The notes: generated by a model from the sequence alone, not told the origin. Counted from the first letter of the stretch, positions 1-52,796 are shown. The stretch is 52,796 nucleotides of DNA from Conexibacter sp. (GCA_025964325.1 JAOPZA010000075.1:1-52796), one strand, 5' to 3'. Numbers and translations: made by a program.

Positions 1-40
1 CGCGCCCGCCGCCGGCGGCGGACGCGCGGCTGAGCGGCGC

Positions 41-1027
41 TCAGCCCCCGTACGCGGCCTCCCGCAGGCCCTGCACGTAGCCGATCGCGTGCAGGCGGCC
101 GAGATCGGAGTAGCCGGGAACGCCGGCGCTGTCGCCCTCGAGCAGGGGGTTGTGGTCGGTCCGCAGCACGCCGTCGTAGCCGACCTCGGCGTAGGCGCGC
201 ATGCACGCGAGCATGTCCGTCGGACCCTCGTCGTGGAAGGTCTCGAGGAAGCGATCGGGCGTGCCGCGCACGTCGCGGAAGTGCACGAAGTGGATCCGTC
301 CGCGCGCGCCGAACGCGCGGATCGCGGCCGGCAGGTCGTCGGTCATGAGCGTGAAGTTGCCCTGGCAGAGCGTCATCCCGTTCGCCTCGCTGGGGTTCAG
401 CTCGAGCAGTCGCTCGAACGCGGTCACCGAGCTCATGATGCGCGGCACGCCGCGCACGGGCGAGGTCGGCGGGTCGTCGGGATGCATCGCGAGCCGCACG
501 CCGGCCTCCTCGGCGACGGGCACGATCCGCTCCAGGAACCAGCGCAGGTTCTCCCACAGCGCGGCTTCGTCCTCGCCGGCGCCGAGCTGGACCTCCGCGC
601 CGGCGAAGCGACGCGCGTCGTAGCCGGCGACGATCGCGCCGCCGCGGCCGCGCGCCGCCAGCTCGGTCCGCACCCAGCCGAGCAGCGCGCTCCAGTTGTA
701 ACAGAGCACCGGAATCCCGAGGTGGCCCATGTTGCGGACGAGCAGAGCGAACTGCTCCAGCTCCTCCTCGCGGCCCGGGCGGCCGAGGCGGATGCGGTCC
801 ATCGGCGGGTTGTCCTCGATCACCTCGAGCGTGAAGCCCTCGGCCTCGACCATGCCCTGGAGGATCGCCAGCGGCGCCCGTCCCCACGGCAGGTCGCCGT
901 CCGCGTCGCGCCAGTCCTTGAGCCGGCGCGGGAGGACTCCGACGGCGTGGTCGACGCCGACCTGGCGCAGCTGGCGCCATGCGGCCGTCGGCTGCGGGTC
1001 GAGCAGGATCTCGGCGATCCGCATCAT
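41..1027 (-). CDS. uxuA: Mannonate dehydratase (UxuA family)
   Basis: Predicted to dehydrate D-mannonate to 2-keto-3-deoxy-D-gluconate in hexuronate catabolism (cytoplasmic, Mn2+-type TIM barrel). The 328-residue product shows the UxuA landmarks: HPDDPP at about 182-187, LCQG with Cys221, HFRDVRG at about 249-255 and DHNP at about 291-294. These contain the His/Cys/Asp metal-ligand positions expected of the family. It is shorter than E. coli UxuA (about 394 aa), like other compact UxuA proteins. The start is the ATG whose first bases overlap the TGA of the upstream SDR (ATGA). The frame stays open far upstream, but that extension is arginine-rich shadow sequence. It is the distal gene of an SDR-uxuA operon behind a probable GntR operator. 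Family call is strong; substrate is inferred from family. Confidence 0.9.
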   Translation of the reverse strand: MMRIAEILLDPQPTAAWRQLRQVGVDHAVGVLPRRLKDWRDADGDLPWGRAPLAILQGMVEAEGFTLEVIEDNPPMDRIRLGRPGREEELEQFALLVRNMGHLGIPVLCYNWSALLGWVRTELAARGRGGAIVAGYDARRFAGAEVQLGAGEDEAALWENLRWFLERIVPVAEEAGVRLAMHPDDPPTSPVRGVPRIMSSVTAFERLLELNPSEANGMTLCQGNFTLMTDDLPAAIRAFGARGRIHFVHFRDVRGTPDRFLETFHDEGPTDMLACMRAYAEVGYDGVLRTDHNPLLEGDSAGVPGYSDLGRLHAIGYVQGLREAAYGG

Positions 1028-1815
1028 CTCGGCAGCCCGACGCCGAGGCGCGCCAGCAGGCCGCCGTCGACGTCGACGCGGGAGCCGGTCACGAAGCTCG
1101 CCCGCTCGGACAGCAGGAACGCGACGACCTCGGCGACCTCCTCGGGCCGGGCAGCGCGGCCGAGCGGATGCCCGGCGCCCCACTCCGCGACGATCCCGTC
1201 GGCATCCTCCGGGCGGAAGCGCGCGGCGCTGGCGCGCAGCATCGGCGTGTCGACCGAGCCGGGGCAGACGCTGTTCGCGCGGATCCCGTCGGCTGCGAAG
1301 TCGACGGCGATCGAGCGCGTGAGCCCGAGGATCGCGGCCTTGCTGGTCGCGTAGGCGGCGACGTTCTCCTGGCAGGCCACGCCCTGCACCGAGGCGACGT
1401 TGACGATCGCCCCGCCGCCGCGCTCGCGCATCCGCGGGATCGCGTCGCGCGCCGCCAGGAACATCCCCTTGACGTTCACGTCCAACACGCGTTCCCACTC
1501 GTCCTCGTCGGTGTCGACGACGGTCCCGTAGCGCTGGATCCCGGCGCAGCAGACGAGCATGTCGACCGCCCCGAAGCGCTCGTGCGCGGCGGCGACCCAG
1601 GCCGCGACCTCGGCTCCGCGGGCGACGTCGCAGACGCGGCCCTCGACGTCGCCGCCGGCCGCGCGCAGCTCGCCGGCCGCGGCCTCGACCGACGCCGCGT
1701 CGGCGCCGCAGAACGCAACCGCGATGCCGTCGCGCACGAGTCGCTCGGCGACGGCGCGCCCGATGCCGAGCGAGCCGCCCGTGACGAGCGCGACCCTACG
1801 CTGCAGTGTCGTCAC
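1024..1815 (-). CDS. SDR-family NAD(P)-dependent oxidoreductase
   Basis: Classical short-chain dehydrogenase with a Rossmann fold: glycine motif TGGSLGIG near the N-terminus, CCAG in place of the usual NNAG, active-site Ser in NVASVQG, and YATSK supplying the Tyr/Lys pair. The C-terminal PEEVAEVVAFLLS and FVTGS..DVDGG blocks are typical. I place the start at the internal GTG (MTTLQRR...) because GGAGG lies 5 bases upstream of it. An in-frame GTG 12 bases earlier (at 1827) has no ribosome-binding site. It is first in an operon with uxuA, which suggests oxidation or reduction of a hexuronate or aldonate intermediate such as fructuronate/mannonate. That role is inferred; SDR substrates cannot be read from sequence. 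Confidence 0.88.
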   Translation of the reverse strand: MTTLQRRVALVTGGSLGIGRAVAERLVRDGIAVAFCGADAASVEAAAGELRAAGGDVEGRVCDVARGAEVAAWVAAAHERFGAVDMLVCCAGIQRYGTVVDTDEDEWERVLDVNVKGMFLAARDAIPRMRERGGGAIVNVASVQGVACQENVAAYATSKAAILGLTRSIAVDFAADGIRANSVCPGSVDTPMLRASAARFRPEDADGIVAEWGAGHPLGRAARPEEVAEVVAFLLSERASFVTGSRVDVDGGLLARLGVGLPR

Positions 1816-1834
1816 ACGACCCTCCACCTGGTAG

Positions 1835-1845
1835 GTAATATATCA
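1835..1845. promoter_or_regulatory. Probable GntR operator (GTAATATATCA), copy 1
   Basis: An AT-rich 11-mer in an otherwise GC-rich intergenic gap between a divergent SDR and a GntR regulator. Its core is a near-palindrome (TRATATATYA). The same 11 bases recur upstream of the second SDR at 3359-3369. The position next to the regulator start suggests autoregulation together with control of the SDR-uxuA operon. Regulator assignment is inference. Confidence 0.6.
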
Positions 1846-1847
1846 GT

Positions 1848-2513
1848 ATGGCCGACGGCGCCCGCCCCCAGGCACGCGACCGGCTCTACGCCGCGCTGCG
1901 CGACGGGATCGTCGAGCTGCGCTACCCGCCCGGCGCGCGCCTCTCGGACGTCGCCCTCGCGGCCGAGCTCGGCGTGAGCCGCACGCCCGCGCGCGAGGCG
2001 ATCCTGCGCCTCGCCGACGAGGGGCTCGTCGCCGTGCGGCCGCGCTCGGGCACCTACGTCACGCCGATCGATCCGGCCGCGGTCCGCGAGGCGCAGTTCG
2101 TTCGCGAGGCGCTCGAGGTCGCCGCGCTCGAGGCCGCGCTCGGACCGTCGGGCGCGCTCGACCTCGACCGGCTCGAGGCCGACCTCGAGGGCCAGGCGCG
2201 CGCGATCGCGCACGGCGATCTGGCGGAGTTCGGCGAGCTCGACAACGCGCTGCACCGGCACATCTTCGAGGCGAGCGGCTTCCCTGCGGCCGGCAGAGCC
2301 GCCGCGCCGAGCCGCGCCCACCTCGACCGCGTGCGGAAGCTGAACGACCGTCCCGATGCGTTCCGGGAGCTGATCGACGACCACCGGCAAATCGTCGAGC
2401 GCATGCGCGCCGGCGACCTCGAGGGCGCGAGCGCCGCCCTCCGCGTCCACCTGCGCCGCGTCCTCGAGGTGCTCGCGCGGCTCGAGCGCGCCCGACCCGA
2501 GCTGTTCGAGTGA
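1848..2513 (+). CDS. GntR-family transcriptional regulator, FCD (FadR/VanR) subfamily
   Basis: A 221-residue regulator. The N-terminal winged helix-turn-helix has GVSRTPAREAILRLADEGLV at about residues 44-63, followed by RPRSGTYV. The C-terminal FCD helical domain has metal/ligand residues suggested by the D..LHRHIF segment and a later H in IDDHRQIVERM. FCD regulators commonly sense sugar acids or organic acids. It is divergent from the SDR-uxuA operon across a short gap holding an AT-rich near-palindrome, and convergent with the second SDR. No strong Shine-Dalgarno precedes the ATG (GGTAGG lies about 12 bases away), so the mRNA may be short-leadered or leaderless. It most likely represses the flanking sugar-acid genes until an inducer binds; the inducer is unknown. 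Confidence 0.9.
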   Translation: MADGARPQARDRLYAALRDGIVELRYPPGARLSDVALAAELGVSRTPAREAILRLADEGLVAVRPRSGTYVTPIDPAAVREAQFVREALEVAALEAALGPSGALDLDRLEADLEGQARAIAHGDLAEFGELDNALHRHIFEASGFPAAGRAAAPSRAHLDRVRKLNDRPDAFRELIDDHRQIVERMRAGDLEGASAALRVHLRRVLEVLARLERARPELFE

Positions 2514-2557
2514 CCGCCCGTCGCCGGCCGTCGCGTCGCGCCTCTCCCCCACGGCCG

Positions 2558-3328
2558 TCATGCCGCGGTCAGGCCGCCGTCGATCACGAGCTCCGTGCCG
2601 GTCACGAACGCGGCCGCGTCCGAGGCCAGGTAGAGCGCGGCCTCGGCGACCTCCTGCGGGCTGCCGAGGCGCCCGACGAGCTGGCGCCCGACGAGTCTGC
2701 GGCGCTCCTCGTCCGGGTCGTCGCTGTCGGCCAGCAGGCGTTGGACCCAGGGCGAGTCGACGGTGCCCGGGCAGATGCAGTTGACGCGGATCCCGGCATC
2801 CGCCCACTGGACGGCGACCTGCTTCGTGAGCGCGATCACCGCTCCCTTGCTGGCCGAGTAGGCGGCGCGGTTGCGCAGCCCGACCATCCCCGCGACCGAG
2901 GCGGTGTTGACGATCGCGCCGCGCCCGGCGGCGAGCATGTGCGGCAGCGCGCATCTCATCCCGAGGAACACGCCGGTCGCGTTCACCCCGAGGACGCGAT
3001 TCCACTCCTCGAGCGTGCAGTCGACGACGTCCGTTCCGGAGCCGATGCCGGCGTTGTTGCAGAGGACGTCGATGCGTCCGTGCAGCTCGATCGCGCGGGC
3101 GACCATCGCCTCGACGTCGGCGGGCGCGCTCACGTCGACGGCCAGCGGCTCCGTGCCGGCCGGCACGTTCGCCGGATCCAGGTCGGCGGCGAGCACCGCC
3201 GCGCCCTCCTCGTGGAAGCGCCGGGCCATCTGCCAGCCGATCCCCGACGCGGCGCCGGTGACGACGACGACGCGACCGGCGAAGCGCCGTGCCCCGCCGC
3301 CGAGGTTCTCTGCCTGCTCCGTGGTCAT
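2558..3328 (-). CDS. SDR-family NAD(P)-dependent oxidoreductase
   Basis: A 256-residue classical SDR: TGAASGIG nucleotide motif, NNAGIGSG, catalytic Ser in NTASVAG and YSASK Tyr-Lys. It ends with FVTGTELVIDGGLTAA. I start it at the ATG giving MTTEQAENLGG, because GGAG/GAGAGG precedes it at suitable spacing. The longer frame upstream would translate straight through the AT-rich operator copy at 3359-3369. It converges on the GntR gene. Sharing the 11-bp operator suggests one regulon with SDR-uxuA, with the enzyme perhaps reducing or oxidising a related sugar acid. Substrate is not readable from sequence. Confidence 0.88.
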   Translation of the reverse strand: MTTEQAENLGGGARRFAGRVVVVTGAASGIGWQMARRFHEEGAAVLAADLDPANVPAGTEPLAVDVSAPADVEAMVARAIELHGRIDVLCNNAGIGSGTDVVDCTLEEWNRVLGVNATGVFLGMRCALPHMLAAGRGAIVNTASVAGMVGLRNRAAYSASKGAVIALTKQVAVQWADAGIRVNCICPGTVDSPWVQRLLADSDDPDEERRRLVGRQLVGRLGSPQEVAEAALYLASDAAAFVTGTELVIDGGLTAA

Positions 3329-3358
3329 CCCTCTCCGATCTCCCGAGTCGTCGGCCGC

Positions 3359-3369
3359 GTAATATATCA
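3359..3369. promoter_or_regulatory. Probable GntR operator (GTAATATATCA), copy 2
   Basis: Identical in all 11 bases to the element at 1835-1845. It lies about 31 bases upstream of the ATG of the second SDR, in a position suited to block its promoter. Because the two copies are about 1.5 kb apart in GC-rich sequence, chance is an unlikely explanation. Confidence 0.58.
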
Positions 3370-3564
3370 CCGCCTCGAAACGTCCGCGCGGAGTCACTCG
3401 TCGGCGCCGCCCGGCGGACGGCGCCGACGGCCATCAGGCGACGTTTGTTTAGTCAGAGCATCGTGCTCGCAGTCGTCACCGCCACGCCATAATCGACGCG
3501 CACCGGCGGTGGAATCGAGTGCTCGTCGTCGCGAGCCCGTCCCGTCGCGTCGAGAGGAGAGCTC

Positions 3565-4377
3565 GTGGATCGAAGCGTGGTGGTGACGGGATGCGGGACG
3601 GGGCTGGGAGCCGCGATCTCCGGTCGGCTCGCGGCCGACGGGTGGACGGTCGTCGGCGTCGACGTCGACGCCGACCTGGCGGCGCAGGCCGAGCGCCGCC
3701 TCGGCTCCAGTGGCGAGGTCGTCCTCGGCAGCGCCGCCGACCGCGAGGTGCTGGCGCGCGCCGCCCAGCGAGCGGAGGCGCGGGCGCCGCTGCGCGGGTG
3801 GGTCAACAACGCGGGGCTGATGCTCCGCGCGAGCCTGCACGATCCCCGCCCGGACGACGTCGAGCGGCTCTTCGAGCTGAACGCGATCGGCTACTACTGG
3901 GGCTGCTCGCAGGCCGTGCGGACGATGCTCGAGGCGGACCGCGTCGGCTCGATCGTCAACATCTCCTCCACCCACGCGCGCGCGTCGTTCCCCGGCTGGG
4001 CGGCGTACGCCGCCTGCAAGGGCGCGGTCAACTCGCTGACGCTGCAGGCCGCCGTCGAGTACGCGCCCGCGGGCATCCGCTGCAACGCGGTCGAGCCGTC
4101 GGGCATCCGTACCGAGCGCAACCTCGAGGCGATGGCGGCGGCGGCCGACCCGCTCGCGGCGGCGCGCGAGGGCGACGTCGTCCAGCCGCTCGGTCGCATG
4201 GGCGAGCCCGAGGAGGTCGCCGCGATCGTCGCGTTCCTGCTGTCCGACGAGGCGTCGTTCGTGACCGGCCAGTGCATCGCCGCGGACGGCGGCGCGACCG
4301 CCCGCTGCCATCCCGCGCCGTCCGACGGCGCGGTCGCCGCGCGCGTGAAGAGCAACCTCCCCGGTCCCCGCCGCTGA
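3565..4377 (+). CDS. SDR-family oxidoreductase
   Basis: A 270-residue SDR with a slightly divergent cofactor motif (TGCGTGLG rather than TGxxxGIG), then NNAGLML, Ser in NISSTHAR and YAACK as Tyr-Lys. The end FVTGQCIAADGG is canonical, followed by an unusual tail of about 28 residues rich in A, P and R. The GTG start is supported by GAGAGGAGA about 5-6 bases upstream. It is upstream of and co-directional with the MetE-like gene, so the two may act on one substrate. It is the third SDR in 3.5 kb but is not flanked by the GTAATATATCA element, so it is probably regulated separately. Confidence 0.87.
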   Translation: MDRSVVVTGCGTGLGAAISGRLAADGWTVVGVDVDADLAAQAERRLGSSGEVVLGSAADREVLARAAQRAEARAPLRGWVNNAGLMLRASLHDPRPDDVERLFELNAIGYYWGCSQAVRTMLEADRVGSIVNISSTHARASFPGWAAYAACKGAVNSLTLQAAVEYAPAGIRCNAVEPSGIRTERNLEAMAAAADPLAAAREGDVVQPLGRMGEPEEVAAIVAFLLSDEASFVTGQCIAADGGATARCHPAPSDGAVAARVKSNLPGPRR

Positions 4378-4450
4378 TCGCGCTAAGCAAACCGAGCCGC
4401 GGCGCCGTCTACGGGGTCATGACCCGGCCGCCGACGACGGAGGAATCGAC

Positions 4451-5500
4451 ATGAGCCAAGCCGACGGGACGATCGTCCCCACGAGCCTCGTGGGGTCCTA
4501 CGCCCAGCCCGACTGGCTGATCGACCGCGCGCGCCTGAAGGACCGCTTCCCGCCGCGCGTGCGGGCGCTCGAGCTGTGGCGGATCGACCCGCGCTTCCTC
4601 GAGGAGGCGCAGGACGACGCGACCGTCATCGCGATCCGCGACCAGGAGCGCGCCGGCCTCGACATCCTCACCGACGGCGAGATGCGACGCGAGAGCTACT
4701 CCAACCGCTTCGCGACCGCGCTCGACGGCGTCGACCTCGACGATCCCGGCACGGCGCTCGATCGCAGCGGCCACCCGACCCCGGTCCCGCGCGTGATCGG
4801 TCCGATCCGGCGCCGCCACCCGGTCCAGGTCCGTGACGTCGAGTTCCTGCGGGCCCACACCGACCGCCGCATCAAGATCACCGTCCCCGGTCCGTTCACG
4901 ATGGCCCAGCAGGCGCAGAACGACTTCTACGAGAGCGACGAGGAGCTCGCCCTCGCCTACGCGGCGGCGGTCAACGAGGAGGTCGCCGACCTGTTCGCGG
5001 CCGGCGCCGACGTCGTCCAGCTCGACGAGCCCTATCTCCAGGCGCGCCCGGAGGCCGCGCGCCGCCACGGGGTGCTGGCGCTCGAGCGGGCGCTCGACGG
5101 CATCACCGGGACCACCGCCGTCCACGTCTGCTTCGGCTACGCGGCGATCATCCACGAGCGTCCCTCGGGCTACTCGTTCCTGCCGGAGCTCGACGCCGGC
5201 TCCTTCGCGCAGCTGTCGATCGAGACCGCGCAGTCGGCGCTCGACCTGTCGGTGCTCGAGCAGCTCCCGAGCAAGACGATCATCCTCGGCGTGATCGACC
5301 TCGCGAGCCACGAGGTCGAGACGCCGCAGATCGTCGCCGACCGGATCGCCCGTGCGATCCCGTACAAGCCGCTCGAGCAACTCGTCGCGGCCCCCGACTG
5401 CGGGATGAAGTACCTCCCGCGCGACGTCGCCTTCGCCAAGCTCCAGGCGCTCGCCGCCGGCGCGGCGATCGCGCGGCAGCGCGCTCGGGACGTCGCGTAG
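4451..5500 (+). CDS. Cobalamin-independent methionine synthase C-domain-like protein (MetE/UROD superfamily)
   Basis: A 349-residue stand-alone version of the MetE catalytic barrel, lacking the N-terminal half of full MetE (about 750 aa). Zinc-ligand positions seem kept: H225 and C227 in VHVCFGY, a candidate Glu in IETA at about 258, and C317 in APDCGMKYL. The LDEP and DGEMRRESY motifs of the family are present. GGAGG lies 7 bases before the ATG. Archaeal and actinobacterial short MetE-like proteins can transfer methyl groups from donors other than methyl-tetrahydrofolate, or have unrelated functions. Being next to an SDR rather than to methionine genes argues that it may not be a housekeeping methionine synthase. 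Confidence 0.82.
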   Translation: MSQADGTIVPTSLVGSYAQPDWLIDRARLKDRFPPRVRALELWRIDPRFLEEAQDDATVIAIRDQERAGLDILTDGEMRRESYSNRFATALDGVDLDDPGTALDRSGHPTPVPRVIGPIRRRHPVQVRDVEFLRAHTDRRIKITVPGPFTMAQQAQNDFYESDEELALAYAAAVNEEVADLFAAGADVVQLDEPYLQARPEAARRHGVLALERALDGITGTTAVHVCFGYAAIIHERPSGYSFLPELDAGSFAQLSIETAQSALDLSVLEQLPSKTIILGVIDLASHEVETPQIVADRIARAIPYKPLEQLVAAPDCGMKYLPRDVAFAKLQALAAGAAIARQRARDVA

Positions 5501-5547
5501 TCACGCAGCTCTGCGAACGTTCATTCCTCCCCGAAGCTCATCAAGTT

Positions 5548-5568
5548 CAGCGATGCCCGATCGCTGAG
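5548..5568. terminator. Stem-loop after the MetE-like gene
   Basis: Perfect 8-bp arms TCAGCGAT / ATCGCTGA around a 5-base loop, about 48 bases past the stop. No T-run follows, so intrinsic termination is uncertain; it could also be a protein-binding dyad. Confidence 0.35.
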
Positions 5569-5671
5569 CGAGGGAGCTGAATTCCGGGCCGCCGCGCGGT
5601 CTGCGTCAGTCAACGGACCCTTCACAGGTTCGTCACGCTGCTCGCAGCGGCGAGGGACATAGTGGCCGCGT

Positions 5672-5693
5672 CGTGACACTCACTCGTGTCACG
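5672..5693. promoter_or_regulatory. Dyad CGTGACAC-N6-GTGTCACG upstream of the broken phosphoesterase gene
   Basis: Perfect 8-bp inverted repeat with a 6-base spacer, followed directly by the AT-rich GTAATTA. It sits about 87 bases upstream of the pseudogene start, so it probably marked that gene's operator or promoter. No regulator gene is adjacent. Confidence 0.4.
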
Positions 5694-5779
5694 GTAATTA
5701 GGTGACCGCGTCGCGTCCCCGCGCGACGCGGCGCCGCATTTCCTGCTGCCACTCGGAGCCCCCGAACGGAGGACCTCGC

Positions 5780-7667
5780 ATGTCCCGACCCCGTCCGCGC
5801 GTCCTGGTGCGACGCGTGCGATTCCGGCACGCGCTGCTCGGCGGCGCGTTGCTCGCGCTCGCCGGCGGCGGCATCGCCGTCGCGGAGGTCGATCGCTCCC
5901 AGGGAGAGCTCGGCCCGTCGCGCTTCCTGACCGCGAACGGCCGCCACCTGACGCCGGAAGGCCGCCTGACCGCCGTCGGCAACTTCCCGACCGGCGGCGC
6001 GCTGTCGCCCGACGGCCGCTTCTACTGGGCCGTGGACTCGGGACACGGCCAGGACGACGTCGAGATCGTCGACGTCGCGAGCGGCCGCGTGACCCAGCGG
6101 CTGCCGCTGCCGGGCGCCTACGGCGGGATCGCCTTCGCGCACGACGGCCGCACCGCCTACGTCTCGGGCGAGCCGCGCGGCGGCACGACGCCGTCGGGGC
6201 CGACGAAGGCCGACGCCGGCGACGCGATCCACGTGTTCGCCGTCGATCCCGCCAGCGGCCACGCGGACGAGAGCGACCCGCTCCAGCTTCCGCCACGACC
6301 GGCGGCCACGCCCAGGGCGAAGGGGCGAAGAAGGGCTGGCCGATCGGCGTCGCCGTGACGCCGGACGACACGCGACTCGTCGTCGCGCTCAACCAGGCCG
6401 ACGAGGTCGCGATCGTCGACCTCAGAAGCCGCGCCAGCAGAGTCCTCCCCGTCGGCACCTACCCCTACGGCGTCGCGATCGATCGCAGCGGCCACAGCGC
6501 CTACGTGACGAACGAGTACAGCGGGACGGTGTCGGTCGTCGACCTCGACGCCGCGCGCGTGACGGGAACGGTCGGCGTCGGCGGCCCCGGCCCGAACACC
6601 CGACGGCAGCGCCGACCCGAACACGAACGCCCATCCAGAGGGCATCGTCGTTCAACACCGACGGCGAGCCGGCCGCGGCGCCACCGCGTGACTTCCTCTT
6701 CGACCAGGCGATCCGCCAGGGGATCACGTTCCGCAACTACGGCGAGTACGCGGCCAACACCAGCACCGACGACGGCCGGCCGACGTTCGCGGCCAGCAGA
6801 GCGGCGAAGGACACGACCTACCCGGGCGCGTTCGGCTGCAACCGGCTGCCGGTCTCGCCGGCCAACTGCGCGACCGACTCCGGGACGGTCGGCGTCGGCG
6901 CCGGGCAGACGGCGACGAACAGCCGCCTCGACACGTTCGAGGCCGAGCTCCAGCAGCAGCTCGCGACCGACACCGTGCCCACGTTCAACTACCTGATCAT
7001 GCCGAACGACCACACGAACGGGACGAAGCCCGGCTTCCCGACGCCGAGCGCGCTCGTCGCCGACAACGACTACGGCGTCGGTCAGCTCGTCGACGTGATC
7101 AGCCACTCGCCGATCTGGCGCTCGTCGGCGATCTTCGTCGTCGAGGACGACTCGCAGGACGGCGCCGACCACGTCGATGCGCACCGCATGCCCAGCCTCG
7201 TGATCTCGCCGTGGACGCGGCACGGAGCGGTCGTGCACACGCGCTACGACCAGGAGTCGGTGATCCGCTCGATCGAGCTGGTGCTCGGGCTCAAGCCGCT
7301 GTCGCTGTTCGACGCGCTCGCGACGCCGATGTACGACGCGTTCACGTCGAGCCCCGACACGACGCCGTACACGGCGATCGAGCCGGACTATCCGCTCGAC
7401 GCCACCAACGCGCCGAGAGCGGCCGACGCGAAGCTGTCGAGCGCGCTGCCGTTCACGAGCGTCGACCTCGTGCCGCAGGAGGTCAGCGACCGCGTCCTCT
7501 GGCACAGCGTCTACGGTCAGAACAGCTCACCGCCGGCGCCGGGCCCCGATGCGTCGCCGGCCGAGCGCAGCCGCGCGCACGAGGCGCTCGCGGCCTACCG
7601 CCACGGCGTGCCGGCCAAGCGCCTGCGGGCGCTGCTGGCCGGCTCGAACAGGAAGGCCGACGGCTGA
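5780..7667 (+). pseudogene. Broken YncE-like beta-propeller / phosphoesterase (alkaline phosphatase superfamily) gene
   Basis: The remains of a secreted bifunctional propeller-phosphoesterase, spread over three reading frames. Frame A starts at an ATG with GGAGG 7 bases before it. It has an N-terminal hydrophobic segment and propeller repeats up to ...LQLPP near 6295. A one-base loss shifts to frame B (TTGGHAQGEGAKKGWP, then YVTNEYSGTVSVVDL) until about 6600. A further shift gives PDGSADPNTNAHPEGIVV, and another shift near 6650 leads to PPRDFLFDQAIRQGITFRNYGEY. The last frame is the phosphoesterase C-terminus (FVVEDDSQDGADHVDAHR...). Compared with the usual layout (about 800 aa or more), the rest of the propeller and the N-terminal phosphatase part with the nucleophile are absent. 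Three frameshifts plus a deletion make loss of function near certain, unless there are assembly errors. Confidence 0.82.
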
Positions 7668-7681
7668 GCGCCGGGCGTGCT

Positions 7682-7711
7682 GCGGGGGATGTCCGACCGG
7701 ACCTCCCCCGC
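7682..7711 (+). terminator. GC-rich hairpin after the phosphoesterase pseudogene
   Basis: Arms GCGGGGG / CCCCCGC, with an inner GTCC / GGAC, starting 15 bases past the pseudogene stop. It is a strong stem without a U-tract, the form often seen for actinobacterial terminators. Confidence 0.55.
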
Positions 7712-7782
7712 GCCGTCGCGGCGATCTCGGGCGCGCGCTTGCCGTCGCGCCGCTCCGGTCTACTAGCCAAGGGGAAGGCGGC

Positions 7783-7806
7783 ATGTCACGTCCTCTCTCC
7801 CCATGA
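7783..7806 (+). CDS. Possible 7-residue leader ORF coupled to the DUF6458 gene
   Basis: ATG, six further codons (MSRPLSP) and TGA. GGGGAAGG lies 4 bases upstream of the ATG, a good ribosome-binding site. The TGA overlaps the ATG of the following gene (CATGA). That following gene has no Shine-Dalgarno of its own (CTCTCTCCCC precedes it), so translational coupling through this minigene would explain its expression. Alternatively the GGGGAAGG serves the longer gene at non-optimal distance. Confidence 0.3.
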   Translation: MSRPLSP

Positions 7807-8027
7807 CCATCGGCACGAGCCTGTTCCTGATCGCCGTCGGCGCGATCCTGAAGTTCGCAGTCACCGTGCACGTCTCGGGCGTGAACCTGCAGACGGTCGG
7901 CCTGATCCTCATGATCGTCGGCGGGCTCGGCCTCGTGCTCGGCCTCTACCTCGCGACGCGCGCCCGCTGGTGGGCGCCCCCGGGGCCCCCGGAGCAGGCG
8001 CCGCCGCGGCGCCCGGAGCAACGATGA
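7803..8027 (+). CDS. DUF6458-type small membrane protein
   Basis: A 74-residue protein with two hydrophobic helices (about residues 4-22 and 28-50) separated by a short polar turn with HVSGVNLQ, then a basic, proline-rich cytosolic tail. The start MTIGTSLFLIAVGAILKFAV matches the actinobacterial DUF6458 family, whose function is unknown. Its ATG overlaps the stop of a possible 7-codon leader ORF, and its own TGA overlaps the ATG of the next gene, so the three may be translated as a coupled unit. Confidence 0.75.
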   Translation: MTIGTSLFLIAVGAILKFAVTVHVSGVNLQTVGLILMIVGGLGLVLGLYLATRARWWAPPGPPEQAPPRRPEQR

Positions 8028-8767
8028 GCGAGATCCTCGAAGGCGGCGACCTCTTCTTCTTCTACCGCCCGCGCGTCGGGACCGAGCGGGTCGAGGGGAT
8101 CGACGACGTGCAGCGCTTCTTCTTCGTCCTCCGGCCGGAGGGCACCGATCGCTATCGCCTCGTGACGGTCGGTCGCAAGCGCCTCCCGGATCCGCGCTCG
8201 CACGAGCGCGAGTGGGCGTTCGTCGCCGGGATCGACGGCCCCAAGCAGATCCGCGACGAGCTCGAGCGCAGAGAGTACGAGACGAGAACGCGCGGCGTGC
8301 GCGTCGAGCCCGAGGCGCGACCGGTCGGCGAGGCGCGCTACGCGATCGTCGACCACGACGGGCACACGCACCTCGCCTACGTGCTCGAGCTGCCGAGCAC
8401 GCCCGGCGAGGCGCAGCGGCTGTTCCGGATCGAGCACCAGGCGAGCTACGTCGTCGCGGTCCGCAACCCCGACGCACCCGCGCCGCCCGGCGCCGGCCTC
8501 GACGAGGACCGGCGGGCCGCGTTCCCGCCGGAGCTGCTCGAGCGCTTCCGCGGCCGGCGCTTCGTTCCCCTCGACCCGCCCGGCTTCCTCGACTACCCCG
8601 GCGCCGAGCTCGTGCTGATCGGCGCCTCCGAACGCGTCGTGGACGAGCTCGGCATCGAGCTCGACGCCGAGGTCGAGCGGATCCACACCGCCGACGTCTT
8701 CGCGAGGCTGCGGCTGCGCCCCGGCGAGGTGCCGGTCGGCCCGCTCGAACGGGGCGAGCTGCGCTGA
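8024..8767 (+). CDS. Hypothetical protein of 247 aa (unrecognised family)
   Basis: I do not recognise this family. It is soluble, with no signal peptide or membrane helix, and acidic/arginine-rich. It contains LFFFYRPRVG near residue 10 and FFFVLRPEG near residue 33. A central block resembles a ligand- or nucleotide-binding fold (YAIVDHDGHTHLAYVLELP), and the C-terminal part ends in LDPPGFLDYPGAELVLIGA. Coding is supported by GC-rich third positions, ATGA overlap with the upstream gene and lack of internal stops. It converges on marR with a 16-base gap. Linkage to a small membrane protein suggests a paired role, but this is speculative. Confidence 0.72.
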   Translation: MSEILEGGDLFFFYRPRVGTERVEGIDDVQRFFFVLRPEGTDRYRLVTVGRKRLPDPRSHEREWAFVAGIDGPKQIRDELERREYETRTRGVRVEPEARPVGEARYAIVDHDGHTHLAYVLELPSTPGEAQRLFRIEHQASYVVAVRNPDAPAPPGAGLDEDRRAAFPPELLERFRGRRFVPLDPPGFLDYPGAELVLIGASERVVDELGIELDAEVERIHTADVFARLRLRPGEVPVGPLERGELR

Positions 8768-8783
8768 GCCGGCGGGCCGCGGT

Positions 8784-9233
8784 TCAGGCGTCCGCGAGCC
8801 GGCCGAGCAGCGCGAGCGCCTCGCGCAGGAGCTCGCGCTCGCGTGCGTCGAGCTCGCGGTCGAGCGCCTCGGTCAGCCAGCCCTCCCGCTGCGCGCGGGT
8901 CGCGTGCAGCAGCTCCAGGCCGGCCGGCGTGAGCTCCACGAACGCGCGGCGCCGGTCGTCGGGGTCGGGCCGTCGCGAGACCAGCCGCGCCGTCTCCAGG
9001 TCGCGGACGGTCTGCGCCATCGACTGCGGCCGCATGCGCTCGGCCGTCGCCAGCTCGCTGATGCTCGACGGGCCCAGACGATCGAGGCGCCCGAGCACCG
9101 TCATCTGCGCGACGGGCGGGCCGGGCTCGGCGCGCAGCCGGCGGACGAGGCGCCCGACCGCCTCGCGGAGCTCGTGGGCGAGGTGCGCGGTCGTGTGCTG
9201 CTCGGCCGTCATCTGCCGCAGTCTAGACGACAT
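8784..9233 (-). CDS. MarR-family transcriptional regulator
   Basis: A 149-residue winged-helix regulator. SISELATAERMRPQSMAQTVRDLE forms the helix-turn-helix at about residues 57-80, and RPDPDDRRRAFVELT is the diagnostic MarR wing, followed by dimerisation helices. It is divergent from the MFS exporter at 9275, the common arrangement in which the MarR protein represses a drug efflux pump and itself. Two overlapping palindromes fill the space between the genes. The ATG at 9233 almost abuts the first dyad, so an internal ATG (21 bases downstream) is a possible alternative start. The inducing compound is unknown. Confidence 0.92.
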   Translation of the reverse strand: MSSRLRQMTAEQHTTAHLAHELREAVGRLVRRLRAEPGPPVAQMTVLGRLDRLGPSSISELATAERMRPQSMAQTVRDLETARLVSRRPDPDDRRRAFVELTPAGLELLHATRAQREGWLTEALDRELDARERELLREALALLGRLADA

Positions 9234-9236
9234 ATC

Positions 9237-9264
9237 TACAGGCTACCTGTACAGGCAGCCTGTA
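9237..9264. promoter_or_regulatory. Double MarR operator: two overlapping 15-bp palindromes
   Basis: TACAGGCTACCTGTA and TACAGGCAGCCTGTA share their terminal TA, so their centres are 13 bp apart. Both have perfect TACAGG/CCTGTA arms. They occupy nearly all of the gap between divergent marR and the MFS gene, and the second overlaps a likely -10 (TATGCT, 9263-9268) for the exporter. The expected result is repression of both genes by two bound MarR dimers. Confidence 0.8.
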
Positions 9265-9274
9265 TGCTTATCCG

Positions 9275-11014
9275 GTGCCCTCGGCGAACCCCGACCGCTA
9301 CAAGTGGATCGCGTTGTCGAACGCGACGCTGGCCGTGCTGCTGGCGACGCTCGACGGCTCGATCACGATCATCGCGATGCCCGACATCTTCCGCGGCATC
9401 CACCTCGATCCGCTGGTGCCGTCCAACTCCTTCTACCTGCTGTGGATGATCCTCGGCTACCTCGTCGTGACGAGCGTGCTGATCGTCAGCCTCGGCCGCC
9501 TCGGCGACATGGTCGGGCGCGTGAAGATCTTCAACCTCGGGTTCGTGATCTACACCGTCGCGTCGCTGCTGCTCGCGATCGACTGGCTGGACGGCCGCAG
9601 CGGCGCCATGTACCTGATCGTCTTCCGGCTCGTGCAGGGCGTCGGCGGCGCCTGCCTGCTGGCGAACGCGGCGGCGATCATCACCGACGCCTTCCCGTCC
9701 CGCCAGCGCGGGATGGCGCTCGGCATCAACAACATCGTCGGCGTCGCCGGGACGTTCGTCGGCCTCGTCATCGGCGGCGTGCTGGCCCCGATCAACTGGC
9801 GCCTCGTCTTCCTGATCTCGGTGCCGGTCGGCATCTTCGGCACGATCTGGGCCTACCGCAACCTGCGCGAGCTCAGCACCCCGCGCCGCGCGCGGATCGA
9901 CTGGGCCGGCAACCTCACGTTCGCGCTCGGTCTGATCCTCGTGATGGTCGCCGTCACCTACGGCATCCGCCCGGCCGGCGGGCACCCGACCGGCTGGGGC
10001 AGCCCGCGCGTGCTCGCCCTGCTGTCCGCGGCGCTCCTGTGCCTGGTCGCGTTCGCGGTGGTCGAGCGGCGCTCGCGCGACCCGATGTTCGACCTCGCGC
10101 TGTTCCGCATCCGCGCCTTCGTCTTCGGCACGCTCTCGACGTTCCTGTCCGCGGTCGCGCGCGGCGGCCTGATGTTCATGCTGATCATCTGGCTGCAGGG
10201 CATCTGGCTGCCGCGGCACGGCTACAGCTTCACCGAGACGCCGCTGTGGGCGGGCATCTACATGCTGCCGCTGACGATCGGCCTGCTGGCGGCCGGACCG
10301 GTGTCGGGCTACCTGTCCGACCGCTTCGGCGCGCGCCCGTTCGCGACCGCCGGCATGCTGCTGACGGCGGGCGGCTTCGGCCTGCTGCTGCTGCTGCCGA
10401 CGAACTTCTCCTATCTCGGGTTCGGCCTGATCCTGCTGCTGATCGGCGCCGCGATGGGGCTGTTCGCCTCGCCCAACCGCGCCGCCGTCATGAACAGCCT
10501 GCCGCGCCACGCCCGCGGCGTCGGCGGCGCGATGAACCAGACCTTCCAGAACTCGGCCCAGGTGCTCTCGATCGGCATCTTCTTCACGCTGATGATCGTC
10601 GGGCTGGCCTCGACGCTGCCGCAGACGCTGACCGCCGGGCTGCAGGCCCACGGCGTCGCGCCCGCCACCGCGCACGAGGTCGCGACCCTGCCGCCGGTCT
10701 CGATCCTGTTCGCCGCGTTCCTCGGCTACAACCCGATCCAGCACCTGCTCGGCGCGCACGCGCTCGCCGGGCTGCCGCTCCACGACCAGACGGCGCTGAC
10801 CGGCACCACGTTCTTCCCGACGCTGATCTCGGCGCCGTTCCGCGACGGGCTGCACGCCGCCTTCCTGTTCGCGATCGTCGCCTGTCTGATCGCGGCGGCG
10901 GCCTCCCTGATGCGCGGCGGACGCGCCGTCCACGACGACGACGCGCAGCTCGCCGGCGCACCCCCACCCCACCGTCCGCGGACGGCCGAGCTCGAGGAGC
11001 AGCATGCAGGTTGA
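9275..11014 (+). CDS. MFS transporter, DHA2 (EmrB/QacA) drug:H+ antiporter type
   Basis: A 579-residue membrane protein with about 14 hydrophobic segments, the size and topology of DHA2 exporters. Motif A-like LGRLGDMVGRVKIFNLG follows helix 2. The motif C-like region is GINNIVGVAGTFVGLVIGG, and TLDGSITIIAMP in helix 1 is the usual LD.TIVNVALP position of the family. The GTG start lies about 7 bases after a TATGCT -10, so the mRNA may be leaderless. The adjacent divergent marR and shared double operator point to inducible efflux of a toxic or antibiotic compound. The stop overlaps the start of the metallo-hydrolase gene by 11 bases. Confidence 0.9.
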   Translation: MPSANPDRYKWIALSNATLAVLLATLDGSITIIAMPDIFRGIHLDPLVPSNSFYLLWMILGYLVVTSVLIVSLGRLGDMVGRVKIFNLGFVIYTVASLLLAIDWLDGRSGAMYLIVFRLVQGVGGACLLANAAAIITDAFPSRQRGMALGINNIVGVAGTFVGLVIGGVLAPINWRLVFLISVPVGIFGTIWAYRNLRELSTPRRARIDWAGNLTFALGLILVMVAVTYGIRPAGGHPTGWGSPRVLALLSAALLCLVAFAVVERRSRDPMFDLALFRIRAFVFGTLSTFLSAVARGGLMFMLIIWLQGIWLPRHGYSFTETPLWAGIYMLPLTIGLLAAGPVSGYLSDRFGARPFATAGMLLTAGGFGLLLLLPTNFSYLGFGLILLLIGAAMGLFASPNRAAVMNSLPRHARGVGGAMNQTFQNSAQVLSIGIFFTLMIVGLASTLPQTLTAGLQAHGVAPATAHEVATLPPVSILFAAFLGYNPIQHLLGAHALAGLPLHDQTALTGTTFFPTLISAPFRDGLHAAFLFAIVACLIAAAASLMRGGRAVHDDDAQLAGAPPPHRPRTAELEEQHAG

Positions 11015-11672
11015 GTGGTATGGACAGTCGGCCTTCCGGCTGACCGACGGCAGCATCACCGTCTTCGTCGATCCCTTCGGCGACATGTCGCCGGCGCGCG
11101 AGCGCGGCATGCGCTGGGACTACCCGGCGATCGCCGGCGTCGACGCGGAGCTGCTGCTCGTCACGCACGAGCATCTCGACCACAACGGCGTCGAGGCGAT
11201 CGGCGGCGACCCGCTGACGGTGCGCTCGACCGCCGGACGCCATCCGTCGCCGGTCGGCGAGGTCGTCGCCGTCGCCTCCGAGCACGACGACGTCGGCGGC
11301 ACCGAACGCGGCGCCAACACGCTCCTGCGCTTCACGTTCGGCGGGCTGCGGATCGCGCACCTCGGCGACCTCGGACAGCGCGCGCTGCGGCCCGAGCAGG
11401 CCGCCGCGCTCGGCGCCGTCGACCTGCTGTTCGTGCCGGTCGGCGGCGGCCCGACGCTCGACGCCGAGCAGGCGACCGAGGTCGCGGCGTGCCTCGGCGC
11501 GCGCGTCGTGGTGCCGATGCACTACCGGACCGAGCGGATCGACTTCCTCGAGCCGGTCGACGCGTTCGTGCAGCCGGCGGCGCGCGTCGAGCGCCTCGAC
11601 CGACCTTCGTTCGCGGTCGAGGCGCTGCCCGCCGGCGACGGGCCGCTCGTCGTGGTGCCGGCGGCGCCGTAG
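11004..11672 (+). CDS. Metallo-beta-lactamase-fold hydrolase (UlaG/UPF0173-like)
   Basis: A 222-residue MBL-fold protein beginning MQVEWYGQSAFRL, with HEHLDH at about 55-60 (HxHxDH metal motif), HLGDLG at about 119 and MHYRTERIDF near 175. This is the compact group that includes UPF0173 hydrolases and L-ascorbate-6-phosphate lactonase. GAGGAG lies just before the ATG. It is translationally coupled to the exporter and perhaps acts on the same compound. Its stop codon is immediately followed by the stop of the convergent ABC permease gene, with no base between. Substrate unknown. Confidence 0.85.
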   Translation: MQVEWYGQSAFRLTDGSITVFVDPFGDMSPARERGMRWDYPAIAGVDAELLLVTHEHLDHNGVEAIGGDPLTVRSTAGRHPSPVGEVVAVASEHDDVGGTERGANTLLRFTFGGLRIAHLGDLGQRALRPEQAAALGAVDLLFVPVGGGPTLDAEQATEVAACLGARVVVPMHYRTERIDFLEPVDAFVQPAARVERLDRPSFAVEALPAGDGPLVVVPAAP

Positions 11673-12587
11673 CTACTTGACCGACCCCGCCAGCATCCCC
11701 TGCACGAAGTAGCGCTGCAGGGCGAGGAAGACGGCCAGCGGGATCGCCAGCGACAGGAACGAGGCCGGCGCGATCAGCTCGATGTTGGAGCCGAACTGCC
11801 GCGTCTGCGAGAAGATCGCGACCGTCAGCGGCTGGGTGTTGCGCCCGAACGTCAGCGCGACGATCAGGTCGTTCCAGGTCCACAGGAACTGGAAGATCGC
11901 CAGCGATGCGATCGCCGGCAGTCCCAGCGGCAGGATCAGCTTCACGAAGATGCGCAGCTCGGAGGCGCCGTCGATCCGCGCCGACTCCATGATGTCCTTC
12001 GGGATCCCCATGAAGAAGTTGCGCATCAGGAAGATCCCGAACGGCAGCCCGAACGCGGTGTGGAACAGGACCAGGCCGAGCACCGTGTCGAACAGCCCGG
12101 TGCTCTGGTAGAGCGAGAAGATCGGGATCAGCGCCGTCTGCAGCGGCACCACGAGCAGCGCGATCACGATCACGAACAGCACGTCGCGGCCGGGGAAGCG
12201 CATCCACGCGAACGCGTAGCCGGCGAGCGAGGCGACGACGACCAGCAGGATCGTGTTGCCGACGGCGATCTCGACCGTCGTCACGAGCGACGTGACGATG
12301 TCGTGGTTGTCGAACAGGTGCTTGTAGTTGTCGAACGTCGCCAGGCTCGGGTGCGCGATCACGTGCCACCAGCCCGTCTGCGTGATCTCGCTGGGGGGCA
12401 GCAGCGACGTCACGAACAGCGCGAACGTCGGCACGAGCCAGAGGACCGCGATCACGATCAGCAGCACGTGCAGCGGGCCGCGCGCGAACAGCCGTCCGAC
12501 GCGCGCCAGCCGCGACTCGCCGGTGCGCTCGCGCTCGCGCGTCCGCGCGAAGCGGCCGGCGGGGTGCGTGGGTGCGGAGGCTTCCAT
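11673..12587 (-). CDS. Carbohydrate ABC transporter permease (MalG-like, CUT1)
   Basis: A 304-residue inner-membrane permease with six hydrophobic segments and the cytoplasmic EAA loop ESARIDGASELRIFVKLILP (about 200-219), which docks the ATPase. TWNDLIVALTF and the C-terminal FVQGMLAGSVK are standard CUT1 MalG features. It is the last gene of a four-gene operon (ATPase, binding protein, MalF-like, MalG-like), lying 6 bases after the MalF-like gene. The cargo is probably an oligosaccharide or glucoside; family similarity in feel is to alpha-glucoside (AglG-type) systems, but this is uncertain. Confidence 0.92.
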   Translation of the reverse strand: MEASAPTHPAGRFARTRERERTGESRLARVGRLFARGPLHVLLIVIAVLWLVPTFALFVTSLLPPSEITQTGWWHVIAHPSLATFDNYKHLFDNHDIVTSLVTTVEIAVGNTILLVVVASLAGYAFAWMRFPGRDVLFVIVIALLVVPLQTALIPIFSLYQSTGLFDTVLGLVLFHTAFGLPFGIFLMRNFFMGIPKDIMESARIDGASELRIFVKLILPLGLPAIASLAIFQFLWTWNDLIVALTFGRNTQPLTVAIFSQTRQFGSNIELIAPASFLSLAIPLAVFLALQRYFVQGMLAGSVK

Positions 12588-12593
12588 CGACTC

Positions 12594-13913
12594 CTACTCC
12601 TCCCGCCTGAAGCGCCGGATGTTCAGCAGCAGCGCCGGCACGACGAGCACGAACAGCAGCACGGCGATCGCCGACCCCAGGCCGAAGTCGTTGACGCCGC
12701 CGAACGACGTCCGCCACATCGCCAGCGCGATCACGTTCGCATCGTCCTGCGAGGACTGCGGCGCAACGGACAGGATGATGTCGAAGACCTTCAGGACGTT
12801 GATGATCATCGTGATGAAGACGACCGACAGGACCGGTGCGAGGAGCGGCACCGTGACGCGCCGGAAGACCTGCCACTCGGTCGCGCCGTCGGTCCGCGCG
12901 GCCTCCAGCACCTCGCGCGAGATCGCCGACAGGCCGGCCGCGATCACGACCATCGCGAAGCCGGCCCAGACCCAGATGTAGGCGATCATCACGGCCGGCG
13001 TGATCAGCTTCGGCCCGAGCCACGAGACGCCGCCGAACGGCGGCTCGAACGTCTTCTTCGAGATCGCGGCGTGGTAGATGCCGGGCTTCGCGCCGCCGAA
13101 CGCGAAGCTGCCATCGGCGCCCGCGGTCGTCGTCGCGACGGCCTTGCCGGCGCTGTCGCGCAACTCGACGGTCGCGCCGGGGATGCCGATCTCGCCCGGC
13201 TCGACCCGGCCCGGTCTGCCGCCGCCCGGTCTGAAGTCGCGCCAGACGGTGCCCGTGATCGCGCCGCTCCTCGGCGCCGCCGCGACCGCCTGCTTCGCGC
13301 CCTTCGGCACCGCCGCCGGCGGGATCGCGGTGAGCCCCAGCAGCGCGGTTGCGCCCGGCCGCAGCGGCGTGCGCAGCACGAAGCCCGTCTTCGTGCTGCC
13401 GACGAGCTGCGGCGTCGAGCCCTGTCCCTGGGTCAGCACGCCGGAGCTGCCGAACGCGCCCTTGACGGCCTTGATCGACGCGTTGACCGTCCCCTTGCCG
13501 GGGTCCTTGTCGTCCATCAGGTGCCAGATCACGCCGGCCGCGAAGAGCGAGATCGCCATCGGCATGAAGACCGCCGTCTTGAACGCCGTCGACCAGCGCA
13601 CGCGCTCGGTCAGCACGGCGAAGACGAGCCCGATCGCGGTCACCAGCGCCGGCACGACGGCGACCCACAGCGCGTTGTTCTTGAGCGCCGTCCGCAGCGT
13701 GTCGGTCGTGAAGATCGTCTTGTAGTTGTCGAGCCAGACGAACCCCGAGCCGTTGCGGTCGAAGAAGCTGCGGATCACCGTGCGGACGGTCGGATAGACG
13801 ATCCACACGCCGAGGAAGATCAGCGCGGGCAGCAGGAAGGCGGCCGGGACGAGGCGCTGGCGCCAGCGCCCCGTCCGCCCGTTGCCCGCCGCCGTGACCG
13901 CGGATGCCTCCAC
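12594..13913 (-). CDS. Carbohydrate ABC transporter permease (MalF-like) with an inserted extracytoplasmic beta-sandwich domain
   Basis: A 439-residue permease, longer than the usual 290-330. The first three helices (to about 132) are followed by about 155 extra residues before the next membrane helix at about 303. Residues 218-285 of the insert (GTVWRDFRPG, PGATVELRDSAGKAVATTT, DGSFAFGGAKPG) look like a Cna-B/SdrD-B or carboxypeptidase-regulatory-like beta-sandwich. The EAA loop EAARTDGATEWQVFRRVTVP (about 337-356) and the rest are normal. The insert lies in the external loop, where it could contact the binding protein, as the MalF P2 loop does, or the cell wall. Confidence 0.9.
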   Translation of the reverse strand: MEASAVTAAGNGRTGRWRQRLVPAAFLLPALIFLGVWIVYPTVRTVIRSFFDRNGSGFVWLDNYKTIFTTDTLRTALKNNALWVAVVPALVTAIGLVFAVLTERVRWSTAFKTAVFMPMAISLFAAGVIWHLMDDKDPGKGTVNASIKAVKGAFGSSGVLTQGQGSTPQLVGSTKTGFVLRTPLRPGATALLGLTAIPPAAVPKGAKQAVAAAPRSGAITGTVWRDFRPGGGRPGRVEPGEIGIPGATVELRDSAGKAVATTTAGADGSFAFGGAKPGIYHAAISKKTFEPPFGGVSWLGPKLITPAVMIAYIWVWAGFAMVVIAAGLSAISREVLEAARTDGATEWQVFRRVTVPLLAPVLSVVFITMIINVLKVFDIILSVAPQSSQDDANVIALAMWRTSFGGVNDFGLGSAIAVLLFVLVVPALLLNIRRFRREE

Positions 13914-13920
13914 GACGCCC

Positions 13921-15254
13921 CTACTTGAACGCCTTGCTGGCAGCCGCCTCGAGCTGCGCCTGCGTCCCGCTCACGTTGCTCGGGTTGTTGAGGAAGTCCT
14001 GCAGGATCTTCCACTCGCCCTGGCCCGGCGTGCCGCCGAACGAGGCCGGCTCGAGGTCGGACATGTCGAAGCGGAACGTCTGCGCGCTCGCGAGCGGCGC
14101 CGCGACCGTGCGCGTGATGTCGTCGGGGTAGGTGCTCGCCGGCACCGACTTGTTCGGCGAGGAGAAGCCGCCGCGTCTCGCCCACGCCTCGGCGCCCTGG
14201 GGGCTGGCGAGGAAGGTGACGAACGCCCGCACCGCGGGCGTGTCGCGGAAGACGGTGATCGAGTCGCCGCCGCCGACGACGACGTTCGCGCCGCCGCTGC
14301 CGATCGCCGGGAACGGGAAGACGCTGTAGCCGCTGCCGGCTCTCAGCTTCGTCTTGGTCGCGACGACGCCGGGGACGAAGTCGCCCTCGATCACCATCGC
14401 CGCTCTCGGCGGATCGGTGAAGACGTTCTCGACCGAGGTCGGGAAGTCGGTCTGCAGCGCACCGGCCTTGCCGCCGTTCACGTTCGACTGGTCGCCGATC
14501 ACCTGCGCCATCATTCTGAGCGCCTGCGCGACCGACGGGTCGGTCCACTTGATCTGGTGCTTCGTCAGCTGGTCGTACTTCTGCGGCCCCGCCTGCCGCA
14601 GGTAGATGTTCTCGAACAGGTCCGTGAGCGTCCAGCCGTCGGCGCCGCCGATCGAGTACGCCGGCGTGCCGGAGGCCTTCACCGTTCTCGCCGCCGTGAG
14701 GAAGTCGGCCCACGTCTTCGGCGCCGTCACGCCCGCGTTCTTGAGCGCGGCGACGTTGTACCAGACGGTCGACTTGTTGGCGCCCTTGTAGACGAAGCTG
14801 TAGAGATGGCCGTTGAGCGTCCCGAGCTTGACGAAGTCGGGCGGGTAGTTCGCGGTGATCGTCGCCCTCGCGAAGTCGATCGGCTTCGCCGCGCCCTTTC
14901 TCTGGAACTCCTCGATCAGGCCGGGCTGCGCGATCGTCGCGATGTCGGGCGGGTTGCCGCCCTGGACGGCGGTCGAGACGACGGTCGGGAGGTTGTCGCC
15001 GGCCGCCTGGTACCTCACCGTCACCTTCGGATAGGTCTTGTTGAACTCGCCGATGACGGCCTGGAACGATCTCTGCTCGTCCCCGGTCCAGATGCCGGTC
15101 ACCGAGATCGAGCCCGAGACGCTGCTCTTGGCGGCGGTCGTCGTCGCGCTCGTCGAGCTCCCCCCGCCGCTCTTCTTGCTGCTGCCGCAGCCGGCGAGCG
15201 CCGCCGCCGCCAGGACCACCGCCGCGAGCGCGAGCAGGTGGAGTCGATACCTCG

Positions 15255-15258
<4 letters not shown>
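13921..15258 (-). CDS. Sugar ABC transporter substrate-binding lipoprotein (family 1)
   Basis: A 445-residue extracellular binding protein with a lipoprotein signal peptide: a basic start, hydrophobic core and lipobox LAGC (Cys at about 24), then a Ser/Gly/Thr linker. The mature part starts [18 protein letters not shown]. It has the repeated features of the CUT1 family, e.g. [18 protein letters not shown] and [14 protein letters not shown]. Its ATG overlaps the stop of the ATPase gene. The size and the FTDPP..AMV.EGDF region resemble alpha-glucoside binding proteins (AglE type); this is a family impression, not a proven specificity. Confidence 0.92.
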
Positions 15259-16481
<1,223 letters not shown>

Positions 16482-16533
16482 GTGCACCACCTCCTCCGCT
16501 TAGCGTCGTACCCGGCGCGCGGTGTGTTGCAAA

Positions 16534-16584
16534 CCGCACGTGCCTGCACGCGCCGCCGGCGGTCGCCGGGGCGCGCACGTGCGG
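16534..16584. promoter_or_regulatory. Spaced inverted repeat with CACGTG cores upstream of the CUT1 operon
   Basis: CCGCACGTGC and GCACGTGCGG, 10-bp perfect arms 31 bases apart, each containing the self-complementary CACGTG. It lies 53 bases upstream of the ABC ATPase start and between two minus-strand operons. It could be a looping operator for the sugar importer or a folded RNA element. A TTGCAAACC half-site, LacI-like, lies just next to the near arm. Confidence 0.4.
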
Positions 16585-16608
16585 ACGCGTCGGAGGAGGG
16601 CAGCGTCG

Positions 16609-16630
16609 CGGGAGCCGAGCTTGGCTCCCG
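16609..16630 (-). terminator. Terminator hairpin of the ten-gene operon
   Basis: Perfect 8-bp arms CGGGAGCC / GGCTCCCG with a 6-base loop, beginning 5 bases past the dehydrogenase stop. Good placement and stem strength; there is no U-tract. Confidence 0.65.
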
Positions 16631-16635
16631 CCCGC

Positions 16636-17667
16636 TCAGCCGACCCGCAGCATCGTCTTCAGGCCCTCGCCGCGCTCGATCTGGGCGAAGGCGTCGAGCG
16701 CGTGGTCGAGCGGCAGCTGACCGGTGACGAGCTGGTCGAGGTCGATCTGCGCGCGGCTGAGCCAGCCGATCGCGTCGCGGAAGTGACGCGGCGTGCCGGC
16801 GAACGCGCCGACGATCGAGATCTGCTGGTAGTGGACGCGGTTGAGGTCGATCGGCACCTGCGCCTTGGCGGCCGGCATCCCCGCGAAGGCGAGGATCCGG
16901 CCGCACGGCGCGACCACCGACATCGCCAGCTCGACCGCCTGCGGCGCGCCGTTCGCCAGCACGACGACGTCCCAGCCGCGCGGTCCCCCGCGCGCCTTCA
17001 GCGCCGCCGGGTCGTCGCCGAGCAGCTCGACGGCGCCGTCGCCGAGGACGGCGGCCGCCGACGCGACCCGCTGCGCCAGCAGGTCGACGCCGAGCACCGG
17101 CGCCGCGCCGCGCGAGCGCGCGGCCGCCGCATGCAGCGTGCCGATCGGCCCGAGGCCGAGCACGAGGACCGAGTCGAGCGGGCCGATCTCGCCCCGCTCC
17201 TGCCCGCTGAGGACGGTGTGCAGCGGCTCGGCGAGCGTCGCCGAGCGCAGCGACAGCCCGTCGGGAAGCGGCACCACGCAGCCGGCCAGCACCGCGTCGG
17301 CGGGTACCGCGAACTGCTCCGCCATACCGCCGGGGAAGTCGTAGGCGAGCACGCGCCGGTTCGGGCAGAGGTTGTGGCGCGCGCGCTGGCACTGGTCGCA
17401 GCGCATGCAGGGCACGCCCGGGCAGACGGCGACCTGCGTCCCGACCGGGTATGCCTCGACGTCGGAGGCCGCGACGGTGCCGGAGACCTCGTGACCGAGC
17501 ACCTGCGGGCCGGCGAGGCGCGCGTTGCCGTGGCGCCACGTGCGTACGTCCGAGCCGCAGACACCGACGTAGCCGGTGCGCACGACGAGGCCGCCGGCCG
17601 CGAGCTGAGGCAGGGCGATCTGCTCGACCGCGACCGTTCCCGGCTCCTTGAACATCACCGCAAGCAT
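16636..17667 (-). CDS. Zinc-dependent medium-chain dehydrogenase (sorbitol/inositol-type)
   Basis: A 343-residue MDR-family NAD(P)-dependent dehydrogenase. Catalytic zinc ligands are visible as C37 and H59-E60 (GHE). Structural zinc cysteines are C87, C90, C93 and C101 (CMRCDQCQ...C). The Rossmann motif is LGLGPIG. It is the last gene of the ten-gene operon, 84 bases after the aldolase; the spacer holds a short hexanucleotide repeat, and GAAAGG/CCCTCC precede the ATG. Relatives oxidise polyols, inositols or sugar-derived alcohols. In this operon it probably oxidises or reduces a hydroxyl of the imported substrate or of an aldolase product. Confidence 0.9.
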   Translation of the reverse strand: MLAVMFKEPGTVAVEQIALPQLAAGGLVVRTGYVGVCGSDVRTWRHGNARLAGPQVLGHEVSGTVAASDVEAYPVGTQVAVCPGVPCMRCDQCQRARHNLCPNRRVLAYDFPGGMAEQFAVPADAVLAGCVVPLPDGLSLRSATLAEPLHTVLSGQERGEIGPLDSVLVLGLGPIGTLHAAAARSRGAAPVLGVDLLAQRVASAAAVLGDGAVELLGDDPAALKARGGPRGWDVVVLANGAPQAVELAMSVVAPCGRILAFAGMPAAKAQVPIDLNRVHYQQISIVGAFAGTPRHFRDAIGWLSRAQIDLDQLVTGQLPLDHALDAFAQIERGEGLKTMLRVG

Positions 17668-17684
17668 GGAGGGACCTTTCGTCT

Positions 17685-17708
17685 CAGGTTCAGGTTGAGG
17701 TTGAGTTG
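17685..17708. repeat. Short hexanucleotide tandem repeat upstream of the dehydrogenase
   Basis: Four 6-base units CAGGTT CAGGTT GAGGTT GAGTTG (minus strand AACCTG-like). It lies in the spacer just upstream of the ribosome-binding site of the zinc dehydrogenase. Too short to type as a VNTR, but unusual against the local background. Confidence 0.6.
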
Positions 17709-17751
17709 GGCGCCGGACCCCGGCGGGCGCGACGCCGGCTGTGACGACGGG

Positions 17752-18669
17752 TCAGGCCGCGCCGGCGAGCGCCGGATCGATGCGAGCGGCGACCCACCAC
17801 GGGCGCGCGTCGCGATCGACCCGCTCGGCGAGCGCGCGGACGCGCGCGGTCCCGCCGCGCGCCAGCTCCTCGCCCGGATCGGGCGCGGTCACCGCGGGGC
17901 TCCAGGAGCCGCGCCCGGCGAGGAAGCCGGAGGCGCCCCCGCGACAGACGGCGGTGACGGCGTCGCCGAATGCGTCGGCGGGGACGCCGTTGGAGAGTGC
18001 CACCCACGGCACGCCGACCGCCTCGGTCACGCGCCGGGCCTGGCGCTCGGTCGCCTCCGCGCCGTCGCGGTGGAGCGTCGGGACCTGCGTCTTGTAGAGG
18101 TCGGGCGCGAAGGAGCCGAACTCGACCGCCGCTTCGACGAGCGCGTCGTCGAAGCGCGGATCGTCGCCCGGCAGCTTCACGACGCCCTCCAGCACCGACA
18201 GCACGCCGAGCTCGGCGCAGCGCTCGACGAACGTCGCGCACTCCTCCGCCCGCTCGGCGGCCGGCTGCTCGGGACGCCAGTAGATGTAGAACTTCAGCGC
18301 CTGCACGCCCTGCGCGGGCAGCTCCGGCGTCATCGCCTCGCGGTCGAGCGACGTCGCCTCGAGCGGGCCGAGGCGCGGCTCGACGAAGCGGTCGACGGCG
18401 ACGATCCGGCCACAGGCCGGTGCCGCGGCGCGCAGCGCGTCGAGCGCCGGCCGGCCGTAGACGAGGTCGACCAGGAGCGCCGAGGCGACCGGGCCGAGCC
18501 GCTCCGCGACGAGCACCTTGAAGTCCGTCAGGTCGCCGTCCTCGGCCGCTCGGCCGGCGCGCGTGAGGATGGCGCGAAGCGATTCGCGGCCGTCGTCGGC
18601 GACGATCGCGAAGCCACCGCTCGGTCGGGCGATCGCCTGGAAGGCGGCGATCTTGTCGATGGTGCGCAT
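17752..18669 (-). CDS. Class I aldolase, LacD / YihT-like
   Basis: A 305-residue TIM barrel of the tagatose-bisphosphate aldolase LacD family, which also includes sulfofructose-phosphate aldolase YihT. The Schiff-base lysine is identifiable as K193 in APDLYKTQVP (LacD has a DVLKVEVP-type site). LKFYIYWRP at about 125-133, SVLEGVVKLPGD at about 158-169 and the phosphate-side loop GASGFLAGRG at about 245-254 all fit. It would cleave a ketose phosphate to dihydroxyacetone phosphate and an aldehyde. The kinase gene upstream would supply the phosphate. With a sulfonate-type importer in the same operon, a sulfosugar-like substrate is attractive but unproven. Confidence 0.82.
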   Translation of the reverse strand: MRTIDKIAAFQAIARPSGGFAIVADDGRESLRAILTRAGRAAEDGDLTDFKVLVAERLGPVASALLVDLVYGRPALDALRAAAPACGRIVAVDRFVEPRLGPLEATSLDREAMTPELPAQGVQALKFYIYWRPEQPAAERAEECATFVERCAELGVLSVLEGVVKLPGDDPRFDDALVEAAVEFGSFAPDLYKTQVPTLHRDGAEATERQARRVTEAVGVPWVALSNGVPADAFGDAVTAVCRGGASGFLAGRGSWSPAVTAPDPGEELARGGTARVRALAERVDRDARPWWVAARIDPALAGAA

Positions 18670-18697
18670 GGGGTCGGGAACTCCTCGTGAGCGTGGA

Positions 18698-19663
18698 TCA
18701 GGAAGTGGGGACGGCCACGTCGAGCGGCAGCGCCGTCCCGTAGGCGTCCTGGTGGCGGCGGGCGACCGCGACGCGATCGGGAAGGTTCGTCTGGCAGCCG
18801 CGCGCCTCGACGACGAAGCTCGCCACGACCGCGCCGACGCGCGCGGCGTCGAGCAGGCCGCCGCTGCCCGTCAGCGTCGCGGTCGCCGCGGCGACGAACG
18901 CGTCGCCGGCGCCGATCGGGTCGACGAGCACGGGCACGGGCACGGCCGGCACGTCGTGCGCGGAGCCGTCCGGCGCGAGCACGCGGACGCCGCGCGACCC
19001 GTGCGTGATCCAGGCGCCGCCGAAGCCGGCGCCGAAGAGCGCCCGCACGTCGTCGCAGCCGTGCACCCGCAGCAGCGCGTCGAGCTCCGGCTGGTTGCAC
19101 GCCAGGTGCGTGCAGCTCGCCAGCACGCGACGCTGCACCTCGGGCGGGGCGGTCATCAGCTGGCCGGAGGCGACGACGAGCGCGCCCGCCTCCCGCGCGA
19201 CCGCGGCCGCGCGCACGCAGTAGTCGTCGAAGGGCATGTTGAGCACGACGGCCTCGGCGTCGCGCAGCAGCGCGGCGGGCGGCTCGAGCGCGCCCTGCAG
19301 CCGCGCGGCCCCGGTCTCGACGACCAGGAACGACTCGCCGTCCGGGTCATGGACGAGGTAGCTGTGGCCCGACTGCTCGCCTGGCATGACCGTCACGCCG
19401 GAGACGTCGACGCCGGCCGCGACGAGCGCCTGCTCGTAGCCGGAGGCGCGGAAGTCCGCGCCGACGCAGAGGCACGTCCCGACCGCGAAGCCGAGGCGCG
19501 CGGCCGCCATCGCCTGGTTCAGGCCGCAGCCGCCGAAGCTGGTCGTGCCGGCCGGCCGCTCGAGCAGCACGGTGTCGCCGGCGACCGGCAGCGCGGGCAC
19601 CGGCAGCATGTGGTCGAACAGCGTGATCGAGCCGACCGTGACGAGGGCGAGGCGCTTGCTCAT
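18698..19663 (-). CDS. PfkB-family carbohydrate kinase
   Basis: A 321-residue ribokinase-fold kinase. Signature 1 region is FGGCGLNQAMAAARLG (about 43-58) and signature 2 is VDPIGAGDAFVAA with the catalytic Asp of GAGD. TFHD-like SITLFDHMLP near the start fits a substrate-binding lid. Its ATG overlaps the stop of the SIS gene, and it is followed after 28 bases by the aldolase. The pair kinase-aldolase implies phosphorylation of a ketose at C1 or C6, then retro-aldol cleavage, as in the tagatose and sulfofructose pathways. The exact sugar is unknown. Confidence 0.88.
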   Translation of the reverse strand: MSKRLALVTVGSITLFDHMLPVPALPVAGDTVLLERPAGTTSFGGCGLNQAMAAARLGFAVGTCLCVGADFRASGYEQALVAAGVDVSGVTVMPGEQSGHSYLVHDPDGESFLVVETGAARLQGALEPPAALLRDAEAVVLNMPFDDYCVRAAAVAREAGALVVASGQLMTAPPEVQRRVLASCTHLACNQPELDALLRVHGCDDVRALFGAGFGGAWITHGSRGVRVLAPDGSAHDVPAVPVPVLVDPIGAGDAFVAAATATLTGSGGLLDAARVGAVVASFVVEARGCQTNLPDRVAVARRHQDAYGTALPLDVAVPTS

Positions 19664-20244
19664 TCGACGTTCGGGCGGTTGTCGTCGATGTCCTCGTCGG
19701 ACAGGCCGCGCGCGTCCATCAGCAGCTTCGCGAGCGCCTCGCCGACGGCGAGCGCCGCGATGTCGAACGGCGCCGTGTACGGCGCCAGCGACGCCTGCTC
19801 GCGCAGCTTGCTGCGCGCCGGCACCACGAGCGCGTGGTCCGCCAGCCGCGCGACCGCGCTGTCGGGTTGGGACGTGAGCGCGATCACGGTCCCGCCGCCC
19901 GGCTCGGCGCCCAGTCCGGCGATCGTCACCGCGCTCGGCGAGCCGCCCGAGCCGGATATCACGATCAGCGCGTCGCGCTCGGTGAAGCGGGAGTTGCCGG
20001 CCTCGCCGATCAGCACGGCGTCGCAGCCGACGTGCGTGAGGCGCTGGCCGAGCGCGAGCGCGATCGCGCGCGAGCGCCCGGCGCCGAAGAGGAGGACCTT
20101 GCGGGCATCGGCGAGCGCGCCGGCGACGCGTTGCGCGGACGGCCAGTCGAGCTCCTGCGCGACGCGCTGCAGCGTGTGCGCCAGCTCCTCGACGACGGCG
20201 CGACCGAGCTCGTCGGGCGCGCGCTGCTCGGCTCCGCGGCTCAT
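19660..20244 (-). CDS. SIS-domain sugar isomerase, 6-phospho-3-hexuloisomerase-like
   Basis: A 194-residue single SIS domain: VLLFGAGRSRAIALALGQRLTHVG (about 44-67), then SGSGGSPSAV as the phosphosugar-binding loop and the tail LSDEDIDDNRPNVE. Length and layout resemble HxlB (PHI), including the terminal N(P/L)xE. I start at the ATG giving MSRGAEQRAP, which overlaps the TGA of the upstream GntR gene; the longer open frame is a shadow. It probably isomerises an aldose/ketose phosphate or a hexulose phosphate for the PfkB/aldolase steps. No HxlA (hexulose-phosphate synthase) is present, so a formaldehyde-fixing role is unlikely. Confidence 0.85.
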   Translation of the reverse strand: MSRGAEQRAPDELGRAVVEELAHTLQRVAQELDWPSAQRVAGALADARKVLLFGAGRSRAIALALGQRLTHVGCDAVLIGEAGNSRFTERDALIVISGSGGSPSAVTIAGLGAEPGGGTVIALTSQPDSAVARLADHALVVPARSKLREQASLAPYTAPFDIAALAVGEALAKLLMDARGLSDEDIDDNRPNVE

Positions 20245-21023
20245 GCGCCCGCTCCGGCGCCCGGCGAGAAGTGCGTCGTGAGCGCGATCCGGTCGCCGCG
20301 GTAGCGCGCGCGCGACCACTCCAGCGGCGCTCCGTTCGAGGCGGTCGCGAGCGACGTCACCACGAGCCCGGCCTCCCCCGCGTTCGCTCTCAGCAAGTCC
20401 GCGTCCTGCTCGCCGAGGTTGGCGGCCTCGATCTTCCGCGTGATGTCCGCGATCGTGATGCCGAAGCTGGTCTCGAGCACCTCGTAGAGCGACCGATCCT
20501 CGAGGTCGCGCTCGAGCAGCCCGGGGACGAGCGCGCTGGAGACGTAGGACTCGAGCAGGCAGAGCGGCTCGCCGTCGAGGAGGCGCAGCCGCAGCAGCCG
20601 CACGACGGCGGCGCCGGCGTTGAGCGCCAGCCGCTGCGACAGCTCGAGGTCGGCGACCAGCAGCTCGCGCTCCAGCAGCCGCGTGCGAAGGCGGTCGCGG
20701 AAGCGGATCGTGTCACGCTCGGGGCCGGTCCCGACCTGCATCAGCAGGCTGTCGAGCTTGCGCTCGGCGACGAACGTGCCCTTGCCGTGGACGCGGTAGA
20801 CGCGCCCCTCCTGCGAGAGCACGTCGAGCGCCTGGCGCACGACCGGACGGCTGACCGCGAACAGCCGGCAGAGCTCGTTCTCGGACGGCAGCACGGAGCC
20901 GACCGGGCAGCGTCCTGACTCCATCGCCTCGACGAGGATGTCGGCGAGCTGGCGGTAGAGCAGTCTGCCGGCGCTGCGGCTGACCGTCGCACCGGCGAAT
21001 GGATTGCTGTCAAGCGTGGACAT
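20241..21023 (-). CDS. GntR-family regulator with UTRA domain (HutC subfamily)
   Basis: A 260-residue regulator. The N-terminal winged HTH has LPSENELCRLFAVSRPVVRQALDVLSQEG at about residues 45-73 and VHGKGTFV. The C-terminal UTRA ligand-binding domain includes RLRLLDGEPLCLLESYVSSALVPGLL. GAGGGG lies 5 bases before the ATG. It is embedded in the ten-gene operon, overlapping the phosphotriesterase-like gene by 14 bases and the SIS gene by an ATGA. UTRA domains usually bind sugar phosphates or small metabolites, so it likely reports on a pathway phosphate and controls the promoter upstream of the ABC ATPase gene. Confidence 0.92.
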   Translation of the reverse strand: MSTLDSNPFAGATVSRSAGRLLYRQLADILVEAMESGRCPVGSVLPSENELCRLFAVSRPVVRQALDVLSQEGRVYRVHGKGTFVAERKLDSLLMQVGTGPERDTIRFRDRLRTRLLERELLVADLELSQRLALNAGAAVVRLLRLRLLDGEPLCLLESYVSSALVPGLLERDLEDRSLYEVLETSFGITIADITRKIEAANLGEQDADLLRANAGEAGLVVTSLATASNGAPLEWSRARYRGDRIALTTHFSPGAGAGA

Positions 21024-21969
21024 CGACGTCCCCTCGTACGTCGGCGCCGCGACCCTGGCTGTCGCGGTCGTAGGACAGGAAGCGTGCCGGATTGTCGACC
21101 AGCATCCGCTGCATCGCGGTCGCGGGGATGCCGCGCGCGATCAGCGCGGGCATCCAGCTGCGCAGCAGGTGGTCGAGGCCCGGCTCGCCGCCGTAGGCGT
21201 GGAGGTAGGAGCGACGGCCGAAGTCGCTCGAGAGCATGACGCGGTCCTCGTGCCCCTCGTCGAGCAGCCGCTCGAGGATGCGGTGGTAGTCCTCGACCGA
21301 CAGGTACTTCAGCTTGCCGATCTGGTCGAGCACGATGTTCGCGCCGGTCGCCAGCACCTCGAGCTGCCGCTCGACCCCGGCGCGGTCGAGGTGGCCGATC
21401 GCGATCCGCGCCGGGTCGACGCCCTCGCGGTCGAAGACGCGCAGCTGGTCGAGCGCGAGCTCGCCGTGCTCGGTGTGCGTCAGCAGCGGGGCGCCGCTGC
21501 GGACCTGCGCCCGCGCGGCGGCGCGCAGCACCTTCTCGTCCTGCTCGGAGAGCGCGCCGCGGCCGGAGCCGCCCTTGATCGCGCCGCTCGCGGGCGTCCC
21601 CTCGCCGGCCGGCTCGAGGTCGTCGCAGATGCGCTCGACGATCGCGTCGATGCTCTGGTCGGCGATCTGGGGCGCGGCGGTCGCGCCGCTGCGGAAGCCG
21701 GCGACCGCGACGATCGCGACGCCGCTGCGGCGCGAGACCGCCGCCAGTCCGTCGAGCGAGCGGGCGAAGTCCCAGCAGCTCATCTCGAGGACGCCGCCCC
21801 CGCCCGCGCCGGCCAGCTCGGTCAGCTCGCGCGCGGCGGCGTCGGCGTCGGGCAGGTGGAGGTCCGGCTCGCCGGGCGCCTCGTCGGGGCCGCCGAGCAG
21901 GTGCACGTGCATCAGGCAGCTGCCGAGCTGCTCGGCGGCGATCGGGCCGGTGACGGTGTGGACGGGCAT
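21010..21969 (-). CDS. Phosphotriesterase-family metal-dependent hydrolase (probable lactonase)
   Basis: A 319-residue amidohydrolase-superfamily protein of the PTE/PLL group. The binuclear metal site is readable: H21 and H23 (MHVHLLG), K132 as the carboxylated lysine (GAIKGG), H165 (LLTHTEHG), H193 (IGHLDRAG) and D249 (LSSDFG). DNPARFL near the end is typical. Bacterial PTE homologues outside pesticide degradation are mostly lactonases, including sugar-lactone-phosphate hydrolases. In this operon it most plausibly opens a lactone made by a dehydrogenase or by the monooxygenase. It lies 3 bases after the LLM gene. Confidence 0.9.
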   Translation of the reverse strand: MPVHTVTGPIAAEQLGSCLMHVHLLGGPDEAPGEPDLHLPDADAAARELTELAGAGGGGVLEMSCWDFARSLDGLAAVSRRSGVAIVAVAGFRSGATAAPQIADQSIDAIVERICDDLEPAGEGTPASGAIKGGSGRGALSEQDEKVLRAAARAQVRSGAPLLTHTEHGELALDQLRVFDREGVDPARIAIGHLDRAGVERQLEVLATGANIVLDQIGKLKYLSVEDYHRILERLLDEGHEDRVMLSSDFGRRSYLHAYGGEPGLDHLLRSWMPALIARGIPATAMQRMLVDNPARFLSYDRDSQGRGADVRGDVDVHA

Positions 21970-21972
21970 CGG

Positions 21973-23040
21973 CTAGCCCTCGACCTCGGCGTCGCGCCCG
22001 GCGGCGCCCGCGACTGCGGAGACGGCGGAGACCGCGGGCATCACCTCGCGGCAGAGCAGCTCGAGCGCGCGGTCGGCCTCGTCCATGCTCGGGCCGAGTG
22101 GGAGGCGCATCGAGATCTTCAGGTGGTCGTAGCCCTCCTCCGCGCAGCGCTGGATCGCCTCGACGCAGTCCGCGGGCGTCCCCATGATCAGGTGCCTGCG
22201 CGCGGTCTCGAGCGTGAAGTCGGCCGCCGACTGGAAGTCCGGGTGCTTGATCTGGCCGCGCTCCCAGTAGTACTTGAGGTCCTCGAGCCACAGCGGCGCG
22301 TACAGCTGCTCGACGGCGGCGCGATCCTCGCCGACCCAGCAGTGCCGCGTGATCGCGATCTCGCCGCGCTTGCCCTGCGCCGCGCACTCCTCGTGGTAGG
22401 CGTCGTGCAGGCGGGCGAGCTCCTCGCCGCCGAGCGGCCAGGCGATCGGCCAGCAGTCGCCGCGCCGGGCGGCGCGGCGCACGGCCGCGACCGACTGCCC
22501 GCCGATCCAGACGACCGGGCGCGGACGGCGGTAGGGGCGCGGCAGGATCTGCGCCCCGCGGTAGTGGAACATCTCGCCGTCGTAGTCGAAGCGCTCGCCG
22601 CTCCAGGCGAGGTCGAGCACGTCGAGCCCCTCGTCGAGGCGCGCGCGGCGCTCCTTCTTCTCGATCCCGAAGGCGGCGAAGTAGTCGTCGTTGAAGCCGA
22701 GTCCGATGCCGAGGATCAGCCGGCCCCGCGAGGCGAGGTCGACCAGCGCCGCCTGCTCGGCGACGTGGGCGGGGTTGTAGAGCGCCAGCAGCAGGACGTG
22801 GGTGGCGAGCCGCACGCGCTCTGTGTGCGTCGCGAGGATCCCCAGCAGCAGCAGCGGCGCCGGGAAGAACGTCTCGTGCCGCGCGTGCCGCTCGGCGACG
22901 TAGACGGTGTCGAAGCCGGCCTCGTCGGCCAGCCGCGCCTGCGCAACCAGCCGATCGAGGAACGTGCGGTACACGTCGGCATCCACGACGCCGCGCCCGT
23001 ACGCGCCGCCGTGGGTGTTGAGGGACAGTCCGATCTTCAT
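21973..23040 (-). CDS. LLM-class (luciferase-like) flavin- or F420-dependent oxidoreductase
   Basis: A 355-residue bacterial-luciferase-fold protein: MKIGLSLNTHGG start, FDTVYVAERH at about 43-52, RVRLATHVLLLALYNPAHVAEQAALVDLAS at about 74-103, and GRLILGIGLGF. These enzymes use FMNH2 with O2, or F420, e.g. to desulfonate alkanesulfonates (SsuD) or sulfoquinovose (SmoC). No flavin reductase gene is in the operon, so the reductant must come from elsewhere or be F420H2. The binding-protein gene ends 7 bases upstream, which ties import to this oxidation step. Which reaction it catalyses is unknown. Confidence 0.88.
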   Translation of the reverse strand: MKIGLSLNTHGGAYGRGVVDADVYRTFLDRLVAQARLADEAGFDTVYVAERHARHETFFPAPLLLLGILATHTERVRLATHVLLLALYNPAHVAEQAALVDLASRGRLILGIGLGFNDDYFAAFGIEKKERRARLDEGLDVLDLAWSGERFDYDGEMFHYRGAQILPRPYRRPRPVVWIGGQSVAAVRRAARRGDCWPIAWPLGGEELARLHDAYHEECAAQGKRGEIAITRHCWVGEDRAAVEQLYAPLWLEDLKYYWERGQIKHPDFQSAADFTLETARRHLIMGTPADCVEAIQRCAEEGYDHLKISMRLPLGPSMDEADRALELLCREVMPAVSAVSAVAGAAGRDAEVEG

Positions 23041-23047
23041 CGCCGGC

Positions 23048-24241
23048 TCACAGGCTCCCGGTCGGCTGCCACCAGCCGGTCTCCTTGAGGCCGAACTTCT
23101 GGACGTAGGCCTTCTGGAACTCGTCGCCGAGGAACTTGGAGTACGGAACCTTCGCCTTCAGCTGATGCGTCACGTCGGTGAAGTACGCGTTGTCCTTGTC
23201 CCAGATGTTCTTCCAGTAGCCGACCCCCGAGGGGTCGAGGATCATCTTCTGGACCTCGCCGGCGTTGAGCGGGTAGTGCTCGAGGTGCTGGAAGAAGCCT
23301 CGGAAGTCGGCGACCGTCATGCCGGCGGCCGTGTCCTTGTTGAGGTCGTCGGTGACGAATCTGCCGACCGCGTCGGTGTGCGCCTGCGTGTAGCGGATCG
23401 CCATGAACGTGACGCGCTGCAGGTTCAGCATCGCGTCCTGGTTCTTGTCGTAGAACGATCTCGTCGTGACGTAGCCGTTGAGCGGCGGAGCGGTGAAGTC
23501 GGCGCCGGCCAGCAGCGTGTCGTACTTCTCCTTCTCCAGCCGCGTGCGCTGCGGGATGCCGCCGAGGTAGGCGTCGCCGGTGCCGCGCAGGAAGGCCGCG
23601 AGACCCGGGTCGTAGTCGAGGTTGGTGATCTTCAGGTCGCTCGCCGTCATGCCGACGCTGCGCAGCGCCATCGTGAGGTTCGCGCCGACGTCGGTGCCGA
23701 GCGTCGTGACGACGTTCTTGCCCTTCAGCTGGGTCAGCGTCGCCTTGCGCGCGTCCGCGTCCGACATGCCCTGCGCCTTGAACTGCGCGAAGGTCTTGAG
23801 GTGGGCGCTCGGGCGCGCCATGATCGCCGAGCCCTGGTCGAAGATGTCCCACGGGTAGAGGTACGTGAGCTCGGGATCCTTCGCCGCCGTCTGGATCACG
23901 CCGGTCGTGTTGTAGACGGAGGCATCGAGCGAGCCGCTCGCCATCGCCGACATCATCGAGCCCCACGAGACGTTGACGAACTTCACGTCGAGGCACGCTC
24001 TCGCGTACCAGCCGAGCTGCTGCGGGACCTTCGTCAGCAGCGTGTCCTGGAACGGCGAGACGCCGAGGCGGATCGTCGTCGTCTTCTTGCAGGACTTGGC
24101 GGCGGCCTTGGTGGCGCTGCTCTCCGACGAGGACGACGAGCCGCAGGCGCCGAGCACGAGCGCCGCAGCCACGGCCAGTCCGATCAGGCCCAGCGCTCGC
24201 AGGCGCGAGCGCATCACGCGTTGATGCATCATCTTCTCCAC
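23048..24241 (-). CDS. ABC transporter substrate-binding lipoprotein, sulfonate/nitrate/taurine (SsuA/TauA/NMT1) type
   Basis: A 397-residue lipoprotein with lipobox LGAC (Cys at about 33) and a Ser-rich linker. The periplasmic-binding fold opens with TIRLGVSPFQDTLLTKVPQQLGWY, with LDVKFVNVSWGSMMSAMASGSLD after it. This is the SsuA/TauA layout (...GYF...V.....G....AL..G..D). A GTG at 24241 with GGAG upstream, or an internal ATG nine bases on, could be the start. It comes third in the operon, after the ATPase and permease. Ligand could be a sulfonate, a sulfosugar or another small anion; it is not a sugar-family (CUT) protein, though the operon's enzymes are sugar enzymes. Confidence 0.88.
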   Translation of the reverse strand: MEKMMHQRVMRSRLRALGLIGLAVAAALVLGACGSSSSSESSATKAAAKSCKKTTTIRLGVSPFQDTLLTKVPQQLGWYARACLDVKFVNVSWGSMMSAMASGSLDASVYNTTGVIQTAAKDPELTYLYPWDIFDQGSAIMARPSAHLKTFAQFKAQGMSDADARKATLTQLKGKNVVTTLGTDVGANLTMALRSVGMTASDLKITNLDYDPGLAAFLRGTGDAYLGGIPQRTRLEKEKYDTLLAGADFTAPPLNGYVTTRSFYDKNQDAMLNLQRVTFMAIRYTQAHTDAVGRFVTDDLNKDTAAGMTVADFRGFFQHLEHYPLNAGEVQKMILDPSGVGYWKNIWDKDNAYFTDVTHQLKAKVPYSKFLGDEFQKAYVQKFGLKETGWWQPTGSL

Positions 24242-24269
24242 TCTCTCCTGATGAATTGACCTGCGTGCG

Positions 24270-25154
24270 TCACTGACCGCGCTCGACCCAGCGCGTGATC
24301 CGCTCGGCCACGATCCGGATGATCTGCTCCAGCAGGAACGCGAGCAGGCCGATCGCGATCGTGCCGACGAGCACGACGGCGGTGTTGAGCGTGTGGCTCG
24401 CCTGGAGGATCAGGTAGCCGATCCCGTTCTGCGCGCCGAGGTACTCGGCCGCGACGATCACCGCCCACGAGAGCGCGGCGGCGATGCGCAGGCCCGAGAC
24501 GAGGTGCGGCACGATCGCGCGCAGGACGACCGACCAGTAGACGCGGTTCTCCCCCGCGCCCAGCGTCCGCGCCGCCTGCAGGTAGACGGGATTGACGTTG
24601 CGGGCCGCCACGTGCGTCGTGACGACCATGATCATGAAGCAGGACAGCGACCCGAGCAGGATCCGCCCGGGCTCGCCGAGTCCGAACCAGAGGATCACGA
24701 ACGGGATCAGCGCGATCGGCGGGACCGGCCGCAGCGCCTCGATCAACGGGTTGACGAGGTAGTACGCGATCCGCGAGCGCCCCATCAGCAGGCCCGCCGC
24801 GATGCCGGCCGAGCAGCCGATCGCCCACGACAGCAGCACCCGCCACGTGGTCGCCCAGGCGTCGTCGACCAGCGTGCCGCCGAGCTGGTTCAGCGCATGC
24901 CCGACGTCGCTGTAGGAGGGGAAGTAGAGCGGCTTGATCGCGCCCGTCGCGTCCGTCAGCACGTACCAGGCGACGAGCACCGCGGCGACGCTGAGCAGGC
25001 CCAGGAGGGCGAGCGGCTGACGCTTGCGCGTGCGATTCGCGATCCGCACGTCGGCCGGCACGACCGCGTCGGGCGGGGCCGGCGCCGAGGTGTCGTCCGG
25101 GCTGCCGCCGGGGCCGGCGAGCGGGGTCTGCGTCGCTCCGTTGGTCATGCTCAT
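24270..25154 (-). CDS. ABC transporter permease, SsuC/TauC type
   Basis: A 294-residue inner-membrane permease with about six helices after a long proline/alanine-rich cytoplasmic N-terminus (about 38 residues). The BPD_transp_1 domain includes RTLGAGENRVYWSVVLRAIVPHLVSGLRIA, the EAA-type ATPase contact, and AVIVAAEYLGAQNGIGYLIL, a hallmark of the nitrate/sulfonate/taurine permeases. Its start overlaps the stop of the ATPase gene. Works with the SsuB-like ATPase and the SsuA-like lipoprotein of the same operon. Confidence 0.92.
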   Translation of the reverse strand: MSMTNGATQTPLAGPGGSPDDTSAPAPPDAVVPADVRIANRTRKRQPLALLGLLSVAAVLVAWYVLTDATGAIKPLYFPSYSDVGHALNQLGGTLVDDAWATTWRVLLSWAIGCSAGIAAGLLMGRSRIAYYLVNPLIEALRPVPPIALIPFVILWFGLGEPGRILLGSLSCFMIMVVTTHVAARNVNPVYLQAARTLGAGENRVYWSVVLRAIVPHLVSGLRIAAALSWAVIVAAEYLGAQNGIGYLILQASHTLNTAVVLVGTIAIGLLAFLLEQIIRIVAERITRWVERGQ

Positions 25155-25933
25155 GCGGCCTCTCCGAGCGTCGCCTGCACCCGGCGGCGCAGCTGCTGGA
25201 AGGGCTCCGTCGTCTTGATCGCGAGGTCGCGCGGACGGTCGTAGGGCACCTCGATGACCTCCTTGATGCGTCCGGGCCGCGGCGTCATGACGACGACGCG
25301 GTCGCCGAGGTAGATCGCCTCCTCGATGTCATGGGTGATGAACAGCGAGGTCTTGCCGTCGCTGACCGACAGCCGCATCAGCTCGCGCTGGAGGTGCGAC
25401 TTCGTCATGTCGTCGACGGCGCCGAACGGCTCGTCGAGCAGGATCACGCCGGGGTCGTTGACGTAGGCGCGCGCGACATCGACGCGCTTGCGCATGCCGC
25501 CCGAGAGCATCTTCGGGTAGGCGTCGGCGAAGTCGCGCAGCCCCATCAGCTCGAGGTAGTGGTCGACGCGCTCGCGCGCGGCGTCGTCGAAGCGCCCGCG
25601 GGCGCGCGGCCCGTACTCGAGGTTGCGACGCACCGTCAGCCACGGGAAGACGGCGTCGGCCTGGAAGACGACGGCGCGGTCGGCGCCGGGGGCGCCGACC
25701 GCGCGGCCCTCCATCGACACGCTGCCCGAGGAGGGGGACAGGAAGCCGCCGATGAGGTTGAGGATCGTGCTCTTGCCGCAGCCCGACGGTCCGACGAGGC
25801 AGACCGTCTCGCCCTCGCGGACGTCGAGCGAGACGCTGTCCAGCGCGCAGATCGTCTGCCCGCGAATCGAGAAGTAGACGGAGGCGTCGCTCAGAGCGAG
25901 GTGGCTCGCGGCGTCATGTCGACAGGAGGTCAT
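25151..25933 (-). CDS. ABC transporter ATP-binding protein, SsuB/TauB type
   Basis: A 260-residue ATPase: Walker A GPSGCGKST, Q-loop FQADAVFPWLTV, signature LSGGMRKRVDVARAY, Walker B VILLDEPFGAVDD, and H-loop in LFITHDIEEAIYLGDRVVVM. The FPWLTV and DDMTK stretches are typical of the nitrate/sulfonate/taurine group. First gene of the ten-gene operon. A TTGACT-16-TATAGC promoter ends about 10 bases upstream of the ATG and no Shine-Dalgarno is present, so translation of a very short leader is likely. Confidence 0.93.
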   Translation of the reverse strand: MTSCRHDAASHLALSDASVYFSIRGQTICALDSVSLDVREGETVCLVGPSGCGKSTILNLIGGFLSPSSGSVSMEGRAVGAPGADRAVVFQADAVFPWLTVRRNLEYGPRARGRFDDAARERVDHYLELMGLRDFADAYPKMLSGGMRKRVDVARAYVNDPGVILLDEPFGAVDDMTKSHLQRELMRLSVSDGKTSLFITHDIEEAIYLGDRVVVMTPRPGRIKEVIEVPYDRPRDLAIKTTEPFQQLRRRVQATLGEAA

Positions 25934-25943
25934 GACAACTCAC

Positions 25944-25971
25944 GCTATATGACCCGCGTCACACAAGTCAA
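25944..25971 (-). promoter_or_regulatory. Promoter of the ten-gene operon with an internal TGAC-N4-GTCA dyad
   Basis: On the minus strand -35 TTGACT and -10 TATAGC are 16 bases apart. The spacer contains TGACCCGCGTCA (25950-25961), a 4-bp-arm dyad that would place a bound repressor squarely on the promoter. The promoter overlaps the last codons of the upstream amidotransferase-like gene. Candidate repressor: the operon's own UTRA GntR protein. Confidence 0.65.
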
Positions 25972-26816
25972 GGCCCCGGTCTGCCGCGACGGCGGTCGGC
26001 GCGCACTGCTGGCGCGGCCAAGCGCTCGCGGCCGCCGAGCCAGCCCAGCAGCGAGGCCCACAGCCGCAGGTAGCCGTCCCAGGCGACGAAGCCGGGCGGT
26101 GCCCAGTGCGGCGCGAGGTCGGAGGCGAACGCCGCGGTGCGGCCCGCGCCGTGCGAGCCGACCGCGAGGATCGGGTCCTCCCCGTGCGTCGCGAGCACCG
26201 TCGCGCCCACCCTCGGCAGCACGCGGTTGTAGCCGAGCAGCGGCGGCCACGGCCCCGGCACGTCGCGCAGCGCCGGATGCGCTGCGTCGGTCACCTCCGC
26301 GACGAAGCCCTGCGGCAGCTCGACGCGGTCGTCGTGGTCGAGCACCTCGACCGGCAGCACGCCGGCGAGCGGCGAGGAGCCGTAGCGGGCGCGTCCGTCG
26401 ATCCCGGCGAACGACATGTAGCCGCCGATCATCAGCAGGCCGCCGCCGCCGGCGACGTAGCCGGCGATCGCCTCGAGCCGGTTGGGCGCGATCTGGGAGC
26501 GCGCGAACGTCTGGGGCCCGAGCAGGAACGTGTTGCTGCCGACGTCGCTGAGGATCACGGCGTCGTAGCCGGCGAGCGCCTGCGCGCTGTCGGGGAAGCG
26601 CGCCGGAACCTCGTGGCAGGGCACGTAGTCGAGCTCGTGACCGAGCCCGCGGACCTGCGCGACGAAGTGCGTCGCGCCCTCGGTGTAGTCGGTCGTGTGG
26701 AAGGCGTCGAAGCCCTTCAGGTGGGTCACGTGGGTGACCCAGGACTCGCCGGCCAGCAGCAGTCGCAGGGGCGCTCGGGGCGGATCAGCCGAGGCGGCCG
26801 TCGGGGAAGCGCTCAC
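25968..26816 (-). CDS. Putative glutamine amidotransferase-like protein (PF07090 type)
   Basis: A 282-residue class-I-amidotransferase-fold protein: RLLLAGESWVTHVTHLKGFDAFHTTDYTEG opening, YDAVILSDVGSNTFLL, then GGGLLMIGGYMSFAGIDG, and GAGRTAAFASDLAPHWAP near the end. The family often lacks a normal nucleophile Cys; here the SDVGSNTFLL strand has no obvious catalytic Cys, so it may not be a true amidase. GTG start with GGAGG 5 bases upstream. It overlaps the lactonase gene by 32 bases. The function of these proteins is unknown; they often sit in sugar or amino-sugar loci. Confidence 0.78.
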   Translation of the reverse strand: MSASPTAASADPPRAPLRLLLAGESWVTHVTHLKGFDAFHTTDYTEGATHFVAQVRGLGHELDYVPCHEVPARFPDSAQALAGYDAVILSDVGSNTFLLGPQTFARSQIAPNRLEAIAGYVAGGGGLLMIGGYMSFAGIDGRARYGSSPLAGVLPVEVLDHDDRVELPQGFVAEVTDAAHPALRDVPGPWPPLLGYNRVLPRVGATVLATHGEDPILAVGSHGAGRTAAFASDLAPHWAPPGFVAWDGYLRLWASLLGWLGGRERLAAPAVRADRRRGRPGP

Positions 26817-27618
26817 GGAACCTCCAGTCGTGGTTGGGGACGATCAGGTCGGACTCCGCGCGCATGCGGTCATAGCCCCGGATCACGCCGGCGAGGTCCC
26901 AGAACGAGCCGTTCGGCCAGCGCAGCTCGAGGTTTCGGTAGTTGTAGGCGGCGTCGCTGGCGAGGCAGACGCGGCCGCGCGCGGTCTCGACGACGGTCGC
27001 CATCTGCCCGGGCGTGTGGCCGCCGAGCTTCAACAGGCGCACGCCCGGCTCGAGCGGCGCGTCGCCGTCGATCACGTCGAGACGGTCGACGATCGCATGC
27101 AGCCGGCGCGCGTCCTCGGGGTAGTAGAAGGTCGCCCACGGCGGCGGGGCGAGCCCCAGCGGCAGCTCGTCGCGCTGCACGACGAAGCGCGCGTTCGGGA
27201 ACAGCTCGACGTTGCCGACGTGGTCGAAGTGCAGGTGGGTCAGGACGACGACCTCGACGTCCTCGGGCGCGACCCCGCGGGCGGCGAGGCCGGCGACGAG
27301 GTCCTGCTCATCCGACTTCGTCGCGACGAAGTCGATCCCGTAGCGGCGCTGCATCGCCTCGACCTCGTCGATCGGTCCCAGGCCGGTGTCGATCAGCGTC
27401 ACGCGGGCGGTGCCCTCGATCAGCCAGACCGGGACCGGAACCATCGAGCCGGCCGCCCGCGTGCCGTCCTGGCGGGGGAAGTCCTCGCGGTAGGCGTACG
27501 GCAGGATCTGCTGCCGGCTCAGGTGCGGCGAGATGCCGCCGCCGAGCAGGTCGACCTCCAGCGAGCTCTCCAGCTCGCCCGTGACGATCTGCTGGATCGC
27601 GAGCCGCGGGCTCGTCAT
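26785..27618 (-). CDS. Metallo-beta-lactamase-fold lactonase (N-acyl-homoserine-lactonase-like)
   Basis: A 277-residue MBL-fold hydrolase of the AiiA/AttM lineage. D77 in LIDTGLG, the metal motif HLHFDH at about 128-133 with a following GN, GGHTPGQMA with another ligand His (about 200), SDAAY with the bridging Asp, and a final IVPNHD. AiiA-like enzymes open gamma-lactones, of acyl-homoserine or other acids. Its ATG overlaps the LacI stop and it overlaps the amidotransferase-like gene. With the PTE-like lactonase in the next operon, this is the second lactonase candidate within 6 kb. Confidence 0.88.
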   Translation of the reverse strand: MTSPRLAIQQIVTGELESSLEVDLLGGGISPHLSRQQILPYAYREDFPRQDGTRAAGSMVPVPVWLIEGTARVTLIDTGLGPIDEVEAMQRRYGIDFVATKSDEQDLVAGLAARGVAPEDVEVVVLTHLHFDHVGNVELFPNARFVVQRDELPLGLAPPPWATFYYPEDARRLHAIVDRLDVIDGDAPLEPGVRLLKLGGHTPGQMATVVETARGRVCLASDAAYNYRNLELRWPNGSFWDLAGVIRGYDRMRAESDLIVPNHDWRFRERFPDGRLG

Positions 27619-28670
27619 CGTGAAGCTCCCTTCGTCGTGGGGCCCGTCGCCGGGCCGCTGCTCTGGCGCGCAACGAGCTCGACGTCGAGCACCACCCTGC
27701 TGAGCTCGGAGCCGTCCTCGCCGGCCAACGCCGCCGCCAGCCGCTCGGCCGCGATCCAGCCCATCCGCTGGACGGGCTGGCGGACCGTCGTGAGCGCCGG
27801 TCGCACGAGCCCCGCGAGCACCGTGTCGTCGTAGCCGACGACCGAGACGTCCTGCGGCACGCGCAGGCCCGCGACCGCGAGCGCCTCGATCGCCGCGAGG
27901 GCGACGACGTCGTTGGCGGCGAAGACGGCGGTGAACGGAGGCGCGCCGCCACGGCGCGCGGCGAGGGCCTGCGCGACCGCGGCGGCCGTGCGGTCGGCGC
28001 GATAGTCGCCGGCGACGTGCGTGAGGCGGGCCTCGCAGCCGGCGAACGCCGCGGCGAAGCCGGCGCCCCGGTCGCGTGCCGATCGCAGCTCCCGCGGGCC
28101 CTCGAGCACGAGCACGTCACGATGGCCGAGCGCGCGCAGATGCTCGCCGGCGAGGCGGCCGCCGCGCGCGTTGTCGGAGACGACGCTGCTGGCGGCGACA
28201 CCCTCCAGCTCCTCGTCGACGATCACGAGCTGGAAGGTCCGCGCCAGCTCCGCGAGCCGCTCGGTCCGCGGTGGCGCGCCGGCGGCGTAGAGCATGCCGT
28301 CGACGCGGCCGGCGCGCAGGACGTCGAGGTAGCGCTCCTCGCGTGCGGCGTCGAAGGCGGTGTTGCACAGCAGCAGGCTCAGGCCGCGCGCCTCCGCGGC
28401 GTCCTCCGCCCCGCGCGCCAGCTCCGCGAAGTACGGATTCGCGATGTCGGGGACGAGCAGGCCGATCGTGCGCGAGTGCCCGCGACGCAGGCTCTGGGCG
28501 ACGTGGTTCGGCACGTAGCCGAGCTCCCGCATCGCGGCGCGCACCCCGGCCGCCGTCTGCTCGCCGACCGGCCGTCTCCCGCTGATCACGTGCGAGACGG
28601 TCGTCGCGCTCACGCCGGCGGCGGCGGCGACGTCGGCGATGGAGACCGATCGGGAGCTCACGCGGGGCAC
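27615..28670 (-). CDS. LacI-family transcriptional regulator
   Basis: About 351 residues: N-terminal HTH VSIADVAAAAGVSATTVSHVISGRR, hinge NHVAQSLRRG, then a periplasmic-binding-type effector domain (TIGLLVPDIANPYFAELARGAE onward). Two GTG starts are possible (28670 or 28661), neither with a Shine-Dalgarno, suggesting a leaderless mRNA. A GCAAAACGATTTGC operator lies just upstream, so it probably represses itself and the downstream lactonase and amidotransferase-like genes, and perhaps the ten-gene operon beyond. The effector is probably a sugar or lactone. Confidence 0.92.
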   Translation of the reverse strand: MPRVSSRSVSIADVAAAAGVSATTVSHVISGRRPVGEQTAAGVRAAMRELGYVPNHVAQSLRRGHSRTIGLLVPDIANPYFAELARGAEDAAEARGLSLLLCNTAFDAAREERYLDVLRAGRVDGMLYAAGAPPRTERLAELARTFQLVIVDEELEGVAASSVVSDNARGGRLAGEHLRALGHRDVLVLEGPRELRSARDRGAGFAAAFAGCEARLTHVAGDYRADRTAAAVAQALAARRGGAPPFTAVFAANDVVALAAIEALAVAGLRVPQDVSVVGYDDTVLAGLVRPALTTVRQPVQRMGWIAAERLAAALAGEDGSELSRVVLDVELVARQSSGPATGPTTKGASR

Positions 28671-28674
28671 CGTA

Positions 28675-28688
28675 GCAAAACGATTTGC
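28675..28688. promoter_or_regulatory. LacI-type operator GCAAAACGATTTGC
   Basis: 14-bp dyad with GCAAA/TTTGC arms and a central CG, the classical LacI-family layout. It lies 4 bases upstream of the more distal GTG start, which indicates autoregulation of the LacI-lactonase-amidotransferase operon. Confidence 0.75.
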
Positions 28689-28768
28689 ACGAGACGCTCC
28701 AGAACCCGCCGCCGAGGATGCGCAGGAGACGGGGGCGGCACGACGGCCGCGAACGCCGTGCTCGACTC

Positions 28769-29174
28769 GTGAACGACGTCGTCGCGCAACCGGGCGTGCA
28801 GGTGCTGCAGGCCTTGAACGTCGAGTGCACGATCCATCTCGCCGACGTGATCCAGGAGCTCGGCGTCGACGTGGACGTTCTTCGAGCAGCCGCTGCCGGG
28901 CTCCTAGAGACAGCGGTTCGACCAGAACACGGTTGGCAACCAGACGACGGTCGCGCCGCTGCTGACGCTGCAGGGGACGGCCGACCCCGTCGTCAACCCG
29001 AACGGGACCACGCAGTACGTCCAGCGGGCCTGCAGATTCGGCCAGCCGGTCGAGTGCTCGGTCTACCCCGGCGCCACCCACCAGACGATCCCGTTCGTCG
29101 CCCAGCACGAGTACTTGCCGTGGATCGCCGACCGCTTCGCCGGCAACAAGGCGCCGTCGAACTGCTCGCCGTAG
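28769..29174 (+). pseudogene. Remnant of a secreted lipase/esterase (C-terminal part)
   Basis: Reading forward, VNDVVAQPGVQVLQALNVEC...ADVIQELGVDVD resembles the late region of secretory lipases. A frameshift near 28880 leads into TFFEQPLPGS, then an in-frame TAG (28905-28907). The frame continues RQRFDQNTVGNQTTVAPLLTLQGTADPVVN and PGATHQTIPFVAQ, ending WIADRFAGNKAPSNC. The TADPVV Asp and ATH His fit the catalytic Asp/His of alpha/beta-hydrolases. The N-terminal part with signal peptide and nucleophile Ser is missing. It is a decayed fragment with a frameshift, a nonsense codon and a 5' truncation. Confidence 0.68.
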
Positions 29175-29183
29175 ACGCCCAGC

Positions 29184-30017
29184 TCAGGCGGCGGGGCCGG
29201 CCGGCGGCGGGCCTTCCCCAGCCGCCGGCGTCGCCTCCAGCTCCGGGCTCGGCGTCCCCCCGATGAGATCCTGCAGGCGCCGGCCGATGCGTCTGCTGCG
29301 GCGGTCCGGCGGCCAGCGCCGCACGGCCCGCTCCAACTGGCGACGTCCGCGCGCCGTGGCGTCGCGGTAGCGCTTGCGGGCCCAGATCGAGCGCGGCTTG
29401 CCGAGCCGGCAGGCGCAGTAGATGCCGACGAGCGGGATGAAGAAGGCGACCACGCCGAGGAACAGCCGGCCCTTCGCGAGCGTGATCAGCGCGAACCCGA
29501 GCGCGAGCGCGGCGTAGAGCAGGGTCAGCCACACGTCGCCGCTGTTGTCGAGGTCGAGCGGGCGCGCACCGACGACGACCAGCCCCGCGAACAGGAAGGC
29601 GATGACGACCGCATCGATCGACGAGCGGCCCTCCTCCGACCAGTAGACGTCCTCGAGGTGCAGCCAGAGGGCGTACTCGTCGAGCGTCAGGCCGACGCCG
29701 ATGCCGAACGCGATCGCGGTGAGCTCCCACCACGGCGATCCCAGATTCGTGGCGAACGCCATGAAGCCCGCGATCATCATCAGCACGATCCCCCACACGA
29801 GGTGGTGTATGTGCAGCCCGCTCGACGTCTCGACGTTGCCCGGCCACCACTTCACCTGCATGCGGATCAGGCGCGCGCTCGTGCGGATGAAGAGCCACGT
29901 GACGAGGAACGCCAGCAACATCAGGAACGCGGCGGGGCGGCCGGGCTCCGCGGACGACGAGCTCAGCACGTCGACGCCGTTGACGTCGATGTGGATGGCG
30001 GCGAGCAGCGGCGACAT
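29184..30017 (-). CDS. Integral membrane protein, conserved in actinobacteria (function unknown)
   Basis: A 277-residue protein with about six hydrophobic segments between residues 30 and 190, including HIHHLVWGIVLMMIAGFMAFA, where the HxHH may bind metal. The C-terminal 85 residues are cytosolic and strongly basic (RKRYRDATARGRRQLERAVRRW). The start ATG lies 11 bases after the stop of the discoidin protein, so the two are likely one transcript. I do not recognise a function. The frame remains open upstream but that is inside the preceding gene. Confidence 0.75.
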   Translation of the reverse strand: MSPLLAAIHIDVNGVDVLSSSSAEPGRPAAFLMLLAFLVTWLFIRTSARLIRMQVKWWPGNVETSSGLHIHHLVWGIVLMMIAGFMAFATNLGSPWWELTAIAFGIGVGLTLDEYALWLHLEDVYWSEEGRSSIDAVVIAFLFAGLVVVGARPLDLDNSGDVWLTLLYAALALGFALITLAKGRLFLGVVAFFIPLVGIYCACRLGKPRSIWARKRYRDATARGRRQLERAVRRWPPDRRSRRIGRRLQDLIGGTPSPELEATPAAGEGPPPAGPAA

Positions 30018-30028
30018 CGCCGCGCATC

Positions 30029-33000
30029 CTACGGGCCCGCCAGCGAATCGAGCGTCAGCTCGGCCAGCTGCGGATCTCCGTGGCTCCACCCCGGCACGCG
30101 GACGGCGACCCAGCGACCGCTGGCGCCTCCGAGCGCCAGGCGACCGCGGCCGCTCGCGACGGGGCGGTACGTGACGCCGTCGTCGGAGAGCGAGACCTCG
30201 ATCGCCGGCTCGCGGCCGTGCGTCCACTGCGCCTGCAGCCCGCCGAGCGCTCGGACCTGACCGAGGTCGACGACCATCCGCCCGTCGCGGCCGGGTCGCC
30301 AACTCGTCGACGGGTCGCCGTCGACGGCGAGGTCCGGATCCGACATGCCGGGCGGCAGCGGCGAGGTCGGGTAGCTCGTCATCGTCGTCGCGAGGTTCGT
30401 GCTCGGCGTCTGGCGCCCGCGCGCGAAGCGGATCGCGCGGGTGCGTCCCGCCGGCACCGCGGCGAAGCGGCGCTCGCCCGTCGCGAGCGAGCGCAGCGCG
30501 ATCAGCGCCACGCCGCTGCTCGCCACGTCGGTGACCGTGACGTGCTGGGAATCGGTCACCTCGATCCGCAGGGACGCGCCCGACCGCTGGTCGAGCGCGA
30601 AGCGCGGCGCCTCGACGCGGCCGTCATGGCCGGCGAGCTCGACCAGGTAGCTCGTCTGGCCCCGGCCGGTGGTCTGCACGCCGCGGTAGAGACGCGCGTC
30701 GCGCCCCGGCTGCGGCAGCGTCAGCGACACGTTCGAGAGATCCTCGGAGCCGAGGTCGAAGAGGCTCAGGAACCCGCCGGCGAGGCTCGCTCGCAGCGCC
30801 GGCGGACCGCCGCTCGGGGCGGCGGCGGCCGCGGCCGCGGCGGTCCGGCTCGCGCTCTCCGCCGGTCGCGCCTCGACGACCATCCCAGCTGCCCCGGTCG
30901 CGGGACCGGACGACAGCGTCGCCGAGGTCGCGCTCACCGCGATCGGGTTGGTGCTGCCGCGCACGACGAAGCCGGCGCGACCGTCGACGTTGAGCCAATC
31001 GCCCGCGAACGCGTGCCGCGTCGGCACCGCCGCCACGTCGCGCCACGTCGTGCCGTCGTCGGAGACCTCGATGCGGTACTGCGCCGCATAGGCGGGGTCG
31101 AAGCTCAGGCGGACGTCGTCGAAGCGCTGCGCGGCGCCGAGATCGACCTGCAGCCAGCTGTCGCCGCGCGCGCGGTCCGCGCGTGAGACCGCCCACCGCG
31201 TGGTCGGATCGCCGTCGGTCGCGGCCTGCGGCGGGAACGGGCCGGGCGGCGCCACGGCGTCGAACGAGGAGGCGCTCGACGGCTTGCCCTGGGCGAGATC
31301 GGCGCCGCTGCCGTCGTGGACCTCGAGCCCGTAGAGCGAGTAGCCGTAGACGCCCGCGGGCCTGACGCCCTGGAAGCGGACGTAGCGTGCGCTCGTCGCG
31401 TCGAAGTGGACGTCGACGCCGCCGTCCCCGAGTCCGTTGTCGGTCGCGCCGGAGAGCGTGACGCTGCCGTCCGCGCCGGCGAATGTGCGGTCGCCGTCGA
31501 GCCCGGGCACGCCGGGCATCGTCAGGTTCGTGACGCGCAACGCGCCCTCGTCGGCGCCCAGGCCGGTCGTCGCGTAGACGGCCTCGCCGTCGGGCAGGGT
31601 CGCGTACCCCGCAGCGCCGCCGGCTGTCGTGACGACCGTCGCCGAGGCGTCGAAGCCGTCGCGCGCGGCGCGGTAGACGTGCGCTCTGCGGCTGGTCAAC
31701 GCGAGGCCGGTCGACGGCAGCAGCGCCGGCGAGGAGGCCGAGACGTCGAACAGCCAGTCGTCATGCTGGGGCAGGTAGGCGAACTTCGCGAAGCCCGGCT
31801 TCGTCACCGCCGCGGCGAGCGCCGCCGGCGTCTGCTGCGCCACGAGACCGACGTCGGCGCCGTAGTCGGTCGCGCCCGAGCGACCGGCGAAGTACTGCTG
31901 CTCGGAGACCGGCTGCGCACCGCCGCCGAGCTGCGCGCGGGCGTAGTGCAGGACGTAGGCCATCGCGAGCTCCGCCCGGGCCTCCGGCTCGTACTTCGGC
32001 TCGCCGCTGAACTTCGTCAGCCGATCCGCGGGCGCGTACGCCTGGTAGGGCGCGAGGTGGTCGAGCAGCAGCCGCTCCGCACGCGCCGCGTACGGATCTC
32101 CGAGCACCACCGCGCGGTAGCTGATCGGCAGCACGTTGCGCCCGTAGAGATGGTGACGGTCGGCGACCATGAAGTCCTCGGCCACGCCGGCGTCGGTGCC
32201 GATCCGCTCGAGCGTCGCGCCGAGCTCGCGCGCGCTCGGCACGGAGCGCAGCGCCTCGGGGACCGGCTGCCCGGCGATCAGGAACTGCACGACGTCGCGA
32301 CCCGGATAGGCGCCGGCGGACTCCTGGTAGATCGACGCGAGCGATCCGTGGTTCTCGGTCACGAACGTGTCGAAGATGTTGTGCGCCTGCGTCCAGGCCG
32401 CGATCGGCTGACCGTCGACCGGCGTGGGGTTTGCCTGATCGGCCGCGGGCAGGCCGGTCATGCTGATCGTCCAGCGATCCAGCCAGGTCCGCCAGCTCCC
32501 GACGGCCGGGTTCTCCGGCTGGTAGGCGAGCGCCATCGCGAGCGGCATCGTGCGGGTGCCCATCTCCTCCATCTTCGTGTCCGCCCGGTAGCCGCCGAGC
32601 AGACCGTTCGTCGTCCAGCCCGGGGAGAGCGGGTCGTTGCCGGCGCCGAGCGCGACGACGTTGTCGGCGGCCGCGCGTGCGATCGTGTCGACGTTCGCGC
32701 GGGTGGCAGGATCGAGGTCGTCCCACATGAGCCGAGCGCCGGCGACGAAGTAGGACTCGAAGGTCGAGTCGAAGTAGACGCCCTTGCCCCACTCGCCGTT
32801 GGGGTTCACCCAGCGGTTCGAGGCGGCGAAGCGCTCGATCGTGCGCACGGTGTGATCGCTGAGGAGGTCACGCGAGATGCCCGTCTGGCCGGCGTCGTAG
32901 CTGCCGAACTTCAGCAGCACGGCGTTGCCGAGCACGCTGCCGAAGTCGTAGTCCGCCAGCTTGTAGCTCCCCGCGGCGGCGTCCCAGGTGGTCTCCACCC

Positions 33001-33151
33001 AGCGCGTGTGGTGCTCCAGCAGCGTGTAGTACTCGGCTGCGTCCTGGTCCTCCGACCCGGAGATCGGCGCGGCCGCGGCGACCGTCGCCGCGGCGACGAA
33101 TGCGATCACCGCGACGGCCGCGGTCACGAGCGTCCTGCGTGCCCTGCTCAT
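30029..33151 (-). CDS. Large secreted protein with F5/8 type C (discoidin) domains
   Basis: A 1040-residue exported protein with an N-terminal Sec signal (basic start, VAVIAFVAAATVAAAA core, likely AAA cleavage). Residues about 35-470 are all-helical, with repeated W/Y-rich segments that look like an alpha/alpha-toroid. The middle and the end each contain discoidin-like domains: ATDGDPTTRWAV at about 640-651 and AVDGDPSTSWRPG near 965, both followed by VDLG. These domains bind glycans. The toroid suggests a polysaccharide lyase or hydrolase, but no catalytic motif is secure. GGAGGAG precedes the ATG, and a nested hairpin occupies the 5' leader. Confidence 0.85.
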   Translation of the reverse strand: MSRARRTLVTAAVAVIAFVAAATVAAAAPISGSEDQDAAEYYTLLEHHTRWVETTWDAAAGSYKLADYDFGSVLGNAVLLKFGSYDAGQTGISRDLLSDHTVRTIERFAASNRWVNPNGEWGKGVYFDSTFESYFVAGARLMWDDLDPATRANVDTIARAAADNVVALGAGNDPLSPGWTTNGLLGGYRADTKMEEMGTRTMPLAMALAYQPENPAVGSWRTWLDRWTISMTGLPAADQANPTPVDGQPIAAWTQAHNIFDTFVTENHGSLASIYQESAGAYPGRDVVQFLIAGQPVPEALRSVPSARELGATLERIGTDAGVAEDFMVADRHHLYGRNVLPISYRAVVLGDPYAARAERLLLDHLAPYQAYAPADRLTKFSGEPKYEPEARAELAMAYVLHYARAQLGGGAQPVSEQQYFAGRSGATDYGADVGLVAQQTPAALAAAVTKPGFAKFAYLPQHDDWLFDVSASSPALLPSTGLALTSRRAHVYRAARDGFDASATVVTTAGGAAGYATLPDGEAVYATTGLGADEGALRVTNLTMPGVPGLDGDRTFAGADGSVTLSGATDNGLGDGGVDVHFDATSARYVRFQGVRPAGVYGYSLYGLEVHDGSGADLAQGKPSSASSFDAVAPPGPFPPQAATDGDPTTRWAVSRADRARGDSWLQVDLGAAQRFDDVRLSFDPAYAAQYRIEVSDDGTTWRDVAAVPTRHAFAGDWLNVDGRAGFVVRGSTNPIAVSATSATLSSGPATGAAGMVVEARPAESASRTAAAAAAAAPSGGPPALRASLAGGFLSLFDLGSEDLSNVSLTLPQPGRDARLYRGVQTTGRGQTSYLVELAGHDGRVEAPRFALDQRSGASLRIEVTDSQHVTVTDVASSGVALIALRSLATGERRFAAVPAGRTRAIRFARGRQTPSTNLATTMTSYPTSPLPPGMSDPDLAVDGDPSTSWRPGRDGRMVVDLGQVRALGGLQAQWTHGREPAIEVSLSDDGVTYRPVASGRGRLALGGASGRWVAVRVPGWSHGDPQLAELTLDSLAGP

Positions 33152-33163
33152 CCTCGTTCTCCT

Positions 33164-33204
33164 CCGTTGAGTTCCGTCTCACGGAACAGTGTCCGGCTCA
33201 ACGG
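33164..33204 (-). promoter_or_regulatory. Nested leader hairpin before the discoidin protein
   Basis: Outer arms CCGTTGAG/CTCAACGG (8 bp) and inner arms TTCCGT/ACGGAA (6 bp, 3-base loop), directly next to the GGAGGAG ribosome-binding site; the last GG of the stem is part of it. Unfolding would expose the site, so it could control translation or mRNA stability. Could also be a protein-binding dyad at DNA level. Confidence 0.55.
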
Positions 33205-33207
33205 AGC

Positions 33208-33235
33208 GCTATGAGAGAACGGTCGCGCAGGTCAA
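33208..33235 (-). promoter_or_regulatory. Promoter TTGACC-16-CATAGC
   Basis: -35 TTGACC and -10 CATAGC with a 16-base spacer, placing the transcript start at about 33201, next to the leader hairpin. Same spacing and same -10 ending (ATAGC) as the promoter at 25944-25971, suggesting one sigma factor. Confidence 0.55.
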
Positions 33236-33261
33236 GCACCAGATCCAACGTCCGCCGGCCC

Positions 33262-33285
33262 TCCCCCGCCGGCTCGGGGGCCGGC
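33262..33285 (-). terminator. Terminator hairpin after spoVR-like gene
   Basis: GCCGGC-TCGGGG-GCCGGC with additional CCCCC/GGGGG complementarity, starting 3 bases past the SpoVR stop. Strong GC stem with no U-tract. Confidence 0.5.
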
Positions 33286-33288
33286 GCC

Positions 33289-34731
33289 TCAGGGCGCCTC
33301 GTCCGTCTCCTCGCTGCTTCCGTGCGGATGGCCGACGTACCAGACGGGCTCGTCGTCCTTGACGGTGTGCACGATCACGGGGCGACCCCAGAGGACCGCC
33401 ATCTGCGTCAGCGTCCCGCGCGCGTACTCGGGATCGAGGCTGGGCTCCTCCTCGCCGGCGGCGCGGTGCTCGAGGTAGAGCTGGCCGCGCCCGCGGTAGT
33501 CGGCATCGACGATCTCGATGTGCGGGATGCCGAACGTGGCGTGCTGGCGGATCAGCACGTCGCGCACGGCGTCGCATTCGCGCGAGGAGACGCGCACGCG
33601 GCGGGGGTCGCCGTGGAGGTGCTCGAACGCGAACAGCCGCGCCCGCTCGCACACCGCGGGGGTCAGGAACTCGCGCAGGAGCGCTTCGTCGTCGTAGGTG
33701 CGGCAGACCGTCCGCACCTGCTCGAACGGATCGGCCGACCCCGCCCAGGCCCAGCGCTCGCGCTCCTCCTCGTCGGGCTCGGTCGCGATGCGCATGATCT
33801 CGCGCAGGATCGTGATCCCGAGGTTGTAGGGATTCACCTGACCGAGATGCGGCTGCACGACCGACGCGTTCAGCTGCTCGTACTCCCAGTAGCGATCGGT
33901 CGGGAGGAACAGCCGCTGGCAGATCTCCTGGTGGCAGAGCACCGCGAGCCCCTCGTTCGCGATCTTCGTCCGCAGCTGCGGCATGAAGTAGGCCTGCTCG
34001 GAGTGCAGGATCGTCATCACGTCGCGCTGCCAGTCCTCCAGCCCGCGCGCGTGCCCTTCGATGAAGCCGAGCAGGTCCGGCTCCGGCTCGGCCGGCACGC
34101 GGGCACGGCGCTCGGCGCGCTCGCGCGCGAGCCGCTCGCGCTCGGCCGCGACCTCCTCGGGGAACAGCCGGTCGTAGCGCTGGGGCCGCTCGACCTCGTC
34201 GACCGGCTCGGCGCGGCGCACCATCTGCGCCTGCGGCTGGTGGATCGCGATCGCCGTGCACGCGTCGATGAAGTCCTCGACGCGGTCGCGGCCGTGCTCC
34301 GCCATGTAGCCGTCGATCCGCTCCGCGGCGCTGCGCACGCGCGGCAGGATCGCGCGGTCGGTCGGCTCGAACCAGCAGCTGTTGTCGAAGAACCACGCGT
34401 GCCCCGCGCAGTGGGCGATCACGAGCGTCTGCGCGACGAGGCTGTTGCCGTCGAGCAGGTACGCGCGCACGGGCTCGGTGTTCACGATCAGCTCGTAGAT
34501 GCGCGAGCGCCCCATGCGGTACTGCTCGTGCTGCTGGCTGTACGCCGCGCCGAAGCGCGAGCTGCTGTAGCGCCCCGGCAGCCCGCGCGCCGCGATGTCG
34601 TAGATCTCGGTGCTGCGCATCAGGTGGTACACGATCGGCGGAACCTCGAAGCCGAGCTGCGCGGCGATCGCCTCGCAGCGGTCGTCGAGCTCCTGCAGGT
34701 CGGCCACCGTGTACGCGGGAGCGGAGCTCAC
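33289..34731 (-). CDS. SpoVR-family protein
   Basis: A 480-residue SpoVR/YcgB-family protein. Visible family blocks: PPIVYHLMRSTEIYDIAARGLPGRYS at about residues 32-57, QHEQYRMGRSRIYELIVNTEP, HCAGHAWFFDNSCWF near 110 and NPYNLGITILREIMR near 320. Biochemical function is unknown; in E. coli and Bacillus it acts with PrkA and YhbH/YeaH in stress and stationary-phase or spore-cortex physiology. GTG start overlapping the upstream stop (GTGA). It is the last gene of the conserved prkA-yhbH-spoVR operon. Confidence 0.93.
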   Translation of the reverse strand: MSSAPAYTVADLQELDDRCEAIAAQLGFEVPPIVYHLMRSTEIYDIAARGLPGRYSSSRFGAAYSQQHEQYRMGRSRIYELIVNTEPVRAYLLDGNSLVAQTLVIAHCAGHAWFFDNSCWFEPTDRAILPRVRSAAERIDGYMAEHGRDRVEDFIDACTAIAIHQPQAQMVRRAEPVDEVERPQRYDRLFPEEVAAERERLARERAERRARVPAEPEPDLLGFIEGHARGLEDWQRDVMTILHSEQAYFMPQLRTKIANEGLAVLCHQEICQRLFLPTDRYWEYEQLNASVVQPHLGQVNPYNLGITILREIMRIATEPDEEERERWAWAGSADPFEQVRTVCRTYDDEALLREFLTPAVCERARLFAFEHLHGDPRRVRVSSRECDAVRDVLIRQHATFGIPHIEIVDADYRGRGQLYLEHRAAGEEEPSLDPEYARGTLTQMAVLWGRPVIVHTVKDDEPVWYVGHPHGSSEETDEAP

Positions 34732-35870
34732 GAGGCGACCGCCTCCTCGACCTCGTGCTTCGCGAAGAACTGCTTCAGCGCCGGCCACAGCTCGCGGTCG
34801 TTCGCCGCCGTCGCCGCGACGAAGCCGTCGAGGTCGCGTGCGTGCGCGGCGAAGAAGCCCGACAGCTTGTACGGCTGCGCGGCCCCCGACGAGTCGACCT
34901 CGAGGTAGCCGATCAGCGAGCAGCTCGTCGCCAGCCGCTCGATCAGCTCGAGCGTGCGGTGGTTGTCGGCCGTGAAGTTGTCGCCGTCGGACGTGTGCAG
35001 CACGTAGGCGTTCCACTCCTGCGCGGGGAAGCGCCGTCGCTGGATCTCGCCGACCAGCTCGTACGCGGAGGAGACGCGCGTGCCGCCCGACTCGACGCGC
35101 CCGAAGAACTCGGGCTCCGACATCTCCCACGCCTCGGTCGTGTGGCCGACGAAGACGATCTCGGTCTGGTCGTAGCGACGCCGCAGGAACTGCACGCACC
35201 AGTAGAAGAACAGCCGCGCCATGCGCTTGCGGTCGGTCCCCATGCTCGCCGAGATGTCCATCACGCAGAACACGACCGCGCGGTGGCGCGGCTTCGGCTG
35301 CTCGCGGTAGGACAGGTAGCGCAGGTCGACGCGGTCGACGTCGCCGACGTGCGCGTGGCCGCGGCGCGCGTTGCGCGCGAGGTTGGCGCGCAGCGTCGCC
35401 TTCTTGTCGACCTGCGGGCCGGTGCGCGCGATGTCGTTGTAGACGATGTCGGTCTCGGCGAGGTCGGCCGCCTGCTTCGCCTTCAGGCGCGGCAGCGCAA
35501 GCTCGGAGAACAGCAGCTCCTCGACGTCGCGCATGTCGAGCCAGACCTCGTACGTCTCCTCGCCCGGCTCGCTGCCGGCGAGGCCCTCTCCGTCGCCGTC
35601 GGCCCCGCTCGGCGGACCGAGCACGTCGCCCGGCTCGGCGTCGCCCTGCCCGACGCCCGATCCCTCGCCGCGATCGAAGATGAAGCGCCACTGGCGGGTG
35701 CCCTTGACGGGCACCCGCAGCTTCTTCTCGGGGCCCGAGGCGACGATGTCCTCCTCGCCGATGCGCTGCTTGAGCTGCTCGACGATCTTGCGGCGCACGC
35801 GGTCGCGATGGTGCAACGCGTCGCGCCTGCCCTGCTCGCGCGGCAGTGCGTCGTCGGCGACCACGGTCAT
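34728..35870 (-). CDS. yhbH: DUF444 / YeaH-YhbH family protein with VWA-like domain
   Basis: A 380-residue protein. The N-terminal part is basic and helical (RDRVRRKIVEQLKQRIGEEDIV), followed by an acidic Gly-rich linker. The C-terminal von Willebrand-A-like domain has a MIDAS-like DISASMG (Asp-x-Ser-x-Ser) at about 209-215 and TSDGDNF later. In E. coli YeaH works with kinase YeaG (PrkA) in nitrogen and stationary-phase stress. It lies 9 bases after prkA and overlaps spoVR, showing a tight operon. Confidence 0.93.
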   Translation of the reverse strand: MTVVADDALPREQGRRDALHHRDRVRRKIVEQLKQRIGEEDIVASGPEKKLRVPVKGTRQWRFIFDRGEGSGVGQGDAEPGDVLGPPSGADGDGEGLAGSEPGEETYEVWLDMRDVEELLFSELALPRLKAKQAADLAETDIVYNDIARTGPQVDKKATLRANLARNARRGHAHVGDVDRVDLRYLSYREQPKPRHRAVVFCVMDISASMGTDRKRMARLFFYWCVQFLRRRYDQTEIVFVGHTTEAWEMSEPEFFGRVESGGTRVSSAYELVGEIQRRRFPAQEWNAYVLHTSDGDNFTADNHRTLELIERLATSCSLIGYLEVDSSGAAQPYKLSGFFAAHARDLDGFVAATAANDRELWPALKQFFAKHEVEEAVAS

Positions 35871-35879
35871 CTCAGGCCC

Positions 35880-37805
35880 CTAACGGTTGAGCAGCTGGCC
35901 AACGTAGTCGAGCAGGTCGCGGGCGGAGTCCTCGTTGTAGCCGCCGTGGTCGCACAGCTCGCGCATCACCTCGTTGAGGCGCATCGCCTGCTCCTTGTCC
36001 GGATTCGACTTCGAGACGGTCACCCGCACGATGTCCTTGAGCTGGTCGAACAGGTACTCCTCGATGCCCAGCGCGAGGATCGTGTCGGTCTTGTAGCTGA
36101 GCGGCCGCTCGCCGCTGCGCAGCGCGATCCCGATCCGCATCAGCACGCCCTGGCGGAACGTGTCCTTGGCCGACTCGGGCACCGACGGCTTGACCCGCTC
36201 CTCGATCGCCCGCATCAGCTTCTCGTCCGGATCGCGATCCTCCTTCGTGATCGGGTCCTTCGTCCTCGTGCCCTGGCAGAAGGCCTCGACGTTCGTCAGG
36301 TAGTTGTCGAGCAGCTTCTGCGCGTGCTCGCCGAACGCCGGCACGAACGCCTTGCGAACCTCGTCCTTCAGCTGCCGGTCGATCTCCTTGCGCGCATCGA
36401 CGACGAACGCCTGCAGCTGCTCGCGCTCCTCGCGCGAGAGCTCCATCCGCTCGATCTGGTCGGTCAGCGCGATCAGCGCCATGATCGGGGTCAGGTACTT
36501 CTCGCCCTCCGACTGATCGGAGGCCGACTCGGCGGCCCCCGAGAGGATGTCGACGATGCGCCGCGGACCGAGGCCGGTCATGCCCTCGTGGTCGGCTGCA
36601 CGCTTGATCTCCGGGATCTGCGCGAGCTTCCACTCGCCGATCTCGGTGCCGTCGTAGAGCTTCATCTTCTCGACCGCGCCGAGGTTCTCGTGCTCCTTCA
36701 GCCGCGAGAGGACGGCGACCATCGCGGCTGCGTGCAGCGCGTGCGGCGCGAGGTGCAGCTCGCCGGCGCCGCGGTTGTTGCGGTCGGTCAGCAGCTTGCG
36801 GTAGATGCGCTCCTCGTCGGAGACGCGCACGTTGTACGGCACCGCGACGGTCACCAGGCGGTCCTTCAGCGCCTCGTTGCGCGGATCGGCCATGAAGGCG
36901 CGGAACTCGGCTTCGTTCGTGTGGGCGACGATCGCGCAGTCGGAGTCGATGTAGCCGAACTTGGCGACCTTGAACTGCTTCTCCTGCGCCATCGTCAGGA
37001 ACAGGTTGCGGAACTCGGCCGGGTTCTTCAGCAGCTCGATCGCCTCGAACAGGCCGCGGTTCGACTTCGAGAACTCGCCCTGCCAGTCGAGCGCGAGCGG
37101 ATGCGCGTCGGAGCCGTAGCGCTCGATCGCCTTCCAGTCCATGCCGCCGGTCAGCTGCTCCATGCTCATCGACTTCGGGTCGCCGGGCTCGAACGTCGCG
37201 ATCCCGACGCGCTTGGCCTCCGACAGGTAGACGCGCTCGACCGGGAAGCGCAGGAAGTCGCCGCCGAGCTCCTCGTCGAGCCGGTGCCGGCAGACCGGGC
37301 AGAGGCCGCCCTCGACCGCCACCCGCGTGTGCTCGCGCGCCTGCGCCCGCAACGGCGGCGGGATCAGGTGCAGCGGCTCCTCGTGCATCGGGCAGCCCTC
37401 GAGCGCGTAGACCGCGCCCTCGGGCATCCGCGACCACGCCTCCAAGCCGCGCTTGAGCATCGCGGCGACCGTCGACTTCGCGCCGCCGGGCGGTCCCCAC
37501 AGCAGGAGGATCCGGCGCCGCGTCTCGTGGCCCTGCGCAGCGGTCTCGAAGTACCCGACGACGCGGTCGAGCGGGACGTCCAGTCCGAACAGCTCGGCCG
37601 CGAAGAAGTCGTGGCAGGTCTCGCCGGCATGCTTGCCGGGCCTCGATCCGGCTGCGCGGATCATGTCGTGGATCCGCTGGTGGGCGGTCGCCGCGATCGA
37701 CGGGTGGGCGGCGACCCGTTCGATGTACTCGTTGACGGAAATGCTCTCGGACGGCTCCGCGGGACCCTGCTTGGCCGCCTCCGACAATGCTCTATGAAAA
37801 TCCAT
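35880..37805 (-). CDS. prkA: PrkA-family AAA+ protein (serine protein kinase / protease)
   Basis: A 641-residue PrkA. Walker A GPPGGAKS at about 104-111, then CPMHEEPLHLIP and CPVCRHRLDEE (a Cys/His cluster that may bind zinc) and VKFGYID-like AKFGYIDSDCAIVAHTNEAEF. The C-terminal half is the PrkA-type kinase-like domain (ESASDQSEGEKYL..). ATG is preceded by GAGCGAGG. It phosphorylates or degrades target proteins in stress responses; YhbH and SpoVR are its usual partners and follow directly. It is the first gene of the operon; a 233-base leader region upstream carries several dyads. Confidence 0.95.
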   Translation of the reverse strand: MDFHRALSEAAKQGPAEPSESISVNEYIERVAAHPSIAATAHQRIHDMIRAAGSRPGKHAGETCHDFFAAELFGLDVPLDRVVGYFETAAQGHETRRRILLLWGPPGGAKSTVAAMLKRGLEAWSRMPEGAVYALEGCPMHEEPLHLIPPPLRAQAREHTRVAVEGGLCPVCRHRLDEELGGDFLRFPVERVYLSEAKRVGIATFEPGDPKSMSMEQLTGGMDWKAIERYGSDAHPLALDWQGEFSKSNRGLFEAIELLKNPAEFRNLFLTMAQEKQFKVAKFGYIDSDCAIVAHTNEAEFRAFMADPRNEALKDRLVTVAVPYNVRVSDEERIYRKLLTDRNNRGAGELHLAPHALHAAAMVAVLSRLKEHENLGAVEKMKLYDGTEIGEWKLAQIPEIKRAADHEGMTGLGPRRIVDILSGAAESASDQSEGEKYLTPIMALIALTDQIERMELSREEREQLQAFVVDARKEIDRQLKDEVRKAFVPAFGEHAQKLLDNYLTNVEAFCQGTRTKDPITKEDRDPDEKLMRAIEERVKPSVPESAKDTFRQGVLMRIGIALRSGERPLSYKTDTILALGIEEYLFDQLKDIVRVTVSKSNPDKEQAMRLNEVMRELCDHGGYNEDSARDLLDYVGQLLNR

Positions 37806-38038
37806 CGCGCCTCGCTCCAGGCTGTCGGCTGCAAGCGACAGGCTGCTGCTGCGACGTGCCGCTTGCCTCGATGACGTGTACTGACAGCATCGGACCGATC
37901 GCGACCGCCCGCAAGGGCAGCTTCGCGAGGATGCTCCTCCGGGACGAGTCGGCGCGCGCAAGACTGGCCTTCTGGCCAACGCCGACGCGCGCGATCACCG
38001 CTGGAACGCTCGATCCGCGGGGTTTCACGCGAGCGTCG
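37806..38038. other. Upstream region of the prkA operon with dyads
   Basis: No convincing gene; a 78-codon minus-strand frame here is basic and overlaps the prkA start, so I leave it out. Two inverted repeats are visible: CTGTCG-N8-CGACAG (37822-37841), close to the prkA start, and TGGCC-N4-GGCCA (37965-37978). A stress-sigma promoter is expected here but I cannot define one securely. Confidence 0.5.
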
Positions 38039-39190
38039 TCATGGTCGTGCGCGTGCGGTCAGAGCGCGAACCTGACGGAAACGGTCGGCCGCTGCGGGGG
38101 CGCGGGATCCGCGCGCCGGGCGGCCGACGGAGAGCAGCAGCAGCTCGTCGCACTGCGCCAGCACGTCCGCCGGCGTCACCTCGGCGACCGCCGGCTCGCC
38201 CCAGCCGTGGCAGCCCTCGCGCAGGCAGCGGCGACCCTGCTCCTCGACGGAGGGGACGCCGAGCGCGCGGTGGCGCGCGCCGTCCAGCGGCGCCCAGCGG
38301 CGAGGGTCGGATCCGCTGAAGACGACGACGCTCGGCGCGCCGACCGCAGCCGCCAGATGCGACGTCCCGGTGTCGTTCGTCACGGTGAGCGTCGCGCCGC
38401 GCAGCACGGCGGCGAGCCCGCCCAACGACGTCGCGCCCGCGAGGTCGGCGGCGCGCGCGTCCATCAGCGCCGCCGTGGCCGCGGTCAACGGCTCCTCGCC
38501 CGGCGCCCCGACGAGCACCGGCCGGAGGCCTCGCTCGGCGAGCCCGTCCGCGACCTCCGCGAACCGCTCCGCCGGCCAGCGCCGCAGCACCTCCGCGGCG
38601 CCGACGTTGACGCACGCGTACGGGCCGGCGACGGCGTGGTCGCTCAGCAGCCGCCCGGCCTCCTCGCGGTCCCCGGCGCCGAGCGGGAACTCGAGCGCCG
38701 GGTCGTCGGCGGGGAGGCCGAGGAACCGCATCAGGGCGAGGTGGCGCAGCGGCTCCGGCCGGTCGGCGGGATACGGCAGGAACAGCTCGGGATCCGGGCT
38801 CGCGAAGCCGGGCAGCACGAACCCCGCGCTGCGGCGCGCGCCGAGCAGCGCCACGAACGGGTTGGTCGCCTGGCCGCTCCCGTGGAGCTGGATCGCGAGG
38901 TCGAACCGGCGCGCCTGCGCGCGGACGAGGAACGCGGTCGTGCGCGCCGGATCGACCGGCACCTCGGGAATGCCCGGGAAGCCGGGGAACGGCAGCAGCT
39001 CGTCGACGTAGTCCGCGAAGCGGGCGACCAGCGCCCGCGCCGAGGGCAGCCCGATCAGGGTGATGCGGGCGTCGGGGTACGCGCGCCGCACGGCCCGCAG
39101 GGCAGGCATCGAGCACAGCAGGTCGCCGAGCCCGGGCAGGGCGCGCAGGACCGCGACGTGCGCCAGCTCCCCGAGCGCGCTGGACGTCAT
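38039..39190 (-). CDS. Glycosyltransferase family 9 (heptosyltransferase-like)
   Basis: A 383-residue GT9 protein: HVAVLRALPGLGDLLCSMPALRAVRRAYP at the start (GT9 N-terminal acceptor fold), LAIQLHGSGQATNPF in the middle, then VNVGAAEVLRRWPAERFAEVADGL, VLVGAPGE, and NDTGTSHLAAAVGAPSVVVFSGSDPRRWAP, the sugar-nucleotide site of ADP-heptose:LPS transferases. It is the last gene of the glycan operon, its ATG overlapping the preceding stop. Likely adds a heptose or related sugar to a surface glycan. The C-terminus has CLREGCHGW, a possible metal site. Confidence 0.9.
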   Translation of the reverse strand: MTSSALGELAHVAVLRALPGLGDLLCSMPALRAVRRAYPDARITLIGLPSARALVARFADYVDELLPFPGFPGIPEVPVDPARTTAFLVRAQARRFDLAIQLHGSGQATNPFVALLGARRSAGFVLPGFASPDPELFLPYPADRPEPLRHLALMRFLGLPADDPALEFPLGAGDREEAGRLLSDHAVAGPYACVNVGAAEVLRRWPAERFAEVADGLAERGLRPVLVGAPGEEPLTAATAALMDARAADLAGATSLGGLAAVLRGATLTVTNDTGTSHLAAAVGAPSVVVFSGSDPRRWAPLDGARHRALGVPSVEEQGRRCLREGCHGWGEPAVAEVTPADVLAQCDELLLLSVGRPARGSRAPAAADRFRQVRALTARARP

Positions 39191-40134
39191 CCGGCCACCT
39201 CGGCGATGACGCGGTCCCAGTCGGCGAGGAACCGCGCGAGACCGTAGCGGGCGAGCGCGGCCTCGCGCGCCGCCCGCCCGCGCTCCCGCGCCTCGTCCGG
39301 ATCGGCCACCAGGCGGCGGAGCGCGGCCGTCAGGCGGTCGACGTCCGTCGAGACGTCGCCGGCCTCGGGCGGAACGGCCTCGACGACCTCGGTCGTGGCG
39401 AGCGCCACGACCGGCATCCCGACGTGCATCGCCTCGAGCAGGGAGAGGCCGAGCGACGTCCAGCGGACGGGGTGCAGGTACACCCGGCGCCGCGCGATCA
39501 CGTCGTGGAGCTGCTCGAACGGGACGTCGCCGATGCCGCCGACCGCCGCCGCGTCGATCCCGAGCAGGTCGAGCGGCGCCGCCTGCGCGAAGCGCGCCAG
39601 CAGGTCGGTGCCCGTCACGCGACCGCGGCGGCGGGCGTCGTTCACGACGACGGCGGCCCGCGCGAGCTCTCCGGTGTAGCGGTAGCCGGGGTCGACGATC
39701 CCGTGCTCGATCACCCGCGTCGGCGCCGCGCCCGCGTCCCAGAAGAGGTCGTTGAAGTGGGTGACGTGGACCAGCAGCACGCCGGGCTGGTCGGCCGCCG
39801 GGTGCCGCATCTCGAGGACGCGGCCCTGCGGTGCGTTGTGCTCGAGCCAGATCGCCGGAACGTCGCCGCCCGGGCGGCGCCCCGTCCACGCCTCGCAGAG
39901 CGCCAGCTCGTGTGGGCGCTGGACGATCACGACGTCGATCTGCTCGTCGCGCAGCGCGGCCACGGGGACCGCTCGCGCCCGCTGCGGCCAGGGATAGCCG
40001 AGCCGTCCGCTGCCGTCGGCGTCGGCGGCGGGCGTCAGCGGGAGCAGGTACTCGTGCCGCCCTTGGACCAGCGCCGTGAGGTAGCTGCCGTGGACGTGCC
40101 AGACGAGCACCCGCCGACGGGCGGCCGCTGTCAC
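39187..40134 (-). CDS. Glycosyltransferase (GT4/GT1-like, GT-B fold)
   Basis: A 315-residue GT-B transferase. HGSYLTALVQGRHEYLLPL at about residues 14-32, RRVYLHPVRWTSLGLSLLEAMHVGMPVVALATTEVVE near 215-250 is the GT4 donor-binding block (E..A...P.V). GTG start; its first bases overlap the stop of the preceding GT9 gene. It is part of the six-gene glycan operon. The N-terminal half is short for GT4, so donor and acceptor cannot be named. Confidence 0.82.
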   Translation of the reverse strand: MTAAARRRVLVWHVHGSYLTALVQGRHEYLLPLTPAADADGSGRLGYPWPQRARAVPVAALRDEQIDVVIVQRPHELALCEAWTGRRPGGDVPAIWLEHNAPQGRVLEMRHPAADQPGVLLVHVTHFNDLFWDAGAAPTRVIEHGIVDPGYRYTGELARAAVVVNDARRRGRVTGTDLLARFAQAAPLDLLGIDAAAVGGIGDVPFEQLHDVIARRRVYLHPVRWTSLGLSLLEAMHVGMPVVALATTEVVEAVPPEAGDVSTDVDRLTAALRRLVADPDEARERGRAAREAALARYGLARFLADWDRVIAEVAG

Positions 40135-41201
40135 CCCGCCAGCCTCTCCCCGCGCGCGACGCCGCCGAGGAGCTCGAGCGCGGCATCGACCACCTCGCCG
40201 ACCGGCGCGTCGTCGACGAACGAGGCGTCGTGCTCGCAGGACGTCTCGACGTTGCGGCGCCCGCAGACCGGGCAGTCCACGCGGAAGGACGCGACGGGCC
40301 GGTGCGCGGCGCGCGTGAGCGGAGCGCCGTTGACGAGGTTCCCGACCCAGAAGATGCCGACGGTCGGGGCACCGACCGCGGCGGCCAGGTGCAGCGGCCC
40401 GCTGTCGTTGGAGACGACGACGGCGGCGCGCGCCAACAGGCCCGCGAGCCCGCCGAGCGACAGCGCGTCGCACGCCCGCTCGGCGGGCGCCCGCATCGCC
40501 TCGCAGACCGCGTCGACGATGCGGCGCTCGCCGCCGGTCCCGGTCACGATCACCCGCAGTCGCTGCGCCGCGAGCGCGTCGCCGACCTCCGCGAAGTGCT
40601 CGGGGGCCCAGCGGCGGCGCGGGGCCCCGGCCCCGGGGTGCAGTACGGCGAACGGCCCCGGCGCGGTGAGCGGCGCGGCCTCCTCGACGTCTCGGGGCAC
40701 GACGGTGACGGAGGGCGAGAGCGTGACCGGCGACGCGCCGACGAGCCCTGCGATCTCGAGCCAGCGGGCGATCTCGGGCTGGAAGTAGACGTACGGGATC
40801 CAGCGGTCCAGCGGGGCCGTCTCCGCCGCACGGCTGCCCGCGGTCACGCGCGCTCCCAGCCGCCGCACGAACGGGTTCGACCAGCGCCCGCCGCCGTGCA
40901 TCTGTAGCGCCAGGTCGAACCGCTCGGCGCGCATCCGGCGGAAGAAGCGCTCCAGCCCCGCGGGGTTCTCGGTCACGCCGGGCTCGTCGCGCACGCCGTG
41001 CGCGGGCGGCACGACGACGACGCGGTCGACCGGTCCGGGGCGTCCGGCGAGGAAGTCCGCGTGCCACGGGCGGGCGAGGAGCGTGATCTCCGCCCGCGGG
41101 TAGGCCGCGCGCAGTGCGTCGAGCGCCGGGACGCAGAAGAGGAAGTCGCCGACGGCGTTCGCGCGCAGGACCGCGATCCGCTCGACGCCCGCCTCACGCA
41201 C
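40131..41201 (-). CDS. Glycosyltransferase family 9 (heptosyltransferase-like)
   Basis: A 356-residue GT9. RIAVLRANAVGDFLFCVPALDALRAAYP opens the protein, LALQMHGGGRWSNPFVRRLGARV follows at about 96-118, with VLHPGAGAPRRRWAPEHFAEVGDAL and SNDSGPLHLAAAVGAPTVGIFWVG as the nucleotide-sugar half. Near the end DCPVCGRRNVETSCEHD (C-x2-C...C) looks like a metal site not found in classic WaaC/WaaF. GTG start, overlapping the stop of the GT2 gene by 8 bases. With the other GT9 it suggests two heptose-type residues. Confidence 0.9.
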   Translation of the reverse strand: MREAGVERIAVLRANAVGDFLFCVPALDALRAAYPRAEITLLARPWHADFLAGRPGPVDRVVVVPPAHGVRDEPGVTENPAGLERFFRRMRAERFDLALQMHGGGRWSNPFVRRLGARVTAGSRAAETAPLDRWIPYVYFQPEIARWLEIAGLVGASPVTLSPSVTVVPRDVEEAAPLTAPGPFAVLHPGAGAPRRRWAPEHFAEVGDALAAQRLRVIVTGTGGERRIVDAVCEAMRAPAERACDALSLGGLAGLLARAAVVVSNDSGPLHLAAAVGAPTVGIFWVGNLVNGAPLTRAAHRPVASFRVDCPVCGRRNVETSCEHDASFVDDAPVGEVVDAALELLGGVARGERLAG

Positions 41202-42024
41202 GGTCGAGCTCGGCGTCGGCGACGATCGGCAGGACCCGCGGGGCGTCGACGTCCCGAACGGGGACGGTCGTCGGCAGCTCCTGGTGGAAGGCGCCCGACG
41301 GCATGATGCCGCAGCCGCCGTGCCGCGCCATCACTCGCACCTGCGCGAGGACGTCCTCGCCGCAATGGACGTCCGGCAGCTGCGACCAGAACGAGAACCC
41401 GCCGGCGTCGCGCAGCTTCTCCGCGTCGTACATCACGCAGCCGCTCGCCCACGCGAGGCGATAGCGGATCGAGCTCCCCGGCCGGATGCCGAGCCCGCGC
41501 TGGACGTGCAGCAGGTTGGCGGCGCTGTGGAGCCGATGGCGCTGCCAGGCGTTCGACTCGGGCGTCACGAGCTCTGGCTCGACCCGGCCCTCCCAGCGCT
41601 CGAACGCCTGCTCGTGTGGCCGCACGTCGTGCTCGAACGACGGCCCGATCAGTCCGCACGCGACGAGCCCGCAGCGTTCCTCGGCGAGCGTCGCGTGCAG
41701 CCGCTCGAGCATGTCGCGCTCGAGGATGACGTCGTCGTCGAGGAACAGGCAGCAGGGCGCCGTCACCTCGTCGAGCAGGAACTGGCGGTGCTCGGCCAGC
41801 CCGCGCCGAGGCAGGTGCCGGTGCAGGTCGACCGCGTGGCCGCGGAGCCGCAGGACGCGCACGACCGCGAGCAGCTCCGCGGCCTCGAACGGGTCGCCGT
41901 CCTCGGTCTGATCGGACACGACGACGCGGAAGTCGCGCTCGGTCTGCCCGATCAGGCACGCCAGCGTGACGGCGAGCGCCGCCGGCCGATTGCAGGCCGG
42001 GATCAGGACGTCGATGGCGCTCAT
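41194..42024 (-). CDS. Glycosyltransferase family 2
   Basis: A 276-residue GT-A transferase: DVLIPACNRPAALAVTLACLIGQTE opening, SDQTEDGDPF near 37-46, and LFLDDDVILERDML with the DDD metal/nucleotide motif near 93-95. SGCVMYDAEKLRDAGGFSFWSQLPDVHCGEDVLAQVRV is the acceptor-side ED motif. No transmembrane segment. The ATG overlaps the HldE stop (ATGA). It transfers an NDP-sugar to a glycan or lipid carrier; the sugar is unknown. Confidence 0.9.
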   Translation of the reverse strand: MSAIDVLIPACNRPAALAVTLACLIGQTERDFRVVVSDQTEDGDPFEAAELLAVVRVLRLRGHAVDLHRHLPRRGLAEHRQFLLDEVTAPCCLFLDDDVILERDMLERLHATLAEERCGLVACGLIGPSFEHDVRPHEQAFERWEGRVEPELVTPESNAWQRHRLHSAANLLHVQRGLGIRPGSSIRYRLAWASGCVMYDAEKLRDAGGFSFWSQLPDVHCGEDVLAQVRVMARHGGCGIMPSGAFHQELPTTVPVRDVDAPRVLPIVADAELDRA

Positions 42025-43514
42025 CGGCTCGGCGGGACCCGAACCCGTTCGATCGTGCGCGTGGTGGAGTGCTCGGGGACGAGCTCGAGGATCTGGACCC
42101 GCCCGCCGAGGGCGCGGACGAGCGGGGCCTCCGGCACGCTCTCCTCGGTGTAGTCGCCGCCCTTGACGAGCACGTCCGGTCGCAGCGCCCGGATGACGTC
42201 GAGCGGCTGGTCCTCGTCGAAGGCGACGATGTGGTCGACGCAGTGCAGCGCGGCGAGCACCTCGATCCGATCCGCCAGCGTGTTGACCGGCCGCGACGGC
42301 CCCTTCACCCGGCGGACGCTGTCGTCGCCGTTGACGGCGACGACGAGCACGTCGCCCTCGCGCTTGGCGCCGTGCAGGAGCGCGACGTGCCCGCGGTGCA
42401 GGATGTCGAAGCAGCCGTTGGCGAGCACGATGCGCCGCGCTTCGCGGCGGTGTCGCTCGCCGACCTCGGCGAGGCCGTCGACGTCGGCGATCAGCTTGCG
42501 GTCGGGCAGCAGCCGCAGCCGCAGCTCCGCCGGCGAGCAGGTCGCCGTTCCGCGCTTGGCGACGACGACCTCCGCCGCCGCCGCGGCGACCACGGCCGCC
42601 GTCATCGGATCCGTCCCCGCGACCGCGGCGAGGGCGAGGGCGGCGGTGAAGGTGTCGCCCGCCCCGGCGCTCGAGCGCTCCGGCACCGCCTCGCGGACGA
42701 CGCGCCGCGCCGGGCGCCCGGCCTCGAGGACCACGGCACCGTCGCGGTCGAGCGTCACGACCGCGACGTCGGCGCCCGTCTCGGCGAGGATCCGCTCGGC
42801 CGACGCGGCGATCACGCCGGCACGGTCGGCTGCGGTCAGGGCGCTCGGTCCGGCGAGCGGCGCGGCCTCGCTGAAGCTCGGTGTGCAGATCGCCGGTCGT
42901 GCGGCGCGGAACCGCCGCGGGTCGCGACCGTCGACGACGAGCGGCACGCCACGGCCGTGGCGGGCGACGCTCTCGATCAGCCGGTCGGTGACGACGCCGG
43001 CGCGGTAGTCGGACAGGACGACGGCGTCCGCGCGCGCGAGTCCGCCGGCGAGCGCGCGCAGCAGCCGCTGCTGCTCCTCGGGCGCCGGTGGCGTCTCCGT
43101 CCCCTCGTCGTAGCGGACGAGGATCTGACCTCCGGCGAGCACCCGGAGCTTGGCGCAGGTCCGCCGCCGGGAGCTGACGAGGACGCCGTCGGTGCCGACG
43201 CCGTGCCGGCGCGCGATCTCGAGCACGCACGCGCCCGCGTCGTCGTCGCCGATGACGGCGAACAGCTCGACGCGGGCGCCGAGCGCCGCCAGGTTGACGG
43301 CCACGTTCGCGGCGCCCCCGGCCGCCTCGCGCCGGTCGGCGATCGCGACGACGGGCACGGGCCCCTCGCGGCACAGGCGGGTCGCGGGGCCGTCGAGATA
43401 CGCGTCGTAGATGACGTCCCCGACGACGGCGACGGCGATCGACTGGAAGCGCCGCAGCAGCGACGAGACGTCGCCGTCGGCGAGCACACGCGGCTCTGGA
43501 GCCGATGCTGTCAC
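42021..43514 (-). CDS. hldE: Bifunctional heptose-7-phosphate kinase / heptose-1-phosphate adenylyltransferase (HldE)
   Basis: A 497-residue two-domain enzyme. The N-terminal PfkB/ribokinase domain has GGAANVAVNLAALG at about 66-79 and the GAGD catalytic motif at 284-287. The C-terminal nucleotidyltransferase has NGCFDILHRGH at about 366-376. It makes ADP-D-glycero-beta-D-manno-heptose precursors, normally for Gram-negative LPS core, but also for glycans and antibiotics in Gram-positives. GmhA, GmhB and HldD are not in the window. GTG start, weak ribosome-binding site. The cluster's GT9 genes are the obvious users of the ADP-heptose. Confidence 0.9.
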   Translation of the reverse strand: MTASAPEPRVLADGDVSSLLRRFQSIAVAVVGDVIYDAYLDGPATRLCREGPVPVVAIADRREAAGGAANVAVNLAALGARVELFAVIGDDDAGACVLEIARRHGVGTDGVLVSSRRRTCAKLRVLAGGQILVRYDEGTETPPAPEEQQRLLRALAGGLARADAVVLSDYRAGVVTDRLIESVARHGRGVPLVVDGRDPRRFRAARPAICTPSFSEAAPLAGPSALTAADRAGVIAASAERILAETGADVAVVTLDRDGAVVLEAGRPARRVVREAVPERSSAGAGDTFTAALALAAVAGTDPMTAAVVAAAAAEVVVAKRGTATCSPAELRLRLLPDRKLIADVDGLAEVGERHRREARRIVLANGCFDILHRGHVALLHGAKREGDVLVVAVNGDDSVRRVKGPSRPVNTLADRIEVLAALHCVDHIVAFDEDQPLDVIRALRPDVLVKGGDYTEESVPEAPLVRALGGRVQILELVPEHSTTRTIERVRVPPSR

Positions 43515-43561
43515 GCTGCTGCTGGTTCCCAGGACGGCGGCCGACAAACACAGATGGCCGG

Positions 43562-45265
43562 CTACCGCGGCACGGGCGGCGGCTCGTCGCGCTTGCGGAC
43601 GAGGAACGGCGGCATCACGAGCGCGTGCATCTCGGTCGTCCGGAAGCAGTCGAGTGCGTCGGCCGGGGTCTCGGTCAGCGGGTCGCCTTGGCCGTTGAGC
43701 GAGGTGTTGAGGAGGACGGGGCAGCCGGTCCGCTCCTCGAAGCGCGTCAGGAGCGCGTGCAGGAGCGGGTTGCTCGCGCGCTCGACCGTCTGCAGCCGCG
43801 CCGTCCCGTCGACATGGGTGATCGCCGGCAGCCGCGCGCGGTACTCGGGCCGCACGCCGGCGGCGAACTGCATGAACGGCGCGGGGCGGTCGATCTCGAA
43901 GATCTCCGGCGCGGCGTCGAGCAGCACGATCGGGGCCAGCGGCCGGAACCACTCGCGTCCCTTCACCTTCGAGTTGATGTGGTCCTGCATCGCCGGGTGC
44001 CGCGCATCCGCGAGGATGCTGCGGTTGCCCAATGCCCGCGGCCCCGACTCGCTGCGGTCGTGGTGGACGGCGACCACGCCGCCGCGGTCCAGGATCTCCA
44101 CGACCCGGTCGAGCAGGTCGTCGGGGCGCTCGACGACGAGATCCCCGCCGCCGCCGTCGAGCGCCGCGCGCAGCGCCGCCTCGTCGGGCTCCGGGCCGAG
44201 GTAGTCGTTCGACCAGCGGAACGCGCTCGATTGCCCGAGCAGCTCGATCATGCCGTACAGCGCACAGCCGACCGCGGTACCGCCGTCATGCGGACTCGGC
44301 GGGATGAACATGCGGCGAAACCGGCTCTCGCGCAGGAGCCGCCCGTTCCCGGAGCAGTTCAACGCCGCGCCGCCCGCGAAGCACAGGTCGCGCCTGCCGG
44401 TCCGCTCGGCGAGCCAGCGCGCGAGCCCGAGCAGCGCCGTCTCGAAGGCCTGCTGGCCCTCGGCCGCGAGGTTGGCGCTGTCCTCGATCGACGCGCCGGC
44501 CTCGGTCGGGAACACGAACCGCTCGCGCTCGGCGAACAGCTCGCACCACGCGGCGGGGATCGCGACGCGGTGCTCGTCCACGACGAGCGGCGGCAGCCCG
44601 AGGACGCCGGGGCGCCCGAACGGCGCGAGCCCCATGACCTTGCCCTCGTTCCCCTCCCCTGTCGGGAAGATCATCCGCGTCAGCAGGTAGTAGAAGCAGC
44701 CCAGTCCGACCGGCCGCTCCCAGTCGCCGTCCCACAGCTGCTTGCCGAGGCACGCGAGGCCGCCGTCCCGCGTGCAGTCGTAGAACGACGCGACCTCGAG
44801 CAGCTCGGGCGCTGCCCCGTCGCGCCCCGCGAACCCCTCCGTGAGGTCGCGGACGCGGCTGCCCTGGGCGTCGATCACCATCACCGCCGCGGCGTCGAAC
44901 GGCGACGGGTGGAACGCGCTGTAGAGGTGGGCGAGGTGGTGCGAAACCTGCTCCACGCGCATGCCGTCGCGGAAGCGCAGCGTCTCGGCCAGCTCCCGGT
45001 GGTAGTCGGCGCGCTGCTCGACCTCCCCGTCGGAGGACCAGCACTCGACGACGAGGTCGACCTCCTCGCGCAGCTCCGGGAAGCGCGCGAGATACCGGTC
45101 GCGCACGTCGCCGAGCCGTCCCCAGTGATGCTTGCGGCGGGTCAGGCGCTCCTTCTGCAGGCTCGCGACGTACGACGGCCCGCGCGCGACTGCGATCGAC
45201 GCATCCTGGGTCCGGTTGATGCCGACGACGGTGGGGACGCCGCGGACCGAGCTCAGGATGCCCAT
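43562..45265 (-). CDS. Carbamoyltransferase (NodU/CmcH family)
   Basis: A 567-residue NodU/CmcH-type O-carbamoyltransferase using carbamoyl phosphate and ATP. The metal motif HHLAH is at about 109-113 (VSHHLAHLYSAF), GNEGKVMGLAPFG further on, and ESGPRALGNRSILADAR near 410 is the YrdC-like/C-terminal domain motif. I start at MGILSS because GAGGAG lies 4 bases upstream; the frame also extends 31 residues further without a ribosome-binding site. It is first in the glycan operon and probably decorates a sugar hydroxyl of the surface glycan with a carbamoyl group. Confidence 0.92.
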   Translation of the reverse strand: MGILSSVRGVPTVVGINRTQDASIAVARGPSYVASLQKERLTRRKHHWGRLGDVRDRYLARFPELREEVDLVVECWSSDGEVEQRADYHRELAETLRFRDGMRVEQVSHHLAHLYSAFHPSPFDAAAVMVIDAQGSRVRDLTEGFAGRDGAAPELLEVASFYDCTRDGGLACLGKQLWDGDWERPVGLGCFYYLLTRMIFPTGEGNEGKVMGLAPFGRPGVLGLPPLVVDEHRVAIPAAWCELFAERERFVFPTEAGASIEDSANLAAEGQQAFETALLGLARWLAERTGRRDLCFAGGAALNCSGNGRLLRESRFRRMFIPPSPHDGGTAVGCALYGMIELLGQSSAFRWSNDYLGPEPDEAALRAALDGGGGDLVVERPDDLLDRVVEILDRGGVVAVHHDRSESGPRALGNRSILADARHPAMQDHINSKVKGREWFRPLAPIVLLDAAPEIFEIDRPAPFMQFAAGVRPEYRARLPAITHVDGTARLQTVERASNPLLHALLTRFEERTGCPVLLNTSLNGQGDPLTETPADALDCFRTTEMHALVMPPFLVRKRDEPPPVPR

Positions 45266-45385
45266 GCGCTCCTCGGTACCCGCTCCTCCGAGGACCACGC
45301 AACGATCGGCGCGCTGTCGGCGCATCTCGCTCTGGAATCCGGGTACAGAGGTTCGCACGAAGCGCGCTCATCCGAGAGGAGGCAC

Positions 45386-45850
45386 ATGCGCTCCCACCGC
45401 AGGATCCAGCTCGCCGCGCTCGCCGCTGTTTCGGCTGCGCTGGTCGCCGCCGGCTGTGGCGGCAGCTCGAAGTCGTCGAGCTCGACCGCGCCCGCCGCGC
45501 CCAGCACCGCGACGAGAACGACCGGCACGACGCCCGGCGCGGCCACCGCCGGCGGCAGCGCCCAAGTCGTCAAGCTGAGCGCGGACCCGAGCGGCGCGCT
45601 GAAGTTCACCACCGCCACGCTGCAGGCGAAGGCGGGCACGGTGACGCTCGACATGAGCAACCCGTCGAGCGTTCCGCACAGCGTGGCGGTGAAGGGCAAC
45701 GGCGTGAACGGAGTCTCGCCGCAGGGCTCGGTCGGTCAGGGTCAGGACGCGAGAGTGACGGCGACCCTGAAGCCCGGCACCTACACGTTCTACTGCCCCG
45801 TGCCCGGCCACGAGGCCGCCGGCATGAAGGGGACGCTGACCGTCAGATGA
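45386..45850 (+). CDS. Cupredoxin-domain lipoprotein (plastocyanin-like)
   Basis: A 154-residue exported lipoprotein with lipobox AAGC (Cys24) and a Ser/Thr/Ala linker up to about residue 60. The cupredoxin fold carries the type 1 copper ligands H98 (VPHSV), C137 and H142 (FYCPVPGH) and M147 (GMKG). It could shuttle electrons to a terminal oxidase or bind periplasmic copper. GAGAGGAGG precedes the ATG. It is divergent from the carbamoyltransferase and its 3' end overlaps the convergent GntR gene by 8 bases. Confidence 0.88.
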   Translation: MRSHRRIQLAALAAVSAALVAAGCGGSSKSSSSTAPAAPSTATRTTGTTPGAATAGGSAQVVKLSADPSGALKFTTATLQAKAGTVTLDMSNPSSVPHSVAVKGNGVNGVSPQGSVGQGQDARVTATLKPGTYTFYCPVPGHEAAGMKGTLTVR

Positions 45851-46610
45851 GGTCGGGCACCCGGGCGGAGCGGCGCGCGCTCGAGCGATGCTCCGTCCCG
45901 CTCCCCTCGCGGCCCGCGCGATGACGCTGCAACTCGACGTCGAAGCGGCTCCGATCGCCGCGATGCCAGGCAAGGAAGCCCACCAGCGGACGACCGCTCG
46001 CAAGGTAGTCGATGCCCTTCAGCAACAGCACCGGCGCACCCGGCTCGATCGCCAGCAACGCGGCGTGCGCGGGACCTGCGAGCGCCGACTCGATCGTCCG
46101 CCGCCCACGCTCCAGCCTCAGCCCCAGGTTACGCTCCAGGATCGCGTCCAACGAGCGATGTCGCACATCGCAGTCGAGCAACGGCGCACTCAAGTCGTAC
46201 GGTAGGAACGTCGAGGTCACCATCCACGGCTCGCCGTCGACCGAACGCAGTCGGTCGAGCCGCACCACGGAATCGCCTTCGCCGAGCTCCAGGACCTGCG
46301 AGATGTGCGCCGGCGGCTGCTGACGCTCGAACACCAGTGTCTGGTCGGCCTTCGGCCGCGACACGAAGCAGCCCTTGCCCTTGTGGCGAACGATGAGACC
46401 GTCGTTCGCCAGCTGGTTGAGCGCCTGACGCACCACCGTCCGACTCACGCCGTGCTCCTCACATAGCTGAGCCTGGTTCGGTAGCCGATCGTCGATCGCG
46501 AGCGGACCGCCGCGCATCGCCTGCTCGAGGATCTCGCACAGCTGCTCGTAGTACGGAATCCCTGAGGACTTGTCGATCGTCGATCGCACGTCCAGACCTC
46601 GGAGGCTCAT
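45843..46610 (-). CDS. GntR-family regulator with UTRA domain (HutC subfamily)
   Basis: A 255-residue regulator: winged HTH LPNQAQLCEEHGVSRTVVRQALNQLANDGLIV at about 43-74 and HKGKGCFVS, then a UTRA domain (RLDRLRSVDGEPWMVTSTFLPYDLSAPLLD). The last about 27 residues (RHRAGREG...RVPDLI) are a basic, low-complexity tail not needed for UTRA, and they overlap the cupredoxin 3' end. It is last in the minus-strand operon (dehydrogenase, CUT2 importer, VOC, regulator), 33 bases after the VOC gene, and probably controls it. The palindrome upstream of the dehydrogenase gene is a candidate target. Confidence 0.88.
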   Translation of the reverse strand: MSLRGLDVRSTIDKSSGIPYYEQLCEILEQAMRGGPLAIDDRLPNQAQLCEEHGVSRTVVRQALNQLANDGLIVRHKGKGCFVSRPKADQTLVFERQQPPAHISQVLELGEGDSVVRLDRLRSVDGEPWMVTSTFLPYDLSAPLLDCDVRHRSLDAILERNLGLRLERGRRTIESALAGPAHAALLAIEPGAPVLLLKGIDYLASGRPLVGFLAWHRGDRSRFDVELQRHRAGREGSGTEHRSSARRSARVPDLI

Positions 46611-46643
46611 CGTCTGGGGTCAGCTCAGACGCGACGGAGCAGT

Positions 46644-47153
46644 TCAGGCATCGGCTTCGGCGCGAGGATTCGCGAACGTCTGCTGGTGACTGTGACTGTA
46701 GAGCTCGATGACCGAGCCCCATGGATCCTCGCAGTAGCAGATCTTGTATGGCTTGTCCTCGAACAGCTCCCAGATCCTGCTCGTACGCATCTTGCCGCCA
46801 CGGTCGACGATCCGTTGCGTCAACGTCTCGATGTCCGGATCGACCACGCAGATGTGGTTGAAGCCGCCACGCCAGTACTCGAACATGTCATCGGGACGCT
46901 CGTATCTCGGGTCGATGAACTCGAACATCTCCAGCGCCGTCCCGTTGGCGGAGTGCAGGTGCGCCAGCCGCAGCGCACCAAGGCGTGGGCCGAAGACGTC
47001 CGCGACGACGTCCCAGAAGTGGCCGTCCCCCGGCCCGACGTCGCCCGGAGGCGCGATCAGTTGGAATCCGAACAGCTCGCTGTACCACGCGATACCGGCA
47101 TCCAGGTCGGGAACCGTCAGCGCGACGTGTCCGAACGCAAGCGGTGGCGTCAT
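46644..47153 (-). CDS. VOC-family (glyoxalase/dioxygenase-like) protein
   Basis: A 169-residue two-module VOC protein: FGHVALTVPDLDAGIAWY at the start (metal His9), ANGTALEMFEF (possible Glu), FNHICVVDPDIETL (His) and GSVIELYSHS (Glu) at the end, consistent with a metal-binding VOC enzyme. I start at MTPPLAF because AAAGGA lies about 6 bases before it. It lies between the ABC ATPase and the GntR gene. VOC enzymes include epimerases, lyases and dioxygenases; the substrate is unknown, probably a metabolite of the imported sugar. Confidence 0.82.
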   Translation of the reverse strand: MTPPLAFGHVALTVPDLDAGIAWYSELFGFQLIAPPGDVGPGDGHFWDVVADVFGPRLGALRLAHLHSANGTALEMFEFIDPRYERPDDMFEYWRGGFNHICVVDPDIETLTQRIVDRGGKMRTSRIWELFEDKPYKICYCEDPWGSVIELYSHSHQQTFANPRAEADA

Positions 47154-47191
47154 GTCGTTCCTTTGAGTTGGGGCTCGTGCGAGCATCGGGT

Positions 47192-48748
47192 TCAGACGAT
47201 GTGGCCGACGAGCTCGACTTCTTCGGGCTTGGCGTCGACCGGCGTCTCGACGGTCGCCGCGATCCGGCCGTCCTTCATCAAGATCACGCGCGTGCTCATG
47301 CCGATCAGCTCCGGCAGGTCGTCTCCGATCAGCACGATCGCCGCGCCCCGCTCGGTCACGTCACGGAGGATTCCGTAGATCTCCTCCTTGGCGCCGGCGT
47401 CGACCCCGCGGGTCGGGTTGTCCAGCACGAGCACGTCCACCCCGCGCGCCAGCCAGCGCGCGAGGATCACCTTCTGCTGGTTGCCCCCGCTGAGATTCCG
47501 CAGCGGCGCCCCGATCCCCGGCGTCCGGATGCCGAGCAGATCGACATACTGGGACGCCTCGCGCTTCTCCTGCGCGAGATCGAGCTTGGTCGCGCCTCTC
47601 CCGTTAGCGGTGCTGATGCGCGCGAGCGAGATGTTCCATGAGACGGGCAACGACAGCAGCGCCCCGTCGTCGTGGCGCTCCGGCGGGACGTAGCCCATCC
47701 GCGCCCGCATCGACGCGACCACGCCGCCGGACGAGAGCTCACGCTCACGCACCGACACGCTGCCGCGCTCGCGCTCGTCGGGATCGAAGAGCGCCCGCGC
47801 GAGCTCGGACTTGCCCGACCCGAGGACGCCGGCGATGCCGAGGATCTCGCCTTCGCAGACGTCGAAGCTCACGTCTGCGAACTTCGAGGACGAGAGGCCC
47901 CGCACCCGCAACATCGGATTCGCCGACGGCGCGACCTGACGATCCTCCTTGTAGAAGTCCGCGCGACGAGTCCGCCCGACCATCAGGTGATGAACGCTGT
48001 CCTCGGTCAGATCTGCTGCGCTCTCGCTCGCGACCACGGCTCCGTCCTTGAGCACCATCACCTTGTCGCAGAGGTCGAGCAGCTCCGAGAGACGATGGGT
48101 CACGAAGATGATGCCGCTCCTGTCGCGGACCCGCAGCAGCATCTCGGAGAAGAACTCGGTCTCGTCGTGCAGGAGCCCGGCGGTCGGCTCGTCGAGCAGG
48201 AGGATGGGGGCCTGGGTCTCCAGCAGCTCCGCGAGGGCGAACGCCTTGATGATCTCGATCACCTGCCGCACGGTGAACTCGTAGGCCCCGGTCTGCCGCT
48301 TCGGGTCGATCCAGCCGTGACCGAACTGCTCGAACAGCTCCGACGCCCGCTTGATCATCGCCGAGCGCTGCAGCATCCCGAAGCGGACGAAGCGATGCTC
48401 GTGCGAGAGGAAGAGATTCTCGAACACCGGGACGTTGGGGACGAGCGACAGCTCCTGGTAGACGCGGAACACACCGGCCTGGTTCGCCGCGCGATAGCCG
48501 TTCAGCCGGACCTCCTCTCCGCCCAGCAGCATCCGCCCCGTGTCGGGCCGCGTCACGCCGCTGAGGATGTTGAGCAGGGTCGACTTGCCCGCCCCGTTCT
48601 CGCCCGCCAGGCCGATCACCTCGCGATGGTTGAGCCCGAAGCTGACGTCCTTGAGGACCGGGATGTGGTCGTAGGACTTCCCGAGCCCCTCGGCCGCGAG
48701 CAGCGGCCGAGAGCCGTTGGAGGCGACGTCGGTCGCGCCGCCCGTCAC
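47192..48748 (-). CDS. Sugar ABC transporter ATP-binding protein, double-ATPase CUT2 type (RbsA/MglA-like)
   Basis: A 518-residue tandem ATPase. The first half has Walker A GENGAGKST at about 49-57 and LLLDEPTAGL, but the signature is degenerate (EFTVRQVIEI instead of LSGGQ). The second half has GVLGSGKSE, LSGGNQQKVILARW and VLVLDNPTRGVD (Asn in place of the Walker B Glu, usual for CUT2). GTG start overlapping the permease stop (GTGA). It powers import of a monosaccharide with the RbsC-like permease and RbsB-like lipoprotein of the operon. Confidence 0.92.
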   Translation of the reverse strand: MTGGATDVASNGSRPLLAAEGLGKSYDHIPVLKDVSFGLNHREVIGLAGENGAGKSTLLNILSGVTRPDTGRMLLGGEEVRLNGYRAANQAGVFRVYQELSLVPNVPVFENLFLSHEHRFVRFGMLQRSAMIKRASELFEQFGHGWIDPKRQTGAYEFTVRQVIEIIKAFALAELLETQAPILLLDEPTAGLLHDETEFFSEMLLRVRDRSGIIFVTHRLSELLDLCDKVMVLKDGAVVASESAADLTEDSVHHLMVGRTRRADFYKEDRQVAPSANPMLRVRGLSSSKFADVSFDVCEGEILGIAGVLGSGKSELARALFDPDERERGSVSVRERELSSGGVVASMRARMGYVPPERHDDGALLSLPVSWNISLARISTANGRGATKLDLAQEKREASQYVDLLGIRTPGIGAPLRNLSGGNQQKVILARWLARGVDVLVLDNPTRGVDAGAKEEIYGILRDVTERGAAIVLIGDDLPELIGMSTRVILMKDGRIAATVETPVDAKPEEVELVGHIV

Positions 48749-49746
48749 TTGATCTCCCGGAGCCGCGAGCGATCCATCGCGAGCGCGACGGCGCCCACTA
48801 CGACGAAGCCCTGGATGACGACCTGCAGGTACGGCTGGACGTTCGCGAGCGTCATGCCGTTGTTGAGGACGGTGATGATCAAGACCCCCAGGATGGTCCG
48901 GTGCGGGCCGCCGACTCCGCCGCTCAGCGGGGTTCCGCCCATCACGACCGCGGCGATCGTCGGCAGCAGATACGACGTCCCCATGTCAGGATCGCCGCCG
49001 CCGAGGAAGAACATCAGCAGGATTCCCGCGACGCTCGCCAGCAGTCCCGACAGCACGAACACCTTGAACTTGTGCCGTTGGATCGGCACGCCGGAGAGTC
49101 GCGCGACGCTCTCTCCGCCGCCCACGACGTACGTGTAGCGGCCGAAGCGGGTCGAGCGCGCCACGAACATCAGCACGAGGGTGATGCCGACCGCCCACAG
49201 CGCGATCGTGGGGATGCCGATGACGGTTCCATCGAGGATCTTGCCGAGCCCCAGCCCCGGCGCGACGGGAATCGAGGATCCGGAGACGATGAAGAGCGCG
49301 AGTCCGTTGAACGCGTACAGGGTCCCGAGGGTGACGAGGAACGAGGGCAGCTTCGCGTACGCGAACAGCCACCCGTTGATCGCACCGGCGCCGAGCCCGA
49401 TCAGCGGTACGAATATCAGCGCCCACTGGCCGTGGTCCTTCAGCAGCAGCGCGCCCGTGACCCCGCACAACGTGATGATCGATCCGACCGAGAGGTCGAT
49501 GCTGCCCATCAGGATGACGAAGGTCGCCGCCGCCGCCACGACGAGCAGCACCGCTGCCTGCTGCACGATGTTGAGAAGGTTCTGACTCGTCAGGAAGCGA
49601 CTGTTCAAGAAGGCGAAGACGACCACCAGCACCGGCAGGATGATGAGCGGGCCGATGACGCGGAGCGGCGGCAGGCGCTCCAGCACGCCCGCACGCTTGG
49701 ATTCGCCCAGCGGGACGGGGCTCGCAGAGGTTGGGGTAAGGCTCAT
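48745..49746 (-). CDS. Sugar ABC transporter permease (RbsC-like, CUT2)
   Basis: A 333-residue permease with about 8-10 hydrophobic segments. VILMGSIDLSVGSIITLCGVTGALLL (about 77-102), KLPSFLVTLGTLYAFNGLAL and VMGGTPLSGGVGGPHRTILGVLIITVLNNGM (about 271-301) are hallmarks of RbsC/MglC. No EAA motif, as in all CUT2 permeases. ATG start, 10 bases after the binding-protein stop. Confidence 0.93.
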   Translation of the reverse strand: MSLTPTSASPVPLGESKRAGVLERLPPLRVIGPLIILPVLVVVFAFLNSRFLTSQNLLNIVQQAAVLLVVAAAATFVILMGSIDLSVGSIITLCGVTGALLLKDHGQWALIFVPLIGLGAGAINGWLFAYAKLPSFLVTLGTLYAFNGLALFIVSGSSIPVAPGLGLGKILDGTVIGIPTIALWAVGITLVLMFVARSTRFGRYTYVVGGGESVARLSGVPIQRHKFKVFVLSGLLASVAGILLMFFLGGGDPDMGTSYLLPTIAAVVMGGTPLSGGVGGPHRTILGVLIITVLNNGMTLANVQPYLQVVIQGFVVVGAVALAMDRSRLREIK

Positions 49747-49756
49747 CTCTCGCGCC

Positions 49757-51100
49757 TCAGACGATGATGTCGCCAGCGCCGTTGGTGCAGAGCTTGCGCG
49801 TCTTGATCAACGGATCCGCCTTGAAGTGCGACGCCCAGAGCTTCGTGGTCTTCTCCTTGTCAGCCGCCCAGGTAGCGCCCTGGTACTCCGCCGGCAACTG
49901 GTAGTTCTTCGGTCTGGCCGACTCGCGGTACGCCCAGTACGTGGCCGGATCGAAGGGGACCACGAGGTTGCCCGGATCCCAATCGTTCGGATGCAGCACG
50001 TGCGACATCTTCTTCCAGTCGTACGGGAAGGTGCTTCCGTACATGACCTTTCCGTACTCACGTGCCGCCGCCGGCGAGTTGATGACGAAGCAGCCCCAGT
50101 GGATCATCCGTTCCGCCGGCGTCGGCTTCCAGCCGTTGAACGCGTCGAACAGACGGCTGACGAAGTGACCCCCGAGCCACGCCGGGTGCGTGGCGAGCGA
50201 CGCGTACACGTCACCGCTCTCGATCAACTGCAGCCCCTCGGGGACGCCGTCCCCCGAGACGACCACCACTCTCTTGTTCAGCCCCTTCTTCCGCAGCGCC
50301 TCGACGATGCCGACCGTCATGTCGTCGTTGTGCGAGATGATGCCGTCCACGTCGGGATACTGCACGAGCAGGTCTTGGATGATCGGCAGCGCGACGTTGC
50401 GCGACCAGCCGCCCGCGCGAGTGGCGACGATGTCGATGTTGGGGTACCGCTTCGCCGCCGCCGCAACGCCCGCCAACCGCTCGGTGTCGATGCTGGCGCC
50501 CAGGATGCCGTTGAGCTGGATCACTCTGCCCTTGCCGCCGAGCTTGTCGAACAGCAGCGACGCGACCTTCTCGAAGGTCGCCGGCCCGTTGACGACGCCG
50601 TAGGTCAGGTAGTACTGGCCGATGTCGAGCGGAGTCGACCAGGGAGCGTTGTTCCACATGTTGCAGGCGTAGATCTTCGACTGGTTGAGGATCCCGAGCA
50701 GCTGCGGCTCGATCCCTTCGCTGCTGCTGATCATCGTGACGCCGTCGATGCCCTGTGCGAAGGCGTTCTGCAGCGCGGATCTCTGCTGGGACTGGTCGTT
50801 GTTGCTCACCGCGACGTGGTACTTCATGTTGAGCTGAGCCATCGCCGCGCGAGCGCTCTTGTTGTACGTCGCGTAGTAGACGTTGTTGAGTGCGAAGAAC
50901 GAGTTGAGGATGTTGTGCGACTTGCTCGATGGGGTGCCCCCGCCCCCAGAGCCGCTCCCGCTCCCGCTGCTCCCGCACGCCGCCAGCAGCCCTCCGAATG
51001 GAAGCACGGCGCTTGCGCCCAATCCCCACCGCACGACGTCGCGCCGGGACAGGCCTCTGAAGACGTCGACCTGCTCGCTGCTCTCGTTGTTCTCGTCCAT
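49757..51100 (-). CDS. Sugar-binding lipoprotein (CUT2/RbsB-like) with Tat-like signal
   Basis: A 447-residue periplasmic-binding protein. SRRDVVRWGLGASAV resembles a twin-arginine signal and LLAACGSS is a lipobox (Cys at about 42), so it is probably exported folded and then lipid-anchored. The mature part has the RbsB layout: AVSNNDQSQQRSALQNAFAQGIDGVTMISSSE, VDGIISHNDDMTVGIVEALRKKG and VVVVSGDGVPEGLQLIESGDVYAS. It is larger than usual RbsB (about 300 aa), with about 80 extra C-terminal residues rich in W and Y. Ligand unknown, probably a sugar or polyol. Confidence 0.9.
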   Translation of the reverse strand: MDENNESSEQVDVFRGLSRRDVVRWGLGASAVLPFGGLLAACGSSGSGSGSGGGGTPSSKSHNILNSFFALNNVYYATYNKSARAAMAQLNMKYHVAVSNNDQSQQRSALQNAFAQGIDGVTMISSSEGIEPQLLGILNQSKIYACNMWNNAPWSTPLDIGQYYLTYGVVNGPATFEKVASLLFDKLGGKGRVIQLNGILGASIDTERLAGVAAAAKRYPNIDIVATRAGGWSRNVALPIIQDLLVQYPDVDGIISHNDDMTVGIVEALRKKGLNKRVVVVSGDGVPEGLQLIESGDVYASLATHPAWLGGHFVSRLFDAFNGWKPTPAERMIHWGCFVINSPAAAREYGKVMYGSTFPYDWKKMSHVLHPNDWDPGNLVVPFDPATYWAYRESARPKNYQLPAEYQGATWAADKEKTTKLWASHFKADPLIKTRKLCTNGAGDIIV

Positions 51101-51182
51101 GACGGCAATCTCCTCGGCCCATCGGGGCCTCCGTGAAACGCTTGGCAGGGGCGCTGCTTGAAAGGTCTCTTGAAGCGCCTTC

Positions 51183-52214
51183 CTAGTCCCAGACGAACAT
51201 CGCCTTCTCGGCCAGTCGGCGTTCGACCCGATCGAACGCCTCCGGGGCCTGCGCCAGGTCGTAGCGATCGCTCACCGTGCTCTCGATCGCGATCCGGTGC
51301 TGGAGGAGGAAGCGGAGGATCTCCTCGTATTCGAAGATCGGCCACACCCACGCACCTATGACGTCGAGCTCCTTGCGGATGAACTGCTCGCTTGGATTGA
51401 CCGACACCGCCGGACATTCACCGACGAAGGCCACCTTTCCCAGCTTCGCGGCGGCGTCGAGTGCGAGGTTCTCGCCCGCTGGATTGCCCGAGCAGTCGAT
51501 CGCCTTCTCGACTCCACGCCCGTTGGTGATCGCGAGGATCTCCTCGAGGCCGCCGCCTCCTACGGAGTTCACGACGTAGTCGGCGCCGAGCCGCTCCGCC
51601 AAGGCGAGACGGTGGTCGACGACGTCGACCGCGATCACGCAAGCGCCGCGCGCCTTCGCGATCAGGATCGCGGAGGCCCCCATCGGTCCGATCCCGATGA
51701 CGGCGGTGACGCCGATTCCCGAGACGCCCAGCCGCTTCTGCGTGTGGAACTGCGTCCCGAAGTTGTCCACGATCAGCGCTCCCGCTTCATATGAGAGCTC
51801 TGGTGGCAGCACCAAGCAGTTCGTGTCCGGGATGACGAGGTAGTCGGCGTCCCCACCGTCGACGTCGAACCCGAGACACCGCCACTCGGCGCATTGCTGG
51901 ATGTAACCCGCTCGGCAGTACTCGCACCGCATGCATCCGATTGACAGGTGCACGGCAACACGGTCGCCGACCTTCACGCCGCGCACGCCGTCACCGACCT
52001 CGGCCACATCGCCCGCAGGCTCATGACCGGGGATGATGGTTCCCTTCCCCGCGCTGTCACCTCCGACAAGCGCGTCACCGTGATAAAGCGTCAAGTCACT
52101 TGCGCAGATCGCGGACGCCCGCGTGCGCACAAGCACTTCACCTGAACCAGGTTTGGGCATCGGTCGCTCAACTACGTCCACCTGGCTTTGCCCAGGCAGC
52201 AACACAGCCTTCAC
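51183..52214 (-). CDS. Zinc-dependent medium-chain dehydrogenase (polyol/sugar type)
   Basis: A 343-residue MDR dehydrogenase: catalytic C37, H64-E65 (GHE), structural cysteines C94, C97, C100 and C108, and the Rossmann motif VIGIGPMGASAILIAKARGA. First gene of the CUT2 operon; GTG start after GAGGAGAGG. It probably oxidises the imported sugar or polyol. An 82-base gap separates it from the binding-protein gene. It is a different lineage from the MDR gene at 16636, so the two operons are not a recent duplication. Confidence 0.9.
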   Translation of the reverse strand: MKAVLLPGQSQVDVVERPMPKPGSGEVLVRTRASAICASDLTLYHGDALVGGDSAGKGTIIPGHEPAGDVAEVGDGVRGVKVGDRVAVHLSIGCMRCEYCRAGYIQQCAEWRCLGFDVDGGDADYLVIPDTNCLVLPPELSYEAGALIVDNFGTQFHTQKRLGVSGIGVTAVIGIGPMGASAILIAKARGACVIAVDVVDHRLALAERLGADYVVNSVGGGGLEEILAITNGRGVEKAIDCSGNPAGENLALDAAAKLGKVAFVGECPAVSVNPSEQFIRKELDVIGAWVWPIFEYEEILRFLLQHRIAIESTVSDRYDLAQAPEAFDRVERRLAEKAMFVWD

Positions 52215-52243
52215 TGAGATCCTCTCCTCGGCTCCCGCTCCGG

Positions 52244-52278
52244 ATCCTAGGATGACAGGATGCCAGGTTCCGTGTCAA
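52244..52278 (-). promoter_or_regulatory. Candidate promoter and palindrome upstream of the CUT2 operon
   Basis: -35 TTGACA (minus strand) with a weak CATCCT -10 after 18 bases; the perfect palindrome ATCCTAGGAT (52244-52253) overlaps the -10. TGACA/TGTCA arms flank the spacer. A good place for the operon's GntR repressor. Confidence 0.45.
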
Positions 52279-52666
52279 GGAACTGGCCGCGATCGCCTGC
52301 GCGGTGCATCGTTGCGACTAGGCGGATGCGTCGGTCGCGATCGGCATCGAGGTGCTTCGGCGCACCGGTCTTCTCTTGATCTTCGCCGCCGTGGAGCGGC
52401 ATCGCCCTTGCCCCGCGATCGCAGCAGCGTGCGGCGGCGCGCGTTCCCGAGCTGCGCCGTCGCGCTTGCCAGTCGCATGCAGACCGCTGGCCCGCGCCCC
52501 GGTCGTAAGTGAATTGAGCCTCAGGCAGTGCTCGATGATCGAGCTCGGTCATGACGCCCAGCAGCGTCGAGCCCACGCCGCGACCACGGCCCGGTCCCGA
52601 CCCGCCCGGCGAGCCTCGACCTCGCGCAGACCAGCGGCCGTCGCCGCAGCTCGCGCGCGCCGGCGC
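52279..52666. other. Region without a supportable gene
   Basis: About 390 bases upstream of the CUT2 operon. Frames on both strands are short and arginine-rich with no family signature, and I see no tRNA, IS or repeat. It may hold decayed coding sequence or regulatory DNA; nothing definite is visible. Confidence 0.5.
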
Positions 52667-52796
52667 TCACGCCTGCGGGTCGGGCCCTTCGGTCGCGAGC
52701 AGCAGGTCGCGCAGGTCGGCGGAGAGGCGCCGCTGCAGGCCGCGGTCGATCGCCGCGAAGATCTCCTGCTCGGCGGCGTTGTTCGCCTCGATCACC
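52667..52796 (-). CDS. C-terminal fragment of a probable MarR-family regulator (truncated by window edge)
   Basis: 43 codons ending in TGA, open to the window's right edge. The sequence VIEANNAAEQEIFAAIDRGLQRRLSADLRDLLLAT looks like the last dimerisation helices of a MarR-type regulator (AEQEIFAAIDRGL...L..LL). No start or HTH is in view, so this is a tentative assignment. Confidence 0.4.
   Translation of the reverse strand, partial: VIEANNAAEQEIFAAIDRGLQRRLSADLRDLLLATEGPDPQA

Follow-up and report, generated by a model that had tools for sequence, protein, structure and literature searches.

Ten adjacent genes on a contig of Conexibacter sp. (GCA_025964325.1, JAOPZA010000075.1) encode an ABC importer, a luciferase-like monooxygenase (LLM), a lactonase-type hydrolase and a set of sugar enzymes. 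Do these genes serve a single catabolic pathway and, if so, is that pathway directed at a sulfosugar? The preliminary description of the locus suggested that they may combine sulfoglycolysis by kinase and aldolase with an LLM-based route for a sulfonated or otherwise anionic sugar, or act on something else, and it refrained from naming a substrate, a caution that stands. As we describe below, the gene set is real and unusual, and its link to sulfosugars is not supported. Throughout, ‘the window’ denotes the whole stretch of 52,796 nucleotides that was analysed; the source assembly is a draft of 251 contigs with an estimated contamination of 3.85%.

Organization of the operon

All ten ORFs run on the minus strand from 25933 to 16636, at the places first given for them, and each matches its named family in a Pfam profile search (Table 1). 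GC3 lies between 0.94 and 0.98 among those operon ORFs that were picked by the gene caller. In gene order, the first five junctions measure -4 (ATPase/permease), +28, +7, +3 (LLM/PTE) and -14 bases (PTE/GntR), and the last three -4 (SIS/PfkB), +28 (PfkB/aldolase) and +84 bases (aldolase/MDR). The start of the SIS gene is better set at the ATG at 20244, so that the GntR/SIS junction becomes a 4-base ATGA overlap. Four of the nine junctions overlap, and four others span at most 28 bases; the packing is tight, but to call the gene ends ‘mostly overlapping’ slightly overstates the case. Chance is a very unlikely explanation for ten tightly packed catabolic genes on the same strand, and we conclude that they form an operon-like unit with candidate ends.

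Table 1. Features of the ten-gene operon, in order of transcription, with the evidence for each.
Feature	Position	Strand	Evidence and remarks
Candidate promoter TTGACT-16-TATAGC	25944..25971	minus	sequence inspection; -35 overlaps the stop of the upstream gene
ABC ATPase, NitT/TauT (SsuB/TauB/NrtCD) type	25151..25933	minus	PF00005 5.8e-33
ABC permease, TauC/SaoP/SsuC type	24270..25154	minus	PF00528
Lipoprotein substrate-binding protein, NMT1/SsuA superfamily	23048..24241	minus	PF09084 4.6e-10
Luciferase-like monooxygenase/oxidoreductase (LLM)	21973..23040	minus	PF00296 5.7e-61
Phosphotriesterase-family (PTE, COG1735) lactonase-type hydrolase	21010..21969	minus	PF02126 3e-48
GntR/UTRA regulator	20241..21023	minus	PF07702 1e-36, PF00392 1.2e-17; under all NCBIfam cut-offs
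SIS isomerase, 6-phospho-3-hexuloisomerase-like	19660..20244	minus	PF01380 3e-13; alternative ORF start 20319
PfkB kinase, ribokinase-like	18698..19663	minus	PF00294 5.1e-40
Class I (Schiff-base) aldolase, DeoC/LacD family, YihT-like	17752..18669	minus	PF01791 2.4e-20
Zinc medium-chain dehydrogenase (MDR), polyol type	16636..17667	minus	PF08240/PF00107
GC hairpin, 9-bp stem, 6-base loop, without T-run	16608..16631	minus	sequence inspection

The operon had been credited with a clear promoter. What we find is a plausible candidate, in which TTGACT (25971-25966) and TATAGC (25949-25944) are separated by 16 nucleotides and followed by the ATG of the first gene at 25933; it agrees with the consensus at 9 of 12 positions, but it is not listed under the stricter rule of a consensus scanner. 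The hairpin reported after the last gene is present, directly 3' of the MDR stop. The ends of the transcript are nevertheless uncertain because the flanks are close: three further minus-strand genes (LacI, metallo-beta-lactamase fold and GATase1_like, ~28.6-25.97 kb) run in the same direction and stop just 34 bases before the operon, and a CUT1 sugar importer begins 145 bases downstream of it.

The aldolase and the kinase

Against solved structures, the clear best match of the aldolase is the SFP aldolase YihT (2.8e-46, versus 1.4e-12 for tagatose aldolases), and the idea of a sulfosugar was thus reasonable at the outset. We built a tree from 100 relatives, 80 of which were the best matches listed from a GTDB-wide scan with an aldolase alignment; in it, a clade of 22 (SH-aLRT 98) contains all of the enzymes linked to yihS or yihU and excludes the operon's aldolase. 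The latter forms a long branch near actinobacterial aldolases linked to FGGY kinases, and its exact place in the tree is unsure on account of that branch.

The catalytic core is constant: K193 (the Schiff-base lysine), K126, E161 and R253 are found across all 99 aligned relatives. Other pocket residues, which we compared by gene linkage only, are changed. Position 227 is Ser in 11 of 11 enzymes linked to yihS or yihU, Gln or Asn in most other relatives, and Asn in the operon's aldolase; position 27, which is Gln in 96 of the 99 aligned rows, is Gly; and position 255, which is Val, Ile or Leu in all aligned rows, is Ser. The corresponding motifs read DGR in place of DQR, LSNG and RGSW. By its place in the tree and by Asn227 and Gly27, the protein falls outside the SFP aldolases of the YihT clade, and it is probably a working Schiff-base enzyme that acts on a different substrate.

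The kinase scores higher as a ribokinase (84 bits) than as a sulfofructose kinase of the YihV type (56 bits), and its identity to YihV is 25%.

The importer and the monooxygenase

The importer has the composition expected of the NitT/TauT group, namely an NMT1/SsuA-like binding protein with a matching permease and ATPase. Members of this group carry nitrate, taurine, alkanesulfonates, and pyrimidine and vitamin precursors. Among the NCBIfam models, the ATPase scores best with ntrCD (227 bits, cut-off 292), followed by SaoA (217) and TauB (203), all below their cut-offs; the permease reaches 142 bits with TauC (cut-off 342). The binding protein passes no curated SsuA or TauA cut-off (SsuA_fam 47.9 bits versus 163.5, TauA 31.4 versus 304), and no relative below E 0.01 is found among the solved structures searched. 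Since these curated models all score below cut-off and the binding protein has no such solved relative, transport of a sulfonate is supported at the level of the superfamily only. The binding protein yields two remote matches in 246 genomes and none at 1e-10 in a plasmid collection, and its structure model (pLDDT 48) is unusable.

As for the LLM, the model for alkanesulfonate monooxygenase (alk_sulf_monoox) gives 58 bits against a cut-off of 518, and an alignment to E. coli SsuD does not retain equivalents of its Cys54 and Arg226. An AlphaFold (AF2) model built from a small alignment (pLDDT 85) has 2i7g, 7bip and 8cbb as its nearest solved folds. The Z scores are 34.6 for 2i7g, 32.9 for RslO1 (7bip) and 32.3 for bacterial luciferase, and lower for FGD1 (29.5), the type II Baeyer-Villiger enzyme 5aec (29.2), MsuD (28.2) and SsuD (26.9). 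In terms of this predicted fold, the LLM thus has its nearest neighbours in the Atu2307/RslO1/luciferase group of FMN monooxygenases, with SsuD and MsuD further away. By model, residues and fold it does not belong to the SsuD/SmoC type, as represented in the comparison by SsuD. We also considered the LLM as a riboflavin lyase and rejected this assignment, as RcaE is absent from the sequence matches and lower in the fold ranking.

The genome encodes the F420 biosynthesis gene CofH as well as four Flavin_Reduct genes elsewhere, so that either FMN or F420 is possible as the cofactor of the LLM. (CofD was dropped as a marker of F420, because the control matched in genomes such as E. coli, and CofH was used instead.) The LLM might, for instance, be an F420-dependent dehydrogenase of a sugar or sugar phosphate, similar to FGD, which would make a lactone directly for the PTE protein to hydrolyse, the remaining steps being unchanged from the pathway that we propose below. 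Such an enzyme would require no flavin reductase; CofH makes it probable that F420 is available; FGD1 does align with the model; and TIGR03619, a family named as F420-dependent, is the best HMM and the only LLM model in NCBIfam whose cut-off is passed, by a margin of 0.8 bit. The FMN monooxygenases 2i7g and 7bip rank higher in fold, however, and 7bip in sequence as well. We consider an F420 enzyme unlikely, and the predicted fold favours FMN.

The families of the importer and the LLM admit another type of substrate, a compound of a base and a sugar. NMT1-type binding proteins include those for thiamine precursors and riboflavin, and LLMs include RutA and RcaE. If a nucleoside or other N-glycoside were bound, its base would be attacked by the LLM and its sugar consumed through the kinase and aldolase. 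In other loci, relatives of the upstream GATase1_like gene are accompanied by LacI and by ribokinase-like PfkB genes, and two of them also by a putative nucleoside hydrolase gene (motif DCDPGIDDA). But GATase1_like is not one of the ten genes, no nucleoside hydrolase is seen in the operon, and neither RutA nor RcaE is closest to the LLM. We regard catabolism of a nucleoside or N-glycoside as highly improbable.

The lactonase, the regulator and the remaining enzymes

The PTE protein keeps all six canonical metal ligands (H21, H23, K132, H165, H193, D249), which are invariant with five relatives, and it is a member of the PTE family (COG1735) with a binuclear metal site. Its best solved match is 3pnz, a sugar-phosphate lactonase. 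The equivalog model for phospho-furanose lactonase gives 96.6 bits and is not reached (cut-off 630). Relatives at 29-37% identity belong to operons for sugars or sugar acids in Listeria, Enterococcus and Alicyclobacillus, and a search of 246 genomes returns matches at 34-40%, among them a second PTE of this genome, which is encoded close to a creatininase-like gene.

The gap of 3 bases between their genes suggests that the LLM and the PTE protein handle successive steps. This pairing is drawn from adjacency, since no other locus compared shows the two together.

For the SIS protein, the best model is HxlB (104 bits, below the equivalog cut-off of 160), and the solved matches are AF1796, YckF/HxlB and MJ1247. 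The MDR is most similar, among solved structures, to sorbitol and xylitol dehydrogenases. An independent case of the pairing of these two families is found on a megaplasmid of Enterococcus raffinosus, where a hexuloisomerase-like SIS gene directly follows an MDR gene in a PTS operon. The GntR gene lies mid-operon, where it could mark a seam between two modules.

It is conceivable that the single transcript serves two compounds, the importer, LLM and PTE protein acting on one, and the GntR, SIS, PfkB, aldolase and MDR proteins on a different sugar. A regulator at the seam is in keeping with such a division, as are LLM relatives that occur without sugar genes and, among the loci compared, the absence of a second genome that joins both halves. 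Conversely, the overlaps that run through PTE, GntR, SIS and PfkB argue for a single unit, and we regard two modules as rather doubtful.

Conservation of the gene order

A gene order found nowhere else had been named beforehand as grounds for refuting the pathway, and within the collections searched this is the outcome. Out of eight core genes, at most three occur together in any of 175 loci from other genomes or records; four loci reach that number, with the aldolase, GntR and MDR only. The aldolase has no close relative in 101 related genomes; in the neighbourhoods checked in 396 genomes of the phylum it occurs in kinase-aldolase pairs at most; and its best relative in the GTDB-wide scan, among the matches listed, has 48% identity. 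No LLM above 37% identity is found in 299 genomes of the class, 296 of the phylum and 146 of the family, and viral contigs give no match; relatives at 31-37% have unrelated neighbourhoods, partly of acyl-CoA type. A plasmid collection queried with the aldolase, LLM, binding protein, PTE and SIS contains no shared operon. Across the GTDB-wide matches listed, the plasmids and the genome samples (146-396 related genomes, four of the proteins), no locus pairs the aldolase with the LLM, PTE, SIS or binding protein.

The operon is apparently one of a kind, and lineage-specific, in the collections searched. By comparison, searching the genus and family with the upstream GATase1_like gene brings up relatives at 51-60%; the contig therefore fits its lineage, and the operon looks either acquired or very rare. 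That the gene order was not found again removes this evidence for a selected pathway; it does not disprove the pathway.

Comparison with known systems

Sulfosugar routes employ an isomerase (YihS or SqvD), a kinase (YihV or SqiK) and an aldolase (YihT or SqiA), and they end with an SLA oxidoreductase or else use a C-S cleaving oxygenase (PMC9594981, PMC12890257). The operon resembles the sulfo-EMP pathway of E. coli (yih) and its Arthrobacter variant in its PfkB kinase and its class I aldolase of the DeoC/LacD family, and the actinobacterial variant likewise relies on ABC import (PMC8873060). It differs from them in the clade and pocket residues of the aldolase and in the addition of the LLM, PTE and SIS proteins. 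Searching the window by tblastn with E. coli YihQ, YihS, YihU and SsuE and with a SlaB homologue from Arthrobacter gives no match. That is, the window encodes no YihS homologue, a SIS protein being present instead; neither the SLA reductase YihU nor the dehydrogenase SlaB; and no SsuE-like flavin reductase, which, together with the lack of a YihQ match, agrees with the initial observation that the operon has neither a flavin reductase nor a GH31 enzyme.

With sulfo-ASMO (Smo) and SsuEADCB the operon shares a luciferase-superfamily enzyme encoded alongside an ABC importer, but its LLM is not of the SsuD type, it lacks a flavin reductase and a glycosidase, and its downstream enzymes are different. 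In five enterobacterial yihV-yihU-yihT-MDR clusters, a PfkB kinase is likewise encoded and the MDR directly follows the aldolase; such clusters, in which a YihT-type aldolase is followed by an MDR with no yihS or yihQ detected nearby, occur in Erwinia, Enterobacter, Citrobacter and Escherichia. Unlike the operon, however, they encode true orthologues of YihT, YihV and YihU and, in one cluster, MFS transporters, and they are without LLM, PTE and SIS.

Two further groups of loci are similar in part. The COG1735 operons of Listeria, Alicyclobacillus and Enterococcus have the same PTE metal ligands, with a GntR gene in the first two, but they use PTS or sugar ABC transport, contain variously creatininase-family, KDPG/KDGP-type aldolase and dehydratase genes, and have no LLM partner. 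Loci of Naasia, Actinophytocola and Nonomuraea encode the closest aldolases among the matches listed (44-48% identity), but the kinase there is FGGY rather than PfkB, and no other genes of the operon are found with them.

The operon, then, fits none of the tested features specific to sulfo-EMP or to the SsuD type. A pathway for a sulfosugar, or another C6-anionic sugar, can still point to YihT as the nearest solved structure, to the taurine and alkanesulfonate importers within the transporter family, and to a hexuloisomerase that might accept a sulfonate in place of the 6-phosphate. Against these stand an aldolase outside the supported sulfo-EMP clade and with altered pocket residues, a ribokinase-like kinase, an LLM remote from SsuD, a remote binding protein, and the lack of homologues of YihQ, YihS, YihU and SlaB in the window. 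The sulfosugar frame is weakened on each of these counts, and we consider it improbable.

A proposed pathway

In outline the operon resembles a sugar pathway of the kinase-aldolase kind, to which an arm for oxidation and lactone opening would have been added. Our preferred reading, which we hold tentatively at a probability of roughly 0.4, is that its substrate induces the operon and that the genes serve the catabolism of a single imported compound derived from a sugar, in which the arm formed by LLM and lactonase is joined to a dehydrogenase, isomerase, kinase and aldolase. The NitT/TauT importer would take the compound in; the LLM, as an FMN-type monooxygenase, would oxidise it, possibly in a lactone-forming step like that of type II Baeyer-Villiger enzymes; and the PTE-type lactonase would open the lactone or ester so formed. 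A ketose may come from the polyol-type dehydrogenase, and its carbonyl would be shifted by the hexuloisomerase-like SIS protein, before phosphorylation by the ribokinase-like PfkB enzyme and cleavage by the Schiff-base aldolase into dihydroxyacetone phosphate and an aldehyde. Repression by the GntR/UTRA protein would last until an intermediate builds up. In this proposal either half, the oxidative or the phosphorylating, could come first, and, given the flavin reductases elsewhere in the genome, the operon does not have to supply one itself. In a more specific version, an anionic sugar (sulfonated, phosphonated or uronate-like) would be degraded aerobically by a new route that leads from LLM oxygenase and lactonase to isomerase, kinase and an aldolase of new specificity; this version is distinctly unlikely.

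Should the ten genes indeed make up a single pathway, their catabolic route would lie beyond the sulfosugar routes that have been reviewed (PMC9594981, PMC12890257), with an aldolase altered at near-constant positions and an LLM serving sugar catabolism. If they do not, the locus shows how readily a YihT-like best match suggests sulfoglycolysis. Position 227 of the aldolase may help to separate sulfofructose-phosphate aldolases from look-alikes.

Kinase and aldolase genes in other genomes

The pairing of a PfkB kinase gene with a YihT-like aldolase gene is conserved among freshwater actinobacteria, namely Planktophila and its relatives (loci L076, L082, L087, L091, L092, L094-L097, L100-L103 and similar), and a GntR gene often lies upstream of the pair. 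The aldolases of these freshwater organisms read LSNG at the position where the sulfo-EMP enzymes read LSSG. In three further actinobacterial loci (L060, L061 and L029), the gene directly upstream of the YihT-like aldolase encodes an FGGY-type kinase, a second kind of kinase-aldolase pairing.

Five enterobacterial clusters (L107, L126, L127, L130 and L131, at about 8900-12000) contain orthologues of yihV, yihU and yihT with an MDR dehydrogenase gene directly after them; in L130, genes for two MFS sugar transporters and for an aldose epimerase come after the dehydrogenase gene. Within 8 kb of these five clusters we found no match to yihS or yihQ. L130 possibly encodes a variant of the sulfo-EMP pathway, for a sulfo-polyol or another sulfosugar.

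Relatives of the luciferase-like monooxygenase

At four haloarchaeal loci (L039, L158, L160 and L161), the gene immediately after a relative of the window's luciferase-like monooxygenase encodes a Gfo/Idh/MocA oxidoreductase, and fumarylacetoacetate hydrolase-family genes occur nearby in three of the four.

Neighbors of the operon

Further genes in the window, by position.
Feature	Position	Relation to operon
CUT1 sugar importer (ATPase, binding protein, two permeases)	11673-16490	same strand, 145 bases after it
LacI, metallo-beta-lactamase-fold (AHL-lactonase-like) and GATase1_like genes	25968-28640	directly upstream
Second GntR gene, VOC-like gene, sugar-type ABC cassette, another MDR dehydrogenase	45843-52214	

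The CUT1 importer could serve the operon's sugar or another one, and the last group is a further sugar-type locus. Among relatives, the GATase1_like gene is accompanied by LacI and ribokinase-like genes, and at two such loci also by a putative nucleoside hydrolase gene, as judged from its sequence.
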